A stretch of 64,000 nt of DNA, taken from Cryobacterium sp. HLT2-28. Lineage in GTDB: Bacteria > Actinomycetota > Actinomycetes > Actinomycetales > Microbacteriaceae. Shown here one piece after another: positions 1 through 64,000 of this stretch. The first letter of the stretch is position 1; the number at the start of each line of letters is the position of its first letter. The position numbers and the translations under genes are program-made. Below the pieces are notes generated by a model. That model had not been told where the DNA came from. It saw nothing but the letters and a program-made list of their open reading frames with translations, and did not search any database. The stretch is from the NCBI RefSeq assembly GCF_004402495.1, contig NZ_SOFH01000018.1, positions 124,001 to 188,000 on the forward strand, in the 5' to 3' direction.

Positions 1-1506
1 CGAGGTCTGCACGAGCCCGGCCGCGTCGGTCGCCCGCACCCGGATGGTGTGCCGGCCGGCGGGGGCCGTCCACTGCCAGCTCCACTGGCGCCAGGTGTCG
101 GCGGAGATCGCGTCGGCCAGGGTCGCGTCGTTCCACGGGCCGTCGTCGACCTGCACCTGCACCGAACGGATGCCCACGTGCTGCGACCAGGCGACGCCGG
201 CGACCGTGACCGGTCCGGCCGGTGCCCGGGTGCCCGCGCGGGGCACGTCGATCCTGGAGGACAGTTTCACCGGGCCGCGTTCGGTCCAGCCGCGGCTGGT
301 CCAGTATGCGCTCTCCCGGTCGAACCGGGTCACGTTCAGCTCGACCACCCATTTGGTGGCCGAGACGTAGCCGTAGAGGCCCGGCACGACCATCCGCACC
401 GGGTAGCCGTGTTCGAGGGGGAGCGGCACGCCGTTCATGCCGACGGCGAGGATCGCGTTGCGGTCGTCGGTGAGCACCTCCAGCGGGGTGCTCGCGGTCC
501 AGCCGTCCTCGCTGCGCGAGAGCACCATGTCGGCGCCGGGCCGTGGTTTCGCCCGGGCGAGCAGCAGCCGGATCGGATAGCCCAGCCAGGTGGCGTTGCC
601 GATCAGGTCACCGCCGACGGGGTTGGACACGCAGGTGAGCGTAGTCGTGCTCTCTTCCAACGGCAGGGCGAGGAGCTCCGCGAAGGTCAGCTCGACCTCG
701 TTCTCAACGAGGCCGGTGACCTTCAGCGTCCAGGTGGCCGGGTCGATCCGGGGCACCTGCAGCGCCGTGTCGATCCGGTAGAAGCCGAGGTTCGGCGTGA
801 TCACGGGGGAGAGGCCGTCGATCGCGAGGTCGGCTCCGGGTGGGATCGGGGCCGGGGCGGTGGCCGGGGCAGGCAGGGTGAACCGGGCGCGGGCGGCATC
901 CGTGGCCCGGGTGCCGGCCGACACCAGCTGGCCGCCGATCACGGCGAGCACGCCGAGGCCGGCGCTCGTTCCGGTCGAGGCCAGGAACCGTCTGCGGTCG
1001 ACGCCGGAGGAGCCCGAGTTCGGGTCCGCGATGGTGCGCGGCAGACGGGTGGTGAGCACCGTGAGCAGCACCGCCGCGACCACCATCGAAGTGACCGAGG
1101 GCAGGGCATCGAAGGTGGCGGCGCCGGACCGGGTCAGCACCGCGACCACGGCGAGTGCGCCCGCCGCGACGACGAGCGCCCGGCCGAACGGCGGACGACG
1201 GGATTCGAGCACCCCGGCGACGGCGGCCAGCACGAACGCCCCCAGGACGACGCAGACGATCAGCACCGCCTTGTCGCCCGTGCCGAACAGGCCGATGACC
1301 AGCTCCTTGACCCAGCCCGGGACGAGATCGATCACGAGGGCGCCGACGGCCAGGATGGGGCTGCCCGCCGGGGCGAGGATCGCGGCGACAAGCTCGGCCG
1401 CGCCCAGTCCGCCCAGCGCCGCGGCGACACCGGCAGCGACGGGGCGCCACAGCCGGGACCCGCGCGAGGCGGTGCGGGATCGGGGAGGAGCGTCGGGGGT
1501 GGCCAT
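1..1506 (-). CDS. Molybdopterin-dependent oxidoreductase, sulfite oxidase family, membrane-anchored (3' end outside window)
   Basis: Partial gene: 502 codons read from ATG at 1506 and run off the left edge with no stop. The first ~140 residues hold several hydrophobic segments. A twin-arginine-like RRRFLAST stretch precedes a further hydrophobic helix. The exported part is a sulfite-oxidase-type molybdopterin domain: TLTCVSNPVGGDLIGNATW carries the Cys expected to bind Mo, and further on come GYPVRMVVPGLYGY and KWVVELNVTRFD. The C-terminal part (WSQHVGIRSVQVQVDDGPW) fits the Mo-Co dimerisation Ig-like domain. Actinobacterial proteins of this build are annotated as membrane-bound molybdenum oxidoreductases; the substrate is not known from sequence. 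It is transcribed away from the polysaccharide locus, with which it shares a 333-bp intergenic region. Confidence 0.88.
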   Translation of the reverse strand, partial: MATPDAPPRSRTASRGSRLWRPVAAGVAAALGGLGAAELVAAILAPAGSPILAVGALVIDLVPGWVKELVIGLFGTGDKAVLIVCVVLGAFVLAAVAGVLESRRPPFGRALVVAAGALAVVAVLTRSGAATFDALPSVTSMVVAAVLLTVLTTRLPRTIADPNSGSSGVDRRRFLASTGTSAGLGVLAVIGGQLVSAGTRATDAARARFTLPAPATAPAPIPPGADLAIDGLSPVITPNLGFYRIDTALQVPRIDPATWTLKVTGLVENEVELTFAELLALPLEESTTTLTCVSNPVGGDLIGNATWLGYPIRLLLARAKPRPGADMVLSRSEDGWTASTPLEVLTDDRNAILAVGMNGVPLPLEHGYPVRMVVPGLYGYVSATKWVVELNVTRFDRESAYWTSRGWTERGPVKLSSRIDVPRAGTRAPAGPVTVAGVAWSQHVGIRSVQVQVDDGPWNDATLADAISADTWRQWSWQWTAPAGRHTIRVRATDAAGLVQTS

Positions 1507-1839
1507 CCGTTCAGCATAGGTTCGGGGGCTGCGAGGCGCGCCGGTCAAGTCCTTACGATTCGCTGCGGCTTTCGGCCGGCTCGGGAAACCGTGCCCGTCA
1601 GCATTTCACGAACCGGAAACCTGCCCGACACCTCCACCCGGCCCGCGGCTCCTAGGGTGAAAACACCGGCACCCCGTTTCGGGTGCCGGCACCGAACGCC
1701 AATGACGTCGCCGTGAAGACCCGTGCGAAACGCAGACCACCCGCTGCAGCGTCGATGGGTCCTCCGGCTACTCACCGGGCCGCCCTGCCCGCCTTCGACC
1801 AGACACCCCGCACCCTCTTCACCCCGAAAGAGAACCCGG
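1507..1839. promoter_or_regulatory. Divergent intergenic region with candidate -10 and leader hairpin for the glucan locus
   Basis: This 333-bp stretch has no gene. On the plus strand a TAGGGT hexamer at 1653-1658 fits an actinobacterial -10 box. A perfect 9-bp inverted repeat (1666-1674 with 1681-1689, loop CGTTTC) starts where the transcript would begin, leaving a leader of about 170 nt before the glycosyltransferase ATG at 1840. The hairpin at the 5' end could stabilise or regulate the mRNA. I do not recognise a riboswitch class in the leader. Confidence 0.4.
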
Positions 1840-3579
1840 ATGACCACCCTGCATGTGCGACCCCAAATCTTTGTTCCACCGCTGGAGATCGAGCCGGCAT
1901 CGCCACCCCGCCCGGCCGAGGCCACGAAGGCACAGTCGCCGTCCCTGGTGATGCTCGTGCTGGTCGCGACGATCGGCATCCTCGCCTACGCGAACTTCCT
2001 CCTGAACCCCGCCAGCCGCGGCGACTGGTTGCCGTATTCGATGGTCATCCTCGCGGAGTCGATCCTGATCGGCCAGGCTCTGCTGTCGATGTGGACGATC
2101 CTCAGCGGATCCCAGGACCCGCGCGACTTCTCGTTCCACCAGGCCAGGACGGCGTTGTTCCACTCGCGGGAGATCGCCAGGGACGGGTGGGGCGACTCAC
2201 CGGAACACTGGCCGCTGCACCTGGCCGACGCCCGGGTGTCCGTGGACGTCTTCATCACCACCTACGGCGAAGACCCGGACGTGATCCGGCGCACCGTCGC
2301 CGCCGCCCGGAGAATCCGGGGTGAGCACACCACGTGGGTGCTCGACGACGGTGATTCGGATGCCGTGCGCAACGTGGCCGTCGAACTCGGCGCGCGCTAC
2401 GTACGGCGCCTCGGCAACGGTGGCGCCAAGGCCGGCAACGTCAACCATGCCCTGAGCCTGACCCGGAGCGACTTCTTCGTCATCTTCGACGCCGACTTCG
2501 TGCCGGACCCCGACTTCCTGGTCGAGACCGTGCCGTTCTTCGCCGATGACGCCGTGGCGTTCGTGCAGACGCCGCAGACCTACGGCAACCTGCACACGGT
2601 GATCGCCCGTGGTGCGGGCTACATGCAGGCCGTCTTCTACCGGTTCATCCAGCCCGGCCGCAACCGTTTCAACGCCGCGTTCTGCGTGGGCACGAACGTG
2701 ATCTTCCGCCGTCGCGCCGTGGACGAGGTCGGCGGCATCTACACGGACTCGAAGTCCGAGGACGTCTGGACGTCGCTCATGCTGCACGAGCGGGGCTGGC
2801 GCACGATCTACATTCCGCTGTCCCTCGCGGTCGGGCAGGCGCCGGAGACGGTCGAGGCGTACACGAAACAGCAGCTCCGCTGGGCCACCGGCGGCTTCGA
2901 GATCCTGCTCCGGCACAACCCGCTGAGCCCCCGCCGACGGCTGACCCTGGACCAGCGCCTGCAGTACCTGGTCACGGCATCCTTCTACCTGACCGGGATC
3001 TGCCCGCTCCTGCTGCTCCTGGTGCCGCCGCTGGAGATCTACTTCGACCTGCGCCCGATGAACCTCTCCACCACGGTCTTCACCTGGCTGGCCTACTACG
3101 CCGGGTTCTACCTGCTGCAGATCATGCTCGCCTTCTACACGATGGGGTCGTTCCGCTGGGAGACGCTGATGCTGGCGACCATCTCCTTCCCGATCTACCT
3201 GGCCGCGCTGACCAACGTGATCGTGGGCAAGGAACAGCACTGGCACGCCACGGGGAACCGCACCGCGGCCAGTTCGCCGTTCAACTTCATGATCCCGCAG
3301 GTGCTGTTCTTCGCCTTCCTCTCGCTCACCTCGGCGGTCGCGATCTGGCGGGACGTCGGCAACGGCGCGCCCACCCTGGCCACGGCCTGGAACGTCACCA
3401 ACACGCTCATCCTCGGCGTCTTCGTCGTGGTGGCGCTGCGTGAGGTGAGCGGGCAGCGGGCAGCCCGGCGGGCGGCCGGGCGCCTCGCCCGGTCGGCGGC
3501 CGCCCGGAAGACCCCGCCGCCCGGCCGTGACCGTGCCGGCCATGACCGTGCCGGCCACGGGATCGCGGTCGCCTCGTGA
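1840..3579 (+). CDS. Processive GT2 glycosyltransferase, cellulose/curdlan synthase-like (probable beta-glucan synthase)
   Basis: 579 residues from the ATG at 1840. The frame is open upstream to 1723, but the ATG has a purine-rich AAAGAGAA before it and gives a normal N-terminus. Two N-terminal membrane helices precede a cytosolic GT-A domain with DDGDS (about residue 168), the DAD of IFDADFVPDPDF (about 216), SEDVW in the place of the catalytic TED (about 306) and QQLRWATGG (about 344), the Q-x-x-R-W signature of processive synthases. Several C-terminal helices follow. There is no PilZ domain, unlike BcsA. Its stop overlaps the next gene by 4 bases, and the third gene is a GH81 beta-1,3-glucanase, so a beta-1,3-glucan (curdlan-like) product is inferred; cellulose or a mixed-linkage glucan remains possible. 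Confidence 0.85.
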   Translation: MTTLHVRPQIFVPPLEIEPASPPRPAEATKAQSPSLVMLVLVATIGILAYANFLLNPASRGDWLPYSMVILAESILIGQALLSMWTILSGSQDPRDFSFHQARTALFHSREIARDGWGDSPEHWPLHLADARVSVDVFITTYGEDPDVIRRTVAAARRIRGEHTTWVLDDGDSDAVRNVAVELGARYVRRLGNGGAKAGNVNHALSLTRSDFFVIFDADFVPDPDFLVETVPFFADDAVAFVQTPQTYGNLHTVIARGAGYMQAVFYRFIQPGRNRFNAAFCVGTNVIFRRRAVDEVGGIYTDSKSEDVWTSLMLHERGWRTIYIPLSLAVGQAPETVEAYTKQQLRWATGGFEILLRHNPLSPRRRLTLDQRLQYLVTASFYLTGICPLLLLLVPPLEIYFDLRPMNLSTTVFTWLAYYAGFYLLQIMLAFYTMGSFRWETLMLATISFPIYLAALTNVIVGKEQHWHATGNRTAASSPFNFMIPQVLFFAFLSLTSAVAIWRDVGNGAPTLATAWNVTNTLILGVFVVVALREVSGQRAARRAAGRLARSAAARKTPPPGRDRAGHDRAGHGIAVAS

Positions 3580-4307
3580 CCTGGCGCAACCGGTTCAGGC
3601 TCCTGGCCGGCCTCGCGGCCGTGTTGGTCCTGGTGGCCGGCCTCACGATCGTGTTCAACCAGCGGCAGGCCCGGGTGGCGAGCATCTCCGCGTCGATCGA
3701 GGCGGAGCGGTACCCGGTCGGCATCGACTACGGCGGAACGGTGATCGACCGGTTCGTCGACGCCGGAACCCGGGTGCACGCCGGCCAGGACCTGTTCTCC
3801 CTGCAGAGCTCCTCACTCCAGGCCGACCTGGCCGAGGGTTTGGTCAAGCCGGACACGGTCGCGTACAGCGTCGCCGCCAGCGGCATCATCACGTTGAAGG
3901 CCTCGGTCGACGGGACCGTCACCGACCTCAGCACCGAGCGCGGGTCGTTCGTGCAGGCCGGCCAGGTGCTGGCGATGATCGACCGGGCCGGGTCGCTCTT
4001 CGTCTCGGCCGACTATGCGCTCACCCCGCGCGACTACGCCAGGGTCGAAGACGGCGCTGCCGTGGACATCCTGCTGCCCAATCAACGGCAGGTCAGCGGG
4101 CGGATCGAGTCGATCGAGGTGCAGACCGCCGACGGCAGGGCCGAGACCACCGTGCGGGTGGCCAGCGACCAGCTGGTTGACGGGGACAACAACGGGCTGG
4201 TCGCCCGCGGCACCCCGGTCACCGCCACTCTCATGCTCCGCGACGACGGCGTTCTCGCCGGGGTGGGCGACGGCGTGAGCGACTTCCTGCGGAAGATCGG
4301 ACTCTAG
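3576..4307 (+). CDS. HlyD/Alg44-like periplasmic adaptor (biotin-lipoyl-like) of the glucan locus
   Basis: 243 residues from GTG at 3576, overlapping the synthase stop as GTGA. One N-terminal membrane helix (about residues 9-27) is followed by an extracytoplasmic domain with two half-motifs typical of HlyD-like barrel-sandwich hybrids: GGTVIDRFVDAGTRVHAGQDL and, after an insertion, ASVDGTVTDLSTERGSFVQAGQV, then a beta-rich stretch ending at VTATLMLR. Proteins of this type (the MFP part of Alg44, HlyD) guide exported polymers or bridge to other envelope parts. Here it would sit next to the synthase in the membrane, taking the place BcsB holds in cellulose operons. It has no PilZ domain. The role is inferred from fold and operon. 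Confidence 0.7.
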   Translation: MTWRNRFRLLAGLAAVLVLVAGLTIVFNQRQARVASISASIEAERYPVGIDYGGTVIDRFVDAGTRVHAGQDLFSLQSSSLQADLAEGLVKPDTVAYSVAASGIITLKASVDGTVTDLSTERGSFVQAGQVLAMIDRAGSLFVSADYALTPRDYARVEDGAAVDILLPNQRQVSGRIESIEVQTADGRAETTVRVASDQLVDGDNNGLVARGTPVTATLMLRDDGVLAGVGDGVSDFLRKIGL

Positions 4308-6386
4308 ATGGCAGCGCATCGGCCGGGTGACATCGGACGGTTCGCCGCGGGCCTGGCGCTCGCGCTGCTGGCCCTCTCCGGCTGTTCGGCGGCCGGGGCC
4401 AGGCAGGCGGAGACCGGGGACGCCTCCGGCAGTGGAGGAGCCGACATCTTCGCGGGGGACACGATCGCCCCGCTGGTCGCGGGGGTGCCGGAGCGCACCG
4501 TCGCAGCCCTGCCGGCGGCGCGGCTGGCGGTCGGCCTGATTCCGCCCACCAACCGGTGGTTCTCCGGGCTGGTCTTCGGGGAGGTGTCGATGCCCGTCTT
4601 CCCGCTGCCGCTGTCGTTCCAGCTGACCGCGGGCGGATTCGCGTTCGGGGTGCCCACCGTGACAACCGGACCGAAAGCGATCATGGGCGGCTTCACCGGG
4701 GCGATCACGGCGGATGTCGGCGCCCGCCGCCAGGTCGTCACCGGCTACGACGAGGCCTCGGTCACCATCACGCAGCGGGACGACGACGGCGAGATCGGCC
4801 GCACCGTGATCGCCGAGGGGTCCCCGTTCGTGAGTTTCACCGCCACCCGGGACGTCGACGTGCGCCTGGCCACCGCGATGACCGCCACGGGCGAGGCTGC
4901 GGGCGGCGAGGACGCAGCCGGAGGCGGCGGCCCCTGGACGGTCGAGGTCGCCGGAACCCGGTACGGCCTGGCCGGCGCCGGCACACTGGACGAGCGCGGA
5001 ACCACGCTCGCGCTCCGGGCCGGGCAGACCGCCACCTGGTACGCGATCGCCGAGGGAGGGTCGCCGGGCCGATTCGCCGAGGCGGCCCGGCATCCGCTTG
5101 TCGGCACGAGCCTGGCCTACACGATAACCGCCGACCGGGCGACGACCAGCCTGCGCTATCGCACCACGGACGGCGGCCCGACGCTCATCGCGGCGATGCC
5201 GCACCAGTCGGATCGAGCGGCCGGCACGGAATGCTCGCTCGGCAGCTACCCGAGCGTCTACGGCGAGCTCCGGCTGTGCGCCGGGACGGCCCTGGCCTGG
5301 TCGGTGCCCCGGCTCGACGCGGCCGGTTCGCTCGACCTGGCCGGGCTGGACGCGGCCGCAAAAGAACGATTGGCCGCGCAGGTAGGAGCGGATGTCGACG
5401 GCACCGGTGCGTTCCCCGAGGACACCTACTTCGGCGGAAAGGCGCTGTACCGGGCGGCGAACCTGCTCAAGGTCGCCGAGCAGGTCGGCGCCGACCGGGC
5501 GGCGGCCACGATCCGGAAACGCCTGGTCGACGAGCTCGGCCGGTGGTTCGAGCCGACCGGATGCTCGGACCGGAGCACCCGCTGCTTCGTCTACGACCCG
5601 GCCGCGCGCGGCCTGGTCGGCCTGGCCGCGTCGTTCGGGTCCGACTCGTTCAACGACCACCACTTCCACTACGGCTATTTCCTCTACGCGGCCGGGGTCG
5701 CCGCCGCGGACGACCCGGCGCTCGCCGCCCGCTGGGCGCCCGTGCTCAACCTGCTCGCCGCAGACCTGGCCACGAGCGGGCCGAGCGACGTGTTCCCCCA
5801 ACGCCGGGTGTTCGACGCCTATGCCGGCCATTCCTGGGCCAGCGGCACGGCCCCGTTCGCCGATGGCAACAACCAGGAGTCCAGCTCGGAGGCGGTGACG
5901 GCCTGGAACGGCCTCGCCCTCTGGGCCGCGGCGAGCGGACAGGCAGAGCTCCGCACCGAGGCCGCCTGGCTTCTCTCGGCCGAGGCGGCATCCGCCCTCG
6001 CCTACTGGACGGACTTCCCGCGGGACGATCCCGTCTACTCCGGGTTCGAGCACCCGGTCAGCTCGCTGGTCTGGGGCGGCAAACGCGACTACGCGACCTG
6101 GTTCAGCCCCGAGCCGAGCGCCATGCTCGGCATCCTCGTGCTGCCGATGAGCCCGGTCGCCGGCTACCTCGGCGGCAACCCCGACCGGGTGCGCGCCAAC
6201 CTCGCCGACGCGGCGCCGAACGGGTTCGACGTTCTCTTCGGCGACTACCTGCTGATGTATTCCGCGCTCGCCGGGCCGGATGCGGCCGCCGCCGCGCTGA
6301 GCGCCGTCGCGGCGCTGCCGGCCGACCGCATCGACGACGGCAACAGCCGCGCCTACCTGCTCGCCTGGCTCTACTGCCGCCGCTGA
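4308..6386 (+). CDS. GH81 endo-1,3-beta-glucanase, predicted lipoprotein
   Basis: 692 residues, starting at the base after the adaptor stop. The N-terminus is a lipoprotein signal ending ALLALSGC (Cys26). The GH81 signatures are clear: TNRWFSGLVFGEVSMPVFPL near the N-terminus, FNDHHFHYGYF (about residue 449, holding the catalytic Asp) and NNQESSSEAVTAWNG (about 520, holding the two conserved Glu). All expected catalytic acids are present, so it should be active. GH81 enzymes hydrolyse beta-1,3-glucans. In cellulose operons a cellulase (BcsZ) trims the nascent polymer, so by analogy this enzyme would edit or release the polymer made by the upstream synthase. A purely nutritional laminarinase is the alternative, but the tight co-transcription argues against it. 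Confidence 0.88.
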   Translation: MAAHRPGDIGRFAAGLALALLALSGCSAAGARQAETGDASGSGGADIFAGDTIAPLVAGVPERTVAALPAARLAVGLIPPTNRWFSGLVFGEVSMPVFPLPLSFQLTAGGFAFGVPTVTTGPKAIMGGFTGAITADVGARRQVVTGYDEASVTITQRDDDGEIGRTVIAEGSPFVSFTATRDVDVRLATAMTATGEAAGGEDAAGGGGPWTVEVAGTRYGLAGAGTLDERGTTLALRAGQTATWYAIAEGGSPGRFAEAARHPLVGTSLAYTITADRATTSLRYRTTDGGPTLIAAMPHQSDRAAGTECSLGSYPSVYGELRLCAGTALAWSVPRLDAAGSLDLAGLDAAAKERLAAQVGADVDGTGAFPEDTYFGGKALYRAANLLKVAEQVGADRAAATIRKRLVDELGRWFEPTGCSDRSTRCFVYDPAARGLVGLAASFGSDSFNDHHFHYGYFLYAAGVAAADDPALAARWAPVLNLLAADLATSGPSDVFPQRRVFDAYAGHSWASGTAPFADGNNQESSSEAVTAWNGLALWAAASGQAELRTEAAWLLSAEAASALAYWTDFPRDDPVYSGFEHPVSSLVWGGKRDYATWFSPEPSAMLGILVLPMSPVAGYLGGNPDRVRANLADAAPNGFDVLFGDYLLMYSALAGPDAAAAALSAVAALPADRIDDGNSRAYLLAWLYCRR

Positions 6387-6447
6387 CAACCGCCGTTGGC
6401 GCCCGCCGGAGCGGACGCCCAGTGGAATAGGGCAGGATCGAAGGATC

Positions 6448-8961
6448 ATGGCTACTCTCACCGCGCTCCCGCACGTCACCGACCCGGACATCCTGTTCGA
6501 GGCGTTCGAACTCTGGGCAGGGGAGCAGGGTCTGGCGCTCTACCCGGCCCAGGAGGAGGCCGTGATCGAGATCGTGTCGGGGGCCAACATCATCCTGAGC
6601 ACCCCCACCGGCACGGGCAAGTCGCTGGTCGCCGTCGGAGCGCACTTCGCCGCCCTGTCCGCCGGCAGGCGCACCTTCTACACCGCCCCGATCAAGGCGC
6701 TCGTCAGCGAGAAGTTCTTCGCCCTCGTCGACATCTTCGGCGCCGAGAACGTGGGCATGATGACCGGCGACTCCTCGGTGAACTCCGACGCCCCGATCAT
6801 CTGCTGCACGGCGGAGATCCTCGCCAACCTCGCGCTGCGCAGCGGCGAGGACACCCAGGTGGACCAGGTCGTGATGGACGAATTCCATTTCTACGGCGAC
6901 CCCGACCGCGGCTGGGCCTGGCAGGTGCCCCTGCTGCTGCTGCCGCGGGTGCAGTTCATCCTGATGTCGGCCACCCTGGGCGACGTCACGGTCATCGCCG
7001 ACGACCTCTCCCGGCGCACCGGCCGGCCCACCGCGGTCGTCACCGGCGTGGAACGGCCCGTGCCGCTGCACTACTTCTACGAGACCACGCCCGTGCACGA
7101 GACCGTGGAGGACCTGCTCAAGACCGGGCAGGCTCCGGTCTACATCGTCCATTTCGCGCAGGCGGCCGCCCTGGAACGCGCGCAGGCGCTGAGCAGCGTG
7201 AAGGTGGCCACCAAGGAGCAGAAGGAGGCGATCGCGGAGCTGATCGGCGGGTTCCGCTTCACCACCAGCTTCGGCAAGACCCTGTCCCGGCTGATCCGGA
7301 TGGGCATCGGCGTGCACCACGCCGGGATGCTGCCCAAGTACCGCCGACTCGTCGAGCAGCTCGCCCAGCGCGGCCTGCTCCGGGTCATCTGCGGCACCGA
7401 CACGCTCGGCGTCGGCATCAACGTGCCGATCCGCACCGTGCTGTTCACCGCGCTCACCAAGTACGACGGCGTCAAAATGCGCCAGCTGAACGCGCGCGAA
7501 TTCCACCAGATCGCCGGGCGGGCCGGCCGGGCCGGCTACGACACCGCCGGCACCGTCGCCGTGCAGGCGCCCGATCACGAGACCGACAACCTCAAAGCGA
7601 CCCTGAAGGCCGGCGACGACCCGAAGAAGAAACGCAAGATCATCCGCAAGAAGGCGCCGGAGGGCTTCGTCTCCTGGGGCGAGCCGTCGTTCCAGCGCCT
7701 CGTCGCGGCCGAGCCGGAGACCATGCAGTCGAGCATGCAGATGACCGCGGCGATGCTGATCAACGTGATCGGGCGCGGCGGCGACGCGTACGCCCACGTC
7801 CACTCGCTGGTCTTCGACAACCACGAGCCGTGGAAGCGCCAGCTCGCGCACGCCCGGCGGGCGCTGGGAATCTACAAGACGCTGCGCGCGGCGGGAGTCG
7901 TGGAGCAGAACGTCGACCCGCGGACCGGGCGCACGGACATCCGCCTCACCGTGGACCTGCAGCCGAACTTCGCGCTCAACCAGCCGTTGTCCCCGTTCGC
8001 GCTCGCCGCGTTCGACCTGCTCGACGTGGAAGACCCCGGCTACGCGCTGGACATGATCTCGATCGTCGAGGCGACCCTCGACGACCCGCGCCCGGTGCTG
8101 ATGGGCCAGCAGTTCGCCGCGCGCGGTGAGGCTGTGAACGCGATGAAGCGGGAGGGGATCGAGTACGACGAGCGGATGGCGCTGCTCGAGGAGATCACCT
8201 GGCCCAAGCCGCTCGAGGAACTGCTCACCTACACGTTCGACACCTACAAGGAATCGCAGCCGTGGATCGCGGACTTCGCCCTGCGCCCGAAGACGGTCGT
8301 GCGCGACATGTACGAGCGGGCGATGTCGTTCGGCGAGTTCATCGCCTTCTACAAGCTCGCCCGCAGCGAGGGCGTCGTTCTGCGCTACCTGTCGGACGCC
8401 TACCGGGCCGCCAGGCAGACCATCCCGGACGAGGCGAAGACCGAGGACCTGCTCGACCTGATCGAATGGCTCGGCGAGCTCGTTCGCCAGGTCGACTCGA
8501 GCCTGCTCGACGAGTGGGAGGAGCTCATCCACCCCGACCTCGCCGTGCACGAGGCCGGGGCCCATTCGGTGCTGCCGCCGGCCCCGCGCCGGCTGACGAC
8601 GAACACCCGAGCCTTCCGGATCCTCGTGCGCAACGAGCTGTTCCGCCGGGTGCAACTGGCGGCGCTCGAGCACTACGACGAGCTCGGCGAACTCGACCGC
8701 GAACACGGTTTCACCGCGGATGCCTGGGCCGACGCCATGGACGGCTACTTCGCCGAGCACGACGAGCTGCTCGCCGGGGCGAATGCGCGCGGGGCGGGCC
8801 TGCTGATCCTCGACGAGGGCGCCACCGAATGGACCGCCCGGCAGATCTTCGACGACCCGGCCGGCGACCACGACTGGGGCATCAGCGCCACGATCGACCT
8901 GGCCGCCTCCGACGAGCTCGGCGCGGCCGTGCTTCGGGTCACCGGGGTCAACCGGCTGTAA
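6448..8961 (+). CDS. Ski2-like DEAD/DEAH-box helicase with DUF3516-type C-terminus
   Basis: 837 residues. The helicase core has a Walker A STPTGTGKS (about residue 51), TAPIKALVSEKF (motif Ia), the Walker B box DEFH (about 147), motif III MSATLGD, and motif VI HQIAGRAGRAGYD. The lysine-rich KKKRKIIRKKAPEGF follows, then a long C-terminal region characteristic of the actinobacterial DUF3516 family. Proteins of this build resemble the RNA helicases Mtr4/Ski2/Brr2 and probably unwind structured RNA, although no substrate has been fixed. It begins 61 bp after the glucanase and ends before a short triplicated CCTCCGG repeat (8967-8987). It is probably unrelated to the glucan locus. Confidence 0.85.
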   Translation: MATLTALPHVTDPDILFEAFELWAGEQGLALYPAQEEAVIEIVSGANIILSTPTGTGKSLVAVGAHFAALSAGRRTFYTAPIKALVSEKFFALVDIFGAENVGMMTGDSSVNSDAPIICCTAEILANLALRSGEDTQVDQVVMDEFHFYGDPDRGWAWQVPLLLLPRVQFILMSATLGDVTVIADDLSRRTGRPTAVVTGVERPVPLHYFYETTPVHETVEDLLKTGQAPVYIVHFAQAAALERAQALSSVKVATKEQKEAIAELIGGFRFTTSFGKTLSRLIRMGIGVHHAGMLPKYRRLVEQLAQRGLLRVICGTDTLGVGINVPIRTVLFTALTKYDGVKMRQLNAREFHQIAGRAGRAGYDTAGTVAVQAPDHETDNLKATLKAGDDPKKKRKIIRKKAPEGFVSWGEPSFQRLVAAEPETMQSSMQMTAAMLINVIGRGGDAYAHVHSLVFDNHEPWKRQLAHARRALGIYKTLRAAGVVEQNVDPRTGRTDIRLTVDLQPNFALNQPLSPFALAAFDLLDVEDPGYALDMISIVEATLDDPRPVLMGQQFAARGEAVNAMKREGIEYDERMALLEEITWPKPLEELLTYTFDTYKESQPWIADFALRPKTVVRDMYERAMSFGEFIAFYKLARSEGVVLRYLSDAYRAARQTIPDEAKTEDLLDLIEWLGELVRQVDSSLLDEWEELIHPDLAVHEAGAHSVLPPAPRRLTTNTRAFRILVRNELFRRVQLAALEHYDELGELDREHGFTADAWADAMDGYFAEHDELLAGANARGAGLLILDEGATEWTARQIFDDPAGDHDWGISATIDLAASDELGAAVLRVTGVNRL

Positions 8962-8966
8962 GGCGG

Positions 8967-8987
8967 CCTCCGGCCTCCGGCCTCCGG
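8967..8987. repeat. Three tandem copies of a 7-bp unit (CCTCCGG)
   Basis: Perfect 3 x 7 bp tandem repeat in the gap between the helicase stop and the Gfo/Idh/MocA gene. It is short and probably arose by slippage. Confidence 0.7.
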
Positions 8988-9005
8988 CATGCGGCGGCAC
9001 CGGAG

Positions 9006-9011
9006 TACGGT
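9006..9011 (+). promoter_or_regulatory. Candidate -10 box (TACGGT), leaderless start
   Basis: TACGGT lies 6 nt before the ATG at 9018. A transcript from this box would begin at or next to the start codon. Confidence 0.45.
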
Positions 9012-9017
9012 GGGGGC

Positions 9018-10067
9018 ATGCCAACGACCCACGTTCCAGATGCCCCGATCCGCACCGGCCTGATCGGTTTCGGCACCTCCGGCCGGCTCTTCCACAGCCC
9101 CTTCATCGACGCGAACCCCGAGTTCTCCCTCGACCTGATCGTGACGAAGGACCCGGCCCGGCGCGCGGTGGCCGGCGAACGGTATCCGCGGGCCCGGCTG
9201 GTGGACAGCTCCGACGACCTCTTCGCGGAGGCCGCGAACCTCGACCTGGTCGTGATCGGTTCGCCGTCGGCCACCCACGTGCCGCTCGCGCACGCAGCCC
9301 TCGACGCCGGGCTGGCCGTCGTCGTCGACAAGCCGTTCGCGGTGACGAGCAGGGACGGCCGGGCGCTGATCGAGAAGGCCAACCGGCTGGGGCTCCCGCT
9401 GACCGTGTTCCAGAACCGGCGCTGGGACGGTGACTTCCTCACCCTGAAGGCCCTGCTGGATGCCGGGAGGCTCGGCACGGTGCGCCGGTTCGAGTCGCGG
9501 TTCGAATGGTGGAAGCCCGAGCAGTCGAAGTCCTGGAAGGCCGCCGCGACGATCACGGAGGGCGGTGGCGTCTTGTTCGACCTCGGCGCGCACCTGATCG
9601 ACCAGGCCCTGGTGCTGTTCGGCCCGATCGACGACATCTACGCCGAAACCCTCACCCGGCGCCCGGGCGGAACCGCGGACGACGACACCTTCGTGGCCCT
9701 GCACCACGGCTCAGGGGTGCGTTCACACCTCTGGATGAACGGGATCGCGGCGCAGGCCGGCCCGCGGTTCCACGTGCTCGGCTCGGAATCCGGCTACACC
9801 AAGTGGGGCCTCGACGGCCAGGAAGAGGCGCTCAAGGCCGGCGCGCGGCCGACCGATCCCGGCTTCGGCGTCGACGACGAGTCGACCTGGGGAGTGCTGG
9901 GAATCGACGGGGCCCTCACCCCGGTGCCCGCCGAGCGGGGCAGCTACGTGTCGTTCTACACCGGGCTGGCGGATGCCCTGCTCCGGGGAGCGCCGGTGCC
10001 GGTCGACCCCGAGGATTCGCTCAGGGTGATCAGCATCATCGAACGGATCAACCTGCTCACGCACTAG
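9018..10067 (+). CDS. Gfo/Idh/MocA family NAD(P)-dependent oxidoreductase
   Basis: 349 residues from the ATG at 9018. The N-terminal Rossmann motif is RTGLIGFGTSGRLFHSPFI, followed by VVIGSPSATHVPLAHAAL and the conserved VVDKPFAVT, whose Lys is the catalytic lysine of the family. In the C-terminal GFO/IDH/MocA domain, GGGVLFDLGAHLIDQALVLF contains the conserved D-x-x-x-H. The substrate is probably a sugar, inositol or similar polyol, and cannot be named. It is monocistronic. The last five codons are part of a 15-bp tandem array that continues past the stop codon (10052-10141), so the C-terminal LLTH may be repeat-derived. Confidence 0.85.
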   Translation: MPTTHVPDAPIRTGLIGFGTSGRLFHSPFIDANPEFSLDLIVTKDPARRAVAGERYPRARLVDSSDDLFAEAANLDLVVIGSPSATHVPLAHAALDAGLAVVVDKPFAVTSRDGRALIEKANRLGLPLTVFQNRRWDGDFLTLKALLDAGRLGTVRRFESRFEWWKPEQSKSWKAAATITEGGGVLFDLGAHLIDQALVLFGPIDDIYAETLTRRPGGTADDDTFVALHHGSGVRSHLWMNGIAAQAGPRFHVLGSESGYTKWGLDGQEEALKAGARPTDPGFGVDDESTWGVLGIDGALTPVPAERGSYVSFYTGLADALLRGAPVPVDPEDSLRVISIIERINLLTH

Positions 10068-10141
10068 CTGCTTACACACTGGCTGCTCACGCACTGGCTG
10101 CTCCCGCACCTGCTGCTCCCGCACTGGCTGCTCCCGCACTG
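10052..10141. repeat. 15-bp tandem repeat array, six imperfect copies
   Basis: Units of the type GCTGCTCCCGCACTG begin at 10052, 10067, 10082, 10097, 10112 and 10127. The first copy lies inside the end of the upstream coding sequence and the rest in the gap before the convergent LysM gene. The last two copies are identical and the outer ones diverge, as expected for slippage-driven expansion. Confidence 0.8.
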
Positions 10142-10164
10142 GGTGCGGGCGCCCCGCCCGGGCG

Positions 10165-10749
10165 TCAGCGCTTGGCGGTCCAGTCGAGATTGATGATGTT
10201 CCTGATGTAGATGTTCTCGCCGAGGCCCGAGACTGACGGGTTCATCCGCAGCAGCTGCTGCACCGGCAGGTCGAAGCGTTGGGCGATGGCGAAGAAGTCG
10301 TCGCCCTCGACGACCGTGTACGTGCTCAGGTTGCCGGCGGCATCCGTGGCCGGGGCGCCGCGCGCGCCCGCGGTGGCACCCTGGTCGACTGCCGGCCCGT
10401 CCGGGAGCGGCACGGCCGGCCCGGCCTCGGCGTTCGGGGTCGTCTCCGGCGCCGGCGGGTTGGGGATGATCACCTCCGGAACCGTGGGTGTGGGCGTCGG
10501 CGTGGGGGTCGGCGTCGGCGTCGGCGTGACGAGCACGGTGGCGGTGACGACGGGCGCAGGGGGAGTGGAGCACCCGGCGAGGGCCGGGAGGAGAACCGCG
10601 ACGGCGAGGCCGGTCAGCGCAACCCGTCCGAGCCTTCGGGCCGCGGCGCCCGGCCTGGGCTGCGTCCGGCGCGGCCGAACGCGGCCGTGGTCGTGCCTGT
10701 CGTGCCTGTCGTGCCTGTCGTGCAACGTCGTGACGGTGCCCATGCTCAT
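10165..10749 (-). CDS. LysM-domain lipoprotein
   Basis: 194 residues from ATG at 10749 (an ATG two codons later is also possible). An unusually long basic N-region with three DRH repeats (encoded by a 9-bp tandem repeat) precedes a hydrophobic helix and a lipobox LPALAGC (Cys60). A Thr-Pro repeat linker and a Pro/Ala-rich spacer follow. The C-terminal LysM domain (about residues 146-190) runs from STYTVVEGDDFFAIAQRF to NIYIRNIINL. LysM binds peptidoglycan or chitin-type glycans, so this looks like a lipoprotein reaching into the wall. No catalytic domain is seen. It converges on the Gfo/Idh/MocA gene. Confidence 0.75.
   Translation of the reverse strand: MSMGTVTTLHDRHDRHDRHDHGRVRPRRTQPRPGAAARRLGRVALTGLAVAVLLPALAGCSTPPAPVVTATVLVTPTPTPTPTPTPTPTVPEVIIPNPPAPETTPNAEAGPAVPLPDGPAVDQGATAGARGAPATDAAGNLSTYTVVEGDDFFAIAQRFDLPVQQLLRMNPSVSGLGENIYIRNIINLDWTAKR
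10691..10717. repeat. 9-bp tandem repeat encoding DRH motifs
   Basis: Three perfect copies of TCGTGCCTG plus a partial fourth, inside the N-terminal coding part of the LysM lipoprotein. Confidence 0.7.
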
Positions 10750-10821
10750 CCCCCCGGAAACAGGTCGGCGTCTCGGCCGGCGTCCGGCCAGTTTAGGCCG
10801 TCCGGGCCGGAATCGGCTGAC

Positions 10822-10845
10822 TCGGCAGCAAAAGCGGGCTGCCGA
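10822..10845 (-). terminator. Hairpin downstream of L-serine dehydratase
   Basis: Perfect 8-bp inverted repeat TCGGCAGC / GCTGCCGA with an 8-nt loop, 17 nt past the stop of the minus-strand sdaA gene. There is no strong T-run, so termination is likely but unproven. Confidence 0.5.
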
Positions 10846-10861
10846 TGGCTGTTTCAGTCGC

Positions 10862-12238
10862 TCAGCATTCGATCACGTTGACGGCGAGGCCGCCCTCGCT
10901 GGTCTCCTTGTACTTGGTCATCATGTCCAGGCCGGTCTGGCGCATGGTCTCGATCACGGTGTCGAGGGAGACGAGGTGGGTGCCGTCGCCGTGCAGGGCG
11001 AGCCGGGCCGCGGAGACGGCGGTCGACGACGCGATCGCATTCCGCTCGATGCAGGGCACCTGCACCAGGCCGCCGACCGGGTCGCAGGTGAGCCCCAGGT
11101 GGTGTTCCATGGCGATCTCGGCCGCGTTCTCGACCTGGCGGGGGGTGCCGCCGAGCACGGCGCAGAGCGCACCGGCGGCCATGGCGCAGGCAGAGCCGAC
11201 CTCGGCCTGGCACCCGCCCTCCGCCCCGGAGATGGAGGCGTTCGCCTTGACCAGGGAGCCGATCGCGACCGCGGTGAGCAGGTAGCGACGGATGCCGGCG
11301 GCGTTCGCCCCCGGCACGAATCGCAGGTAGTAGTGCCCGACGGCGGGGATGATGCCGGCGGCTCCGTTGGTCGGGGCCGTCACGACCCGCCCGCCGGAGG
11401 CGTTCTCCTCGTTCACGGCCAGGGCGAACGCGTGCAGCCACTCCGTCGACGTGTCGCGTTCACGCACCGGCTGACTCTCGTATTCCTCCAGCTGCATGCG
11501 AACGGCGGCGGCCCGCCGTTTCACCTTGAGACCGCCGGGCAGGATGCCGGTGGCGACCAGTCCGGCCTCCACGCAGACGTGCATGGCGTCCCAGATCGCG
11601 TCGAGGCCCGCATTGAGGCGGTCGGGGCCGTGGATGGCCTCCTCGTTGGCGCGGGCGACATCGCAGATGGACGCGTCGTGCAGGTCACAGAGCGCCAGGA
11701 GTTCGGCGCTGGACGCGTACGGCATGGGGGCGGCGGCGAGCGTGCGCACCTGCGGCTGGTCGCCGTCGCGACGGATGAAGCCGCCGCCGATCGAGTACCA
11801 GGTCTCGTCGAAGAGGGGCGCGGCATCCGTCTCGCCCCACGCCCGCAGGGTCAGCGCGTTCGGGTGGCCGGGCAGCCGGGTGCGCGGTTCGAAGCTGATG
11901 TCGTCGCGCCGGACCGGGATGGGGTGGCTGCCGGCGAGGAGGAGCGTGGCACCCTCGGCGAGGCCCGACCAGGCGTGGCGGACCGCCTCAGGGTCGCAGC
12001 TTTCCGGCTCGAGCCCGGCGAGGCCGGCCAGGATCGCGTCCGGCGTGCCGTGGCCGAGGCCGGTGGAGCCGAGCGACCCGTAGAGCGAACAGCTGATCCG
12101 GGCGACGTCGCCCAGCCTGCCGGATTCGGCCAGGTGGGTGGCAAAGGTGAGGGCGGCCCGCATCGGGCCGACCGTGTGGGAACTGGATGGACCGATCCCG
12201 ATGGAGAAGAGGTCGAGAGCCGACACGTACGCTGTCAT
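10862..12238 (-). CDS. sdaA: L-serine ammonia-lyase (single-chain, [4Fe-4S])
   Basis: 458 residues, the usual length of the fused alpha/beta-type L-serine dehydratase, which deaminates L-serine to pyruvate and ammonia in the cytosol. The N-terminal beta domain starts [20 protein letters not shown], the signature of the family. The alpha domain carries [20 protein letters not shown] and [14 protein letters not shown] with the cluster-binding cysteines. The chain ends NVIEC, the C-terminal Cys known to enter the active site in bacterial homologues. The gene stands alone, followed by a hairpin. Confidence 0.95.
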
Positions 12239-12301
12239 CCGACCATCGTACGGCGCGGGTCGGGCTTCGGCGGGAGGCGGTCGCGGGAGCGGCGCCGGGG
12301 G

Positions 12302-12748
12302 CTAACCGGCTGTGCGTGCCCCGACGAGGAGCCGGGCGTGCTCGATCTTGATGCAGCGGTCCATCACGACGGTGAGGCCCGCGGCCTCGGCGGCCCTGGC
12401 GGCGGCCTCGTTCCAGACGCCCAGCTGCAGCCAGACGGTGGACGCACCGACCGCGATGGCCTCGTCGACGACCGGCGGGACGTCGTCGGCGCGCCGGAAG
12501 ACGTCGACGATGTCGGGGACCTCCGGCAGCGACGCAAGGTCGGGGTAGGCCTTCTCGCCGAGGATGACGTCGGCCCGCGGGTTGACGAAGTAGACCCGGT
12601 AGGCGCCGGTGCCCTGCAGGTACGCGCCGACCTCGTTGCTCGGCCGGTCCGGCCGCGGGGAGGCCCCGACGATCGCGATCGAGGATGCGCCCCGCAGGAT
12701 TCGGCCCACGGTGTCGTCGTCGGGTTCGGGCCAGGTGCTCGTGGTCAT
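12302..12748 (-). CDS. CoA-binding domain protein (YccU-like)
   Basis: 148 residues from the ATG at 12748, chosen because AGGAGGA lies ideally before it; the frame is open further upstream. The single Rossmann-like CoA-binding domain shows SSIAIVGASPRPDRPSNEVG, the turn VYFVNPRA and VWLQLGVWNEAAARAAEAAG, ending in VVMDRCIKIEHARLL. YccU-type proteins bind CoA or related nucleotides and their function is not settled. It lies 63 bp upstream of sdaA and faces away from the flavoenzyme gene. Confidence 0.85.
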   Translation of the reverse strand: MTTSTWPEPDDDTVGRILRGASSIAIVGASPRPDRPSNEVGAYLQGTGAYRVYFVNPRADVILGEKAYPDLASLPEVPDIVDVFRRADDVPPVVDEAIAVGASTVWLQLGVWNEAAARAAEAAGLTVVMDRCIKIEHARLLVGARTAG

Positions 12749-12859
12749 GGTGTTCCTCCTTGTGCCGGCCGGGACCGGAGCGCTGTCGCCGATCTGCCGT
12801 TTCATTACCTGCAACGCCCGAGCCAGGGTCGCCCATTCCCGCACGGGCCGCGCGGCTGA

Positions 12860-12865
12860 CAGGAT
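12860..12865 (+). promoter_or_regulatory. Candidate -10 box (CAGGAT), leaderless start
   Basis: CAGGAT lies 6 nt before the ATG at 12872, the same spacing as at other leaderless-looking starts in this window. Confidence 0.35.
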
Positions 12866-12871
12866 GGGCTC

Positions 12872-14047
12872 ATGGTGCAGTCAGTGGAGACGGTTGTCGT
12901 GGGCGGCGGGGCGATGGGGTCGGCGACCGCGTGGCAGCTGGCCAGGCGGGGCCGCGGGGTGACGCTGCTCGAAAGGTTCGCGCCCGGGCACACCAACGGG
13001 GCGTCGCACGGCGCCTCCCGCAACTTCAACACGGCCTACTCCGACCCGACCTACGTGGCGATGCTGGCTGAGGCGCTGCCGCTCTGGCGGGAGCTGGAGG
13101 CCACGACCGGATCCCGGCTGCTGGAGCAGGTCGGTGTCGTCAATCACGGGCCGAACCGCGACTTCGACGCCGTGGCCAAGGCGCTGGCCGGTGCGGGGCT
13201 CAGGGCCGGGTTCCTCTCGGTGGAGGCCGCGGCGGAGCGGTGGCCGGGCATCCGCTTCGACGGCAGGGTACTGCACACCCCCGACGCCGGCCGGCTGAAC
13301 GCGGATGCCGCGGTGAGAGCCCTGCAGGCCGCCGCGGCCGCCGCCGGAGCCTCCATTCGGCATGAGACCCGGGTGCTGCGCCTCGAGGTGCTCGGGGACG
13401 ACCGGGTGCGGGTGACCACCGAGGCCGGCACCATCGAGGCGCGGCGCGCCGTCGTGACCGTCGGCGCCTGGACGAGTTCGCTGCTGGGCGGAGTGCTCCC
13501 GGTGCCGCGGCTCCGGGTCACCCAGGAGCAGCCGGCACACTTCGCGCTGCGGGACCGGTCGACGGATGCCGCGGCCGCCGCCGAGACCGGGTGGCCCGGC
13601 TTCAACCACGCCTTCGACCCGGCCGAGGCTCGGTACGGCTACTGGTACTCGCCGGTCTACGGCATGTACACGCCGGGCCAGGGCGTCAAGGCGGGCTGGC
13701 ACGGCGTGGGGGAGGTCACCGACCCCGACGCTCGCAGCTTCCGGCCGGAGCCGGTTCAGCTCGCGGCCCTGCAACGCTATGTGCGCGACTGGCTCCCCGG
13801 CGCCGACCCCGACGCCTGCGACCCGGTCAGCTGCACCTACACGACCACGGTCGACGAGGACTTCGTGCTCGACCGGGTCGGACCGGTCGTCGTCGGCGCG
13901 GGATTCAGCGGGCACGGTTTCAAGTTCACGCCGACGGTCGGCCGGATTCTCGCCGACCTGGCCACGGACACTGCCGCGGCCCCAGCCCTGTTCGCTCTCT
14001 CCCGGGAGCCCGGCCCCGGCCCGGGCGGCTGGCTCGTGCGGCGCTAG
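12872..14047 (+). CDS. FAD-dependent N-methyl amino acid oxidase (sarcosine / N-methyltryptophan oxidase-like)
   Basis: 391 residues, typical of the monomeric sarcosine oxidase family. The FAD dinucleotide motif is TVVVGGGAMGSATAWQLA. SCTYTTTVDEDFVLDR holds a Cys at the position that binds FAD covalently in sarcosine and N-methyltryptophan oxidases, and GAGFSGHGFKFTPTVGR is the conserved C-terminal motif. The predicted reaction is oxidative demethylation of an N-methylated amino acid, giving formaldehyde and hydrogen peroxide. The substrate is not determinable from sequence. The gene ends at a perfect 14-bp palindrome and converges with the YeiH gene. Confidence 0.85.
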   Translation: MVQSVETVVVGGGAMGSATAWQLARRGRGVTLLERFAPGHTNGASHGASRNFNTAYSDPTYVAMLAEALPLWRELEATTGSRLLEQVGVVNHGPNRDFDAVAKALAGAGLRAGFLSVEAAAERWPGIRFDGRVLHTPDAGRLNADAAVRALQAAAAAAGASIRHETRVLRLEVLGDDRVRVTTEAGTIEARRAVVTVGAWTSSLLGGVLPVPRLRVTQEQPAHFALRDRSTDAAAAAETGWPGFNHAFDPAEARYGYWYSPVYGMYTPGQGVKAGWHGVGEVTDPDARSFRPEPVQLAALQRYVRDWLPGADPDACDPVSCTYTTTVDEDFVLDRVGPVVVGAGFSGHGFKFTPTVGRILADLATDTAAAPALFALSREPGPGPGGWLVRR

Positions 14048-14060
14048 CGCGGATCCGCGC
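14047..14060. terminator. Perfect 14-bp palindrome between convergent genes
   Basis: GCGCGGATCCGCGC starts on the last base of the flavoenzyme stop codon and lies 30 bp from the end of the convergent transporter gene. Position suggests a weak bidirectional terminator; there is no T-run. Confidence 0.35.
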
Positions 14061-14089
14061 GCATCCGCGCGGTTCTCGCGTGCCTGGGG

Positions 14090-15079
14090 TCAGGCCAAGT
14101 GCACGGCGACCAGGGCGAGGGCCGCGATCAGGGTCCAGGAGAGCAGGCCGACGGCCAGGGCGCGGCCGCCGGTGCGGAGGATCGTGTCGAGGTCCACCGC
14201 CGCGCCGAGACCGAACAGGGCGGTCGCGAGCAGGTAGGTCTGCAGGATGTCCGCGCCGGCGAGCAGCCCGCCGGGGAGCGGCACGAACGTGCGCAGCAGC
14301 ACCGCGGCGAGGAAGCCGGCCACGAACAGGGGCAGGATCGGCGGCCGGGCGACCGGGACATCCGTCGCCGGGCCGCGCGCGTCACGGCGCCGCTCGCGCA
14401 CCGCCACGGTCGCCACGATCGGCGCGAGCATGAGCACCCGGGTGAGTTTCACGACGACGGCCACGGCGAGGGCGGCCGGGCCGGCCACCTGGGCGGTGGC
14501 GACGACCTGGCCCACGTCGTGCACGCCCGCACCCACCCAGTGCCCGAACTGCAGGTCGGTCAGGCCGAGCGGATGCCACAGCACCGGCAGCACGGCAATC
14601 GCCAGGGTTCCGCACAGGGTGACCAGGGCGATCGGGGTCGCGGTCTCCTCATCCTTCGCCTTGACCACGCCGCTCATCGCCCCGATCGCGGAGGCGCCGC
14701 AGATCGAGAACCCGGTCGCGATCAGGAGCGGCTGGTTTCCCGGCAGGCCGAGCCTCCGGCCGAGCCAGAGGGTGCCGGCGAAGGTGAGCAGCACGATCGC
14801 GACGGTGGTCACGATCGTCAGCCAGCCGAGCCCGAGGATGTCGACCAGGCTGAGTTTGAGCCCGAGCAGCACGATGCCCAGCCGCATGATCCGGGTGGCC
14901 GCGACGGAGAGTCCCGGGGCCAGGACGCCGGCCAGGGCCGGGCGCAGCGCCGGCAGCTGGCCGGCCGCAATGCCGAGCACGACCGCGACGGTGAGCAGCG
15001 GGAACCCGGGCACGACCGCGTGGACGATCCCGGCGAGGACGGCGGCGGCGGCCGCGACGAGCACACCCGGCAGCCACAT
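14090..15079 (-). CDS. YeiH family putative sulfate/anion exporter (UPF0324)
   Basis: 329 residues, almost entirely hydrophobic with about ten membrane helices. Family hallmarks are MRLGIVLLGLKLSLVDILGL, the Cys-containing LIATGFSICGASAIGAMSGV and FGHWVGAGVHDVGQVVATAQ. The family is named putative sulfate exporters, but direct transport data are thin, so the substrate should be treated as open. It is single-gene; a long hairpin lies upstream, at the end of the desaturase gene. Confidence 0.85.
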   Translation of the reverse strand: MWLPGVLVAAAAAVLAGIVHAVVPGFPLLTVAVVLGIAAGQLPALRPALAGVLAPGLSVAATRIMRLGIVLLGLKLSLVDILGLGWLTIVTTVAIVLLTFAGTLWLGRRLGLPGNQPLLIATGFSICGASAIGAMSGVVKAKDEETATPIALVTLCGTLAIAVLPVLWHPLGLTDLQFGHWVGAGVHDVGQVVATAQVAGPAALAVAVVVKLTRVLMLAPIVATVAVRERRRDARGPATDVPVARPPILPLFVAGFLAAVLLRTFVPLPGGLLAGADILQTYLLATALFGLGAAVDLDTILRTGGRALAVGLLSWTLIAALALVAVHLA

Positions 15080-15171
15080 TTCTCCGAGCCTACGCCGCCG
15101 GGCGGTCCGCCCGGAACCGGCCTGGTGCCCGCGTCCCGCCCGCGGAGCCTCGTCACCGCCCCGTCGATCCC

Positions 15172-15235
15172 CGCCGAGATGAGAGAAAAGCCGCCTTTTC
15201 CCCGGGGAAAAGACGGCTTTGCTCTCAGTTCGGCG
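15172..15235 (-). terminator. Long near-perfect hairpin downstream of the desaturase gene
   Basis: Arms of 32 nt meet at CCCC/GGGG (15200-15207) with only a few mismatches; the inner 23 bp are nearly perfect and flanked by A-rich and T-rich runs. It sits 35 bp past the desaturase stop (minus strand) and about 90 bp before the YeiH start, so termination and insulation is the simplest role. The length is unusual for a simple terminator. Confidence 0.6.
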
Positions 15236-15269
15236 GAGTGGTCGGCGGGTGTTGGCGGGCGCCGAGCGG

Positions 15270-16370
15270 TCAGCGGTGGTGGAAGCGGGCGACCATCGGG
15301 CAGTCGAACGGGTCCCTGGCGGAGAGCCCGACCTTGTTGAGGTAGGCGATCACGATACCGTAGGACTGGAACAGGCCCGTCTCGGTGTAGAGGATGTTGT
15401 GCGACTGGCAGTATTCCTTGGTGATCTCCTGCGCCTTTCGCAGGTGCGGGCGAGCCATGTTCGGGAACAGGTGGTGCTCGACCTGGTAGTTCAGGCCGCC
15501 CATGAAGGTGTCCATGAACGTGCCGCCGCGGATGTTCCGCGAGGTCAGCACCTGGCGACGGAGGAAGTCCACCTTGCTCTCGTGCGGCAGCTGCGGCATG
15601 CCCTTGTGGTTGGGCGCGAAGGACGCTCCCATGTACACGCCGAAGACGGCGAGCTGCACGCCGATGAAGGCGAAGGCCATGCCGAGCGGCAGGAAGTAGA
15701 AGATCACGGCGACGTAGAGGATGATGCGGGTCGACAGCATGCTGATCTCGAGCCAGCGCTTGTCCACCTTGCCGCGACCGAAGACCGTCTTGAAGCCCTG
15801 CACGTGCAGGTTGAACCCCTCGGCCATCAGCAGCGGGAAGAACAGGTAGCCCTGCTTGCGGGTGACGAACGAGCCGAGCCAGCTGACCTTCGCAGCGTCC
15901 TCCTCGCGGAAGACGATGAAGTCGGGGTCGATGTCGGGGTCCTTGCCGACCACGTTCGGGTTGGCGTGGTGGCGGCTGTGCTTGTTCATCCACCAGGCGT
16001 AGCTGATGCCGACGAACAGGTTGGCGAGGATGCGGCCGGCGCGGTCGTTGGCGGGACCCGACTGGAAGACCTGGCGGTGCGAGGCCTCGTGGGCGAGGAA
16101 CGCGAACTGGGTGAGGATGATGCCGAGAACCGCGGCGATGATCAGCTGGTACCAGCTGTCGCCGAGCAGCACGAAACCGGTGGCGGCGCCGGCGGTGGCG
16201 AGCACCAGCAGGGAGAAGACGAACCAGTAGAACCCGGTCGCGCGCTTCAAGAGCCCCAGGTTGCGCACGGTGTGCAGCAAGGATGAGTACTCGGTCGTGG
16301 GATTCTTCGAGTCGCCGCCCGGGCGGGTCTTGACGATGCGCACCGTGGGTGCGACGGTTGCTTCCGACAT
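15270..16370 (-). CDS. Membrane fatty acid desaturase (acyl-lipid/acyl-CoA desaturase)
   Basis: 366 residues with two pairs of membrane helices and the three histidine boxes of di-iron membrane desaturases: HEASH (94-98), HSRHH (131-135) and QVEHH (about residue 300, followed by LFPNMARP). It would introduce a double bond into membrane fatty acids, which in cold-living actinobacteria helps keep membranes fluid. The QxxHH third box places it in the DesA3/front-end-like branch rather than the soluble acyl-ACP desaturases. The upstream 203 bp are AT-rich for this genome and contain two inverted repeats, consistent with regulation. Confidence 0.92.
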   Translation of the reverse strand: MSEATVAPTVRIVKTRPGGDSKNPTTEYSSLLHTVRNLGLLKRATGFYWFVFSLLVLATAGAATGFVLLGDSWYQLIIAAVLGIILTQFAFLAHEASHRQVFQSGPANDRAGRILANLFVGISYAWWMNKHSRHHANPNVVGKDPDIDPDFIVFREEDAAKVSWLGSFVTRKQGYLFFPLLMAEGFNLHVQGFKTVFGRGKVDKRWLEISMLSTRIILYVAVIFYFLPLGMAFAFIGVQLAVFGVYMGASFAPNHKGMPQLPHESKVDFLRRQVLTSRNIRGGTFMDTFMGGLNYQVEHHLFPNMARPHLRKAQEITKEYCQSHNILYTETGLFQSYGIVIAYLNKVGLSARDPFDCPMVARFHHR

Positions 16371-16573
16371 GAGGCCTTTGGTCTGAATCTGGACTTCTCA
16401 GTCGGTAGTGGAGCAATTACTCGTAAAACAGATATCGCAAGTGTACGGGCGGGACCCCGGCTGATGGTGTGAATTCACACGTGTTTCCCAGTCGTTATAT
16501 GCCATCCGAGGCATATCAAGGCGGCTTCAATGCGACTTTCGGAACCAAGGATTCGGGACGGAATCCGTTCGCG
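16371..16573 (-). promoter_or_regulatory. Desaturase upstream region with two inverted repeats
   Basis: This 203-bp gap holds GTGTGAATTCACAC at 16467-16480, a perfect 14-bp palindrome, and an inverted repeat ATATGCC / GGCATAT at 16497-16516 with a 6-nt loop. On the minus strand TTGCGA followed about 15 nt later by TAATTG could form the promoter, downstream of both repeats. The first looks like a dimeric regulator site; the second could be an operator or the terminator of pmt. The region is clearly less GC-rich than the surrounding genes. Confidence 0.45.
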
Positions 16574-18100
16574 TCAGCGCCAGCTGGGTAGCCAGATGTG
16601 CAGCTGCCAGAACAGGAACGATGTCTGCGTCCCGGTCCAGAGCGGATAGAAGTAGGCGCTCACCAGTGCGGCGGCGACGAGGGAGCCGACGAGGACGCGG
16701 ATGCCGGTGCGCCGGCCGCCCGCACCGTCCCCCAGCCCGGGCACCAGGCCGAGGAAGATCCCGATCGCACAGGTCAGGCCGAGCAGCAGGTACGGCTCGA
16801 ACGCGATCGTGTAGAACTGGAACACGGTGCGGCCGAGGTACATCAGCCAGGGCAGGTATCCGGCGACCATGCCCATCAGGATCAGGCCCACCTGCCATTC
16901 GCGGTAGCGCGCGAGCCGGTAGACGAGGTACAGGATCGCGGCCGTCGCGGCCCACCAGATCAGCGGGTTGGCGATCCCCGTGATCGCCTCCGCGCAGGTG
17001 CTGAAGTCGCAGCCGTTCTCGCCCAGCGACGAGCCCCGGTAGTACATGCTCGTCGGGCGGATCATGAACAGCCAGGTCAGCGGGTTGGCCTGGTACGGAT
17101 GCGGCGTGGCCAGGCCGACGTGATAGGTGTAGGCGGCCACCTGGTAGTGCCAGAAGCTCTGCACCGAATCGGGCACCCAGGCCAGGGCCCCGGTCCAGGC
17201 GGCACCGGGGGAGGCCGCCCAGTTGCGGTAGAAGCCCTCGGAGGTGACGACCCAGCCGGTCCAGGAGAGCAGGAATGTGGTCACCGCGACGGGCACCAGC
17301 AGGAGGAAGGTGGCCGGCGCCTGTTTGAGCACGGCGGCGCTCCACCAGAACGCGACGCCGGCCCGCCGGCGGGCCAGCGCATCCACGACCACCAGGTAGA
17401 CGCCGAACGCGGCGAGGAAGTAGAGGCCTGACCACTTGACGCTGCAGGTCAGCCCGAACGCGAGGCCGGCGGCGAGCAGCCAGGGTCGCCACCAGAGGGT
17501 CGGACCCCAGCCTGGCTCGCGCCCGGCCTCCCGGCGCCGGGCCATCCACTCGTCGAGCCGGCCGGCGTGCCAGTCCCGGTCGAGGAGCACGGCGCCGAAG
17601 CCGAGCAGCGCGAAGAACATGACGGAGTTGTCGAGGAGGGCGACCCGGGACATCACGATGGCGTTGCCGTCGATCGCGAACAGGAAACCCGCCAGCACCG
17701 CGAGCACCGTCGACCCGAAAAGCTTCTTCGCGATCAGCATCAGGAGCACGACCGCGAGCACGCCGATCACGGCGGTCACGATCCGCCAGCCCCAACTGCT
17801 GTCCGGGCCGAAGGCGGCCATTCCGAGCGAAATGAGCCATTTGCCCAGCGGCGGGTGCACGACGAAGGCCGGGTTCATCGTGAAGATGTCGGTGTGCCCC
17901 GACGCGAAGAGCGCATCCGCCTTGTCCGGCCACGTCGATTCGTATCCATTGGTGAAGAGCGTCCACGCGTCCTTCACATAGAAGGTCTCGTCGAAGACGA
18001 GGGAGTGCGGGCTGCCGAGGTTCCAGAGTCGCAGGATCGCGGCCAGCGCGGTCACTGCGAGGGGGCCGGCCCAGGAGAACCAGCGGCTGTTGAGGAGCAC
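16574..18100 (-). CDS. pmt: Dolichyl-phosphate-mannose--protein mannosyltransferase (protein O-mannosyltransferase)
   Basis: 508 residues from GTG at 18100; no in-frame ATG fits, and the frame continues upstream without starts of the right type nearby. It has many membrane helices and the GT39 acidic pair in VFDETFYVKDAW in the first extracytoplasmic loop. Other family blocks are FAIDGNAIVMSRVALLDNS, CSVKWSG and NPLTWLFMIRP. It transfers mannose from polyprenyl-phosphate-mannose to Ser/Thr of exported proteins during Sec translocation. The gene is divergent from rsmI with a 39-bp gap, exactly the arrangement known in mycobacteria (pmt/rsmI). Likely substrates include the many Ser/Thr/Pro-rich surface proteins in this window (inference). 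Confidence 0.93.
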   Translation of the reverse strand: MLLNSRWFSWAGPLAVTALAAILRLWNLGSPHSLVFDETFYVKDAWTLFTNGYESTWPDKADALFASGHTDIFTMNPAFVVHPPLGKWLISLGMAAFGPDSSWGWRIVTAVIGVLAVVLLMLIAKKLFGSTVLAVLAGFLFAIDGNAIVMSRVALLDNSVMFFALLGFGAVLLDRDWHAGRLDEWMARRREAGREPGWGPTLWWRPWLLAAGLAFGLTCSVKWSGLYFLAAFGVYLVVVDALARRRAGVAFWWSAAVLKQAPATFLLLVPVAVTTFLLSWTGWVVTSEGFYRNWAASPGAAWTGALAWVPDSVQSFWHYQVAAYTYHVGLATPHPYQANPLTWLFMIRPTSMYYRGSSLGENGCDFSTCAEAITGIANPLIWWAATAAILYLVYRLARYREWQVGLILMGMVAGYLPWLMYLGRTVFQFYTIAFEPYLLLGLTCAIGIFLGLVPGLGDGAGGRRTGIRVLVGSLVAAALVSAYFYPLWTGTQTSFLFWQLHIWLPSWR

Positions 18101-18139
18101 CTGACCATCGTAGTGAGCCGCGACTGCGAGACTGGGAGC

Positions 18140-19006
18140 ATGATCATCCTCGCTGCCACCCCGATCGGAAACCTCGGCGACGTCTCCCGTCGGCTCGTCG
18201 AGGCCCTCACGACCGCGACGGTGATCGCCGCCGAAGACACCCGCGTCACCGTGCATCTGCTCAAGGCCCTGGGCATTGAGAACCGGCCGAAACTGATCAG
18301 CCTGCACGACCACAATGAACGCGGCAAGGCGGCCGAGCTGGCCGAGCTGGCCCGGGACACGGATGTCCTCGTGCTCAGCGACGCGGGGATGCCCACCGTC
18401 TCCGACCCCGGATTCCATCTTGTCGACGCGGCGGTCGCGGCCGGCGTGGTCGTCTCGGCGCTGCCCGGCCCGTCGGCCGTGCTCACGGCGCTCGCCGTGT
18501 CGGGGCTGCCGACCGACCGATTCACCTTCGAGGGCTTCCTCCCGCGCAAGCACGGCGACCGGGTCACCGCGCTGCGCGAGGTGGCGGCCGAGCGGCGCAC
18601 CATGGTCTTCTTCGAGTCGCCCAACCGGCTCGCGGCATCCCTCACCGACCTCGGAGCCGTGCTCGGCGCCGACCGCCGTGTCGTCGTGTGCCGGGAGCTG
18701 ACCAAGTTCTACGAGGAAGTGAAACGGGGCACCGCGGCCGAACTGGCCGAGTGGGCCGCGGCGGGCGTCAAGGGCGAGATCTGCATCGTCGTCGCCGGCG
18801 CCGAGGCGCGCGTGCTCGATCTGCCGACCGGAGTCGCCGAGGTGCTCGCCCTGGTCGCGGCCGGCGCCCGACTGAAGGAGGCCGCCGCGGATGTCTCCGC
18901 CGCGTCCGGCCTCGGCAAACGCGACCTCTACGAGGCGGCGCTGCAGCAGAAGTCCGGCGGGACCGCGCCCGACAAGCCGGACTACTCGGACCTGCCGCTC
19001 GGCTGA
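18140..19006 (+). CDS. rsmI: 16S rRNA (cytidine-1402-2'-O)-methyltransferase
   Basis: 288 residues from the ATG at 18140. The opening MIILAATPIGNLGDVSRRLV and the following AAEDTRVTVHLLKALGI are hallmarks of RsmI, an SAM-dependent tetrapyrrole-methylase-fold enzyme that 2'-O-methylates C1402 of 16S rRNA. Further conserved blocks are VLSDAGMPTVSDPGFHLV, ALPGPSAVLTALAVSGL and FEGFLPRK. It is divergent from pmt. Other housekeeping RNA-related genes (metG, tatD, rsmA) follow on the same strand after one odd oxidoreductase. Confidence 0.95.
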   Translation: MIILAATPIGNLGDVSRRLVEALTTATVIAAEDTRVTVHLLKALGIENRPKLISLHDHNERGKAAELAELARDTDVLVLSDAGMPTVSDPGFHLVDAAVAAGVVVSALPGPSAVLTALAVSGLPTDRFTFEGFLPRKHGDRVTALREVAAERRTMVFFESPNRLAASLTDLGAVLGADRRVVVCRELTKFYEEVKRGTAAELAEWAAAGVKGEICIVVAGAEARVLDLPTGVAEVLALVAAGARLKEAAADVSAASGLGKRDLYEAALQQKSGGTAPDKPDYSDLPLG

Positions 19007-19086
19007 CCTGGCCCGTTCTCCCCCGTCCTGCCGCTTCCTGTCGTGAGGGCCGCCAGGTTCGCACTGGGGAACAAATGAGGGATGCT

Positions 19087-19100
19087 CGTGGTTAACCACG
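19087..19100. promoter_or_regulatory. Perfect 14-bp palindrome, candidate operator
   Basis: CGTGGTTAACCACG lies immediately before a GATAGGT -10-like sequence, about 40 bp upstream of the MDR gene start at 19139. That position is typical for a dimeric repressor site. No regulator gene is adjacent. Confidence 0.4.
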
Positions 19101-19138
19101 ATAGGTGACAGCCTGACAGGCGACACCGGAGGTGACCG

Positions 19139-20170
19139 ATGACACACGCGGTGAGGTTCTCCCAATACGGCGGCCCGGAAGTCCTCGGGATCGTCGAGAT
19201 TCCGGATCCCGTTCCCGGCCCCGGCGAGGTCGTCGTCGACGTTGTCGCGGCGGGATTGAACCCGGTCGAGACGGCCATCAGAGAGGGTCGTCTCGACGTG
19301 GAATGGCCTGCGCGTTTCCCGGCCGGACAGGGCAGTGACTTCGCCGGAATCGTTCGGCGGCTCGGCACCGGCGTCACCGGATGGAAGGTCGGTGACGAGG
19401 TGATGGGGCACACCGTCCGCGGCGCACAGGCCGAACTCATCGCCGTTCCGGTGACCGACATCATCCGCAAGCCCGATTCCCTGGCCTGGGAGGTGGCCGG
19501 CAGTCTGTACGTCGCCGCGGCCAACGCGTGGCGGGCCGTGCAGGACGTGAACCCCCGCCCCGGCCGCACCGTGCTCGTGCACGCCGCCGCGGGCGGGGTC
19601 GGCGGCATCGCCGCCCAGCTTGCCCGGCTGCGCGGCGCCACCGTGATCGGGACGGCCAGCCCGGAGAGCTTCGACCGCCTCCGCCAGCTCGGGGTCGTGC
19701 CGGTCGAGTACGGACCGGGCCTCGCCGAGCGGCTGACCAGGCTCGCACCGAACGGAATCGACGCCGAGTTGGATCATCGCGGCGATGCCTCCCTCGCCAA
19801 CCTCCGCTCCTCCGACACGACCGACACCGTGCTGCTCGCCAAGATCGCCCGGATGGTGGCCGACCGTCAGATCGTCGTGCCGGTCGCGGCGATCTACCCC
19901 TTCGACCAGGTGCAGGACGCCTACCGCGAGCTCGAGGCCGGGCACGCGCACGGCAAGATCGTGCTCGGCCTGCACCCGGTCGGATACACCCTGCAGAAGG
20001 TGCGGGGTCTCACCATGCGGGAATCCGAGGCCACCGTGGACAAGCCCGGCCGGGTCGCCGGGCCGCCGGCCCGCGAGGTGCTGCCGCCGGTGTTCGGGCA
20101 TCCGCCGACCCGGCGACCGAGTTCACCGGTGTTCCACTCCGGTGAGGGCCGCCGGGGGCTCGCGCCGTAA
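19139..20170 (+). CDS. MDR superfamily quinone/alcohol oxidoreductase, probably damaged (internal deletion, extended tail)
   Basis: 343 residues from ATG at 19139 with GGAGGTGA before it. The N-terminal catalytic domain is normal for NADPH:quinone-reductase-like MDR proteins (VRFSQYGGPEVLGIVEIP, GSDFAGIVRRLGTGVTGWKVGDEVMG), and the nucleotide motif is VLVHAAAGGVGGIAAQLA. After NGIDAELDH only about 23 residues separate this strand from LLAKIARMVADRQ, where relatives have about 60, so around 40 residues of the Rossmann domain appear missing, in frame. The usual end (AHGKIVL) is then followed by some 65 residues of Pro/Arg-rich sequence unlike the family. It may be a decaying gene. A palindrome upstream suggests it was once regulated. 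Confidence 0.65.
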   Translation: MTHAVRFSQYGGPEVLGIVEIPDPVPGPGEVVVDVVAAGLNPVETAIREGRLDVEWPARFPAGQGSDFAGIVRRLGTGVTGWKVGDEVMGHTVRGAQAELIAVPVTDIIRKPDSLAWEVAGSLYVAAANAWRAVQDVNPRPGRTVLVHAAAGGVGGIAAQLARLRGATVIGTASPESFDRLRQLGVVPVEYGPGLAERLTRLAPNGIDAELDHRGDASLANLRSSDTTDTVLLAKIARMVADRQIVVPVAAIYPFDQVQDAYRELEAGHAHGKIVLGLHPVGYTLQKVRGLTMRESEATVDKPGRVAGPPAREVLPPVFGHPPTRRPSSPVFHSGEGRRGLAP

Positions 20171-20198
20171 CAGGGCAGGCGCCATCCGCTGCTCCCAG

Positions 20199-20204
20199 TA
20201 GGCT
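20199..20204 (+). promoter_or_regulatory. Candidate -10 box (TAGGCT) of metG
   Basis: TAGGCT lies 7 nt before the metG ATG at 20212. The spacer GGAGGGC also contains a Shine-Dalgarno-like sequence, so either leaderless or leadered initiation is possible. Confidence 0.4.
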
Positions 20205-20211
20205 GGAGGGC

Positions 20212-21774
20212 ATGTCCGACGGCTCATCCTTCTACATCACCACGCCGATTTTCTACGTGAATGATGTCCCTCATATCGGGCACGCCTACACCGAGGTGGC
20301 CGCCGATGTGCTCGCGCGCTGGCACCGGCAGGCCGGTGAAGATGCCTGGCTGCTGACCGGCACCGACGAACACGGGCAGAAGATCCTGCGCACCGCCATC
20401 GCCAACGGCGTCACGCCGAAGGAATGGGCCGACCGCCTGGTCGAGACCGCGTGGAAGCCCCTGCTGCAGACCGTCGACATCAAGAACGACGACTTCATCC
20501 GCACAACCGACGAGCGCCACGAGGTGAACGCGCAGAAGTTCCTGCAGCACCTCTACGACGCCGGGCACATCTACACGGGTGAATACGAGGGCTTCTACTG
20601 CGTGGGCTGCGAGGAGTACAAGCAGCCGAGCGACCTCATCGACGGCACCGGCGAATTCGCCGGAGTGCAGGTCTGCGCGATCCACTCGATCCCGGTCGAA
20701 CTGCTGCATGAGAAGAACTACTTCTTCCGGATGAGCACCTTCGCCGACCAGCTCCTCGCCCTCTACGAGGACAACCCCGATTTCGTGCAGCCCGCCGCCG
20801 CCCGCAACGAGGTCATCTCCTTTGTCAAGCAGGGCCTGTCCGACCTGTCCATCTCCCGCTCCAGCTTCGACTGGGGCATCAAGGTGCCCTGGGACGACAG
20901 CCACGTCGTCTACGTCTGGTTCGACGCGCTGCTCAACTACATCACCGCCGCGGGCTACGGCCACGACGACGAGAAGTTCAGCCGGCTCTGGCCCGCCACC
21001 CACATCGTCGGCAAGGACATCCTCCGTTTCCACGCCGTGATCTGGCCGGCCATGCTCCTCGCGGCCGGTATCGAGGTTCCCCGCCGGGTCTTCGGCCACG
21101 GCTGGCTGCTGGTCGGCGGCGAGAAGATGAGCAAGTCCAAGCTCACCGGCATCGCCCCGAGCCAGATCACCGACACCTTCGGCTCCGACGCGTTCCGCTA
21201 CTACTTCATGCGGGCGATCAGCTTCGGCCAGGACGGGTCGTTCTCCTGGGAGGACCTCTCCGCCCGCTACCAGTCCGAGCTCGCCAACGGGTTCGGCAAC
21301 CTCGCCTCCCGCGTGATCGCCATGGTCGTGCGCTACTGCGACGGGGAGATCCCGACCCCCACGGTGTTCTCCCAGGACGACGACCTGATCCGCGCCACCG
21401 AGAAGCGGGCCACGGATGCCGCGGGCGAGGCCATCTCCCGCCTGGCCATCCACGAGGCGATCGCCGCGATCTGGGAGCTGGTCGACGAGCTCAACGGCTA
21501 CATCACCAGCCAGGAACCGTGGGCCCTCGCCAAGGACCCGGCCAACCGGGCCCGGCTCGAGGCCGTGCTGTTCACCGCCGTGCGCGGGCTCGGCACCCTC
21601 GCCGTGCTGCTCTCGCCGATCGTGCCCCAGGCCACCGCGAAGCTCTGGCAGGCGCTCGGCGGCAGCGGCGAGCTCACCGACGTGCGCATCGACCAGGCCT
21701 GGCAGTGGACCGGTGGGACCCACGTGTCCCCGCTCGAGGCGCTCTTCCCCCGCATCGAGGCCACGGTTGGCTGA
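20212..21774 (+). CDS. metG: Methionine--tRNA ligase
   Basis: 520 residues, the short class I MetRS without a C-terminal dimerisation domain. The ATP-binding HIGH motif is in PHIGHAYTEVAADVLARW and the KMSKS loop in LLVGGEKMSKSKLTGI. The connective domain keeps only CVGCEEYK as a remnant zinc site and AICSIP-like AIHSIPVELL. It charges tRNA-Met in the cytosol. The gene overlaps the probable tatD start by 8 bases and heads a compact metG-tatD-rsmA-ispE run conserved in actinobacteria. Confidence 0.97.
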   Translation: MSDGSSFYITTPIFYVNDVPHIGHAYTEVAADVLARWHRQAGEDAWLLTGTDEHGQKILRTAIANGVTPKEWADRLVETAWKPLLQTVDIKNDDFIRTTDERHEVNAQKFLQHLYDAGHIYTGEYEGFYCVGCEEYKQPSDLIDGTGEFAGVQVCAIHSIPVELLHEKNYFFRMSTFADQLLALYEDNPDFVQPAAARNEVISFVKQGLSDLSISRSSFDWGIKVPWDDSHVVYVWFDALLNYITAAGYGHDDEKFSRLWPATHIVGKDILRFHAVIWPAMLLAAGIEVPRRVFGHGWLLVGGEKMSKSKLTGIAPSQITDTFGSDAFRYYFMRAISFGQDGSFSWEDLSARYQSELANGFGNLASRVIAMVVRYCDGEIPTPTVFSQDDDLIRATEKRATDAAGEAISRLAIHEAIAAIWELVDELNGYITSQEPWALAKDPANRARLEAVLFTAVRGLGTLAVLLSPIVPQATAKLWQALGGSGELTDVRIDQAWQWTGGTHVSPLEALFPRIEATVG

Positions 21775-22726
21775 CACTCCGGGCTCGGCCACCGAACCGG
21801 TGCGCCGCCGGGAGCAGACCGCGGGCCGCGACCTGCGCTACCCGCCGCTGCCGGAGCCGCTCGTCGTCCCGGTCTACGACAACCACACCCACCTCGAAAT
21901 CGCCGACGGCGACGAGGGGCTGAGCGTGGCCGAACAGCTCGACCGGGCCTCCAGCGTCGGCGTCCGCGGCGTCATCCAGGTCGGCGGGGACCTGGCGACG
22001 TCGCGCTGGTCGGCGGCGGCCGCGGGAGCCGAGCCGCGCATGCTCGCGGCCGTCGCCATCCACCCCAATGAAGCCCCCGTCTATGAGGCCGCCGGCACCC
22101 TGGACGACGCCCTGGCCGAGATCTCGGCCCTCGCCGCGCTGCCCCGGGTCGTCGCCGTCGGCGAGACCGGCCTGGACTTCTTCCGCACCGGTCCGGAGGG
22201 GCGCGCCGCCCAGCACCGGTCGTTCGAGGCGCACATCGAGATCGCCAAGCAGCACGGCCTCGCCCTGCAGATCCACGACCGCGACGCCCACGCCGACGTC
22301 ATCGAGACCCTGCTCCGGGTCGGCGCCCCCGAACGCACCGTGTTCCACTGCTTCTCCGGCGACGCCGAGATGGCGAGGATCTGCGCCGACAACGGCTGGT
22401 ACCTCTCCTTCTCCGGCACCGTGACCTTCAAGAACGCGGACGACCTGCGGGGCGCCCTCGCCGCGATACCGCGCCGGCTGATCCTGGTCGAGACGGATGC
22501 CCCGTTCCTCACCCCCGCGCCCTTCCGCGGCCGCCCGAACGCCCCCTACCTTCTGCCGCACACGCTCCGCGCCATGGCCGACCACCTCGAAACGGATGTC
22601 ACCATGCTCGCCGCCCAGATCTCCTCGAACACCGAGCTCGTCTACGGGCGGTGGGACGCCGAACCGGTGACCGCGCCCGACGCCGTGACCTCCACCCGGA
22701 CCGCCCCCCGGGGAGGCATCGCGTGA
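21767..22726 (+). CDS. tatD: TatD family metal-dependent deoxyribonuclease
   Basis: 319 residues if read from TTG at 21767, which overlaps metG by 8 bases; GTG at 21800 is an alternative. Metal ligands of the TIM-barrel hydrolase are visible: YDNHTHLEI (HxH), AVGETGLDFFR, LQIHDRDAHADV, TVFHCFSGDAEMA and LVETDAPFL. TatD enzymes are magnesium-dependent 3'-5' exonucleases linked to DNA repair and oxidative stress. The stop overlaps the GTG of rsmA by 4 bases. In mycobacteria a resuscitation-promoting factor gene lies between these two; it is absent here. Confidence 0.93.
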   Translation: MADTPGSATEPVRRREQTAGRDLRYPPLPEPLVVPVYDNHTHLEIADGDEGLSVAEQLDRASSVGVRGVIQVGGDLATSRWSAAAAGAEPRMLAAVAIHPNEAPVYEAAGTLDDALAEISALAALPRVVAVGETGLDFFRTGPEGRAAQHRSFEAHIEIAKQHGLALQIHDRDAHADVIETLLRVGAPERTVFHCFSGDAEMARICADNGWYLSFSGTVTFKNADDLRGALAAIPRRLILVETDAPFLTPAPFRGRPNAPYLLPHTLRAMADHLETDVTMLAAQISSNTELVYGRWDAEPVTAPDAVTSTRTAPRGGIA

Positions 22727-23793
22727 CCGAACCGAGGCACGGCTACCCGGCGGGCGAGGAACCCGCGGCGCCGACGGTCGACTCGCAGTCCGGAACCGCG
22801 GACCCGGACGTCGACGCGGACCGCGTCCCGGGGCGTCACGCCGCCCCGGCCGAGCCGGCTCCGGTGGTCGAGGAACCGGCCGAGCCGGCTCCGATGGTCG
22901 AGGAGCCGGTGGTCGGGCGACCCCGCACCCTGCTCGGCCCCGCCGAGATCCGCGACCTCGCCGAGATGCTGGGCGTCAACCCCACCAAGAAGCTCGGCCA
23001 GAACTTCGTCATCGACGGCAACACCGTGCGCCGGATCGTCAAGGTCGCCGCCATCAGCGCCGCCGACACCGTCGTGGAGGTCGGCCCCGGCCTCGGTTCC
23101 CTCACCCTCGGCCTGCTCGAGACCGGCGCCCGGGTCGTGGCCGTCGAGATCGACGAACGTCTCGCCGAGCAACTTCCGCTCACCGTCGAGCTCATGCACG
23201 AGGGCGCGCCGCTGACCGTCATCCGTGCCGACGCGCTCAAGATCACCGAGATCCCCGACGCGCCGACCCGACTGGTCGCCAACCTGCCCTACAACGTGTC
23301 CGTGCCGGTGCTGTTGCACCTGCTCGAGCACTTCGCCTCGATCCGCGCCGGTGTGGTGATGGTGCAGGCCGAGGTCGGCGAGCGCCTCGCCGCCCCGCCG
23401 GGCTCGAAGGTCTACGGCAGCCCGAGCGTCAAGGCCGCCTGGTACGGACAGTTCCGCACTGCGGGCAAGGTCAGCCGCCAGGTGTTCTGGCCGGTCCCGA
23501 ACGTCGACTCGATCCTGATCGCCTTCGAACGACGGGCAGTCCCGCTGGAAAGCGAGGAACTGCGCCTGGCCACCTTCGCCCTCGTCGACGGGGCCTTCCA
23601 GCAGCGCCGCAAGATGCTGCGGCAGTCGCTGTCCAGCGTGCTCGGCGACTCGGCGAGAGCGTCGACGATCCTGGCCGAGGCCGGGATCGACCCCACCGAG
23701 CGCGGCGAACAGCTCACCGTCGATGACTTCCTCGCGATCGCCCGCGCCTGGCGTTCCGGGGCACGAGAAGCCGATGCGGCTGGGCTAGGTTAG
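22723..23793 (+). CDS. rsmA: 16S rRNA (adenine-1518/1519-N6)-dimethyltransferase
   Basis: 356 residues from GTG at 22723, overlapping tatD. The enzyme dimethylates A1518 and A1519 of 16S rRNA. The SAM-binding motif is [20 protein letters not shown], the catalytic NLPY is in [16 protein letters not shown], and [18 protein letters not shown] is the typical start of the domain. Unusual is a Pro/Glu/Ala-rich N-terminal extension of about 65 residues, part of it made by a 30-bp direct duplication. It is absent from E. coli KsgA and unlikely to be catalytic; a downstream start is possible but none has a convincing ribosome site. Confidence 0.95.
22846..22905. repeat. 30-bp direct duplication inside rsmA
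   Basis: Two adjacent 30-bp copies (22846-22875 and 22876-22905) with two mismatches encode [10 protein letters not shown] and [10 protein letters not shown] in the disordered N-terminal extension. Confidence 0.8.
23786..23791 (+). promoter_or_regulatory. Candidate -10 box (TAGGTT) of ispE
   Basis: TAGGTT lies 6 nt before the ispE ATG at 23798 and overlaps the rsmA stop codon. It could give ispE its own leaderless transcript. Confidence 0.4.
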
Positions 23794-23797
23794 TCAC

Positions 23798-24733
23798 ATG
23801 ACCAACGCGGCCGCATCTCCCATGGTGCACGCGAGGGCACCGGGCAAAATCAACGTCTTCCTCAAGGTCGGCGCCGTGCTCGAAGACGGCTACCACGAGG
23901 TGGCAACCGCCTACCAGGCGGTCTCCCTCTACGAAGACGTGCGTGCCTACCCGGCCGACGACTTCTCGGTCGAGTTCAACGGATCGATCGACACCTCCGG
24001 CCTGGCCGTCGACGGCAGCAACCTCGCGATCAAGGCCGCCCGGGCGCTGGCCCGCAAGGCAGGCTTCCGCGGCGGCGTGCGCCTGTCCATCGAGAAGAAC
24101 GTCCCGATCGCCGGCGGCATGGGCGGCGGGTCCGCGGATGCCGCGGCCACCCTCCTCGCCTGCGACACCCTGTGGGGAACCGAGGCAAGCAGGGACGACC
24201 TGCTCGGCATCGCAGCCACCCTCGGCGCCGACGTCCCGTTCTCCTTCACCGGCGGCACCGCGATCGGCACCGGCCGCGGCGACCGGCTCAGCCCGGCCCT
24301 GGCCAAGGGCCAGTTCCACTGGGTCCTCGCCCTCGCCGAGTTCGGCATGTCGACGCCCGCCGTCTACAGCGAACTCGACCGGCACCGCGAGCGGCACGCC
24401 CAGGACATCTTCCCGGCCCAGCTCCAGCCCACCGTCGACGCCAACGTGCTGCAGGCGCTCCGCGCCGGCGACCCTGCCATGCTCGCCGAATCGCTGCACA
24501 ACGACCTGCAGGCGCCGGCGCTGCACCTCGCCCCCGGACTGGCCCGGGTGCTCGAACTCGGCGAGGCGAACGGGGCGCTGGCGGGCATCCTCTCGGGCTC
24601 CGGCCCCACCGTGGCGTTCCTGGTGCAGGATGCCGACAGCGCCCTGGAGCTGCAGGTCGCGCTGAGCGCCTCCCGGCTGCACGTGGTGCGTGCCACCGGC
24701 CCGGTGCACGGCGCCCGCATCATCCACGACTAG
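23798..24733 (+). CDS. ispE: 4-diphosphocytidyl-2-C-methyl-D-erythritol kinase
   Basis: 311 residues. A GHMP kinase of the non-mevalonate (MEP) isoprenoid pathway that phosphorylates CDP-ME. Motif 1 is [15 protein letters not shown], the ATP-binding motif 2 is [20 protein letters not shown], and motif 3 is [15 protein letters not shown]. The start at 23798 leaves a short Ala-rich lead; MVHARAPGK at 23822 is the alternative. It follows rsmA by 4 bases. Downstream lies one copy of the dispersed nested palindrome. Confidence 0.95.
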
Positions 24734-24748
24734 CTTCCGTTTGCCGCG

Positions 24749-24812
24749 ACTGTTGCCGAATCGGACACCTGTTGCCGGTGTGCCGGCAACAGATGTCCGG
24801 CCCGGCAACAGT
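24749..24812. repeat. Nested-palindrome element, copy A
   Basis: Outer arms ACTGTTGCCGAATCGGACA (24749-24767) and TGTCCGGCCCGGCAACAGT (24794-24812) pair with three mismatches. Inner arms CTGTTGCCGG (24769-24778) and CCGGCAACAG (24783-24792) pair perfectly. The same architecture and sequence recur at 51970 and 53115. It lies just past the ispE stop. Confidence 0.85.
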
Positions 24813-24827
24813 CAGGCCACGGGGGGC

Positions 24828-24866
24828 GAAACCGGGGCGGGAAACCGGGGCGGGAAACCGGGGGCG
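24828..24866. repeat. 13-bp tandem repeat, three copies
   Basis: GAAACCGGGGCGG occurs at 24828, 24841 and, slightly changed, 24854, between the nested palindrome and the ABC-F gene. Confidence 0.75.
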
Positions 24867-24902
24867 CGGGGCTCACAGCCACGCCAGCTAAACTCGAAAG
24901 CT

Positions 24903-26708
<1,806 letters not shown>

Positions 26709-26714
26709 ATCGCA

Positions 26715-26760
26715 GATGCTGTTACCGCGTGTGTCGCCGCGGCCCGCGCGGTGCAGCATC
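26715..26760 (+). terminator. Stem-loop after the ABC-F gene
   Basis: GATGCTG pairs with CAGCATC and, after a small bulge, ACCGCG pairs with CGCGGT, giving about 13 bp of stem starting 7 nt past the ABC-F stop. There is no T-tract; terminator or attenuator ahead of metQ. Confidence 0.5.
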
Positions 26761-26885
26761 CGTCGATAGCCTAGAAGTGTGCCTCGCAATGCAGCGGCAC
26801 AGACTCCCCACCTCGCCCGACGTGGTTTCCCTGTGCCTGAATTGCCCCGGCAGAAACTCCGAACACAGCAAAAGGGGAACCCATC

Positions 26886-27785
26886 GTGAAAAAGAAACTT
26901 CTGGCCGCCCTCGCGGTCCTTCCGCTCGTCGCCCTGCTCGCCGGCTGCTCAGGCGGCGCAGCGGACGCGTCCGGCTCCGCGGCATCCGGTGACGACAAGG
27001 TCGTGAAGATCGGCGTCGTCGGGGCCAGCGACCCGTACTGGGCCGTGTACACCAAGGCCGCCGCGGCCGAGGGGATCACGGTCGAGGTCGTGGACTTCGC
27101 CGTGTTTGAGCAGCCCAACCCGGCGCTCTCCGCCGGCGAACTCGACCTCAACCAGTTCCAGCACATCGTCTACCTGGCCGACTACAACGTGTCCAGCAAG
27201 CAGGACCTCGTGCCGATCGGCGCCACCGCGATCTACCCGCTCGGCCTCTACTCGACCAAGCACAAGAAGGTCAGCGAGATCAAGAAGGGCGACACCATCG
27301 CCGTGCCGAACGACGCGAGCAACCTGGCCCGCGCCCTGCTCGTGCTGCAGTCGGCCAAGCTCGTGACGCTGAAGGACGGCGGCACGATCTTCTCCACCCT
27401 CGACGACATCGACACCGGCAAGTCCAAGGTCACCGTCACCGCGCTCGAGGCCTCGCTCACCGCGACCTCCCTGCCCGACGTGGACGGGGCGGTCATCAAC
27501 AACGACTTCGTCGAGAAGGCCGGCCTCAAGTTCAGCGACGCCCTCGCCCAGGACGACCCGGCCGACCCGAACTCGCTGCCGTACGTGAACGTCTTCGCGG
27601 CCCGCGCCGAGGACAAGGACAACCCGACCTACCAGAAGCTCGTCAAGATCTACCAGACCACCAAGGCCGTGCAGGATGGCGTGCTCGAGGTGTCCGGCGG
27701 TTCGGCCGAACTCGTGCAGACCCCGGTCGCCGACCTCGTCTCCTCCCTCGCCAAGGTCGAGAAGGACACCAAGGCTCAGAAGTAG
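26886..27785 (+). CDS. metQ: Methionine ABC transporter substrate-binding lipoprotein
   Basis: 299 residues from GTG at 26886, preceded by AAAAGGGGAA. Lipoprotein signal MKKKLLAALAVLPLVALLAGC (lipid-modified Cys21). The NlpA/MetQ domain has KIGVVGASDPYWAVYTKAA, the aromatic pocket segment FEQPNPALSAGELDLNQFQH and IAVPNDASNLARALLVLQ. It captures methionine outside the membrane and passes it to MetNI, encoded directly downstream. No SAM riboswitch was recognised in the 177-bp leader. Confidence 0.93.
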   Translation: MKKKLLAALAVLPLVALLAGCSGGAADASGSAASGDDKVVKIGVVGASDPYWAVYTKAAAAEGITVEVVDFAVFEQPNPALSAGELDLNQFQHIVYLADYNVSSKQDLVPIGATAIYPLGLYSTKHKKVSEIKKGDTIAVPNDASNLARALLVLQSAKLVTLKDGGTIFSTLDDIDTGKSKVTVTALEASLTATSLPDVDGAVINNDFVEKAGLKFSDALAQDDPADPNSLPYVNVFAARAEDKDNPTYQKLVKIYQTTKAVQDGVLEVSGGSAELVQTPVADLVSSLAKVEKDTKAQK

Positions 27786-27843
27786 CCCGCCCGGACCCCG
27801 GTCCGGTCGAGCGCCCGTTCCCCGCACGTCAGTTAGGACTCCC

Positions 27844-28890
27844 ATGCCTGCCCCCAGCCCCGTCGTCGAGCTCCGTGACGTGAGCAAGGTGTACCCGCCC
27901 ACGGTCAAGGGGGGTGCCGAGGTCGTCGCGATCGACGGCGTGAGCCTCACCGTCGACGCCGGCGACGTCTACGGCATCATCGGGTATTCCGGTGCCGGCA
28001 AGAGCACCCTCGTGCGCCTGATCAACGCGCTCGAACGCTCGACCAGCGGGGAGATTCTCGTCAACGGGCAGGACATCGCCCGGCTCCCCGAGCGGGAACT
28101 GCGCCCGGTGCGACTCGGCATCGGGATGATCTTCCAGCAGTTCAACCTGCTCGGGTCCCGCACCGTGGCCGCGAACGTCGGCTACCCGCTCGAGGTGGCC
28201 CGTCAGCCGAAGGACACGCGCAGGGCGCGCGTCGCCGAGATGCTCGATTTCGTCGGCCTCAGCGACAAGGCCCGCGCCTACCCCGACCAGCTCTCCGGCG
28301 GGCAGAAGCAGCGGGTGGGCATCGCCAGGGCCCTCGCGACCCAGCCGGGCATCCTGCTCGCCGACGAGGCCACCAGCGCGCTCGACCCGGAGACGACGCA
28401 CGAGGTGCTCGACCTGCTCGGCCGGGTGAACAAGGAGTTCGGGGTCACCATCGTCGTCATCACGCACGAGATGGATGTCATCCAGACCCTGGCGACCAAG
28501 GTCGCCGTGATGGACCAGGGCCGGGTGATCGAACGCGGCGACGTGTTCGACGTCTTCTCGAACCCGCAGCAGCCGGCATCCGCCCGCTTCGTCTCCACCG
28601 TTGTGAAGGGTCTTCCCTCGGCGGGGGAACTGGCGGTGCTGCGTCACCGCCACCCGGGCCGGATCGTCACGCTGGCCTTCCGCGACAGCAGCGTCGACCA
28701 GGCCAGGGTGTTCGGCGAGTTCGCTGCCGCCGGCGTCACCTTCGAGGTCGTCTACGGCGGGATCAACGAGATCCAGGGCCGCTCCTTCGGGCACCTCACC
28801 TTGGCACTGACCAGCGCCGGCGGAGATTCGAGCATCGACGCCGTGCTCGACCGGGTGCGAACGCTCACGACCGTCACGGAGGTGCGCTGA
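27844..28890 (+). CDS. metN: Methionine ABC transporter ATP-binding protein
   Basis: 348 residues from ATG at 27844. ABC ATPase with Walker A YSGAGKSTLVRLINAL, Q-loop FQQFNLLGSRTVAANV, signature LSGGQKQRVGIARALAT and Walker B ILLADEATSALDPET. The C-terminal ~75 residues (from about GKIV-type GRIVTLAFRD to LTLALTS) form the NIL domain, which in MetN binds methionine and inhibits transport when the cell is replete. It powers the MetQNI importer. Its stop overlaps the metI start by one base. Confidence 0.95.
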   Translation: MPAPSPVVELRDVSKVYPPTVKGGAEVVAIDGVSLTVDAGDVYGIIGYSGAGKSTLVRLINALERSTSGEILVNGQDIARLPERELRPVRLGIGMIFQQFNLLGSRTVAANVGYPLEVARQPKDTRRARVAEMLDFVGLSDKARAYPDQLSGGQKQRVGIARALATQPGILLADEATSALDPETTHEVLDLLGRVNKEFGVTIVVITHEMDVIQTLATKVAVMDQGRVIERGDVFDVFSNPQQPASARFVSTVVKGLPSAGELAVLRHRHPGRIVTLAFRDSSVDQARVFGEFAAAGVTFEVVYGGINEIQGRSFGHLTLALTSAGGDSSIDAVLDRVRTLTTVTEVR

Positions 28891-29549
28891 TGGATTCCCT
28901 GATCGCCCTCATGCCCGAATTCTGGAAGGCCGCGGGGGAGACCCTGTACATCGTCGGCTTCACGCTCTTCTTCGGCGGCCTCGGCGGACTGCTCGTCGGC
29001 CTCGGCCTCTACCTGACCCGGGCCGGCAGCATCCTCGCCAACAAGCCCGTCTTCGTGGTGCTCAACCTGTTCGTGAACATCGTGCGCCCGATCCCATTCA
29101 TCATCTTCCTCGCCGCGGCGCAGCCTCTGGCCCGGATGGTCGTCGGCACCGGAATCGGCAACAACGCGATCATCTTCACCATCTCGCTCGCGGCCTCCTT
29201 CGCAATGGGGCGGATCGTGGAGCAGAACCTGCTCACCGTGACGCCCGGGGTGATCGAGGCCGCCCGCAGCGTGGGGGCCGGTCCGCTCCGGATCATCTTC
29301 ACAGTGCTGCTGCCGGAGGCGCTCGGCCCGCTCATCCTCGGCTACACCTTCATCTTCGTCGCCCTGGTCGACATGTCCGCGGTCGCCGGCTACGTCGGCG
29401 GCGGCGGCCTCGGAAACTTCGCCCTGCTCTACGGCTACCGCCAGTTCAACCCGGTCGTCACCTGGGCGGCGGTGCTGCTGATCATCGTGCTCGTGCAACT
29501 CGTGCAGTTCCTGGGCAACTGGCTGGCCCGGAGGGCCTTCCGCCGCTGA
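28890..29549 (+). CDS. metI: Methionine ABC transporter permease
   Basis: 219 residues with five membrane helices, the usual size for MetI. The cytoplasmic EAA loop that docks on MetN is seen as VIEAARSVGAGPLRIIFTVLLPEA. ATG at 28890 shares its A with the metN stop codon. It completes the metQNI operon, which ends here: the next 187 bp contain no gene, only a short GC-rich inverted repeat near 29681. Confidence 0.95.
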   Translation: MDSLIALMPEFWKAAGETLYIVGFTLFFGGLGGLLVGLGLYLTRAGSILANKPVFVVLNLFVNIVRPIPFIIFLAAAQPLARMVVGTGIGNNAIIFTISLAASFAMGRIVEQNLLTVTPGVIEAARSVGAGPLRIIFTVLLPEALGPLILGYTFIFVALVDMSAVAGYVGGGGLGNFALLYGYRQFNPVVTWAAVLLIIVLVQLVQFLGNWLARRAFRR

Positions 29550-29736
29550 CGCCCGCGACACCCGAACGAGGGGAGAGCGCCACGGACTGTTCCCTGCCCG
29601 GACCACCCTTGTTCACCTCCGCGTCACACGCGTCACCCAGGCCAGACACCCACCGGCTGGACAGTTCTCGCGGGGCAGAACGCCGACCCGTCGGCGCTGC
29701 CCCGTCTCCATTTGTCTTCATGCCCTGGGAGTCATC

Positions 29737-30276
29737 GTGTCACCGAGCCCGCTCATCGTGTTTTCAGCCTTCGAATCCACCGCCGACCCCCGGCTGCAGG
29801 GCTGGGTGACCTTCCGCCAGAGTGTCCAGACGGGGTCGTTCGCGACGGCGACCGCGCCGGAAGCCCCGGCCCGGCCTCGGGCACGGGCCCCCGGCGTTCC
29901 GACAGGCCACTCCGGGATCTGGCGCCTGCTCGCACCGAACAGCCGCGAATTGGGACGCAGCTCGTCCGTGTACGGTTCGTTCTCGGGCGCGCGCGCACAC
30001 GTGCTGGAGCTCAAAACCGTGGTGGAGGACATGGTCGCGACGACGGTGACCGGACCGGTCGCCGGCACCCACGGCTGGATGATCGCGGTCGGCGGGGTCG
30101 TCGTCATGACGTCCGGGCGCTGGTACGGGGCCGGGTCCTCCAGCCGGGAGGCGGCATTCGGAACGATCGAAGCGTTCCGGAAGGCCGTGGTCGCGGAGGA
30201 TGCGCGGTACAGCCCCGGCCCAGGGCGACGCGGAAATATGGTGCTCACTGAGGAGGAAAGAGCGTCGCTGTGGTGA
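29737..30276 (+). CDS. Hypothetical protein, possibly YegP/DUF1508-like
   Basis: 179 residues from GTG at 29737 with GGGAG before it. No membrane segment or signal. The sequence SGIWRLLAPNSRELGRSS, and further on HGWMIAVGGVVVMTSGRWY followed by EAAFGTIEAFRKAV, faintly resembles the repeated strand-strand-helix of DUF1508/YegP proteins, but this is a weak impression. It is separated by about 60 bp from a lytic transglycosylase and then a PASTA kinase on the same strand, so a role in cell-envelope regulation is conceivable. Function unknown. Confidence 0.55.
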   Translation: MSPSPLIVFSAFESTADPRLQGWVTFRQSVQTGSFATATAPEAPARPRARAPGVPTGHSGIWRLLAPNSRELGRSSSVYGSFSGARAHVLELKTVVEDMVATTVTGPVAGTHGWMIAVGGVVVMTSGRWYGAGSSSREAAFGTIEAFRKAVVAEDARYSPGPGRRGNMVLTEEERASLW

Positions 30277-30336
30277 GGGATGCCGCGGTGACTGCGAGCG
30301 CGGCCCCGCCGGCCGCCGGTCGGAAGCGTGCACGGC

Positions 30337-31134
30337 ATGCGTGAGCGGCTCGGCGTCTGGGCCTGCGCCCTCTCCATCCTCGCCGTCGGTGGCTGGATGA
30401 TGGTCGGCGCACACACGCCGGAACCGTCCCCGTTCACCGTCGCTGTCGCAGCGGCGTTACCCGCCGCCGTGATCGTGCCCGGCACCGCACGGCCGGACGT
30501 GGTATCCCCGGCCGCCGATGGGCTCCAGCCTGCCGCCGCGGGCAGCGCGCCCGTTTCCCTGGAGACCGGCAACGCCGGTCTCGTCTCACCCGAGTGGGTC
30601 CGGGATACCGCCGCGGCGACCCTGATCCCCGAGCGGGCACTGCTCGGTTACGCCGGCGCAGCCCTCCGCATCGCGGCCGAAGTACCGTCGTGCCGGCTCG
30701 GCTGGACCACCCTGGCCGCCCTCGGCTCAATCGAATCCGGCCATGGCACGAACGCCGGATCCGCGCTCGCCGCCGACGGGGTGGACAGACCCGCAGTCTT
30801 CGGCCCGCTCCTCGACGGCGCAAGCTACGACGCCGTTGCCGACACCGACGGCGGCACCTGGGACGCCGCCGCCAACGCCGACCGGGCCGTCGGACCGCTG
30901 CAATTCATCCCCTCAACCTGGCGGGCGTGGGGCGCCGACGGCAACGGCGACGAGGTGACGGACCCCCAGCAGATCGACGACGCGGCCCTCGCCGCCGGGC
31001 ACTACCTCTGCCACTACGGTGACCTGTCGCAGCCCGTCGACTGGCGCGCGGCCGTCTTCGCCTACAACCACGTCGACTCGTATGTCGACAGTGTCGCGGC
31101 AGCCGCGAACGCCTACGCAGCGCAGGCACGGTGA
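30337..31134 (+). CDS. Lytic transglycosylase, MltB/SLT-like, membrane-anchored or secreted
   Basis: 265 residues from ATG at 30337 (GTG at 30328 is possible). An N-terminal hydrophobic segment (LGVWACALSILAVGGWMMVG) anchors or exports it. The catalytic domain has LGSIESGHGTNAGS with the catalytic Glu, AVGPLQFIPSTWRAWGADGN, and AYNHVDSYVDSVAAAANAY, all typical of the transglycosylase family seen across actinobacteria. It cleaves peptidoglycan glycan strands to 1,6-anhydro products. The PASTA kinase gene begins 13 bp after its stop, suggesting a coupled wall-remodelling and sensing function. Confidence 0.85.
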   Translation: MRERLGVWACALSILAVGGWMMVGAHTPEPSPFTVAVAAALPAAVIVPGTARPDVVSPAADGLQPAAAGSAPVSLETGNAGLVSPEWVRDTAAATLIPERALLGYAGAALRIAAEVPSCRLGWTTLAALGSIESGHGTNAGSALAADGVDRPAVFGPLLDGASYDAVADTDGGTWDAAANADRAVGPLQFIPSTWRAWGADGNGDEVTDPQQIDDAALAAGHYLCHYGDLSQPVDWRAAVFAYNHVDSYVDSVAAAANAYAAQAR

Positions 31135-31147
31135 GGAGGTGCCCGGC

Positions 31148-32962
31148 ATGGCGTACGGACTGATCTCAGGACGCTTCCGCCTCGGCGAGCTGCTCGGAAC
31201 CGGCGGCTCGGCCTCCGTGTTCGCGGCCGTCGACACAGAGAACGAATTCGGACGTCCGGTCGCCCTCAAGATCCTGCACCCGCACCTCTCCAGGGCCGCG
31301 TTGAGCAGGGAAGCGTTCTTCGCCGAGGCCACGGCGGCCGCGGTGCTGAGGCATCCGAACATCGTCGCGGTGCACGGCGTCGGCGTTCACGACCCTGACC
31401 GGGAACCGCTGGCCTGGATCGCGCTCGACCTCGCGCCGGGGGTGAGCCTGGCCGAACACGTCGAAAAATGGGGAGCGCTGCCCGTCCCCGACGCGCTCAC
31501 CGTCGCGGCGGGAGTGCTCGCGGCGCTCGAGGCCGCGCACCTGGCGGGACTCATCCACCGGGACATCTCGCCCGCCAACATCATGATCGACCCTCAACAC
31601 GACGGCACCCTGACAACGGCCGGCGTACTCCTGCTCGACTTCGGGCTCGCGGATGCCGCGGGCCGGCCTGCGCTTGGCGCGGATGTCGTGCGTACCCCCG
31701 CATCCGTGCGGGCGGTGCGCGGCGGTCCCCTGGCCGTGCTCGGAAGCGCCCACTACCTCGCTCCGGAGCAGGCCAGGGGAGAGAACGTCGACGAGCGAGG
31801 CGATGTCTATCAGCTCGGCGGCGTGCTGCACTTCGCCCTGACTGCCAGGCCACCGTTCCTGCGGGAGTCGACCGCGGCCGTGTTGCGCGCCCACCTGGAC
31901 GCCCCGCCACCCGTGATGTCGGTGCTCCGGTCCGGCATCCCGCGGGGCGTGGACCGGATCGTCGTGCGGGCCATGCTCAAGGACCCGGCCGCCCGGTTCC
32001 AGTCCGCCGCGGAGATGGGAGCGGCTGTCGCCGAGCAACGCTCGGAGAGCGACGGGCGCGGTGGCCGGCAGCGCCTGGGCGACCCGACCCGCACGACAGC
32101 ATTCTCCACGAACAACACGACCGCCTTCGCCACCACGGATTCCGTCTCCGGGAACGACCTCACCCGCACCACCGTGCTCGTCCCTCCGGCGGCAGCGCCC
32201 GGACCGCCCCAACCGCCCACGACCCTGCGGCCGACCACGATGCCGGCCGGGGCGCGTCGAACCGCGGCCCGTGCGCCCGGCGCCCAGGGCAGGGCCGGGC
32301 GGTCACGGGCCGGCAGTTTGGTGGCCGGGCTCATCGTCGCCGGCATCATCGCACTCGCGTGGGCCAACGCGTCCGACGACACCGCGCGATCGTCCGTCGC
32401 CGTGACCAGCACCCCGTCGGCAACGGCGACCCCGGTGGCAACCACGACCGCTCCGGCCACCCTCGCGCCCCGCGCATCCGTGCGGGTACCCGAACTCACC
32501 TCCATGTCGCTCGCCGAGGCCCGGGCGGCCCTCGCGGGGTCCGGCCTCGAGGTGGGCCGGCTCGCGACCCAGGAATCGGTGCGCGCCGGCGACACGGTGC
32601 TTGGAGTCACTCCGGTACCGGGCTCGCGGGTGTCGCCCGGGGCGTCCGTCGACCTCGTCGTCGCCTCGGGGTCGAACGCCGTCCCGGAGGTGTCCGGAAT
32701 GACATCGGGCGAGGCGATCGCAGCCATCCAGAGCGCGGGCTTCGTGACCCTGACCGAATCGCGCAGCGACGCCGCGAGGGTGCCCGGCACGGTGCTGGGC
32801 AGCGCGCCCGGCGCGGGAACCGTGTTGCGGCTCCGCACCGCCGTCACCGTGACCGTGGCGGCGGCGCCCACGCCGAACCCGGCACCGTCGACCTCCTCCC
32901 CGGCCCCGACGAGCGACCCCACGAGTACGCCGTCGACACCTCCGGCCAGCCCCGCGCCGTAG
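31148..32962 (+). CDS. PASTA-domain Ser/Thr protein kinase (PknB-like)
   Basis: 604 residues from ATG at 31148 with GAGGAGG before it. Kinase domain: glycine loop LGTGGSASVFAAVD, catalytic Lys in VALKIL, HRDISPANIM (about residue 137) and LLDFGLAD (about 162), APEQARGE. A Thr-rich linker precedes one membrane helix (LVAGLIVAGIIALAW, about 391-406). The outer part has two PASTA repeats, beginning VPELTSMSLAEARAAL and VPEVSGMTSGEAIAAI, then a Pro/Ser/Thr tail likely to be O-mannosylated. PASTA kinases sense muropeptides or lipid II. Only two repeats are present, fewer than in canonical PknB. It directly precedes the Pst/WxL locus. Confidence 0.93.
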   Translation: MAYGLISGRFRLGELLGTGGSASVFAAVDTENEFGRPVALKILHPHLSRAALSREAFFAEATAAAVLRHPNIVAVHGVGVHDPDREPLAWIALDLAPGVSLAEHVEKWGALPVPDALTVAAGVLAALEAAHLAGLIHRDISPANIMIDPQHDGTLTTAGVLLLDFGLADAAGRPALGADVVRTPASVRAVRGGPLAVLGSAHYLAPEQARGENVDERGDVYQLGGVLHFALTARPPFLRESTAAVLRAHLDAPPPVMSVLRSGIPRGVDRIVVRAMLKDPAARFQSAAEMGAAVAEQRSESDGRGGRQRLGDPTRTTAFSTNNTTAFATTDSVSGNDLTRTTVLVPPAAAPGPPQPPTTLRPTTMPAGARRTAARAPGAQGRAGRSRAGSLVAGLIVAGIIALAWANASDDTARSSVAVTSTPSATATPVATTTAPATLAPRASVRVPELTSMSLAEARAALAGSGLEVGRLATQESVRAGDTVLGVTPVPGSRVSPGASVDLVVASGSNAVPEVSGMTSGEAIAAIQSAGFVTLTESRSDAARVPGTVLGSAPGAGTVLRLRTAVTVTVAAAPTPNPAPSTSSPAPTSDPTSTPSTPPASPAP

Positions 32963-33026
32963 GGCTGAAAGCGCCGCCAAGACAACACACGGTGTCCACG
33001 TCTCGGTGGCGAAACCGACGCCCAAT

Positions 33027-33058
33027 GTTCACCCGCGGACCCAACCATGTCATTCGGA
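33027..33058 (+). promoter_or_regulatory. Candidate PHO-box-like repeats upstream of pstC
   Basis: GTTCACCCGCG at 33027-33037 fits the 11-nt PHO-box unit described for Streptomyces PhoP at every position. A weaker copy, TGTCATTCGGA, lies at 33048-33058. The spacing (21 nt) is close to, but not exactly, two units, and the intervening unit is poor. It suggests phosphate control of the locus; weak evidence on its own. Confidence 0.35.
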
Positions 33059-33110
33059 CGCGATGCCCTAGCTCACGTTCTTCCCGCATCGAGTCTGCCC
33101 GAGGACAACC

Positions 33111-34154
33111 ATGTCAATCACGACCCTGCCTTCACCGCGCCCGGGGATCTCCCCGGACGGCGTGGAGGCACCCGCCGACCAGGACGCCCCGCGGCGATCC
33201 CTGGATTCGCGGCCGTCGGGCTCGGACACCGTCTTCCGCTCGGTCGCCTTCGGCTCCGGCGCGATCACTGTGGCCATCATGCTCGCCGTCGGGGTCTTCC
33301 TCTCGATCCGGGCCTCCGATGCCCTCGGCGTCGCCGGCCTCTCCTTCCTGACCGAGCAGGAATGGTCGCCGGAGAGCAAAACCTTCGGCATCGCCTCAGT
33401 GCTGTTCGGCACGATCACGATCGCGCTGATCGCCATGTGCGTGGCGGTGCCGCTCGCCCTCGGCACGGCGCTGCTCATCTCCGAGGTGGCGGTGGGCAGG
33501 ATGCGCGCCACGCTGGTCACCCTCGTGGACCTCATGGCCGCGGTGCCGAGCGTCGTCTTCGGCCTGTGGGGAGTCTTCTTCCTCCAGGCGAACGTCATCC
33601 CGGTCGCCACCTGGATCTCGACCTACTTCGGCTGGATCCCGTTCTTCCGGGTCACGGATGCCACCGGCAACGCCCTCACCGAAGCCAGCGCTTTCACGTC
33701 GTCGGCCTTCATCGCCGGCATCGTCGTCGGCCTCATGGTCGTCCCCACCCAGACCTCGGTGATGAGGGAGGCCTTCTCCCAGGCGCCCGTCGGGGAACGG
33801 GAGGCTGCGTTCGCCCTGGGGTCGACCCGCTGGGGGATGATCCGGGCCGTCGTGCTCCCGTTCGGCCGCGGCGGCATCATTGGCGGCACCATGCTCGGCC
33901 TTGGCCGCGCACTCGGAGAGACCATCGCGGTGTACATGATCATCTCGCCGATCTTCACCATCAACTGGGAGGTGCTCAAGACGGGCACGAACTCGGTGTC
34001 GGCCCTGATCGCCCTGCGCTACGGCGAGTCCAGCGCCTTCGGGCTGTCGGCTCTCATGGCCGCCGGGCTCGTGCTCTTCCTGATCACCCTGGTGATCAAC
34101 TTCTCCGCGTCGTCGATCGTCGCCCGATCCCGCTCCGGGGCAGAGAGCAGCTGA
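33111..34154 (+). CDS. pstC: Pst-type phosphate ABC transporter permease
   Basis: 347 residues with a Pro/Asp-rich cytosolic N-terminus of about 45 residues and six predicted membrane helices. PstC features: LSFLTEQEWSPESKTFGIAS, MAAVPSVVFGLWGVFFL and the EAA loop EREAAFALGSTRWGMIRAVV. It should form the transmembrane channel with PstA. It heads a ten-gene same-strand locus that ends with pstB and contains surface proteins. A candidate PHO box lies in the 148 bp upstream. Phosphate is the expected substrate, but a related oxyanion cannot be excluded. Confidence 0.92.
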   Translation: MSITTLPSPRPGISPDGVEAPADQDAPRRSLDSRPSGSDTVFRSVAFGSGAITVAIMLAVGVFLSIRASDALGVAGLSFLTEQEWSPESKTFGIASVLFGTITIALIAMCVAVPLALGTALLISEVAVGRMRATLVTLVDLMAAVPSVVFGLWGVFFLQANVIPVATWISTYFGWIPFFRVTDATGNALTEASAFTSSAFIAGIVVGLMVVPTQTSVMREAFSQAPVGEREAAFALGSTRWGMIRAVVLPFGRGGIIGGTMLGLGRALGETIAVYMIISPIFTINWEVLKTGTNSVSALIALRYGESSAFGLSALMAAGLVLFLITLVINFSASSIVARSRSGAESS

Positions 34155-34155
34155 C

Positions 34156-35508
34156 ATGACGCTGACCATGACACCAACGGTCGATGCCGGCGGCCCTGCC
34201 ACGGACATCCGCCGGGCCGACCCCACCGGTGGGGAACCGGACCCCCGGGCCTCGGCCCAGACCACCCGGATCCACTCCGTTGAGGGCGTCGAGGTCGGCC
34301 CGCGGCGCCGGGTACGCTCGGCACGCCTCGACGACCGGTTCAATGTGCTGGGCGCGGCCGCCGCCGGAATCGCCGTCGCCGTGCTCCTCTTCGGATGGTT
34401 CACCCCGCTCTCCGGCGGGGTCGGCTGGGTGCTCGTCGCCTTCGTCGCGTTCCTCGGCTTCTACGCCCTGCTGGTGAGCCTCAGCTCGGACTGGCAGGAG
34501 GTGAAGGACCGGGTGATGGCGGTCATGCTCACGAGCGCCGGGGTCATCCTCTTCGGATCCCTTGTCTTCGTGGTCGCGTTCACGATCACCCGCGGCCAGG
34601 AGGCGCTGCCGCACCTCAACTTCTTCACCCAGAGCATGGAACTGGCCGGCCCGCTCGACGGCCTGGACCTGGGCGGTATCGCGCACGCCATCCTCGGGAC
34701 CCTGATGCAGATCACCATGGCACTCATCGTCACGGTCCCGCTCGGTATCGTCACGGCGCTCTTCCTCAACGAGGTCGGCGGTCCGTTCGCCCGTTTTGTG
34801 CGCACCATCTCGGATGCGATGACCGCGCTGCCCTCGATCGTCGCCGGCCTCTTCGTCTACTCCGCGATCATCGTGCTGATCACCCACCAGCGCTCGGGTT
34901 TCGCCGCATCCATGGCGATCACAGTGATGATGCTCCCCATCGTTATCCGGGCGTCCGACATCGTGCTCCGGCTGGTTCCCGGCAACCTGCGCGAGGCGGC
35001 ATATGCCCTCGGCTCGACCAGGTGGCGCACCGTCTGGCACGTGGTGCTGCCGACGGCCCGGCCAGGCCTGGCCACGGCCGTCATCCTCGGCACCGCACGA
35101 GGCATCGGGGAGACGAGCCCGGTGCTGCTCACCTCGGGCGTGACCGCAGTGGTCAACCTCAACCCCTTCGAGGGACCGATGATCTCCCTGCCCCTCCAGG
35201 TCTTCGACTTCGTCAAGTCGCCGGAGCCCACAATGATCGCGCGAGGGTTCGGCGCGGCGGCCGTTCTCCTTCTCCTGGTCCTCGCCCTGTTCTACATCGC
35301 GCGGGTGATCGGCGGTCGCGGCCCAGGCGAGCTCAGTCGCCGCCAGCAGTTGCGGGTCATCGCCGCGTCGGCGCGGGACCACCAGCGCATCACGGTCCGC
35401 AGCGCGCGTGGCCGGGCCGCCGGGCCGCCGGAATCCTCGTCCCCCCTCGCCTCACCGCCAGCCGCCTCATCCCCGAGCGCATCCGCACAGAAGGAGACGT
35501 CGTCGTGA
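34156..35508 (+). CDS. pstA: Pst-type phosphate ABC transporter permease, enlarged
   Basis: 450 residues, about 150 longer than usual PstA. It starts one base after the pstC stop. A disordered N-terminus and an extra pair of membrane helices (LGAAAAGIAVAVLLFGWF, VLVAFVAFLGFYALLVSL) precede the PstA core, which shows FFTQSMELAGPLDGLDLGGI, ALPSIVAGLFVYSAIIVL and the EAA loop REAAYALGSTRWRTVWHVV. A Ser/Pro/Ala-rich C-terminal tail of about 60 residues follows. The extra helices could contact the other membrane-anchored surface proteins of the locus (inference). The stop overlaps the pstS GTG by 4 bases. Confidence 0.92.
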   Translation: MTLTMTPTVDAGGPATDIRRADPTGGEPDPRASAQTTRIHSVEGVEVGPRRRVRSARLDDRFNVLGAAAAGIAVAVLLFGWFTPLSGGVGWVLVAFVAFLGFYALLVSLSSDWQEVKDRVMAVMLTSAGVILFGSLVFVVAFTITRGQEALPHLNFFTQSMELAGPLDGLDLGGIAHAILGTLMQITMALIVTVPLGIVTALFLNEVGGPFARFVRTISDAMTALPSIVAGLFVYSAIIVLITHQRSGFAASMAITVMMLPIVIRASDIVLRLVPGNLREAAYALGSTRWRTVWHVVLPTARPGLATAVILGTARGIGETSPVLLTSGVTAVVNLNPFEGPMISLPLQVFDFVKSPEPTMIARGFGAAAVLLLLVLALFYIARVIGGRGPGELSRRQQLRVIAASARDHQRITVRSARGRAAGPPESSSPLASPPAASSPSASAQKETSS

Positions 35509-37133
35509 CGCCGCACAACAAGTGGATTCCCGCAATCCGCGCCCTCGCAGTCCTGGCCGTGGTCTTCGCAAGCGTGACGAGTACGGTGCCGGCCCAGGCC
35601 GCCAGCTACGACCCCATCACCGGCACCGGATCGACCTGGTCCCAGAATGCGCTCGACCAGTGGCGCAAGAACGTCGCCTCCAACTACGGCATGACCGTCA
35701 ACTACTCGGGCGTCGGCTCCTCCGCCGGACGCCGCGACTTCGCCGCGGGCAGCGTCGACTTCGCCGTGACGGAGATCCCGTTCCAGACCGCCCCCGAGGA
35801 CGGTTCGGCTCCCGAGACTCCGACCCGCGGCTACGCGTACATGCCGATCGTCGCGGGCGGGTCCTCCTTCATGTACAACCTCAAGATCGGCGGGGTGCGG
35901 GTGTCCAACCTGCGGCTCAGCGGCCCCGTCATCACGAAGATCTTCACCGGCGTGATCACCAAGTGGAACGACCCGGCCATCCAGGCCGACAACCCGGGCC
36001 TCGCGATGCCGGACAAGGGAATCGTGCCCGTCGTCCGCTCCGACGGTTCCGGTTCGAGCGCGCAGTTCACGCTGTGGATGTCCAAGCAGCATCCCGACCT
36101 GTGGAACGCGTTCTGCGCATCCGTCGGCCGGAAGGTGCCCTGCGGGCTGACCTCGCAGTACCCGACGTTCGGCAACGCCAAGGCGCAGAGCGGCTCCTCC
36201 GGCGTGGCGGGTTACGTCAGCCAGGACTACGGGGAAGGAGCGATCACCTACGTCGAGTACTCGTACGCCCTCGAGGCCGGTTTCCCGGTCGTCAAGGTGC
36301 TCAACGCGGCTGGTTACTACGTGGAACCGACCGCGAACTCGGTGGCCGTCGCACTGCTCCAGGCACAGATCAAGACGGATGTCCCCGTCACCAGCCCCGA
36401 CTACCTCACCCAGATCCTCGACGGGGTCTACAACAACCCCGACCCCCGCACCTACCCCCTGTCGAGCTACTCGTACATGGTGGTGCCGACCCAGGTCGGC
36501 GGAGTGTTCACGGCGAAGAAGGGCACAACACTCGGGGCCTTCGCCAACTACATGCTCTGCGAGGGACAGCAACAGGCGGCCGACCTCGGCTACTCGCCGC
36601 TGCCGATGAACCTCGTGCTGGCCGGCTTCGACCAGATCAAGCGTGTGCCCGGCGCCGACACCAGCGGGGTCGACATCAACAAGTGCAACAACCCGACATT
36701 CAAGCCGGGTGATTCGCCCTCGAACAACCAGCTTGCGCTCACGGCTGCCCAGCCGCAGGACTGCGACAAGGTCGGGGCGAACCAGTGCACGACCGGCACG
36801 GCAGGCTCCGTCGCCGACACGCCGATCTCGGGCAGTGGCGTGGGCGGCAGCGCCGACGGAGCGGCTGACGCCGTCGGCGCCGCCGACGCCGCGGCAGCTG
36901 CGGGCGCTCCCGTTACCGCCGCGAGCTACGACGAAAACGGGGCCCTGATCTCCGGCGGCACGGCCGTCGCCGGCGCGGCCGTCGCCTCACCGTTCACCCT
37001 GGCCGACACAGGCTGGAGCGCACAGCAGTCGATCATGCTCTTCGCGGGGATACTGCTCGTCGCCGCCTCCGTGCTTCCGCCGGTGTTCTGGCGCCGGCTC
37101 ACACCGCGCGGCGCGAAGGCGGCCACGAAATGA
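35505..37133 (+). CDS. pstS: PstS-like phosphate-binding protein with LAXTG-type wall-sorting signal
   Basis: 542 residues from GTG at 35505, overlapping pstA; AAGGAGA precedes it. Sec signal ending VPAQAA, with no lipobox. The PstS domain shows the two phosphate loops ITGTGSTWSQNALDQW and VRSDGSGSSAQFTLWM, and the typical YSYMVVPTQ and GYSPLPMNLV. After an Ala/Gly/Asp-rich linker comes FTLADTGWS (LADTG, about residues 500-504), a membrane helix and the basic end WRRLTPRG. That is the layout of class E sortase substrates (LAXTG). So this binding protein appears wall-anchored or retained by its helix instead of lipid-anchored, which is unusual for PstS. The gene overlaps the next start by 4 bases. 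Confidence 0.9.
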   Translation: MTPHNKWIPAIRALAVLAVVFASVTSTVPAQAASYDPITGTGSTWSQNALDQWRKNVASNYGMTVNYSGVGSSAGRRDFAAGSVDFAVTEIPFQTAPEDGSAPETPTRGYAYMPIVAGGSSFMYNLKIGGVRVSNLRLSGPVITKIFTGVITKWNDPAIQADNPGLAMPDKGIVPVVRSDGSGSSAQFTLWMSKQHPDLWNAFCASVGRKVPCGLTSQYPTFGNAKAQSGSSGVAGYVSQDYGEGAITYVEYSYALEAGFPVVKVLNAAGYYVEPTANSVAVALLQAQIKTDVPVTSPDYLTQILDGVYNNPDPRTYPLSSYSYMVVPTQVGGVFTAKKGTTLGAFANYMLCEGQQQAADLGYSPLPMNLVLAGFDQIKRVPGADTSGVDINKCNNPTFKPGDSPSNNQLALTAAQPQDCDKVGANQCTTGTAGSVADTPISGSGVGGSADGAADAVGAADAAAAAGAPVTAASYDENGALISGGTAVAGAAVASPFTLADTGWSAQQSIMLFAGILLVAASVLPPVFWRRLTPRGAKAATK

Positions 37134-39694
37134 CGCGGCTGACCTTCAACCAGGACTCGCTCTGGACCCGCGCCGGCGCGAGCGGACTCGTCGTCGGCCT
37201 GTTCGTGGGCGTCGGCGTCGCCCTGCTCGGCTCGCTCGCCCCGCAGGCGGCGGTCGCTGACTCCTCAAGCGCGGTCACCGTCACGGCGGCCGCCCAGGAC
37301 TCCGACGTTGCATCCGCGCCGTTCCCCGCGCTCTCCGTGACGGTGTCCAAGACCGCAGACCTCACCTCGGAGGGGATCCTAGTCAGCTGGACCGGCGGCA
37401 AGAAATCGACCGCGCCGCAGGGATCGGTGGGGGGTGCGAACTTCCTTCAGATCGCGCAGTGTTGGGGCGACGACCCTCTGCACCCCGGGCACCCTGACCG
37501 CACGACGTGCCAGTACGGAGCGTTCGCGAACGCCGGTCGCGAAGCGGACGTGCACGAGAACACCGAGGAGAATCCGAAGAACATCGCGCAGCAGGACGCG
37601 CAGTACACGTCCCCGCGCACTGGTATCTTCACCGGTCCGTACACGGCAATTCCTTTTCGAGCGGTGTCCGGTGAGATGGTCGCACCCGTCCACGAGAAAG
37701 ACGGCGTCCTCGTCCACGACACGACCGTCGACCTGGTCAACAACCAGTTCTTCACCCAATTCACATCCAATGAAATCAAGTGGGCCGGGTCGGACGATTC
37801 CGGCGCCGGCTCGGTGAAGTTCGAGGCGCAGACCTCCATGCAGTCCCCGGGGCTGGGCTGCGGTGCGCCCGTCATCGTGACCGGCCAGCCCACGACCGGC
37901 CAGTCGTGCTGGCTCGTCGTCATCCCGCGCGGAACCGGCGACTCCGGTGTCGGCCAGATCCTCCGGCCCGGCCTTTTCTGGGATGCCTGGCAGCACAACG
38001 TGGCGGTGAAGCTCGATTTCAAGCCCGTCGGCATCCGCTGCGAAATCGGCAGTGCCGAGAGTCGGCTCTCGGGCAGCGAGCTCATCGCCGGTGCGATCTC
38101 TTCGTGGCAGCCGAACCTCTGCGGCGGCAGTGCCGGCTCGGCCTTCGTCCTGGGCACTGGAAACGAAGCCGATGTTCTCGCCGTGGCTGCGAAGACCACT
38201 CCTAGCCCGCTCGCGCTGACCTCCCGGCCCCTCGCGACGACCCAGAGGGATCCGCTGCAGTACGCGCCCGTCGGCATCTCCGGCCTGGCGATCTCCTTCT
38301 CGATCGACCGTCGAGTTAAACCTGTCGACGGAGTACCGCGGGCTTATCAAGACGCGGAGACCCAGGCTTTCACGACTCTGAAGCTCACACCCCGTCTCGT
38401 GGCCAAATTACTCACGGCCTCCTACGTTTCGGCGCTCCCGCCCGGCGCCGACCTCACGCACATCGGCTACAAGAGTTTTTCGGACCCAGGGCCCAACGCC
38501 CGCAACATCTCAGGTGACAAGGACTTCCTCGAGGCCAACGACAGGGAGTGGGCGTATCAGGACCTCAACAGCATCTCGATCGCCGACGCGCTTGCCCCGT
38601 CTGGCCGTTCGGACATCGCAACGCAGCTCTGGCGCTACGTGATGGCGGATGCCGATGCGGTCGCATTCCTCAACGGAACCCCGGACCCGTGGGGCATGAG
38701 AGTCAATCCGTATTACTCCACCAACGCCGCGATCAACCCCACCGGGATCGGACTCATGCTGCCGCGTGACACCTTCCCGAAGGCCGATCCCGTTGAGAAG
38801 GCGGCGACCACCGGCGGCAATGGCGTCGGGGCCGTGAACCTCGTCACCTGGCGTCCCTTCACCTCCGACTTCGAAAACGGCGCCTATCTCACGTTGCGCG
38901 GCGACGGTCAGTTGCTCGGCGGCTGGGATTCGACGGCTACCCCGCCGAAGTACCTCAAGACCGCACGCAGCCTCGTCGGCCAGCAGGGTGTGATCGGGCT
39001 CACCACGACGGCCTCGGCGGCCCGTTACCAGAACGTCACCGCTTCGCTCAGAAACTCCGCCGGCACGTTCGTGGCGCCGAGTTCTGCCTCAATGCTGGCC
39101 GCGGCTGCGGCGATGACCCCCACGGCAGCGCAGGCAAAAGTGCTCGAATTCGACCCGAAGTCGACCGCGGCCCTCGCCGCGACCACCGCCTACCCGTTGA
39201 CTATGCCGGTCTACGCCGCCCTGAATCCGCTGCAGACGGATGCCTCGAACCGTGCGAAGTACGCCGCGCTGATTACCTACGGCGTCACTGCCGGCCAGGT
39301 CCAGGGCACGTCCCTCGGCCAGTTGCCCGCAGGATACGCCCCGCTTCCGAAAAGCTGGGTTGACCAGGCGCTCCTGGCCGCCGCGGCGATCAGGGACGGC
39401 GTCAGCCCGATCGCGGCGACCGTGCCGACGGTTCCCTTGGCCGTCTCGCCGTCGACGCCGACGACGGCGGGCGTCCGAAGCGCTGCCGCGGCGGTCGCCG
39501 ATGCTGCCGCGACTGCGGTTGCCGACGCCGCCGACCCCGTTGCCAGCGGTGCTGCCGCCGGGGCGCTCGTCGGGAAGCCCACACCCGCAGACCCGGCCAG
39601 CCCGGTGGCAGCGGCTGTTCCGGCCGGACTGCTCTCAGGGCTTCTTGCAGCCGGAGCGTTCCCCCTGTTCTCACGAATCAGAAGGAGATTCTGA
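37130..39694 (+). CDS. Large PstS-like secreted protein with C-terminal membrane anchor
   Basis: 854 residues, ATG overlapping the pstS stop. Signal-anchor-like N-terminus (GLVVGLFVGVGVALLGSLA) and mature start near AVADSSS. I recognise a PstS-like end in AALITYGVTAGQVQGTSLGQ followed by LPAGYAPLPKSWVDQAL, the usual last helix of phosphate-binding proteins. The N-terminal ~350 residues are unassigned and contain two Cys pairs (about QCWGDD ... TTCQYG and GLGCGAP ... QSCWLV). An Ala-rich linker leads to a final helix GLLSGLLAAGAFPLF and RIRRRF; there is no LPXTG motif. The middle of the gene has less extreme GC and freer codon use than its neighbours. Function inferred: an accessory binding or scaffold subunit of the transporter complex. 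Confidence 0.75.
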   Translation: MTRLTFNQDSLWTRAGASGLVVGLFVGVGVALLGSLAPQAAVADSSSAVTVTAAAQDSDVASAPFPALSVTVSKTADLTSEGILVSWTGGKKSTAPQGSVGGANFLQIAQCWGDDPLHPGHPDRTTCQYGAFANAGREADVHENTEENPKNIAQQDAQYTSPRTGIFTGPYTAIPFRAVSGEMVAPVHEKDGVLVHDTTVDLVNNQFFTQFTSNEIKWAGSDDSGAGSVKFEAQTSMQSPGLGCGAPVIVTGQPTTGQSCWLVVIPRGTGDSGVGQILRPGLFWDAWQHNVAVKLDFKPVGIRCEIGSAESRLSGSELIAGAISSWQPNLCGGSAGSAFVLGTGNEADVLAVAAKTTPSPLALTSRPLATTQRDPLQYAPVGISGLAISFSIDRRVKPVDGVPRAYQDAETQAFTTLKLTPRLVAKLLTASYVSALPPGADLTHIGYKSFSDPGPNARNISGDKDFLEANDREWAYQDLNSISIADALAPSGRSDIATQLWRYVMADADAVAFLNGTPDPWGMRVNPYYSTNAAINPTGIGLMLPRDTFPKADPVEKAATTGGNGVGAVNLVTWRPFTSDFENGAYLTLRGDGQLLGGWDSTATPPKYLKTARSLVGQQGVIGLTTTASAARYQNVTASLRNSAGTFVAPSSASMLAAAAAMTPTAAQAKVLEFDPKSTAALAATTAYPLTMPVYAALNPLQTDASNRAKYAALITYGVTAGQVQGTSLGQLPAGYAPLPKSWVDQALLAAAAIRDGVSPIAATVPTVPLAVSPSTPTTAGVRSAAAAVADAAATAVADAADPVASGAAAGALVGKPTPADPASPVAAAVPAGLLSGLLAAGAFPLFSRIRRRF

Positions 39695-39803
39695 TGCGTC
39701 GCAACTTGACGAGCCGGCCTGGGGCTCTAGCCCAGACCGCTGTCGTCGGGAAATGCGGGCCCGCCCGGGTTCGTTTCGTTTCACCCATCCGAAAGGCTCC
39801 ACA

Positions 39804-40907
39804 GTGATTTCGAAGAAGGCTATTGCGCTCTGCGCAACTGTCGGCGTTGCCATCTCCGGCATTGCCATTGCGACACCGGCCAACGCCGAGCCCGTCTCCA
39901 ACAGCTACTCCATCGTCGGTTCCGACACCCTCGAAGACGTCGTCGGCGCACTCGCCAACGGCACATCCATCACCGGTTCGTCAGTGCGCTCCACGATCAA
40001 CGGTGCCACGATCGGCTCCTTCGACGCTACAGGGTCCCCTTACATCACGACCAAGAGCGCCGGTGTGCGTTTCGGGCGTCCCAACGGTTCCGGCGATGGA
40101 GTCAAAGCGCTCAGCCGTTCGATCGACGGCGCGAGCTACACCGCCGGAACCGCCGGTAGCCCGACGGCGGCGATCACCGGCCAGGTCGACATCGCCCGGT
40201 CTTCCAGCGGGGGGACGGCGAACGCCGCAGGCGAGCTCCTGTATGTGCCCTTCGGCCGCGACGCGATCGCCTACGCCTACAAGGGCGCCGCATCCGGAAT
40301 CGACACCCTGACGGTGTCGCAGATGAAGAGCCTCTACGAGTGCTCCGCCGGCTTCCAGATCGGCGGCGTCACCGTCACCCCGATCATTCCCCAGGCAGGC
40401 TCGGGAACCCGCAAGGACTTCCTATCGAAGATCGGCTCGACCGAGGCTCTCATGCTCACCGTTGGTGAGGGCGGCTGCGTCGTCGAAGGCCAGGAACACG
40501 ACGCCACCACCCTCACTGCCGAATCGGTCATGCCGATGGCCGTGTCCCGTTGGATCGCCATGAACACGGGCGCGAGCTACGACAAGCGTGGCACCGGAAC
40601 GCTCGGTTCGCTCGTCTCCGGCGTTGTACCGGTCACAGGGACGGGGACGGCCATGGTCCCGAACGCCGTTTACTACGCCGACACCACCTGGGGCCGCGAC
40701 ACGTACCTAGTCGTGGAGTATGCCCGAGTGAACAGCGCCGATGCGAAGTACGACGCCAACCTCGCTGCATTGCTCGACCCGAATCAGTCAACAGCCCTGA
40801 CCAACACGTCGCCCGTCGTCTCCCGCGCGGGCGCCGTCAAGAAGAAGTTCGGCTTCCTCGCTCCCACGGTCGGCGTCGTCGCCTACCGCGTCGCCAAGAC
40901 TGCTTAG
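39804..40907 (+). CDS. Secreted PstS-like phosphate-binding protein, unanchored
   Basis: 367 residues from GTG at 39804. Signal peptide cleaved after ATPANA; no lipobox, helix or sorting signal at the end, so it should be released or held by other proteins. The PstS fold is indicated by YSIVGSDTLEDVVGALA, the segment ITGQVDIARSSSGG, LTVSQMKSLYECSAG and the oxyanion loop IIPQAGSGTRKDFLSKI. A 109-bp gap with a small hairpin separates it from the large PstS-like gene. Three different PstS-like proteins in one locus suggest a relay from the outside inward (inference). Confidence 0.82.
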   Translation: MISKKAIALCATVGVAISGIAIATPANAEPVSNSYSIVGSDTLEDVVGALANGTSITGSSVRSTINGATIGSFDATGSPYITTKSAGVRFGRPNGSGDGVKALSRSIDGASYTAGTAGSPTAAITGQVDIARSSSGGTANAAGELLYVPFGRDAIAYAYKGAASGIDTLTVSQMKSLYECSAGFQIGGVTVTPIIPQAGSGTRKDFLSKIGSTEALMLTVGEGGCVVEGQEHDATTLTAESVMPMAVSRWIAMNTGASYDKRGTGTLGSLVSGVVPVTGTGTAMVPNAVYYADTTWGRDTYLVVEYARVNSADAKYDANLAALLDPNQSTALTNTSPVVSRAGAVKKKFGFLAPTVGVVAYRVAKTA

Positions 40908-40941
40908 CCCACCGACTCACCTCTGAGAAAAGGTTCGGAAA

Positions 40942-42036
40942 ATGAAGCTCACTAAGAAAATGCGCTTTGCCGCCGTCGGCATTGTGTCCCTCTCCCTCGT
41001 CGCCGGTGCCGCGGCCGTTGCCTCCGCAGCCGTCCAAACCAACGGTTCGGATGGCCCGTTCTACGTCTTCGATAGAAACATTGCCCTCGTCACCGATCCG
41101 ACAACCGTCTTCCAGTGGAACTCGGACAACTTCGCCTCCGGTGCAGCCACCAGCTATGACGTGCCGACCATGTGCCCGATCGCTTCCACAGGAGCGAGTA
41201 TCTTCTTGTCAGACGTCGGCAGCGAGCGCACGGTGCTCTCCTGGAAGGCGACCGCACTTAGCGCATTCAACCCTCAGCCGGCAGTCGCCGGCACGAAAGA
41301 GGTCATCGCGGCGACCCTGACGCCGATCACCCTCATCAATGGCCTTCCTGGGCAGGCCGCGGTGAAGGCTGCGGGCGGCACCTACAGCCTCGGTATGGCG
41401 TGCACCACTAACAATGGTGTGACCGTTGTCGGTGCCTTCTACCGCACGATCCACGTGACGGCCGGTACCGGCGCCTACACGGTCGACGCCCAGGCCGATG
41501 TCGCCGTGACCCCGACCCCGACGCCCACGCCAACGGCCCCGGCCGGCACCACGGGCGACGTGGCGCTCGCGCCGACGGTCGCAGCCGCCAGTAACGGCGT
41601 GCTCAGCTTCTCTGTTCCGGCGGGCGCTGCGGCAACCTTCGGCGCTCCGACGCTGGTCAACAACAAGTCGACCACCGTGGGCACCCTGGGTGCCGTCACG
41701 GTAGCCGACGGCCGCATCGTCACGCGCAACGGCTGGGACCTCACCGCGAACGTCGCTGACTTCAAGAAGAGCACCGACGCCGCCAACACCATCAGCAACA
41801 AGCAGCTCGGCTTCGTCCCGACGGTCACCGCCGTCGGCACAGACGCGACCGGCGTCACCGCCGCGGCTGCCCAGACCGCGGGCACGGCCAGCTACCCGGC
41901 GGCCTTCGCCTCCGGCGCAGCCGCCAACACGGTCGGAAACACGGTGCTGAACGCCGCACTGACCTTCGTCGCACCCCAGGAGAAGGCGGCCGGTACCTAC
42001 ACCTCCGTCATGACCCTGACGGTCGTCTCGAAGTAA
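40942..42036 (+). CDS. WxL-like secreted surface protein
   Basis: 364 residues from ATG at 40942. Signal peptide cleaved near VASAAVQ. A globular N-terminal domain (about 35-185, one Cys pair) is followed by a Thr-Pro linker and a beta-rich C-terminal domain. In that domain RNGWDLTANVADFKK gives a W-x-L motif (about residue 264) and the end is AAGTYTSVMTLTVVSK. This resembles WxL domains of Firmicutes, which bind peptidoglycan and work with DUF916 proteins; the next gene encodes such a partner. The second, W-x-L motif near the end is degenerate (MTLTV). Assignment is by motif and partnership. Confidence 0.65.
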   Translation: MKLTKKMRFAAVGIVSLSLVAGAAAVASAAVQTNGSDGPFYVFDRNIALVTDPTTVFQWNSDNFASGAATSYDVPTMCPIASTGASIFLSDVGSERTVLSWKATALSAFNPQPAVAGTKEVIAATLTPITLINGLPGQAAVKAAGGTYSLGMACTTNNGVTVVGAFYRTIHVTAGTGAYTVDAQADVAVTPTPTPTPTAPAGTTGDVALAPTVAAASNGVLSFSVPAGAAATFGAPTLVNNKSTTVGTLGAVTVADGRIVTRNGWDLTANVADFKKSTDAANTISNKQLGFVPTVTAVGTDATGVTAAAAQTAGTASYPAAFASGAAANTVGNTVLNAALTFVAPQEKAAGTYTSVMTLTVVSK

Positions 42037-42140
42037 CAGCCGGCGGTGGGGGAGGGGCGGCGTCCGCGTCGTCTCTCCTTCACCCCCCCGTTTCGTCACC
42101 ACTCTCCACAGGTTTCCCCCGCAGAAATGAGAATGCCCTC

Positions 42141-43226
42141 GTGACCCCCACCGCCTCCGTCACCCACCGACTGCTCGCCGCCGCGAGCGTGCTCCTGACC
42201 CTGGGACTGACCCTGACCCTCGGCGCCACGGGCGCCTGGGCCGAGGATTCCGACGGCATCGCGGCCGCCCCTGCCGCCGATGGCGGCGTCGACCAGTCCA
42301 GGTCTCGGTACAGCTACCAGGTCGAACCCGGCCAGCAGGTGGCGGACGAGTACCTCGTCGAGAACACCGGCACCACCGTGCAGTCGGTGACCGTGTACGC
42401 CACTGACGCGTTCAACGCAGAGGACGGCAGCTTCGCCCTCCTCGACGGCGGCGTCGAAGCGACGGGCGCCGGGCGCTGGGTCAGTTTCGACGGCGGGGCC
42501 GACCGGATGCAGCTCACCCTTCAGCCGGGAGCGTCCCAGGTGGTGCCGTTCACCGTGATGACGCCGGCTGACGCGGGTCCCGGCGACCACGCCGGCGGCA
42601 TCATCGTCTCGGCGCTCTCGCCGGCCGGCGAAGTGTCCGTCGACCGGCGCGTGGCAATTCGGCTCTACGTGCGGGTTAAGGGGCTGCTGCAACCGGGACT
42701 CACGATCAGCAGCATCGCGACCTCCTACCGCCCCGAACTGAATCCCTTCTCAGGGGAGCTGACGGCCACGATCAGCCTGAGCAACACCGGCAACGTCGCC
42801 CTCGTGGCCAACACGGTCACGCAGGTGCGCGGCCTGTTCGGCATCCCGCTGTCCGGCCTGACCGACGTCAAGGTTTCCGAGATGCTGCCCGGCAGCAACC
42901 GCACGGTGACCATCACGATCCCGGGTGTCGGCCCGTGGGTCTACCTCGCCCCGCACGTCTCCCTCGCGGCGACGGTCGAGCCGGGAGCCCTCGACGCCGG
43001 GGTGCTGCCCGCGGCCGAACGCGACGCCACCCTGTTTGTGGTGCCATGGGGCGTCCTGCTCGTGCTGCTCCTCGTGGGCCTGGCCTGGCTCATTGCGCGG
43101 CTCCGCCGCCGGCGCAACGCCACCCGGGCGCAGGCCTGGGTCGAGTACACCGAGGCCGAAGCACGACGCAGGGCCCTCGAGGACGCCCCGGCGGAGACAG
43201 AATCAGCGGGGATGCCCGTGCACTGA
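42141..43226 (+). CDS. DUF916 (WxL-interacting, peptidoglycan-binding) type membrane-anchored protein
   Basis: 361 residues from GTG at 42141. Signal peptide ending ATGAWA. The N-terminal domain matches the DUF916 pattern: YSYQVEPGQQVADEYLVENT, then VTVYATDAFNAEDGSFALL and LTLQPGASQVVPFTV ... PGDHAGGIIVSAL. A second Ig-like domain (SGELTATISLSNTGNVALVA, the position of DUF3324) follows, then one membrane helix FVVPWGVLLVLLLVGLAWLI and an Arg-rich cytosolic tail. In Firmicutes such proteins pair with WxL proteins in cell-surface complexes. Here it would be the membrane tether of the WxL-like protein. Confidence 0.78.
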   Translation: MTPTASVTHRLLAAASVLLTLGLTLTLGATGAWAEDSDGIAAAPAADGGVDQSRSRYSYQVEPGQQVADEYLVENTGTTVQSVTVYATDAFNAEDGSFALLDGGVEATGAGRWVSFDGGADRMQLTLQPGASQVVPFTVMTPADAGPGDHAGGIIVSALSPAGEVSVDRRVAIRLYVRVKGLLQPGLTISSIATSYRPELNPFSGELTATISLSNTGNVALVANTVTQVRGLFGIPLSGLTDVKVSEMLPGSNRTVTITIPGVGPWVYLAPHVSLAATVEPGALDAGVLPAAERDATLFVVPWGVLLVLLLVGLAWLIARLRRRRNATRAQAWVEYTEAEARRRALEDAPAETESAGMPVH

Positions 43227-43301
43227 CCTTGGCTGGCACTGCCGCCGGTTTGCCTCTCGTTTGCATTCCCTTCAGCTTCACGAAACCTCGGTTGGACTAA
43301 C

Positions 43302-44351
43302 TTGACTGTGCTCACCACCCACCCCGCGCTGCGCCTGCTGCTCGTGGCCGTTTTCGCCTTCGTCCCGCTCGCCGGGCTGGTCGGCGGCACCCCCAGCGCA
43401 CAGGCCGGCAACGATTCAGATGGCGTCGGCCTCACCGTGGACGTAGCCCAACCGACCGCGAGTCCCCGGCCCGACGCCAGCTGCGAGCTGCCGTTCGGTA
43501 AGCCAGCCAGCCACGCTCAGGTCCGGATCCGGGTCAGGCACCTCAAGCTGGGATCCCTGGCGCAGGCCCACGTGCACTCCACGCCGACCCTGCTCGCCAG
43601 CGGCACCGCCGACGCCGACGGAAGTGTCGTGCTGAACGGCACCCTCCCGGATGACCTCGCGGTCGGCAGCCACAGTATCTCCCTCACGGGCATCGCGGTG
43701 GACGGTCAGGCGTTCACCCAGACCGTGCTGACGTTCACGGTTACCGCGGGCGGACTCCTCGCCGCCGAGGCTCCGCCGTCGGCCGTCGCGGCGTCGGTGC
43801 GTACCGCTGCCACGCCGGCACGCGTCGCACAGGCGCCCGTGACCGGGCCGGCCGCCGTCGCCGCGGCGCTCGGCTCGGAGGCCGTGGCGCTGGGCGGCGT
43901 GCTCACCGTCAGCGGTCTCACGGTCCGCGCGGTCCCGGCCCTCACCCCGGACGGCGGCGACGTCATCCTCGATTTCACCATCCGCAACGTGTCAGCGGCG
44001 CCGATCACATCGAGCCTGAACTTCTGGATCGACAACGCCGTCGGCCTCCCGATCGCGCAGGTCGACGACGTCGCCGTCGCCGACCTAGCGGCGGGGGAGA
44101 CCCGCACGGCCACCGCGACGCTCTCTGACGTGGGCCAGTGGACCGTATTCAACGGCCACGTCACGCTCACCCCGCCGGCCACGGTCGGTGGCAACGATCT
44201 CACCCCGGTCTCCCGTGATGCCTTCATCATCGTGCCACCGTTCTTCCTCCTGCTTGTCGTAGCCCTCGCCGCGGGACTCAGCCTCGCTGTGCGATTCGTG
44301 CTGCGTGCACGCCGCGCCATCCGTGCCGTGCCGGTCGCGGCCGCATCGTGA
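43302..44351 (+). CDS. Secreted Ig-like protein with C-terminal membrane anchor
   Basis: 349 residues if read from TTG at 43302; GTG at 43308 is equally possible. Signal peptide (LRLLLVAVFAFVPLAGLVG). Two beta-rich domains are visible: a short one with one Cys (DASCELPFGKPASHAQVRIR ... LAVGSHSISLTGIAVDG) and, after an Ala/Val-rich linker, a DUF916-like or Ig-like one (DVILDFTIRNVSAAPITSSL). The end is a membrane helix (IIVPPFFLLLVVALAAGLSL) and basic tail. No enzyme signature. It probably belongs to the same surface complex. The stop overlaps the next gene by 4 bases. Confidence 0.7.
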   Translation: MTVLTTHPALRLLLVAVFAFVPLAGLVGGTPSAQAGNDSDGVGLTVDVAQPTASPRPDASCELPFGKPASHAQVRIRVRHLKLGSLAQAHVHSTPTLLASGTADADGSVVLNGTLPDDLAVGSHSISLTGIAVDGQAFTQTVLTFTVTAGGLLAAEAPPSAVAASVRTAATPARVAQAPVTGPAAVAAALGSEAVALGGVLTVSGLTVRAVPALTPDGGDVILDFTIRNVSAAPITSSLNFWIDNAVGLPIAQVDDVAVADLAAGETRTATATLSDVGQWTVFNGHVTLTPPATVGGNDLTPVSRDAFIIVPPFFLLLVVALAAGLSLAVRFVLRARRAIRAVPVAAAS

Positions 44352-45388
44352 CCGAGCTCAAGCCGTCGAAGGGACGCCGTTCGCGCATGCCGGCGACTCC
44401 GGATCGACCGGAGATCGGCCCGAAACCGGCACGGAGTCGGATCCCGCGCGCGGCCGCACCCCCGCGTGGCTGGAAGCCGGGCCAGGTCCCACCCCGGCCG
44501 CCGCGCCGCCCCCCGGTCTCCGTCCGGCCCCCGGTCGTCCTGACCGCCCGGGACGATCTCGTGCGCACCTCTCTCGCGATCCTGGCCGCCGTCATCTTCG
44601 GGATCCTCGCGAATGTCACGGTGCTCGGCCAACTGCAGCACATCGTGGCCCAGCAGCAACTCACCGACACCCTCCGGGTCGAACTGGCCGCGGGAACGGC
44701 ACCCGTGAGCGAGGGCACGATCGACAAGGTGCTCCTCACTGACGGCACTCCGCTCGCCGTGGTCGACATTCCCTCGATCGGCGTGCACGAGGTCATCGTC
44801 GAGGGAACCGATTCCGCGACGACGCGCACCGGCCCCGGCCACCGGCGCGACACCGTGCTGCCCGGGCAGGCGGGTGTGAGTGTCGTGATGGGCCGTGCGG
44901 CGGCGTTCGGCGGCCCGTTCGCACGGATTCAGGAGCTCCGGCCCGGCCAGAAGTTCACGGTCACCACCGGGCAGGGCAGGCAGACGTTCGCCGTGATCGG
45001 GCTGCGCTACGCGGGCGATCCGGCCCCGGCGCCCCTGACGGCCGGCCACAGCCGGCTGATCCTCGAGACGGCCCGCGGCCCCGCCTTCATCCCGGGCGGC
45101 ATCGCCAGGGTCGATGCCGAGCTGACGAGTGAGACGAAGCCCGCGGGCATCCGCCAGACGACGTATGCCACCCTGCCCGCCGCCGACCTTGAACTCGCCA
45201 ACGACACCTCGACGGCGTGGGCGCTCGTATTCGCCCTGCAGTTCTTCCTCGTGATCGAACTCGCCGCGGTGTGGGCGTTCAGGCGCGTCGGAGGCCGGAA
45301 GACGTGGATCGTCTTCATCCCCGTCGTCACTCTCGGCGGGCTCCTGGTCGCCGACCAGGTAGTCAGGCTCCTTCCCAACCTGCTTTAG
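44348..45388 (+). CDS. Sortase-fold membrane protein lacking catalytic residues (pseudo-sortase)
   Basis: 346 residues from GTG at 44348. A Pro/Arg-rich cytosolic N-terminus, one membrane helix (about 75-95), then an extracytoplasmic sortase-like domain: AVVDIPSIGVHEVIVEGTD (about 136), TGPGHRRDTVLPGQAG, FGGPFARIQELRPGQKFTVT, QTFAVIGLRYAGD and LILETARGPAF ... GGIARVDAEL. In active class E sortases the motif GH (catalytic His) stands where this protein has MGR183, and TC (catalytic Cys) where it has TA242. The whole protein has no Cys. It therefore cannot be a transpeptidase. Two more helices end the chain. It likely serves as a structural or substrate-binding subunit of the complex. Confidence 0.8.
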   Translation: MTELKPSKGRRSRMPATPDRPEIGPKPARSRIPRAAAPPRGWKPGQVPPRPPRRPPVSVRPPVVLTARDDLVRTSLAILAAVIFGILANVTVLGQLQHIVAQQQLTDTLRVELAAGTAPVSEGTIDKVLLTDGTPLAVVDIPSIGVHEVIVEGTDSATTRTGPGHRRDTVLPGQAGVSVVMGRAAAFGGPFARIQELRPGQKFTVTTGQGRQTFAVIGLRYAGDPAPAPLTAGHSRLILETARGPAFIPGGIARVDAELTSETKPAGIRQTTYATLPAADLELANDTSTAWALVFALQFFLVIELAAVWAFRRVGGRKTWIVFIPVVTLGGLLVADQVVRLLPNLL

Positions 45389-45445
45389 CCCGGAGGGGCC
45401 GTTGACGGCGGCCGCCCAGGAACAAAACACGAACATGAGAAATGA

Positions 45446-46360
45446 GTGGCCATGATTGACGTGCAACTGGACGACGTGACGCAGCTGCTGCCGGTCCAAC
45501 GACCGCGGCGGCGGACGCCGTGGCGCAGGGGCGACGCGGCGTCGTCCGCGCCACCGGCGCCGGCCGCGGCACTCGCCCTCAAACCCCTGGCAACGCTCGA
45601 GGGTCGCAACGTGTCGGCCTGGTTCGGAACGCACCAGGTCCTCGACCGGGTGTCGCTCACCATGCCCGCCGGAGTCATCACCTCCCTGATCGGGCCGTCC
45701 GGGTGCGGCAAGTCGACCTTCCTGCGCATCCTCAACCGGATGCACGAGCTCGTCCCGTCGGCGAGCCTCGCAGGCGAAGTGCTCCTTGACGGCGAAGACA
45801 TCTACGACCCGGAGCGTAAACTCGTCGACGCCCGCAAGCACATCGGCATGGTCTTCCAAAAGCCCAACCCGTTCCCGGCGATGTCGATCTACGACAACGT
45901 CGTCGCAGGTCTCACCCTCACCGGCACTCGCGCGACCGCCGACGAGAAGGACTTCCTCGTCGAGAGCTGCCTGACCAAGGCCGGCCTCTGGAAGGAAGTC
46001 AGGGACCGTCTCCGCGCCCCGGGTGGCGGACTGTCCGGCGGCCAGCAGCAGCGTCTGTGCATCGCACGGTCCCTCGCCGTGACCCCGCGCATCCTGCTTA
46101 TGGACGAACCGTGCTCGGCGCTCGACCCGACATCGACGCGGGTGATCGAGGAGACGATGCTCGAGCTCGCCCACGAGGTGACGATCGTGATCGTCACCCA
46201 CAACATGCAGCAGGCCCAGCGGGTCTCCCAGAATTGCGCGTTCTTCCTCGCCGCGCAGGGAACCCCCGGGGGGATCGTCGAGCACGGTCCGACCGAGGCG
46301 ATGTTCGGGGACCCGATCGACAGCCGCACCGCCGACTACGTCAACGGCCGATTCGGCTGA
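45446..46360 (+). CDS. pstB: Pst-type phosphate ABC transporter ATP-binding protein
   Basis: 304 residues from GTG at 45446; ATG at 45452 is equally likely. An extra ~45-residue basic/Ala-rich N-terminus precedes a normal Pst[19 protein letters not shown], Walker [20 protein letters not shown]-loop [18 protein letters not shown], signature [17 protein letters not shown] and Walker [17 protein letters not shown]. It supplies ATP hydrolysis for PstCA encoded 10 kb upstream in the same run. There is no phoU gene after it, as would be usual. It closes the locus. Confidence 0.95.
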
Positions 46361-46402
46361 CGCGCGGGCGGTCGCACCCTCCGGCTGCGTGACACCCGCG
46401 GA

Positions 46403-46408
46403 TAAGAT
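46403..46408 (+). promoter_or_regulatory. Candidate -10 box (TAAGAT), leaderless start
   Basis: TAAGAT lies 5 nt before the ATG at 46414, so the CYTH-CHAD gene probably has its own leaderless transcript. Confidence 0.5.
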
Positions 46409-46413
46409 GAGGC

Positions 46414-47934
46414 ATGACTTCCGAGGGCTTTGCCGAGATCGAGCGCAAATTCGACGTGAACCCGGCGACGCCGTTGCCGACCTTGCACGACCTTCCCGGG
46501 GTGACCCACGTCGCCCCGCCCGTCGAGCACCACCTCGACGCCCTCTACTTCGACACCGCCGACCTGGCGCTCGCCGGCCGCCGGATCACCCTCCGGCGGC
46601 GCGCCGGCGGCGATGACGCCGGCTGGCACCTCAAGCTCCCCGTCGCTGCCGACGAACGCCGCGAGATGCGCGAACCCGTCGGGGCCGACCCCGACGTGAT
46701 CCCCGAGGCGATCCTCCGCCTGGTTCGGGTCTACCTGCGCGGCCGGCCGCTGATGCCCGTCGTGCGGCTCCGCACCCTGCGCGTCGTGCACCACCTCGTC
46801 GGCCGGGACGACGCCGTGCTCGCGGAGGTCTGCGACGACTCGGTGCAGGCCGAACGGTTCGGCTCCGAACCGCTGAACCAGGCCTGGCGCGAATGGGAGA
46901 TCGAACTCGTCGACGGGTCCCGAGCGCTGCTCGACGCGGCCCAGGAGCGGTTGTCGACCGTGGGAGTCGAGCCGGCTGCAAGCCCGTCCAAGCTCGCCCG
47001 AGCCCTCGGAGACCTCGCCCCAGCCGGCACGCCCGTCGCGCCGGAACGGCCGGGGCCCGACAGCTCGACCGCGGACGTGCTGCTGGCGTACCTGCGGGCG
47101 CAGGTGGAGGCGGTCACGGCCGAGGACCCCCTCGTTCGCGAAAGCGATGTTGAGGCCGTGCACCGGATGCGCGTGGCAACCAGGCGGCTGCGTTCGGCCC
47201 TGTCCACCTACGGTCCGCTCCTCGACGCGGGGGTCGCCGACCCGCTCCGGGTCGAGCTGCGCTGGATCGCGGGCGTGCTCGGCGGAGCCCGGGACGCCCA
47301 GGTGATGTGCCAGCGTCTCACCCACCGGCTGGACCTGGAGCCGACGGGCCTCACCGCCGGACCGGTCGCCCCGCGGATCGACGAGCATTTCTCCACCGTC
47401 GTGCGGATCAGCGAGGCGGACACCCGGTCCGCCCTCGACTCCGACCGCTACTTCCGGCTCCTCGACACCCTCGACGAGCTGCTCGCGTCCCCGCCGCTGT
47501 ACCGCACGGCCGACAAGCCGGCGCGGAAGGTCGTCCCCGGCCTGGTCCGCGCAGACTGGAAGCACCTCCGCGCGGCGGTGCGCGCGGCCCGCCGCACCGC
47601 GACCGGCACCGAACGCGACGCGGCCCTGCACGAGGCCCGCAAACGCGCCAAGCAGCTGCGCTACGCGGCGGAGACGGCCGCACCTCTTCGCAGCAAGCGC
47701 GCCGCACGGCTCGTCGGCGCGGCCCGGCAGGTGCAGGAGATCCTCGGAGACCACCAGGACAGTGTCGTCGCGCGCGGCGAACTGCTCGGCCTGGGCATGA
47801 AGGCGTTCCTGTTCAACGAGAACGCCTTCACCTACGGACGGATGCACGCGGTCGAGGAGGCGGGCGCGGCCGGCACCGAGGCCCGCTTCTTCACCGCCTG
47901 GAAGGACTTCCCCTCCGCCTCGATCGACAAGTAG
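46414..47934 (+). CDS. CYTH and CHAD domain protein (polyphosphate-related)
   Basis: 506 residues. The N-terminal CYTH domain (about 1-200) has the diagnostic EIERKF, YFDTADLALAGRRITLRRR, WHLKLP and a C-terminal WEIEL. The CHAD domain (about 225-500) is helical and rich in His/Arg, with VEAVHRMRVATRRLRSAL, WIAGVLGGARDAQVM and LHEARKRAKQLRYAAE. CYTH enzymes act on triphosphates, and CHAD domains bind inorganic polyphosphate. Its place right after the phosphate-uptake-like locus fits a role in phosphate storage. It probably has its own promoter (-10 at 46403). Confidence 0.92.
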   Translation: MTSEGFAEIERKFDVNPATPLPTLHDLPGVTHVAPPVEHHLDALYFDTADLALAGRRITLRRRAGGDDAGWHLKLPVAADERREMREPVGADPDVIPEAILRLVRVYLRGRPLMPVVRLRTLRVVHHLVGRDDAVLAEVCDDSVQAERFGSEPLNQAWREWEIELVDGSRALLDAAQERLSTVGVEPAASPSKLARALGDLAPAGTPVAPERPGPDSSTADVLLAYLRAQVEAVTAEDPLVRESDVEAVHRMRVATRRLRSALSTYGPLLDAGVADPLRVELRWIAGVLGGARDAQVMCQRLTHRLDLEPTGLTAGPVAPRIDEHFSTVVRISEADTRSALDSDRYFRLLDTLDELLASPPLYRTADKPARKVVPGLVRADWKHLRAAVRAARRTATGTERDAALHEARKRAKQLRYAAETAAPLRSKRAARLVGAARQVQEILGDHQDSVVARGELLGLGMKAFLFNENAFTYGRMHAVEEAGAAGTEARFFTAWKDFPSASIDK

Positions 47935-47975
47935 AGGCCACGGAACGTCGAGCCGGCCGCCGGCGGGGAGCGGGC

Positions 47976-48467
47976 TCAGTCGAAGTCGAGGCTGAGCTTG
48001 CGCAGCAGCCCGGCCAGCCGGTCCTGGTCGCTCGCCGACAGGGTTGAGAGCAGCTCGGCCTCCGCATCGACCAGTCGGGTGATCGCGGCATCCACCCGGG
48101 TCAGGCCGGCCGGGTTCATCCCGACGAAGATGCCCCGCCCGTCGTTGGGGTCGGTGCGGCGGGTGACCAGCCCGCGCTCGACCAGACGGTCGATCCGGTT
48201 GGTCATCGTGCCGCTGGAGACCAGGGTCTGCTGCAGCAGGGCCTTCGGGCTCAGCTCGTAGGGCGCGCCGGCGCGGCGCAGGGCCGAGAGCACGTCGAAC
48301 TCCCAGGACTCCAGTTCGGAGCGGGAGAACGCGGTGCGCCTGGCCCGATCCAGGTGCTTGGAGAGCCGGCCGACCCGGGACAGGACCTGCAACGGAGCGA
48401 AGTCGAGGTCGGGGCGTTCGCGGAGCCAGGCGTCTACGATCCGGTCGACTTCGTCATGGGCGGGCAT
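47976..48467 (-). CDS. MarR family transcriptional regulator
   Basis: 163 residues from ATG at 48467 (the frame is open a little further upstream). The winged helix-turn-helix is clear: SELESWEFDVLSALRRAGAP, then LLQQTLVSSGTMTNRIDRLV as recognition region and GLVTRRTDPNDGRG as wing. MarR proteins are dimeric repressors often responding to phenolics or oxidants. It converges with the CYTH-CHAD gene. No adjacent target gene stands out, so the regulon is unknown. Confidence 0.92.
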   Translation of the reverse strand: MPAHDEVDRIVDAWLRERPDLDFAPLQVLSRVGRLSKHLDRARRTAFSRSELESWEFDVLSALRRAGAPYELSPKALLQQTLVSSGTMTNRIDRLVERGLVTRRTDPNDGRGIFVGMNPAGLTRVDAAITRLVDAEAELLSTLSASDQDRLAGLLRKLSLDFD

Positions 48468-48570
48468 CAGTCCATTATCCGGCCTCGGGGCGGCCGCGGT
48501 TGCTCGCTGCGCGCCGGGCACGATACTTCTGGCAGACTTGACACCGTTGGTCGGCCCCGGGCCGGCGAAT

Positions 48571-48642
48571 TCCGCCGTGGTGTAATGGCAGCACGACAGC
48601 CTTTGGAGCTGTTAGGTCCAGGTTCGAGTCCTGGCGGCGGAG
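48571..48642 (+). tRNA. tRNA-Gln (anticodon UUG)
   Basis: 72 nt, clean cloverleaf: acceptor TCCGCCG / CGGCGGA (48571-48577 with 48635-48641), discriminator G. D-arm GTGTAATGGCAGCAC, anticodon stem ACAGC / GCTGT with loop CTTTGGA (anticodon TTG), and T-arm CCAGGTTCGAGTCCTGG. CCA is not fully encoded (GCA follows). It sits just upstream of glmU, a common actinobacterial arrangement. Confidence 0.95.
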
Positions 48643-48713
48643 CACTGGTTGCAGACCAGTGAAGCTTCTCCGGTCTCCCCGGCCGGCAACACGAAAAGCA
48701 AAGAGGAAACCCC

Positions 48714-50138
48714 GTGACCGATTCCCGACTCGCTATCGTCGTGCTGGCCGCAGGCCAGGGCACCCGCATGAAATCCAGCACCCCGAAGCTGCTGCACGAG
48801 CTCGCCGGGCTGCCCATGCTCAGCCATGTTCTCGCCACCTCGCGTGCGCTGGACGCGGCCCACGTGGTCACGGTCGTGCGCCACGAACGCGACCTGGTCG
48901 CGGCCCTCGTGGCCGAGGACCTGCCCGAGAGCCTGATCGTCGACCAGGATGAGGTCCCCGGCACCGGGCGTGCCGTGGAGCTCGCCGTCGCGGCCCTGCC
49001 CGAGGACTTCGAGGGTGACGTGCTCGTCGTCTCCGGCGATGTGCCGCTGCTGAACTCCGCCACCCTGGCCAGCTTCGTCGCCGCGCACCGCGAGCGCGAG
49101 GTCTCCGCCACCGTGCTCTCCTCGTTCCCCGAGGACTCCACCGGCTACGGCCGCATCGTGCGTTCCGAGACGGGCGGCTTCGACCGCATCGTGGAACAGA
49201 AGGATGCCTCGGCCGAGGAACGCCAGATCGCCGAGACCAACGCGGGCGTCTACGCCTTCAGCATCGCCGAACTGCGCGAGCAGCTCGCGCTCCTCACTAC
49301 CGACAACGTGCAGGGCGAGAAGTACCTGACCGACGTGATCGGGCTCCTCCGCGACGCCGGCTCGTCCGTGCGGGCCGTGCCCGTCGCGGATGCCTGGCTC
49401 GTCGCCGGCATCAACGACCGCGCCCAGCTCAGCGAGACCGCCCGCCAGCTCAACGGTTTCATCGTGCACGGTTGGCAGCTGGCCGGCGTCACCGTTCAGG
49501 ACCCGGCCACCACCTGGATCGACCTCAAGGCGCAGCTCGCGCCGGACGTGACCATCCTGCCCGGCACCCAGATCCGTGGCGCGACGGTGATCGAGACCGG
49601 CGCCGTGATCGGCCCGGACACCACCCTCGTGGACTGCGAGGTCGGCGAGAACGCGGTGGTGAAGCGCACCGACGCGACGCTCGCGGTGATCGGCGCCGGG
49701 GCATCCGTCGGCCCGTTCTCCTACCTGCGGCCCGGCACCATCCTCGGCGCGGACGGCAAGATCGGGGCGTTCGTCGAGACCAAGAACGCCACCATCGGCG
49801 CCGGCAGCAAGGTGCCGCACCTGAGCTATGTCGGCGACGCGACCGTCGGCGACCAGTCCAACATCGGGGCAGGCACGATCTTCGCCAACTACGACGGCGT
49901 GGACAAGCACCGCAGCGAAATCGGGTCGCATGTGCGCACCGGGTCGCACAACGTGTTCGTCGCGCCGATTAGGATTGGGGACGGGGCATACACGGGAGCC
50001 GGCACAATCGTCCGCAAGGACGTACCTGCCGGGGCGTTGTCCCTGAGTGTTGCTCCACAACGCAATATGGAGGGCTGGGTCGAAACCCACCGTCCAGGAA
50101 CCGACGCGGCGGTGGCCGCGGCAAAGAGCGGAGACTAG
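48714..50138 (+). CDS. glmU: Bifunctional UDP-GlcNAc pyrophosphorylase / GlcN-1-P acetyltransferase
   Basis: 474 residues from GTG at 48714, with AAAGAGGAAA before it. N-terminal uridyltransferase: VVLAAGQGTRMKSSTPKLLH, VPGTGRAVELA and VVSGDVPLLNS. The C-terminal left-handed beta-helix acetyltransferase has VIGPDTTLVDCEVGENAVV, SYLRPGTILG and SNIGAGTIFANYDGVDKHRS. It makes UDP-GlcNAc for peptidoglycan. prs starts at the next base after its stop, the conserved glmU-prs pair that couples nucleotide and cell-wall precursor supply. Confidence 0.97.
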   Translation: MTDSRLAIVVLAAGQGTRMKSSTPKLLHELAGLPMLSHVLATSRALDAAHVVTVVRHERDLVAALVAEDLPESLIVDQDEVPGTGRAVELAVAALPEDFEGDVLVVSGDVPLLNSATLASFVAAHREREVSATVLSSFPEDSTGYGRIVRSETGGFDRIVEQKDASAEERQIAETNAGVYAFSIAELREQLALLTTDNVQGEKYLTDVIGLLRDAGSSVRAVPVADAWLVAGINDRAQLSETARQLNGFIVHGWQLAGVTVQDPATTWIDLKAQLAPDVTILPGTQIRGATVIETGAVIGPDTTLVDCEVGENAVVKRTDATLAVIGAGASVGPFSYLRPGTILGADGKIGAFVETKNATIGAGSKVPHLSYVGDATVGDQSNIGAGTIFANYDGVDKHRSEIGSHVRTGSHNVFVAPIRIGDGAYTGAGTIVRKDVPAGALSLSVAPQRNMEGWVETHRPGTDAAVAAAKSGD

Positions 50139-51116
50139 GTGTCTGGAATCAAGACCAGCGGCGAAAAGCGACTTGTATTGGTTTCGGGGCGAGCTCACCC
50201 GCAACTGGCACTGGACATCGCCACGGAGCTTGGTACCGAACTCGTCCACACGGACGCCCGCACCTTCGCGAACGGCGAGATCTACGCCCGCTTCGACGAG
50301 AGCGTACGCGGGAGCGACACCTTCGTCATCCAGTCGCACACCAACCCGATCAATGAATGGCTGATGGAACAGCTGATCATGGTCGACGCGCTCAAGCGGG
50401 CCTCCGCCAAGCGGATCACCGTGGTGGCGCCGTTCTACCCGTACGCCCGGCAGGACAAGAAGGGCCGCGGCCGCGAGCCGATCTCGGCCCGCCTCGTCGC
50501 CGACCTGTTCAAGGTCGCCGGCGCCGACCGGATCATGGCGGTCGACCTGCACGCCGCCCAGATCCAGGGCTTCTTCGACGGCCCCGTCGACCACCTCTTC
50601 GCCATGCCGGTGCTGCTCGAGCATTTCAAGGAGAAGCTCGACCCGGCCACCCTGACCGTCGTCTCGCCCGACATGGGCCGCGTGCGCGTCGCAGACATCT
50701 GGAGCGACAAGCTCGGCGCCCCGCTGGCCATCATCCACAAGCGGCGCGACCCGCTCGTGCCCAACCGGGTCTCCGTGCACGAGATCGTCGGCCAGGTCGA
50801 GGGCCGCGTCTGCCTGATCGTCGACGACATGATCGACACCGGCCGCACGATCGTGCTCGCCGCGGAGGCGCTGCGCAAGGCCGGCGCCATCGGCGTCGTC
50901 GTCGCCGCAACCCACGCCGTGTTCAGCCACCCGGCACTCGAACTGCTGCAGAACCCGGCGATCTCCGAGGTCGTCGTCACCGACACCCTGCCGATCCCGA
51001 TGGAGAAGCGCTTCCCGACGCTCACCGTGCTGCCGATCGCGCCGCTGCTGGCGCGTGCGATCCACGAGGTGTTCGACGAGGGGTCCGTCACGTCGATGTT
51101 CGAGGGCGCCGCATAG
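50139..51116 (+). CDS. prs: Ribose-phosphate diphosphokinase
   Basis: 325 residues from GTG at 50139, directly after glmU. PRPP synthetase makes phosphoribosyl pyrophosphate from ribose-5-phosphate and ATP. Visible motifs: VLVSGRAHPQLALDIATELG, ANGEIYARFDESVRGSDTFV, the ATP flexible loop YPYARQDKKGRGREP, VDLHAAQIQGFFDGPVDHL, and the PRPP-binding loop IVDDMIDTGRTIVLAAEAL. In mycobacteria rplY and pth are near; here an accessory island of about 3.5 kb (to gnd) is interposed. Confidence 0.97.
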   Translation: MSGIKTSGEKRLVLVSGRAHPQLALDIATELGTELVHTDARTFANGEIYARFDESVRGSDTFVIQSHTNPINEWLMEQLIMVDALKRASAKRITVVAPFYPYARQDKKGRGREPISARLVADLFKVAGADRIMAVDLHAAQIQGFFDGPVDHLFAMPVLLEHFKEKLDPATLTVVSPDMGRVRVADIWSDKLGAPLAIIHKRRDPLVPNRVSVHEIVGQVEGRVCLIVDDMIDTGRTIVLAAEALRKAGAIGVVVAATHAVFSHPALELLQNPAISEVVVTDTLPIPMEKRFPTLTVLPIAPLLARAIHEVFDEGSVTSMFEGAA

Positions 51117-51197
51117 GGGCACCGAACGGCTTCCGGCCGGTCGTCGACGGATGTCGGTGGCCGGCCATCGGTCTGTACGCCGCTGGGACCGCCGCGG

Positions 51198-51530
51198 CTA
51201 CAGCACGAGTTGCAGGTGGATGGTGACAGCGTCGCCGACTGTGACTCCCTCGGCCACGCGCACCGCCTTCTTCACCGGCAGGAGGAACGTGCCGCGGGCG
51301 CTGTCCGGAAAGAGCGACGTGGACCACCGGGTGTCGTCGATGGCGGCGAGGACCTTGACCGAGCCGAATCCGTTCCGGCGGCCCTCGGTCAGTTCGCGGA
51401 TGTCGTCGGCCAACTCCGCGGGCAACGAGACGAAGATCCAGGCCGCCGCGCCCTCGTACTCCCACAGTTCCGCCGTGAAGGCGAACGTCGGACCGCGGGC
51501 GGGCTCCCGGGCGCCGGGCGTGGTATCCAT
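51198..51530 (-). CDS. DUF1905 domain protein
   Basis: 110 residues from ATG at 51530. The domain runs from FAFTAELWEYEGAAAWIFVS through VKVLAAIDDTRWSTSLFP to GTFLLPVKKAVRVAEGVTVG and ends HLQLVL, the usual layout of DUF1905, a small beta-barrel of unknown function. No membrane segment. It is encoded 35 bp after the membrane protein on the same strand and could be co-transcribed with it. Confidence 0.85.
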   Translation of the reverse strand: MDTTPGAREPARGPTFAFTAELWEYEGAAAWIFVSLPAELADDIRELTEGRRNGFGSVKVLAAIDDTRWSTSLFPDSARGTFLLPVKKAVRVAEGVTVGDAVTIHLQLVL

Positions 51531-51565
51531 CGGAGCGACTCCCTCCTGCGCCTTCCTGGCTTCGG

Positions 51566-51931
51566 CTACGCCGGGATGCCGGACTCCGGCGCCCGCGGCG
51601 CCGAGGGGATGATCCCGAGGGGGACGACGTAGGTCTCCCGTTCGTTGCGGTCGACCGCGTAGCACTGCCAGCCGAGCCCGCCCGGCCCGGTCAGCTCGAA
51701 GCGGGCGTCCGACCCGACCGCATACGGGTAGAAGTGCTGGGTTGCCAGCCGGCAGGTGTTCGCGGCGGTCGTCGTCGCGACCTGCAGCGTGGTCAGGATG
51801 CCGGGCACGACCAGCGCCACGAGCCCCAGCACGACGACGATGCGCATGAGCGTGAGGGCGCGCCGACTGCGCAGGGGCCGGTCGGCATCCTGCGGTTCGT
51901 AGCCGGAGAGTTCGGGGTGCTCGTCGCTCAT
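51566..51931 (-). CDS. Small single-pass membrane protein, hypothetical
   Basis: 121 residues. Acidic N-terminus, basic RSRRALTLMR before one membrane helix (about 29-48, IVVVLGLVALVVPGILTTL), then an extracytoplasmic part of ~70 residues with two Cys (NTCRLATQHF and WQCYAVDRNE) that could form a disulfide. No known domain recognised. Nested-palindrome copy B starts 39 bp upstream of its ATG. Confidence 0.7.
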   Translation of the reverse strand: MSDEHPELSGYEPQDADRPLRSRRALTLMRIVVVLGLVALVVPGILTTLQVATTTAANTCRLATQHFYPYAVGSDARFELTGPGGLGWQCYAVDRNERETYVVPLGIIPSAPRAPESGIPA

Positions 51932-51969
51932 GTCCGTCCCAGTATCGCAGTCCCCGGACGACCGGAGAT

Positions 51970-52027
51970 GTTGCCGAAGCGGACGACTGTTGCCCGCACA
52001 CCGGCGACAGTCGTCCGCTTCGGCAAC
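51970..52027. repeat. Nested-palindrome element, copy B
   Basis: Outer arms GTTGCCGAAGCGGACGAC (51970-51987) and GTCGTCCGCTTCGGCAAC (52010-52027) are perfect 18-bp complements. The inner pair around CTGTTGCCCG / CCGGCGACAG has two mismatches. It lies between divergent genes, upstream of the frameshifted AbiEi-like gene. Confidence 0.9.
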
Positions 52028-52134
52028 GATTGTCCCGGCAGGTGCTATCCCTCCCCAGGCGCGCGGGCCCGCGCAGTCCCCACGGAATCCGGGCGGAGCG
52101 GCGCCGGCCTGACGCAGGCTGCGAACCTCAGCGG

Positions 52135-53095
52135 ATGGCTGACGAGAGCATCGACGAGCACACCGGACTGTACCTCTCGGGCGGCGCAGCCGCCACTGAG
52201 TCAGCCGGCCGGCAGTTTCGGCGGGAGTCGCAGGCCGGGGGGAGCGCCATTCGGTTGCGCCGCGGCGTCTTCACCACTACCCGGCATTGGGCGGGGCTCC
52301 CACCGAGCCAGCGGCACCTCGCGGAGGTCCGGGCCGTCGTTGCGACTCGAACGCGGGACCCGCTGATCAGTCACCAATCGGCGGCGGTCGTGTGGGGGAT
52401 TCCCCTGGCCGACGCCTGGCCGAGCACCGTGCACGTGCTGGCCCCACCGAACTCCAGGGCGCGGAGCAAAAACGGCGTCACAGTCCACCGCAGCGACATC
52501 ACCGACCGGGACGTGGTCGAAATCGACGGGATGCTCGTGACCAGTCCCGCCCGGACCCTCATCGACCTGGCGCGCACGGTGAGTTTCACCACCGCCGTCG
52601 TTGCGATCGACCATGCCCTCAACCCGCGGAACGCATCCCCGGAGGTCTTCCTGACCGCGGAGATGCTCAGCGAGAAACTCCACGAATCGGTCTCGGCCAG
52701 GGGAGCCGTGAGGGCGGACCGGGCCATCGGCTTCGGTCGGCCCAATGCGGACAACCCCGGTGAATCGATGAGTCGCGCGGCGATCTTCGAACTGGGTTTC
52801 CCCGATCCACTGCTTCAGACGTGCCATCTCAACCCCCGCGGCGGCTTCTACTTCACCGACTTCGAATGGCCGGCCTATCGCCTGATCGGGGAGTTCGACG
52901 GGAAGGGCAAGTACGTGAAGGACGAGTGCCTGCGGGGACTGACTCCCGGGGAAGCGGTCCATCGTGAGAAGGTTCGCGAGGACGACCTTTCGCGCGGAAG
53001 GCAATGGCGTGGCGCGCTGGGGTCCGTCCGATCTGCGCCAGCGCCAGTCGCTGCTGCGCATCCTCACGACCGCGGGGCTCCCGGTCCTCCGCTGA
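52135..53095 (+). pseudogene. AbiEi-like / DUF559-type protein, single-base frameshift
   Basis: From ATG at 52135 the protein reads normally to HREKVREDDL. It has an HTH-like N-terminus ending AIRLRRGVFTTTRHWAGLP, the mid-region SHQSAAVVWGIPLADAWPST and VVEIDGMLVTSPARTLIDLA, and the nuclease-fold-like YFTDFEWPAYRLIGEFDGKGK. After a T-run at 52988-52990 the frame is lost. Removing one T restores RAEGNGVARWGPSDLRQRQS through to a stop at 53093-53095 (319 residues), the expected family end. Relatives are annotated as AbiEi-type antitoxin or DUF559 proteins and are abundant in Microbacteriaceae. No AbiEii toxin gene is adjacent. Nested palindromes flank it on both sides. Confidence 0.8.
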
Positions 53096-53114
53096 CCGGG
53101 CGGCTGACAGACAG

Positions 53115-53180
53115 AACTGTTGCCGGAGCGGACAACTGTTGCCGGGATGCCGGCAACACTCGTCCGCTCCGGCAACAGTT
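53115..53180. repeat. Nested-palindrome element, copy C
   Basis: Outer arms AACTGTTGCCGGAGCGGAC (53115-53133) and GTCCGCTCCGGCAACAGTT (53162-53180) are perfect 19-bp complements. Inner arms TGTTGCCGG (53137-53145) and CCGGCAACA (53150-53158) are also perfect. It lies 19 bp past the restored pseudogene stop and 14 bp past the gnd stop, so it may also serve as a bidirectional terminator. Confidence 0.92.
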
Positions 53181-53194
53181 GTCCACCGGAGGTG

Positions 53195-54652
53195 CTAGTG
53201 CGAGGAGCCCTCGGTCTCGACCTCGCTGCGGTCGCCCGACCACAGGGTGTGGAAGGTGCCGGGCCTGTCGACGCGCTTGTAGGTGTGCGCGCCGAAGAAG
53301 TCACGCTGGCCCTGCACCAGGGCGGCCGGCAGGCGCTCGCTCGCGAGCGAGTCGAAGTAGCTCAGCGCCGACGCGAACCCGGGAACCGGGATGCCGGAGA
53401 GCGCCGCGGTCGACACGACCCGGCGCCAGGCGGACTCGCCGTCGGCGACGGCCTGGGCGAAATACGGGTCGACGAGCAGGGTCGGGATCGACGGGTCGTT
53501 CGCGTAGGCGTCGACGATCCGGTTGAGGAACTGGGCGCGGATGATGCAGCCGCCGCGCCAGATCGTGGCGATGGCGCCCTTGTCGATCTTCCAGCCGTAC
53601 TTCTCGGCGCCGGCGATGATCGCGTCGAAGCCCTGGGCGTAGGCGACGACCTTGGAGGCGTAGAGCGCCTGGCGCACATCGTCCTGGAAGGTGTGGCCGA
53701 CCACGGCGATCTCCGGGCGGGCGACCAGGGCCGCGCGGAGCGGCACACGCTGCTCCGGGTGGCTGGACACGGCGCGGGCGAACACGGCCTCGGCGATGCC
53801 ACCGACGGGCACGCCCAGGTCGAGGGCGTTCTGCACGGTCCAGACCCCGGTGCCCTTGGAGCCGGCCTCGTCGAGCACGATGTCGACGAAGGGCAGGCCG
53901 GTCTTCGCGTCGACCTGGCGGAGCACCTCGGCGGTGATCTCGATCAGGTAGCTCTCGAGGTCGCCGTCGTTCCAGTCGGTGAACACGTCGGCGATGGCGG
54001 CGGGGGAGTGCCCGCCGACCTTGCGGAGCAGGTCGTAGGCCTCGGCGATGAGCTGCATGTCGGCGTATTCGATGCCGTTGTGGATCATCTTGACGAAGTG
54101 GCCGGCGCCGTCCGTGCCCACGTGCGTGACGCAGGGCACGCCGTCGACGACGGCCGCGATCGACTCGAGGATCGGGCCGAGGGTCTCGTACGCCTCTGCC
54201 GAGCCGCCGGGCATGATGCTCGGGCCCTTGAGGGCGCCCTCCTCGCCGCCGGAGATGCCGGCGCCGACGAAGTTCACGCCGGTGGCGCGCACATCCTTCT
54301 CCCGGCGGATGGTGTCCTGGAAGTCGGCGTTGCCGCCGTCGACGATGATGTCGCCGGGCTCGAACAGGGCGGTCAGCTGGCTGATCACGGCATCCGTGCC
54401 CGTGCCGGCCTGAACCATGATGATCGCGGTGCGCGGCTTCTGGAGCGACGCGGCGAATTCCTCGATCGTCTCGGAGGCGACGAAGTTCGCCTCCGGGTGT
54501 TCGCCCGTGAGCAGGCGGGTGCGCTCGGGGGAGCGGTTGTACACCGCCACCGTGTTCCCCGCCCGGCTGGCGAGGTTGCGGGCCAGATTCGACCCCATCA
54601 CCGCCAGTCCTACTACGCCAATGTTTGCCTGTGCTGCGCCGGTTTCGGCCAC
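53195..54652 (-). CDS. gnd: 6-phosphogluconate dehydrogenase, decarboxylating
   Basis: 485 residues from GTG at 54652 with GAAGGAGC before it. It oxidises 6-phosphogluconate to ribulose-5-phosphate in the pentose phosphate pathway. Motifs: IGVVGLAVMGSNLARNLASR (with NRSP after the second strand, indicating NADP), FVGAGISGGEEGALKGPSIM, FVKMIHNGIEYADMQLIAEA with the catalytic Lys, and GTGVWTVQNALDLGVP. The length matches the long gnd class. It supplies ribose-5-phosphate for prs nearby, though it is transcribed in the opposite direction. Confidence 0.97.
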   Translation of the reverse strand: MAETGAAQANIGVVGLAVMGSNLARNLASRAGNTVAVYNRSPERTRLLTGEHPEANFVASETIEEFAASLQKPRTAIIMVQAGTGTDAVISQLTALFEPGDIIVDGGNADFQDTIRREKDVRATGVNFVGAGISGGEEGALKGPSIMPGGSAEAYETLGPILESIAAVVDGVPCVTHVGTDGAGHFVKMIHNGIEYADMQLIAEAYDLLRKVGGHSPAAIADVFTDWNDGDLESYLIEITAEVLRQVDAKTGLPFVDIVLDEAGSKGTGVWTVQNALDLGVPVGGIAEAVFARAVSSHPEQRVPLRAALVARPEIAVVGHTFQDDVRQALYASKVVAYAQGFDAIIAGAEKYGWKIDKGAIATIWRGGCIIRAQFLNRIVDAYANDPSIPTLLVDPYFAQAVADGESAWRRVVSTAALSGIPVPGFASALSYFDSLASERLPAALVQGQRDFFGAHTYKRVDRPGTFHTLWSGDRSEVETEGSSH

Positions 54653-54983
54653 GTTTGCTCCTTCAGGTGATTGTTCTCAAACCTCCGTCAAGGCTACTGC
54701 GTCGGCCCGAACGGTTACGTGGCGTGACCGGCGGCCCTCGGGCGACGGATGCCCGGCGCCCGGTTCGCCCCGGCCCGCCCGCTCCGCTAGACTCACTAGT
54801 TGAACTTCGGCGAGGGCTGTCGGCGGCGGGAAACCGTCCACCGGCATCCGTTATCGACGCGGCGGGATGCTTCACGGCCTTTCCTCACGCGCACACGCGT
54901 TCGAGTTGAACCAGTACCCACGATTCCCGGGCTTCGGTCCGCGAAACCAGACTGGGCCGTCCAGGCCCGCAAGGAGAAACATC
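54653..54983. promoter_or_regulatory. gnd/rplY divergent intergenic region with long rplY leader
   Basis: This 331-bp stretch has no gene. A TAGACT -10-like box at 54787-54792 would give rplY an unusually long leader of about 185 nt. In it, GCATCC (54844-54849) and GGATGC (54865-54870) could pair. AAGGAGAAAC at 54970 is a strong ribosome-binding site for rplY. The leader might carry ribosomal-protein autoregulation, but I recognise no known element. Confidence 0.4.
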
Positions 54984-55601
54984 ATGGCTGAGGCCAAGAA
55001 GAAGGTTGTCGCAGACAACAAGATTTCCGCCGACCTGCGCGTCAAGTTCGGCAAGGGCGCTGCCCGCAAGCTGCGCGTGCTGGGCAAGATCCCCGCCGTC
55101 ATCTACGGCCACGGCACCGACCCGGTGCACGTCGCCCTCCCGGCCCACCAGATCGGCCTGCTGCTGCGCCGCGCCAACGCCGTGCTCGAGCTCGACGTCG
55201 AAGGCACCACCCACCTCACCCTGGTGAAGGATGTCCAGAAGGACCCGTTCCTGCAGATCATCGAGCACCTCGACCTCATCGTCATCCGCAAGGGTGAGAA
55301 GGTCCAGGTCGAGGTTTCCGTGCACCTGACCGGCGAGGCCGTTTCCGGCACCATCGCCGACCTGGACTCGAAGGTCCTCATGCTCGAGGTCGAGGCCACG
55401 AGCATCCCGCAGAACGTCGTCGTCTCCATCGACGGACTCGACGACGGCGCGCAGATCCACGCGAAGGACGTCGTGCTCCCGGGCGGCGCCACTCTCATCT
55501 CCGACCCCGACGCCGTCGTGGTCTACGTGCACCTGCCCGCCGCCGAGGAAGAGGAAGAGCCGGCCGAAGCCGAGGCCACCGAGGCTCCTGCCGCCGAGTA
55601 G
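54984..55601 (+). CDS. rplY: 50S ribosomal protein L25 (long CTC form)
   Basis: 205 residues from ATG at 54984. The N-terminal L25 domain, which binds 5S rRNA, shows VKFGKGAARKLRVLGKIPAV and IYGHGTDPVHVALP. The C-terminal TL5/CTC beta domain has KGEKVQVEVSVHLTGEAVSG and the Glu/Ala-rich tail common in actinobacteria. The CTC form is associated with general stress in Bacillus. pth follows after 38 bp. Confidence 0.96.
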   Translation: MAEAKKKVVADNKISADLRVKFGKGAARKLRVLGKIPAVIYGHGTDPVHVALPAHQIGLLLRRANAVLELDVEGTTHLTLVKDVQKDPFLQIIEHLDLIVIRKGEKVQVEVSVHLTGEAVSGTIADLDSKVLMLEVEATSIPQNVVVSIDGLDDGAQIHAKDVVLPGGATLISDPDAVVVYVHLPAAEEEEEPAEAEATEAPAAE

Positions 55602-55639
55602 TCTTCCCCACCTGGCTTCGTCGACCGCGGAGGAATTCC

Positions 55640-56221
55640 CTGGACGAGAATCTCTGGCTCGTAGTCGGGCTCGGTAACCCCGGGCCCGGCTACGCCGGCA
55701 ACCGACACAACGTCGGCCATATGGTGGCGGCCGTGCTCGCCGACCGCCTGTCGGCGAACTTCAAGAACCACAAAACCAATTCGGCCGTCGCCGAGGGGCG
55801 CAGCTTCCCCGGCGGACCGAAACTGGTGCTCGCCAAGCCGAGCACCTACATGAACGTGTCCGGCGGCCCGGTCGCCGCGCTCCTGCGCTTCTACTCGCTC
55901 GAGCCCGACCGGCTGATCGTCGTCCACGACGACCTCGACCTTCCCTTCGACACCATCAAGATCAAGGTCGGCGGCGGCCACGGCGGCCACAACGGCCTCC
56001 GCGACATCATCGCCGCGACCGGCACGAAGGAGTTCGTGCGGATCCGGATCGGCATCGGCCGCCCGCCCGGGCGCCAGGACGCCGCCGACTTCGTGCTGCA
56101 CGATTTCAGCAAGGACGAGCGGGCGGTCCTGCCCAACCTGTTGACGGATGCCGCCGACGCGATCGAACTGATCGCGGCCGAGGGCGTCACCGCCGCCCAG
56201 CAGAAGGTCCACTCCCCGTAG
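55640..56221 (+). CDS. pth: Peptidyl-tRNA hydrolase, apparent CTG start
   Basis: 193 residues if started at CTG 55640. GGAGGA at 55629-55634 is perfectly placed (5-nt gap), and no ATG, GTG or TTG lies in frame between the rplY end and the essential N-terminal motifs LVVGLGNPGPGYAGNRHNVG. The first ATG (55721) would remove the active-site Asn and His. Other motifs: KPSTYMNVSG, VVHDDLDLPFDTIKIK and GGGHGGHNGLRDI. It recycles peptidyl-tRNA released from ribosomes. A sequencing or annotation problem at the start is the alternative to true CTG initiation. Confidence 0.92.
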   Translation: MDENLWLVVGLGNPGPGYAGNRHNVGHMVAAVLADRLSANFKNHKTNSAVAEGRSFPGGPKLVLAKPSTYMNVSGGPVAALLRFYSLEPDRLIVVHDDLDLPFDTIKIKVGGGHGGHNGLRDIIAATGTKEFVRIRIGIGRPPGRQDAADFVLHDFSKDERAVLPNLLTDAADAIELIAAEGVTAAQQKVHSP

Positions 56222-56257
56222 CTCTTCGCCCGTTCCGCTGCCCGTGCCGGCGCTGCG

Positions 56258-56263
56258 TAGACT
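56258..56263 (+). promoter_or_regulatory. Candidate -10 box (TAGACT) of mfd
   Basis: TAGACT lies 6 nt before the mfd GTG at 56270, again consistent with leaderless initiation. Confidence 0.5.
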
Positions 56264-56269
56264 TGACCG

Positions 56270-59200
56270 GTGACTCTCCAGGGCTTAATTTCCACACTTT
56301 CGCGCGCCTCCACATTCGACAACGCCCTCACCTTCGCGAACCGCGACGCGGACTTCTCGCTCACCGAGGGCCTGCGGGCGCCGCTGATCGCGGCCATGCT
56401 CGAGCAGCGCGGCCGGCTGGAGAAGGCCCAGGCCCTGCTCGTCATCACCGCGACCGGGCGTGAGTCGGAATCCCTGCACGAGAACCTGGCCTGCTTCGCC
56501 GACGGCGCCGAGATCGTCGACTTCCCCGCCTGGGAGACCCTCCCGCACGAACGGCTCAGCCCCGGCGCGGAGATCGTCGGCAAGCGGCTCTACGCGCTCC
56601 GGCGGATGCGGGACTGGGAGGAGTCCGACCCGGCCGCCCGGCGCCCGCTGATCGTCATCGCCTCGGTGCGGGCCGCCCTCCAGCCGGTGGCCGACAACCT
56701 CACCGACTATGAGCCGATCGAACTGGCCGCCGGTGGCCGCGGCCACGACCTCGGCGCCATCGCCCGGGAACTGGTCGGCCTCGCCTACACCCGGGTCGAC
56801 ATGGTCACCCGCCGGGGCGAGTTCGCCGTGCGCGGCGGCATCCTCGACGTGTTCCCGCCGGTGGCGCCGCATCCGTACCGGGCGGAGTTCTTCGGCGACG
56901 AGGTCGAGCAGATCCGCGCCTTCTCGGTCGCCGACCAGCGTTCCCTGCCCGAGCCGATCGAACGGGTGTCCCTGCCGCCGAGCCGCGAGCTGCTGCTCAG
57001 CCCGGCCGTGCGCCAGCGAGCCAGGGAGATGCAGCACGAGTTCCCGAGCCTGGCCGGGCTGCTCGCCAAGATCGCCGAGGGAATCCCCGTCGAGGGGATG
57101 GAGAGCCTCGCGCCCGCCCTCGTCGACCGGCTCGTGCCGATCACCCACTACCTGCCCCGAGAGGCGGCCGTGGCCGTGATCTCGCCCGAACGGGTCGCCT
57201 CCCGGGCGATCAGCCTCGCCGAGACGAACCGCGAGTTCCTCGGCGCCGCCTGGAGCGCCGCGACCGCCGGCGCGGAGGCGCCGATCGACCTCGAATCGGG
57301 GGACTTCCTCACCCTCGGCCGGCTGCGCGAGTCGGTCACGTTCAGCGCCCCCGGTGCCCCGCCGTCCGCGCACGTGTGGTGGACGTTCAGCTCATTCCAG
57401 GCGGCGCCGACGGATGCCCCGGTGCTCCCCGAGCACCGCGAACTCGATGAGCTGCTCACCGTGCGCGTCGACGGCGACGCCGTGCCGAGCTTCCAGGGCA
57501 GTGTGGAGGGCGCCGTCGGGCACCTCGCCGCCCGGCTGAAGGACGGCTGGACCGTCGGGATCGTCGCCCAGGGCGCCGGGCTGGTCGAACGCGCCGCCGA
57601 CGTGCTCGCCGAGCGCGAACTCCCGGCCCGGATCGTCTCCGAATGGCCAGGCGTTCCGGAACCCGGCATCGCCTACCTGCTCAAGGCATCCGTCGACCAC
57701 GGCTTCGAAATCCCGGAGACCAGGCTCACCCTGGTCAGCGAGTCCGAGTTCTACGGCCGGGTCGTCGGCTACGACGCCCGCCAGGTCAAGAAACTGGCCA
57801 GCCGCCGCAAGAACGTCGTCGACCCGCTCCAGCTGAAAGCCGGCGACCACGTCGTGCACCAGACCCACGGCATCGGCCGGTTCGTCGAGCTGACCCAGCG
57901 CGAGGTCTCCAGCGGCGGCCGCAACCCGGTCAAGACCAAACGTGAATACCTGGTGCTCGAATACGCCCCCTCGAAGCGCGGCCACCCCGGGGACAAGCTC
58001 TACGTGCCGACCGACCAGCTCGACCTGGTCAGCCGGTACGTCGGCGGGGAGGCCCCGGCGCTCAGCAAGATGGGCGGCAGCGACTGGTCCGCCGCGAAGA
58101 CCAAGGCCCGCAAGGCCGTGCGCGACATCGCCGTCGAACTGGTCAAGTTGTACTCGGCACGGATGGCCAGCAAGGGCCACGCGTTCGGGCCGGATACCCC
58201 GTGGCAGCGCGAACTGGAGGAGGCGTTCCCGTTCGCGGAGACCCCCGACCAGCTCACCACCATCGACGAGGTGAAGGCCGACATGGAACGGCCCATCCCG
58301 ATGGACCGGCTGCTCTCCGGCGACGTCGGCTTCGGCAAGACCGAGGTGGCCGTGCGGGCCGCGTTCAAGGCGATCCAGGACGGCAAGCAGGTCGTCATGC
58401 TCGTGCCGACGACCCTGCTCGTGCGCCAGCACATGGAGACCTTCCAGGAGCGCTTCGCCGGGTTCCCGGTGCACCTGCGCGCGCTCAGCCGGTTCCAGAC
58501 CGAGAAGGAGTCCCGCGAAACCATCGCCGGGATGCTCGACGGCACCGTGGACCTCGTGATCGGCACCCATCGGCTGCTCTCCGAGTCGATCGTATTCAAG
58601 GACCTCGGCCTCGTCATCATCGACGAGGAACAACGGTTCGGGGTGGAGCACAAGGACGCGCTGAAGAAGCTGAAGACCAACGTGGACATCCTCGCGATGA
58701 GTGCCACCCCGATCCCGCGCACGCTGGAGATGGCGGTCACCGGCATCCGGGAGATGTCGACCCTGGCCACGCCGCCGGAGGACCGGCACCCGATCCTCAC
58801 CTTCGTCGGCCCGTACTCCGATCGGCAGGTGGCGGCGGCGATCCGCCGCGAGCTGCTCCGGGAGGGCCAGATCTTCGTTGTGCACAACCGGGTGTCGAGC
58901 ATCAACCGGGTCGCCGCGAAGCTGGCCGAGCTCGTGCCCGAGGCGCGGATCGCCGTGGCGCACGGCCAGCTGCCGGAGGCCCAGCTGGAACAGGTGGTCG
59001 TGGACTTCTGGGAACGCAAGTTCGACGTGCTCGTCTCGACCACGATCATCGAGACCGGCCTGGACATCGCCAACGCGAACACGATCATCATCGACCGCGC
59101 CGACAAGTTCGGGCTCAGCCAGCTGCACCAGCTGCGGGGGAGGGTCGGCCGCGGCCGGGAGCGCGCCTACGCCTACTTCCTCTACGACGAGAACAAGCCG

Positions 59201-59908
59201 CTCACCGAGATCGCCCACGACCGGCTGTCGACGATCGCCGCGAACAACGAGCTGGGCGCCGGCATGCAGGTGGCGCTCAAAGACCTCGAGATCCGCGGAG
59301 CCGGCAACCTGCTCGGCGGCGAGCAGGCCGGGCACATCGCCGGGGTCGGCTTCGACCTCTACCTGCGGATGATCGGCGAGGCCGTGAGCACGTTCCGCGG
59401 CGACGTCGCCGAGGGCCAGACCGAGCTGCGGCTCGAACTGCCCGTCGACGCGCACATCCCCGAGGACTACGTCGACAGCGAGCGGTTGCGCCTCGAGGCC
59501 TACCAGAAGCTGTCCGCCGCCAGCTCGCCGACGGCGGCGAAGGACCAGATCGACCTGGTCCTCGACGAACTCACCGACCGCTACGGCGAGCCGCCGCAGC
59601 CGGTGCAGAACCTCATTCTGGTCTCCCGGCTGCGCTGGCTGGCGCAGCAGGCCGGCCTCGGCGAGGTCGTCGCCATGGGCTCGAACCTCCGCGTCTCGCC
59701 GGCGAACCTGGCCGATTCGATGCAGGTGCGCCTGCAACGGATGTACCCGGGCTCGCGCTACTTCACCCAGAACGGGTCGATGACGGTGCCGATGCCCCGG
59801 ATCAACGGGGAGCCGCTCGGCGACGCGGCCCTGATCGCCTGGGCCGGCTCACTGCTGGACGCGATCTTCCCCCGGCCGGTCGACGCGGTCGCGGCGCCGT
59901 CCGCGTGA
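56270..59908 (+). CDS. mfd: Transcription-repair coupling factor
   Basis: 1212 residues from GTG at 56270. It removes RNA polymerase stalled at DNA lesions and recruits UvrABC. The N-terminal UvrB-like part has FPAWETLPHERLSPGAEIVG and TRRGEFAVRGGILDVFPP. The RNA-polymerase-interacting domain has VHQTHGIGRFVELTQREV. The RecG-like translocase has Walker A SGDVGFGKTEVAVRAAF (about residue 684), DEEQRFGVEHKD (about 785), MSATPIPRTLEMA and LHQLRGRVGRGRERAYAYFL. The TRCF C-terminal domain (PVDAHIPEDYVDSERLRLEA) is complete. mazG follows after 47 bp. Confidence 0.98.
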   Translation: MTLQGLISTLSRASTFDNALTFANRDADFSLTEGLRAPLIAAMLEQRGRLEKAQALLVITATGRESESLHENLACFADGAEIVDFPAWETLPHERLSPGAEIVGKRLYALRRMRDWEESDPAARRPLIVIASVRAALQPVADNLTDYEPIELAAGGRGHDLGAIARELVGLAYTRVDMVTRRGEFAVRGGILDVFPPVAPHPYRAEFFGDEVEQIRAFSVADQRSLPEPIERVSLPPSRELLLSPAVRQRAREMQHEFPSLAGLLAKIAEGIPVEGMESLAPALVDRLVPITHYLPREAAVAVISPERVASRAISLAETNREFLGAAWSAATAGAEAPIDLESGDFLTLGRLRESVTFSAPGAPPSAHVWWTFSSFQAAPTDAPVLPEHRELDELLTVRVDGDAVPSFQGSVEGAVGHLAARLKDGWTVGIVAQGAGLVERAADVLAERELPARIVSEWPGVPEPGIAYLLKASVDHGFEIPETRLTLVSESEFYGRVVGYDARQVKKLASRRKNVVDPLQLKAGDHVVHQTHGIGRFVELTQREVSSGGRNPVKTKREYLVLEYAPSKRGHPGDKLYVPTDQLDLVSRYVGGEAPALSKMGGSDWSAAKTKARKAVRDIAVELVKLYSARMASKGHAFGPDTPWQRELEEAFPFAETPDQLTTIDEVKADMERPIPMDRLLSGDVGFGKTEVAVRAAFKAIQDGKQVVMLVPTTLLVRQHMETFQERFAGFPVHLRALSRFQTEKESRETIAGMLDGTVDLVIGTHRLLSESIVFKDLGLVIIDEEQRFGVEHKDALKKLKTNVDILAMSATPIPRTLEMAVTGIREMSTLATPPEDRHPILTFVGPYSDRQVAAAIRRELLREGQIFVVHNRVSSINRVAAKLAELVPEARIAVAHGQLPEAQLEQVVVDFWERKFDVLVSTTIIETGLDIANANTIIIDRADKFGLSQLHQLRGRVGRGRERAYAYFLYDENKPLTEIAHDRLSTIAANNELGAGMQVALKDLEIRGAGNLLGGEQAGHIAGVGFDLYLRMIGEAVSTFRGDVAEGQTELRLELPVDAHIPEDYVDSERLRLEAYQKLSAASSPTAAKDQIDLVLDELTDRYGEPPQPVQNLILVSRLRWLAQQAGLGEVVAMGSNLRVSPANLADSMQVRLQRMYPGSRYFTQNGSMTVPMPRINGEPLGDAALIAWAGSLLDAIFPRPVDAVAAPSA

Positions 59909-59955
59909 CGCCCGGACCCGCCGCCTACGATGAGACCGAACCCCAGGAGGCCCGC

Positions 59956-60684
59956 ATGACCCCGCCCAGCCAGCTCGACATCCTGATCGAGACGGTCGCC
60001 CGGCTCCGTGCGCCCGGCGGCTGCCCGTGGGACGCGGACCAGACCCATGAATCCCTCGTGCAGTATCTGATCGAGGAAAGCCACGAGCTGATCGACGCGA
60101 TCGAGGCGGGCAGCCGCGAGGAGATGATCGAGGAACTCGGCGACGTGCTCTACCAGGTGCTCTTCCACGCCGACCTTGCCGCGCACACCAGCGGCGAGGA
60201 CTTCGACATCCAGGACGTGGCCGCGCAGATGACCGCGAAAATGGTGGGGCGGCATCCGCACGTCTTCGGAGACCTGTCGCTGGAGACCGCCGATGACGTC
60301 GTCGCTGCGTGGGACGACTTCAAGGCCGCCGAGAAGCCGCACCGCACCAGCGTGCTCGACGGGATCCCGCAGGGGATGCCCGCCCTCGCCCTCGCCGACA
60401 AGGTGCTCGGGCGGGCGCAGAAGATCGGCCTGCTCGGCACGGAGTCCGCCTTCCCCCTCCCGATCGAGAGTGAGGACGAGCTCGGACCGCTGCTGCTGGC
60501 CGTCGTGTCCGCCGCCAAGGCCCAGGGGCTCGACTCGGAGCGTGCTCTCCGCACCGCGCTCCGCGGCTTGCAGGACGAGATCCGTGTGGCCGAGGGCGTC
60601 GGGCCGGATGCCGTCGGGCCTGATGCCGTCGCCACGGACGGGACCGACGTCTTCGACGCCGGCATCATCGGCCTGCCCGGCTGA
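59956..60684 (+). CDS. mazG: Nucleoside triphosphate pyrophosphohydrolase MazG
   Basis: 242 residues from ATG at 59956 with CCAGGAGG before it. The MazG fold starts RLRAPGGCPWDADQTHESLV and carries the metal-binding ExxE(12-28)ExxD pattern in EESHELIDAIEA ... MIEELGDVLYQVLFHADL. A second, degenerate half follows (LADKVLGRAQKIGL). It hydrolyses aberrant or excess NTPs to NMP. The end has a VGPDA duplication (15-bp repeat). The mfd-mazG order is shared with mycobacteria. Confidence 0.93.
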   Translation: MTPPSQLDILIETVARLRAPGGCPWDADQTHESLVQYLIEESHELIDAIEAGSREEMIEELGDVLYQVLFHADLAAHTSGEDFDIQDVAAQMTAKMVGRHPHVFGDLSLETADDVVAAWDDFKAAEKPHRTSVLDGIPQGMPALALADKVLGRAQKIGLLGTESAFPLPIESEDELGPLLLAVVSAAKAQGLDSERALRTALRGLQDEIRVAEGVGPDAVGPDAVATDGTDVFDAGIIGLPG

Positions 60685-60718
60685 CCGACCGGGTCGCGCG
60701 TGCGGGCCCGGCGCGCGG

Positions 60719-61801
60719 TCAGGCGATGCGCCGGCCCGCGGGGAGCCGCCGGGAGGGGGTGATCGTGCGGCGCCAGGCCCAGAGCAATGCCGCGGCGCCG
60801 AGGGCCAGGTGGATGCCCAGGCCGACGAACCAGGACGGCACCGCGCTGTCGTAGACCTCCCGTGCCGTCGGCCGCTTGTCATCGTCGCCGCCGTAGTAGG
60901 CGCCCGTCGAGTTGCAGTACGGGGTTTCGCCCTGCAGGTCGGGCGCAACCTGTGCCTGCCGAACTCCGACCGCGATCCAGCCGAACAGGTCCTGTGGGTT
61001 GCCGGTGGGGTCGAAGACTCCGGGGGAGGCATCCGCGACGACGACGTACGGATTCGCGGCGAGCACCCACCAGTAACGGTCGAAACGGGGAACGTCCATC
61101 GTGGTCGCGGGATCGTCGCAGCCGGCCGGCGGCATGAGGGTCTGTTCCGACTTCGTCGCGGTGCCCAGCAGGGCGAAGGCGATGGGTGTGCCGACGCTCA
61201 GCGCCGCGACGATGAGGTAGGTGACGACGATCGAGAACAGGGGACGGGTGACGATGCCGGAGAGCCCGACGCCGAGCATGGCGATCACCCCGAGCTCGGC
61301 GGCGAGCACGAGCACGGAGACGGCGATCGTGGACAGCGAGACCTGGCCGAGGGTGACCGCGAAGAGCAGGAACGGCACCGCGGTGGCGAGGAACGCGAGG
61401 GCCGTGATCCAGGCCGCGACGAACTTGCCGAGTATGAGCTGGCCCGTGCTGATCAGGGTGACCTGCGTCGTGGCGAGGGTGCCGATGTCGCGGTCGCCGT
61501 TGACGGCGTTGCCGCTGAGCGCGGGCGAGACGAGAGTGCCGAGCAGGAGCACGAAGAAGATGACGGCCGAGAAGACCGCGCCGCCGCCTGTCTCCCAGGC
61601 CGCGGTCGACAGCCAGAGCAGCACCGTGACCGCTGCGACGAGCAGCACGAAGATGCCGAGCAGCACGTACCAGGCGACCCCGCGCACGCGCTGGCGCAAC
61701 TCGAGGGTGACGATGAGCCACAGCCCGGCGAGGAAGCCCCGAGCGGGTGTGCGGTCGGGGACCGGGCTGATACGGGCGGTGGCGTCCAGGTCACTGCTCA
61801 T
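60719..61801 (-). CDS. ABC transporter permease (ABC-2 type)
   Basis: 360 residues with about six membrane helices: one near the N-terminus (VAWYVLLGIFVLLVAAVTVL), a central group, and one near the C-terminus. A large extracytoplasmic loop of about 100 residues with Cys (MPPAGCDDPATTMDVPR, GETPYCNSTGAYYGGDDD) precedes the last helix. The pattern ALSGNAVNGDRDIGTLATTQ is typical of ABC-2 exporters. Its ATG overlaps the stop of its ATPase partner by 4 bases. The cargo is unknown. Confidence 0.85.
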   Translation of the reverse strand: MSSDLDATARISPVPDRTPARGFLAGLWLIVTLELRQRVRGVAWYVLLGIFVLLVAAVTVLLWLSTAAWETGGGAVFSAVIFFVLLLGTLVSPALSGNAVNGDRDIGTLATTQVTLISTGQLILGKFVAAWITALAFLATAVPFLLFAVTLGQVSLSTIAVSVLVLAAELGVIAMLGVGLSGIVTRPLFSIVVTYLIVAALSVGTPIAFALLGTATKSEQTLMPPAGCDDPATTMDVPRFDRYWWVLAANPYVVVADASPGVFDPTGNPQDLFGWIAVGVRQAQVAPDLQGETPYCNSTGAYYGGDDDKRPTAREVYDSAVPSWFVGLGIHLALGAAALLWAWRRTITPSRRLPAGRRIA

Positions 61802-62742
61802 GCTGCTGCCCCTCCAGTGGATTCGGGTCGGGACAGGTCGAGGAAGGTGTGTTCGAGGTCGCCGACCGCCGGACCGAAGGCGCTCACCCGCACGCCGGCG
61901 CCGACCAGCCGGGCCAGCAGATCGGCCGCCGCCGCCTCGTTGTCGACCTGCACGAGCGTGCCGAGGTGGTCGGTCCGGGTGCCGGCCACGCCGGATGTCT
62001 GGAGGCCGTCTTCCAGGGCGGCCGGGTCGAGTGAGCGGATCCGCCAGGACCTCGCGCTGGCGCCGGCCCGCGCGACGCGCTCGGCGCTCGCCGTGACTCC
62101 GTCGGCGAGGTACACGGCGGCATCCGCCATCTCGTCGAGTTCGGAGAGCACGTGGCTGGAGACGAGGATCGCCGTTCCCTCACCCGCGAGGCGGCGGACG
62201 AGCACGCGAAGCGCCACCCGGGCGGCCGGGTCGAGACCGGATGCCGGCTCGTCGAGCAGGAGCACGGAAGGGGAGTGCACGAGGGCCCTGGCCAGGCTCA
62301 GCCGCTGCTTCTGCCCGCGGCTGAGCACCCGGGACGGCCGGTCGGCGAGGGCCTCCAGGCCGGTCAGGCCGATCAGTTCATCCGCGCGGGCGGCGGCGGC
62401 CGGGCGGCTCATCCGGTACATCCGCCCGGTCACTTCCAGCGAGGCGCGAACGCTCAGGCTCGGCCAGGAGCCGAGCACGTCGGGCATCCAGCCCATCGCG
62501 GCGCGCACTGCCTGCGGGTCTGCCACCGGGTCGTGCCCGGCGATCGTGATTGTGCCGGTGTCGGGGGCGAGCAGGCTCGCCAGCATGAGCAGCAGTGTCG
62601 TCTTGCCGGCGCCGTTCGGCCCGATCAGGGCCGTCACCGAGCCCGCTGGCACGGTGAGCGTGGCGTCCCGCACGGCATGCACGCTGCCGAACGAACGGCG
62701 CACCCCCGTGACCGTGATTCCCCGTGCTGCGTGTGATTCCAT
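61798..62742 (-). CDS. ABC transporter ATP-binding protein
   Basis: 314 residues. Walker A ALIGPNGAGKTTLLLMLASL, signature LSRGQKQRLSLARALVHS (Arg in place of the second Gly of LSGGQ, common in this exporter class), and Walker B VLLLDEPASGLDPAARVAL. The C-terminal ~80 residues resemble the extension of CcmA/NodI-like exporters. It forms an exporter with the permease encoded immediately downstream. It is divergent from ferritin. Confidence 0.92.
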   Translation of the reverse strand: MESHAARGITVTGVRRSFGSVHAVRDATLTVPAGSVTALIGPNGAGKTTLLLMLASLLAPDTGTITIAGHDPVADPQAVRAAMGWMPDVLGSWPSLSVRASLEVTGRMYRMSRPAAAARADELIGLTGLEALADRPSRVLSRGQKQRLSLARALVHSPSVLLLDEPASGLDPAARVALRVLVRRLAGEGTAILVSSHVLSELDEMADAAVYLADGVTASAERVARAGASARSWRIRSLDPAALEDGLQTSGVAGTRTDHLGTLVQVDNEAAAADLLARLVGAGVRVSAFGPAVGDLEHTFLDLSRPESTGGAAA

Positions 62743-62814
62743 CGTTGCCCCCTCCGGCGTGATGATCGAAGTCTAGGGGGATGCCGTTCGGTGGCGGCGG
62801 ACGACGGTGGCGAG

Positions 62815-62820
62815 TACCGT
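62815..62820 (+). promoter_or_regulatory. Candidate -10 box (TACCGT) of the ferritin gene
   Basis: TACCGT lies 6 nt before the ferritin ATG at 62827; leaderless-type spacing. Confidence 0.45.
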
Positions 62821-62826
62821 CAGAGC

Positions 62827-63360
62827 ATGAGCCAGACTTCCTTCAGCGAACTCCTTTCCCTTCAGATCGGCAATGAGTTTGCCGCGTCCCAGCAGTACAT
62901 CGCCATCGCCGTCTGGTTCGACAACCAGGCCCTGCCCCGGCTCGCCGCGCACTTCTACGCCCAGTCGATCGAAGAGCGCAACCACGCCATGATGCTGGTG
63001 CAGTACCGGCTCGACCGCGACCTCGGCGTCGAGATTCCGGGAATTCCGGCCGTGCAGAACAACTTCACCCTCGCCGTCGAGCCGATCGCGCTCGCCCTCG
63101 CCCAGGAGAAGCAGGTCACCTCCCAGATCGAGGCGCTCTTCCGCGCGGCCCGCGCCGACGGGGACGCCCTCGGCGAGCAGGCGATGCTGTGGTTCCTCAA
63201 GGAGCAGGTCGAAGAGGTCGCGTCGATGTCCACCCTGCTGACGATCGCGCAGCGGGCCGGCGACAACCTCTTCGACATCGAGAACTACATCGCGCGGGAA
63301 ACCGTAGCCGGCGGCCCGGTCGACTCCGATGCCCCCGCTGCAGCGGGCGGCGCCCTCTAG
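62827..63360 (+). CDS. Ferritin (non-haem)
   Basis: 177 residues from ATG at 62827, four-helix bundle. Ferroxidase residues are seen in IGNEFAASQQYIAIAVWF (Glu, then Tyr), EERNHAMM (Glu-x-x-His) and EKQVTSQIEAL, with WFLKEQVEEVASM in the fourth helix. It stores iron as ferric mineral and limits Fenton chemistry. An Ala-rich tail of about 12 residues follows the last helix. It stands alone before hisS. Confidence 0.93.
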   Translation: MSQTSFSELLSLQIGNEFAASQQYIAIAVWFDNQALPRLAAHFYAQSIEERNHAMMLVQYRLDRDLGVEIPGIPAVQNNFTLAVEPIALALAQEKQVTSQIEALFRAARADGDALGEQAMLWFLKEQVEEVASMSTLLTIAQRAGDNLFDIENYIARETVAGGPVDSDAPAAAGGAL

Positions 63361-63437
63361 CCTCGGTTTGTCCTGCCCTCCCCAGCCGGCCCTCCGGGCG
63401 GAACGGCGTCGGAGCAGGACCTGACACAATTGGAGGC

Positions 63438-64000
63438 ATGGCAACACCTGTGACCCCGCCGCGCGGCATGCGCGATTTCCTCCCCAATGAGAAAGCGGTC
63501 CGGGAGCACGCGCTGGGCACCATCAGGCGGAGCTTCGCCGCGCACGGGTTCGACGAAATCGAAACCCCGGTGATGGAGGATTCGGCCCGCCTGCACTCCG
63601 GCCTCGGCGGCGACAACGAGAAGCTCGGGTTCGCCGTGCTCAGACGCGGGCTGTCCCCGGCGGATGTCGAGGCCGCCGCCGAGTCCGGCGACCTCCTGTC
63701 ACTGGCCGACCTGGGCCTCCGCTTCGACCTCACCGTGCCGCTGGCCCGGTTCTACGCCAGCCACCGGGCCGAACTGCCCGCCGTGTTCCGGTCCATCCAG
63801 ATCGCCCCCGTCTGGCGGGCCGAGCGCCCGCAGAAGGGGCGCTACCGCCAGTTCGTCCAGTGCGACATCGACATCATCGGCGAGGCCGGACCCCTCGCCG
63901 AGATCGAGCTGATCGCCGCGACCACCGCTGCCCTCGACGCCCTCGGCCTGACCGGCTGCTCCGTGCGGATCAACGACCGGCGCATCCTCGCCTCCCTCCT
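63438..64000 (+). CDS. hisS: Histidine--tRNA ligase (5' part; runs off window)
   Basis: The first 187 codons from ATG at 63438, preceded by TGGAGGC; no stop before the window end. Class II motif 1 region PPRGMRDFLPNEKAVREHAL and FDEIETPVMEDSARL, then motif 2 LRFDLTVPLARFYA ... APVWRAERPQKGRYRQFVQ with DIDIIGE, characteristic of HisRS. The enzyme attaches histidine to tRNA-His. Confidence 0.95.
   Translation, partial: MATPVTPPRGMRDFLPNEKAVREHALGTIRRSFAAHGFDEIETPVMEDSARLHSGLGGDNEKLGFAVLRRGLSPADVEAAAESGDLLSLADLGLRFDLTVPLARFYASHRAELPAVFRSIQIAPVWRAERPQKGRYRQFVQCDIDIIGEAGPLAEIELIAATTAALDALGLTGCSVRINDRRILASL

Follow-up and report, generated by a model that had tools for sequence, protein, structure and literature searches.

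A predicted sortase-fold protein without the catalytic residues of sortases in a conserved Pst- and WxL-type gene cluster of actinobacteria

In Cryobacterium sp. HLT2-28, a gene inside a Pst- and WxL-type cluster encodes a pseudosortase, which by its predicted structure belongs to the sortase fold and not to the sortase enzymes. The His, Cys and Arg of sortase catalysis are all replaced across the family, and this loss of catalysis is strongly supported by alignment with active sortases. It appears somewhat probable that the protein is a non-catalytic docking or assembly subunit scaffolding a surface phosphate-uptake complex. The gene and its parts are given below; all positions are those of the window, the whole stretch of 64,000 nucleotides analysed.

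44348..45388, + strand: pseudosortase (PSRT), 346 aa, GTG start, no Cys; intact ORF with predicted sortase fold, no catalytic residue kept
44546..44692, + strand: N-terminal long helix, residues 67–115, in the AlphaFold2 model; putative membrane anchor and helical stalk, placed in the membrane from the sequence
44693..45139, + strand: sortase barrel, residues ~116–264, from the AlphaFold2 model and VIA structure comparison
45206..45367, + strand: two C-terminal long helices, residues 287–314 and 316–340, followed by a conserved LPNLL end, from the AlphaFold2 model and alignment

The Pfam Sortase model matches the pseudosortase with 43.7 bits against a cut-off of 26.6, over residues 140–217 only. 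The NCBIfam class E sortase model NF033747 gives the window protein 50.1 bits, below its curated cut-off of 160, and is matched by 77 of 77 family members at E ≤ 0.001; by sequence comparison, class E-like sortases appear to be the nearest relatives. The AlphaFold2 model, built with 77 sequences, reaches a pLDDT of 90 and a pTM of 0.79. In the VIA-align comparison with solved structures, all 50 matches listed are sortases, of several classes, with Z values of 13.1–17.6. The best among the matches listed is 6ixz (class C; Z 17.6, rmsd 2.9, 163 residues aligned), and the others include 5uus (Z 15.2, rmsd 2.8, 140 aligned), SrtE1 5cuw (Z 14.9, rmsd 2.2, 131 aligned) and 5go5, the sortase E of S. 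avermitilis (Z 14.5, rmsd 2.4 over 129). The entry 5uus is SrtF of Corynebacterium diphtheriae, which we take to be a class E-type sortase. Since structures of classes C and D reach equal or higher scores (up to Z 17.6), the class is not fixed by the fold alone. The model and its closest solved structures thus bear out the sortase fold that an earlier note, made from the sequence alone, had proposed, and the comparison with SrtE1 agrees with a sortase barrel. The three flanking helices described there are present in the model as the long helices 67–115, 287–314 and 316–340. The same note stressed the lack of Cys, which is true of the window protein and not peculiar to it, the sortase domain being Cys-free in all 80 alignment rows (best 80 of 134).

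The catalytic columns were read from an alignment in which 80 rows of the family were set against 17 sortases of this and related genomes, and the alignment was repeated profile against profile with 16 sortases. Four positions of the former catalytic and signal-reading site are as follows.

44894..44896, + strand: Arg183, in the column of the catalytic His; all 81 proteins carry Arg (best 80 of 134 loci and the window)
45074..45076, + strand: Arg243, in the column of the catalytic Cys; the 80 rows (best 80 of 134) have R 55, D 13, A 7, T 3, L 1, H 1
45101..45103, + strand: Ile252, in the column of the catalytic Arg; the 80 rows (best 80 of 134) have V 44, I 21, L 6, T 5, A 3, M 1
44843..44845, + strand: Arg166, where SrtE1 has Tyr229 (LAXTG reader); 77 of 80 rows carry Arg here (best 80 of 134)

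At the Arg183 column, His is found in 17 of 17 comparison sortases, in agreement with the earlier note. The Cys site, which that note had put at Ala242, lies one residue further, at Arg243: Cys occupies this column in 15 of the 17 comparison sortases, the two distant ones carrying it one column off, and the profile–profile alignment likewise sets Arg243 on the Cys column, so that Ala242 is ruled out by both alignments. Position 242 is Ala in 78 and Gly in 3 of the 81 proteins, and Cys occurs at neither 242 nor 243 in any of them (best 80 of 134 loci and the window). The C-terminal Arg segment, described as preserved, is not functionally conserved; the column of the catalytic Arg, with Arg in 15 of the 17 comparison sortases, falls on Ile252. 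Arg254, two residues past Ile252, was rejected as the catalytic Arg, being R in only 48 of 80 (best 80 of 134). In SrtE1, the catalytic residues are His251, Cys320 and Arg329, according to the sections of the source drawn on here (PMC5148588), and the spacing of nine from Cys320 to Arg329 equals that from Arg243 to Ile252. The same sections propose that Tyr229, a conserved Tyr of the β3/β4 loop, contacts LAXTG; this residue, placed in a Gly-His-Tyr stretch as read from the mutagenesis primers (PMC5148588), matches Arg166 of the window protein. In addition, the β6/β7 loop has 16 residues in 76 of 80 family rows and 15 in the other 4 (best 80 of 134), compared with 24 residues in 14 of the 17 comparison sortases and 20–21 in the remaining three.

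The named loci are the best 80 of 134 from a motif-pattern scan of genome contigs. Their hosts include Cryobacterium, Herbiconiux, Agromyces, Microbacterium, Leifsonia, Subtercola and Propionicicella, and further Actinoplanes, Phytohabitans, Kineosporia, Nakamurella, Streptomyces aureus, Microthrix, Acidimicrobiaceae and others. Because the scan patterns favour the pseudosortase clade and the best 80 of 134 were used, a catalytic sister clade could be missed in this set, and for this motif bias whole-genome similarity searches were run as well. Full-length matches, 17 altogether, were found in 16 of 60 relatives, the own genome included. Of these matches 16 were read, a second copy in genome G003 being left out, and 16 of 16 are without His and Cys at the catalytic sites, with one Cys outside the sortase domain in 2 of the 16 full-length relatives. 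In the search of 119 genomes of the order, some of them also among the 60, a full-length match was found in 9, and the 7 full-length loci new in this search are all without the catalytic His and Cys. Together, the searches yielded 23 readable full-length loci, consisting of the window, 9 with a core identical to named loci, and 13 distinct ones, and 13 of these 13 lack both residues. The weaker matches read, namely the 14 with loci in the search of 60 relatives and L137, one of two, in the search of 119 genomes, are ordinary sortases. The alignment of homologues therefore extends the loss from one protein to every member read (81 of 81 among the best 80 of 134 and the window, and 13 further distinct loci), which argues that the fold has been reused. 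No catalytic clade member, and hence no homologue with an intact triad in the same context, occurs among the loci read (best 80 of 134; similarity searches of 60 and 119 genomes).

The distribution is patchy, with no full-length pseudosortase match in 110 of the 119 order genomes. The Cryobacterium genome G003 holds two full-length matches, on contigs C47 and C83, which are 43% and 39% identical to the window's protein. In Cryobacterium breve (L089), the pseudosortase is spread over two reading frames, as a broken copy or by a sequencing error, with its neighbours present.

The transporter locus recognised in the earlier note proves to be a conserved Pst and WxL-type cluster with the pseudosortase inside it. 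The order in the window is that of the following lines, the pseudosortase lying between the last two.

33111..34154, + strand: pstC-like permease, from position and similarity in related loci; name from locus logic
34156..35508, + strand: pstA-like permease, from position and similarity in related loci; name from locus logic
35505..37133, + strand: PstS-type phosphate-binding protein (pstS) with C-terminal TM-like anchor and LADTG in its tail; PF12849 151.9 bits, TIGR00975 221.3 bits (cut-off 205)
37130..39694, + strand: 854-aa protein with predicted PstS fold and C-terminal helix; TIGR00975 part match 36.1 bits, model and Foldseek matches to PstS
39804..40907, + strand: small PBP-like protein, probably secreted; PF12849 20 bits, under the cut-off
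40942..42036, + strand: WxL-like surface protein, 364 aa, with a DxR then GWxL pattern
42141..43226, + strand: WxL-interacting protein of the PF06030/CscA type, ending in a TM-like stretch; 26.5 bits, slightly below the cut-off of 27.3
43302..44351, + strand: protein with C-terminal TM-like stretch, no Pfam match; slot encoding LPXTG-type proteins in some lineages
45446..46360, + strand: pstB-type ATPase directly downstream of the pseudosortase; TIGR00972 325.5 bits, under the cut-off of 343.2, versus 357.4 bits for the genome's other PstB copy

The 854-aa protein has no Pfam match; its model (pLDDT 78.5) finds PstS structures as best matches in Foldseek, with 1pc3 at E 6e-10 and a TM of 0.67 by target. 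PF06030 is matched by 18 of 20 alignment members at E ≤ 0.01, and the Pfam WxL model by 4 of 20, the window's own protein not among them. In 78 of 80 loci (best 80 of 134), pstB lies downstream on the same strand, and the other two sequences end 77 and 104 bases past the gene. The upstream genes were surveyed by tblastn in the 65 loci, out of the best 80 of 134, whose upstream sequence is 9.5 kb or longer. The 854-aa protein is present in 65 of 65, the small PBP in 64, pstS in 63 and the PF06030 protein in 61; the WxL-like protein (49 of 65) and the TM protein (47 of 65) both diverge fast, so their tblastn misses may be detection failures. Across the 119 order genomes, the 854-aa protein occurs in 8, each of them one of the 9 genomes that have a full-length pseudosortase; in the remaining one, the fragmented assembly G106, the pseudosortase is present and no 854-aa protein was detected. 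In the distant genome G096, the pseudosortase comes immediately after the 854-aa protein, with pstB at the far cluster end; the same genes in another order indicate that the linkage is not only frozen synteny.

The same genome contains a second, canonical pst locus whose PstS is lipoprotein-like (L129), and, elsewhere, a class E-type sortase with intact residues (L126, 4718–5527, minus strand). With a PHO-box consensus, 6 matches were found in the window versus 5.8 expected, which is the chance level, and a search for plasmid carriage of the pseudosortase gave no match. Within the window, positions 26886–29549 hold a MetQ/MetN/MetI-like transporter locus, with lipoprotein, ATPase and permease by the look of the sequence. 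Directly after pstB, 46414–47934 encodes a presumably CYTH/CHAD-like protein, which has a similarity match in 5 of the 80 related loci (best 80 of 134). In Phytohabitans, two PF06030-type proteins (L095, 13546–14814; L103, 14336–15235, the latter typed by position and a similar tail) end, unlike the window's, in LARTG or LPRTG followed by a TM-like stretch and a basic tail.

The earlier note had suggested that the fold was reused for binding or scaffolding; the reuse is supported, and binding or scaffolding is still the best guess for its purpose. In the proposed arrangement, the N-terminal helix and the C-terminal two-helix hairpin would anchor the pseudosortase with its barrel outside the membrane, and the protein would act without chemistry as a membrane-proximal docking or assembly subunit. 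It may keep the anchored PstS and the PstS-fold protein of 854 aa close to the PstC/PstA/PstB transporter, and may also keep a WxL-type wall complex there. A partner protein or an anion, not a sorting signal, would be the ligand of the remodelled former active site. By homology, the substrate of the cluster transporter would be phosphate. The canonical pst locus in the same genome, the 110 of 119 order genomes with no full-length match, the chance-level PHO-box count and genome G106 were counted against the scaffold reading, as was the lack of a pull-down partner for the precedent SipA. A wider formulation is put forward only tentatively, as a possibility short of a probable one: the sortase fold may have turned into a subunit of an ABC transporter, non-catalytic and either structural or anion-binding, that ties anchored phosphate receptors and the WxL wall complex to the permease.

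A sensing role, in which phosphate or a phosphate-bearing polymer would bind at the Arg-rich former active site and the protein would signal its supply to the transporter, is fairly unlikely. PstS-type binding proteins are encoded in the locus, and Arg166 (77 of 80) and Arg167, Arg183, Arg220 and Arg236 (each 80 of 80) are conserved among the best 80 of 134; however, Arg236 is also found in 16 of the 17 comparison sortases, and Arg243 is kept in only 55 of 80 (best 80 of 134).

The sorting signals of the cluster bear on another reading, in which the dead sortase binds the uncut LADTG tail of PstS or a neighbour's LPXTG-type tail, either passing it on to an active class E sortase or protecting it from one. 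The window's PstS does end in LADTG, a TM-like stretch and a basic tail, and a class E-type sortase with intact residues is encoded in the genome. Furthermore, the gene just upstream of the pseudosortase ends in a sorting-signal-like tail followed by a TM-like stretch in several loci, with LPKTG in L097, LPVTG in L112 and LASTG in L102, L103 and L106. Yet a TM-like C-terminal anchor is present in 66 of 68 PstS tails (67 loci and the window), whereas L[PA]xTG occurs in 1 of the 68, the window's own. The two tails without a TM-like stretch are those of L107, an ambiguous case, and of L063, the latter read in the wrong frame, the correct frame showing a TM tail. Tails of the L[PA]x[TS]G type were found in 9 of 80 ORF sets (79 loci and the window; no ORFs were called in L088) by a rough search that may miss some, and 2 of these 9 are PstS tails with Ser. 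The link drawn in the earlier note between the pseudosortase and the PstS tail thus rests on one species, and LADTG anchoring of PstS was rejected on the tail survey; a weaker form of the link persists in the five loci with a sorting-signal-like tail just upstream of the pseudosortase. On the side of the barrel, the residue corresponding to the signal-contacting Tyr229 is Arg, and the β6/β7 loop is shortened from 24 to 16 residues. The LADTG tail is accordingly not supported as a ligand, and signal reading in general is unlikely.

For the phylogeny, the tree was built with the catalytic columns removed, and L089, which is in two pieces, was dropped from the 80-row alignment and the tree. The 80 family rows (best 80 of 134) fall on one side of a branch against 15 sortases with an SH-aLRT of 98 when the distant sortases L002 and L004 are left out; with both included, the family is not on one side, L002, on a branch of length 8.82, lying inside it. 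At 18 positions, many of them charged or polar, the residue is fixed at ≥90% in the family and at <20% in the 15 comparison sortases, the apparently conserved N-terminal positions, which are gap columns, being ignored in this count. The newly fixed positions include R166, R167, D168, Q174, R183, Q209, R220, D224 and D256, and such a new set is unexpected for a site that merely lost its chemistry. In the 77-row alignment A2, from which L046, L057, L086 and L089 were dropped, 26 columns are invariant, and dN/dS is 0.054–0.245 in the 11 of 12 pairs for which it could be calculated, the twelfth containing N bases. By these substitution patterns, the gene is kept under purifying selection, and the 18 newly fixed positions together with dN/dS of 0.05–0.25 point to an old, selected family, not to decay.

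That polar residues are newly fixed, not merely lost, could also mean that the barrel has acquired a different chemistry, with a new active site formed from the fixed H165, R166, R167, D168, R183, R220 and D256. This is quite unlikely, as the 26 invariant columns of the 77-row alignment contain no Cys, Ser or Thr, and H165 is common to the comparison sortases and not specific to the family. We know of no precedent for a sortase barrel with such new chemistry. A decaying or redundant gene without function, to which the copy in two pieces in Cryobacterium breve and the lack of a full-length match in most order genomes might point, is most improbable and is ruled out by the low dN/dS, besides the invariant columns and the one cluster kept across many families.

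If the wider formulation is true, there would be a whole class of dead sortases with a role in transport, as part of an actinobacterial phosphate-uptake machine. A conserved, widespread dead branch suggests that the sortase fold can be kept for a use other than transpeptidation, and offers a natural system for studying such a use. The branch also points to an assembly on the cell surface, built around a second Pst-type transporter of actinobacteria. Annotation of sortases often relies on fold or on family score, and as the pseudosortase passes the Pfam cut-off, it may be miscounted as an enzyme. In the open-licence literature searched, neither a dead sortase family nor the Pst/WxL/pseudosortase cluster was found described. 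For Actinoplanes missouriensis, five sortases, one of class E and four of class F, are studied in the part of the source drawn on here (PMC13251363).

Compared with the class E-type sortases (SrtE1 of Streptomyces coelicolor, 5cuw; 5go5; 5uus), the pseudosortase shares the predicted barrel fold, the GPGH and PGQ blocks, and the N-terminal anchor. However, its His, Cys, catalytic Arg and LAXTG-reading Tyr are replaced, its β6/β7 loop is shorter, and it has two C-terminal helices and a fixed place in the Pst/WxL cluster. In the case of the canonical PstSCAB system, the cluster has corresponding homologues of PstS, the permeases and PstB, but its PstS carries a C-terminal TM-like anchor, whereas the genome's canonical PstS looks like a lipoprotein; moreover, two further PBP-type proteins and the pseudosortase are added.

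The csc/WxL clusters of low-GC Gram-positives likewise contain a CscA-type PF06030 protein with a C-terminal TM segment; their WxL-type protein would correspond to the WxL-like one here, and their CscD, a small LPXTG-signal protein, has a counterpart here in some lineages (PMC1534035, in the sections drawn on). Those sections name neither a sortase-fold gene nor an ABC transporter as a member of the clusters, and the actinobacterial locus differs in that it combines the WxL set with Pst genes and the pseudosortase.

By analogy, the nearest precedent in kind is SipA of Streptococcus pyogenes, which has a signal-peptidase fold without the catalytic residues and is needed for pilus polymerisation; in the sections of the source drawn on here, pull-downs found no partner, and the authors propose that SipA acts by binding (PMC4049620). 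Both proteins are dead relatives of an envelope enzyme that are kept in a surface-assembly cluster. There are, however, clear differences: SipA has the fold of a signal peptidase, belongs to a pilus cluster and, as described in those sections, keeps its peptide cleft, whereas the loop lining the groove is shortened in the pseudosortase.
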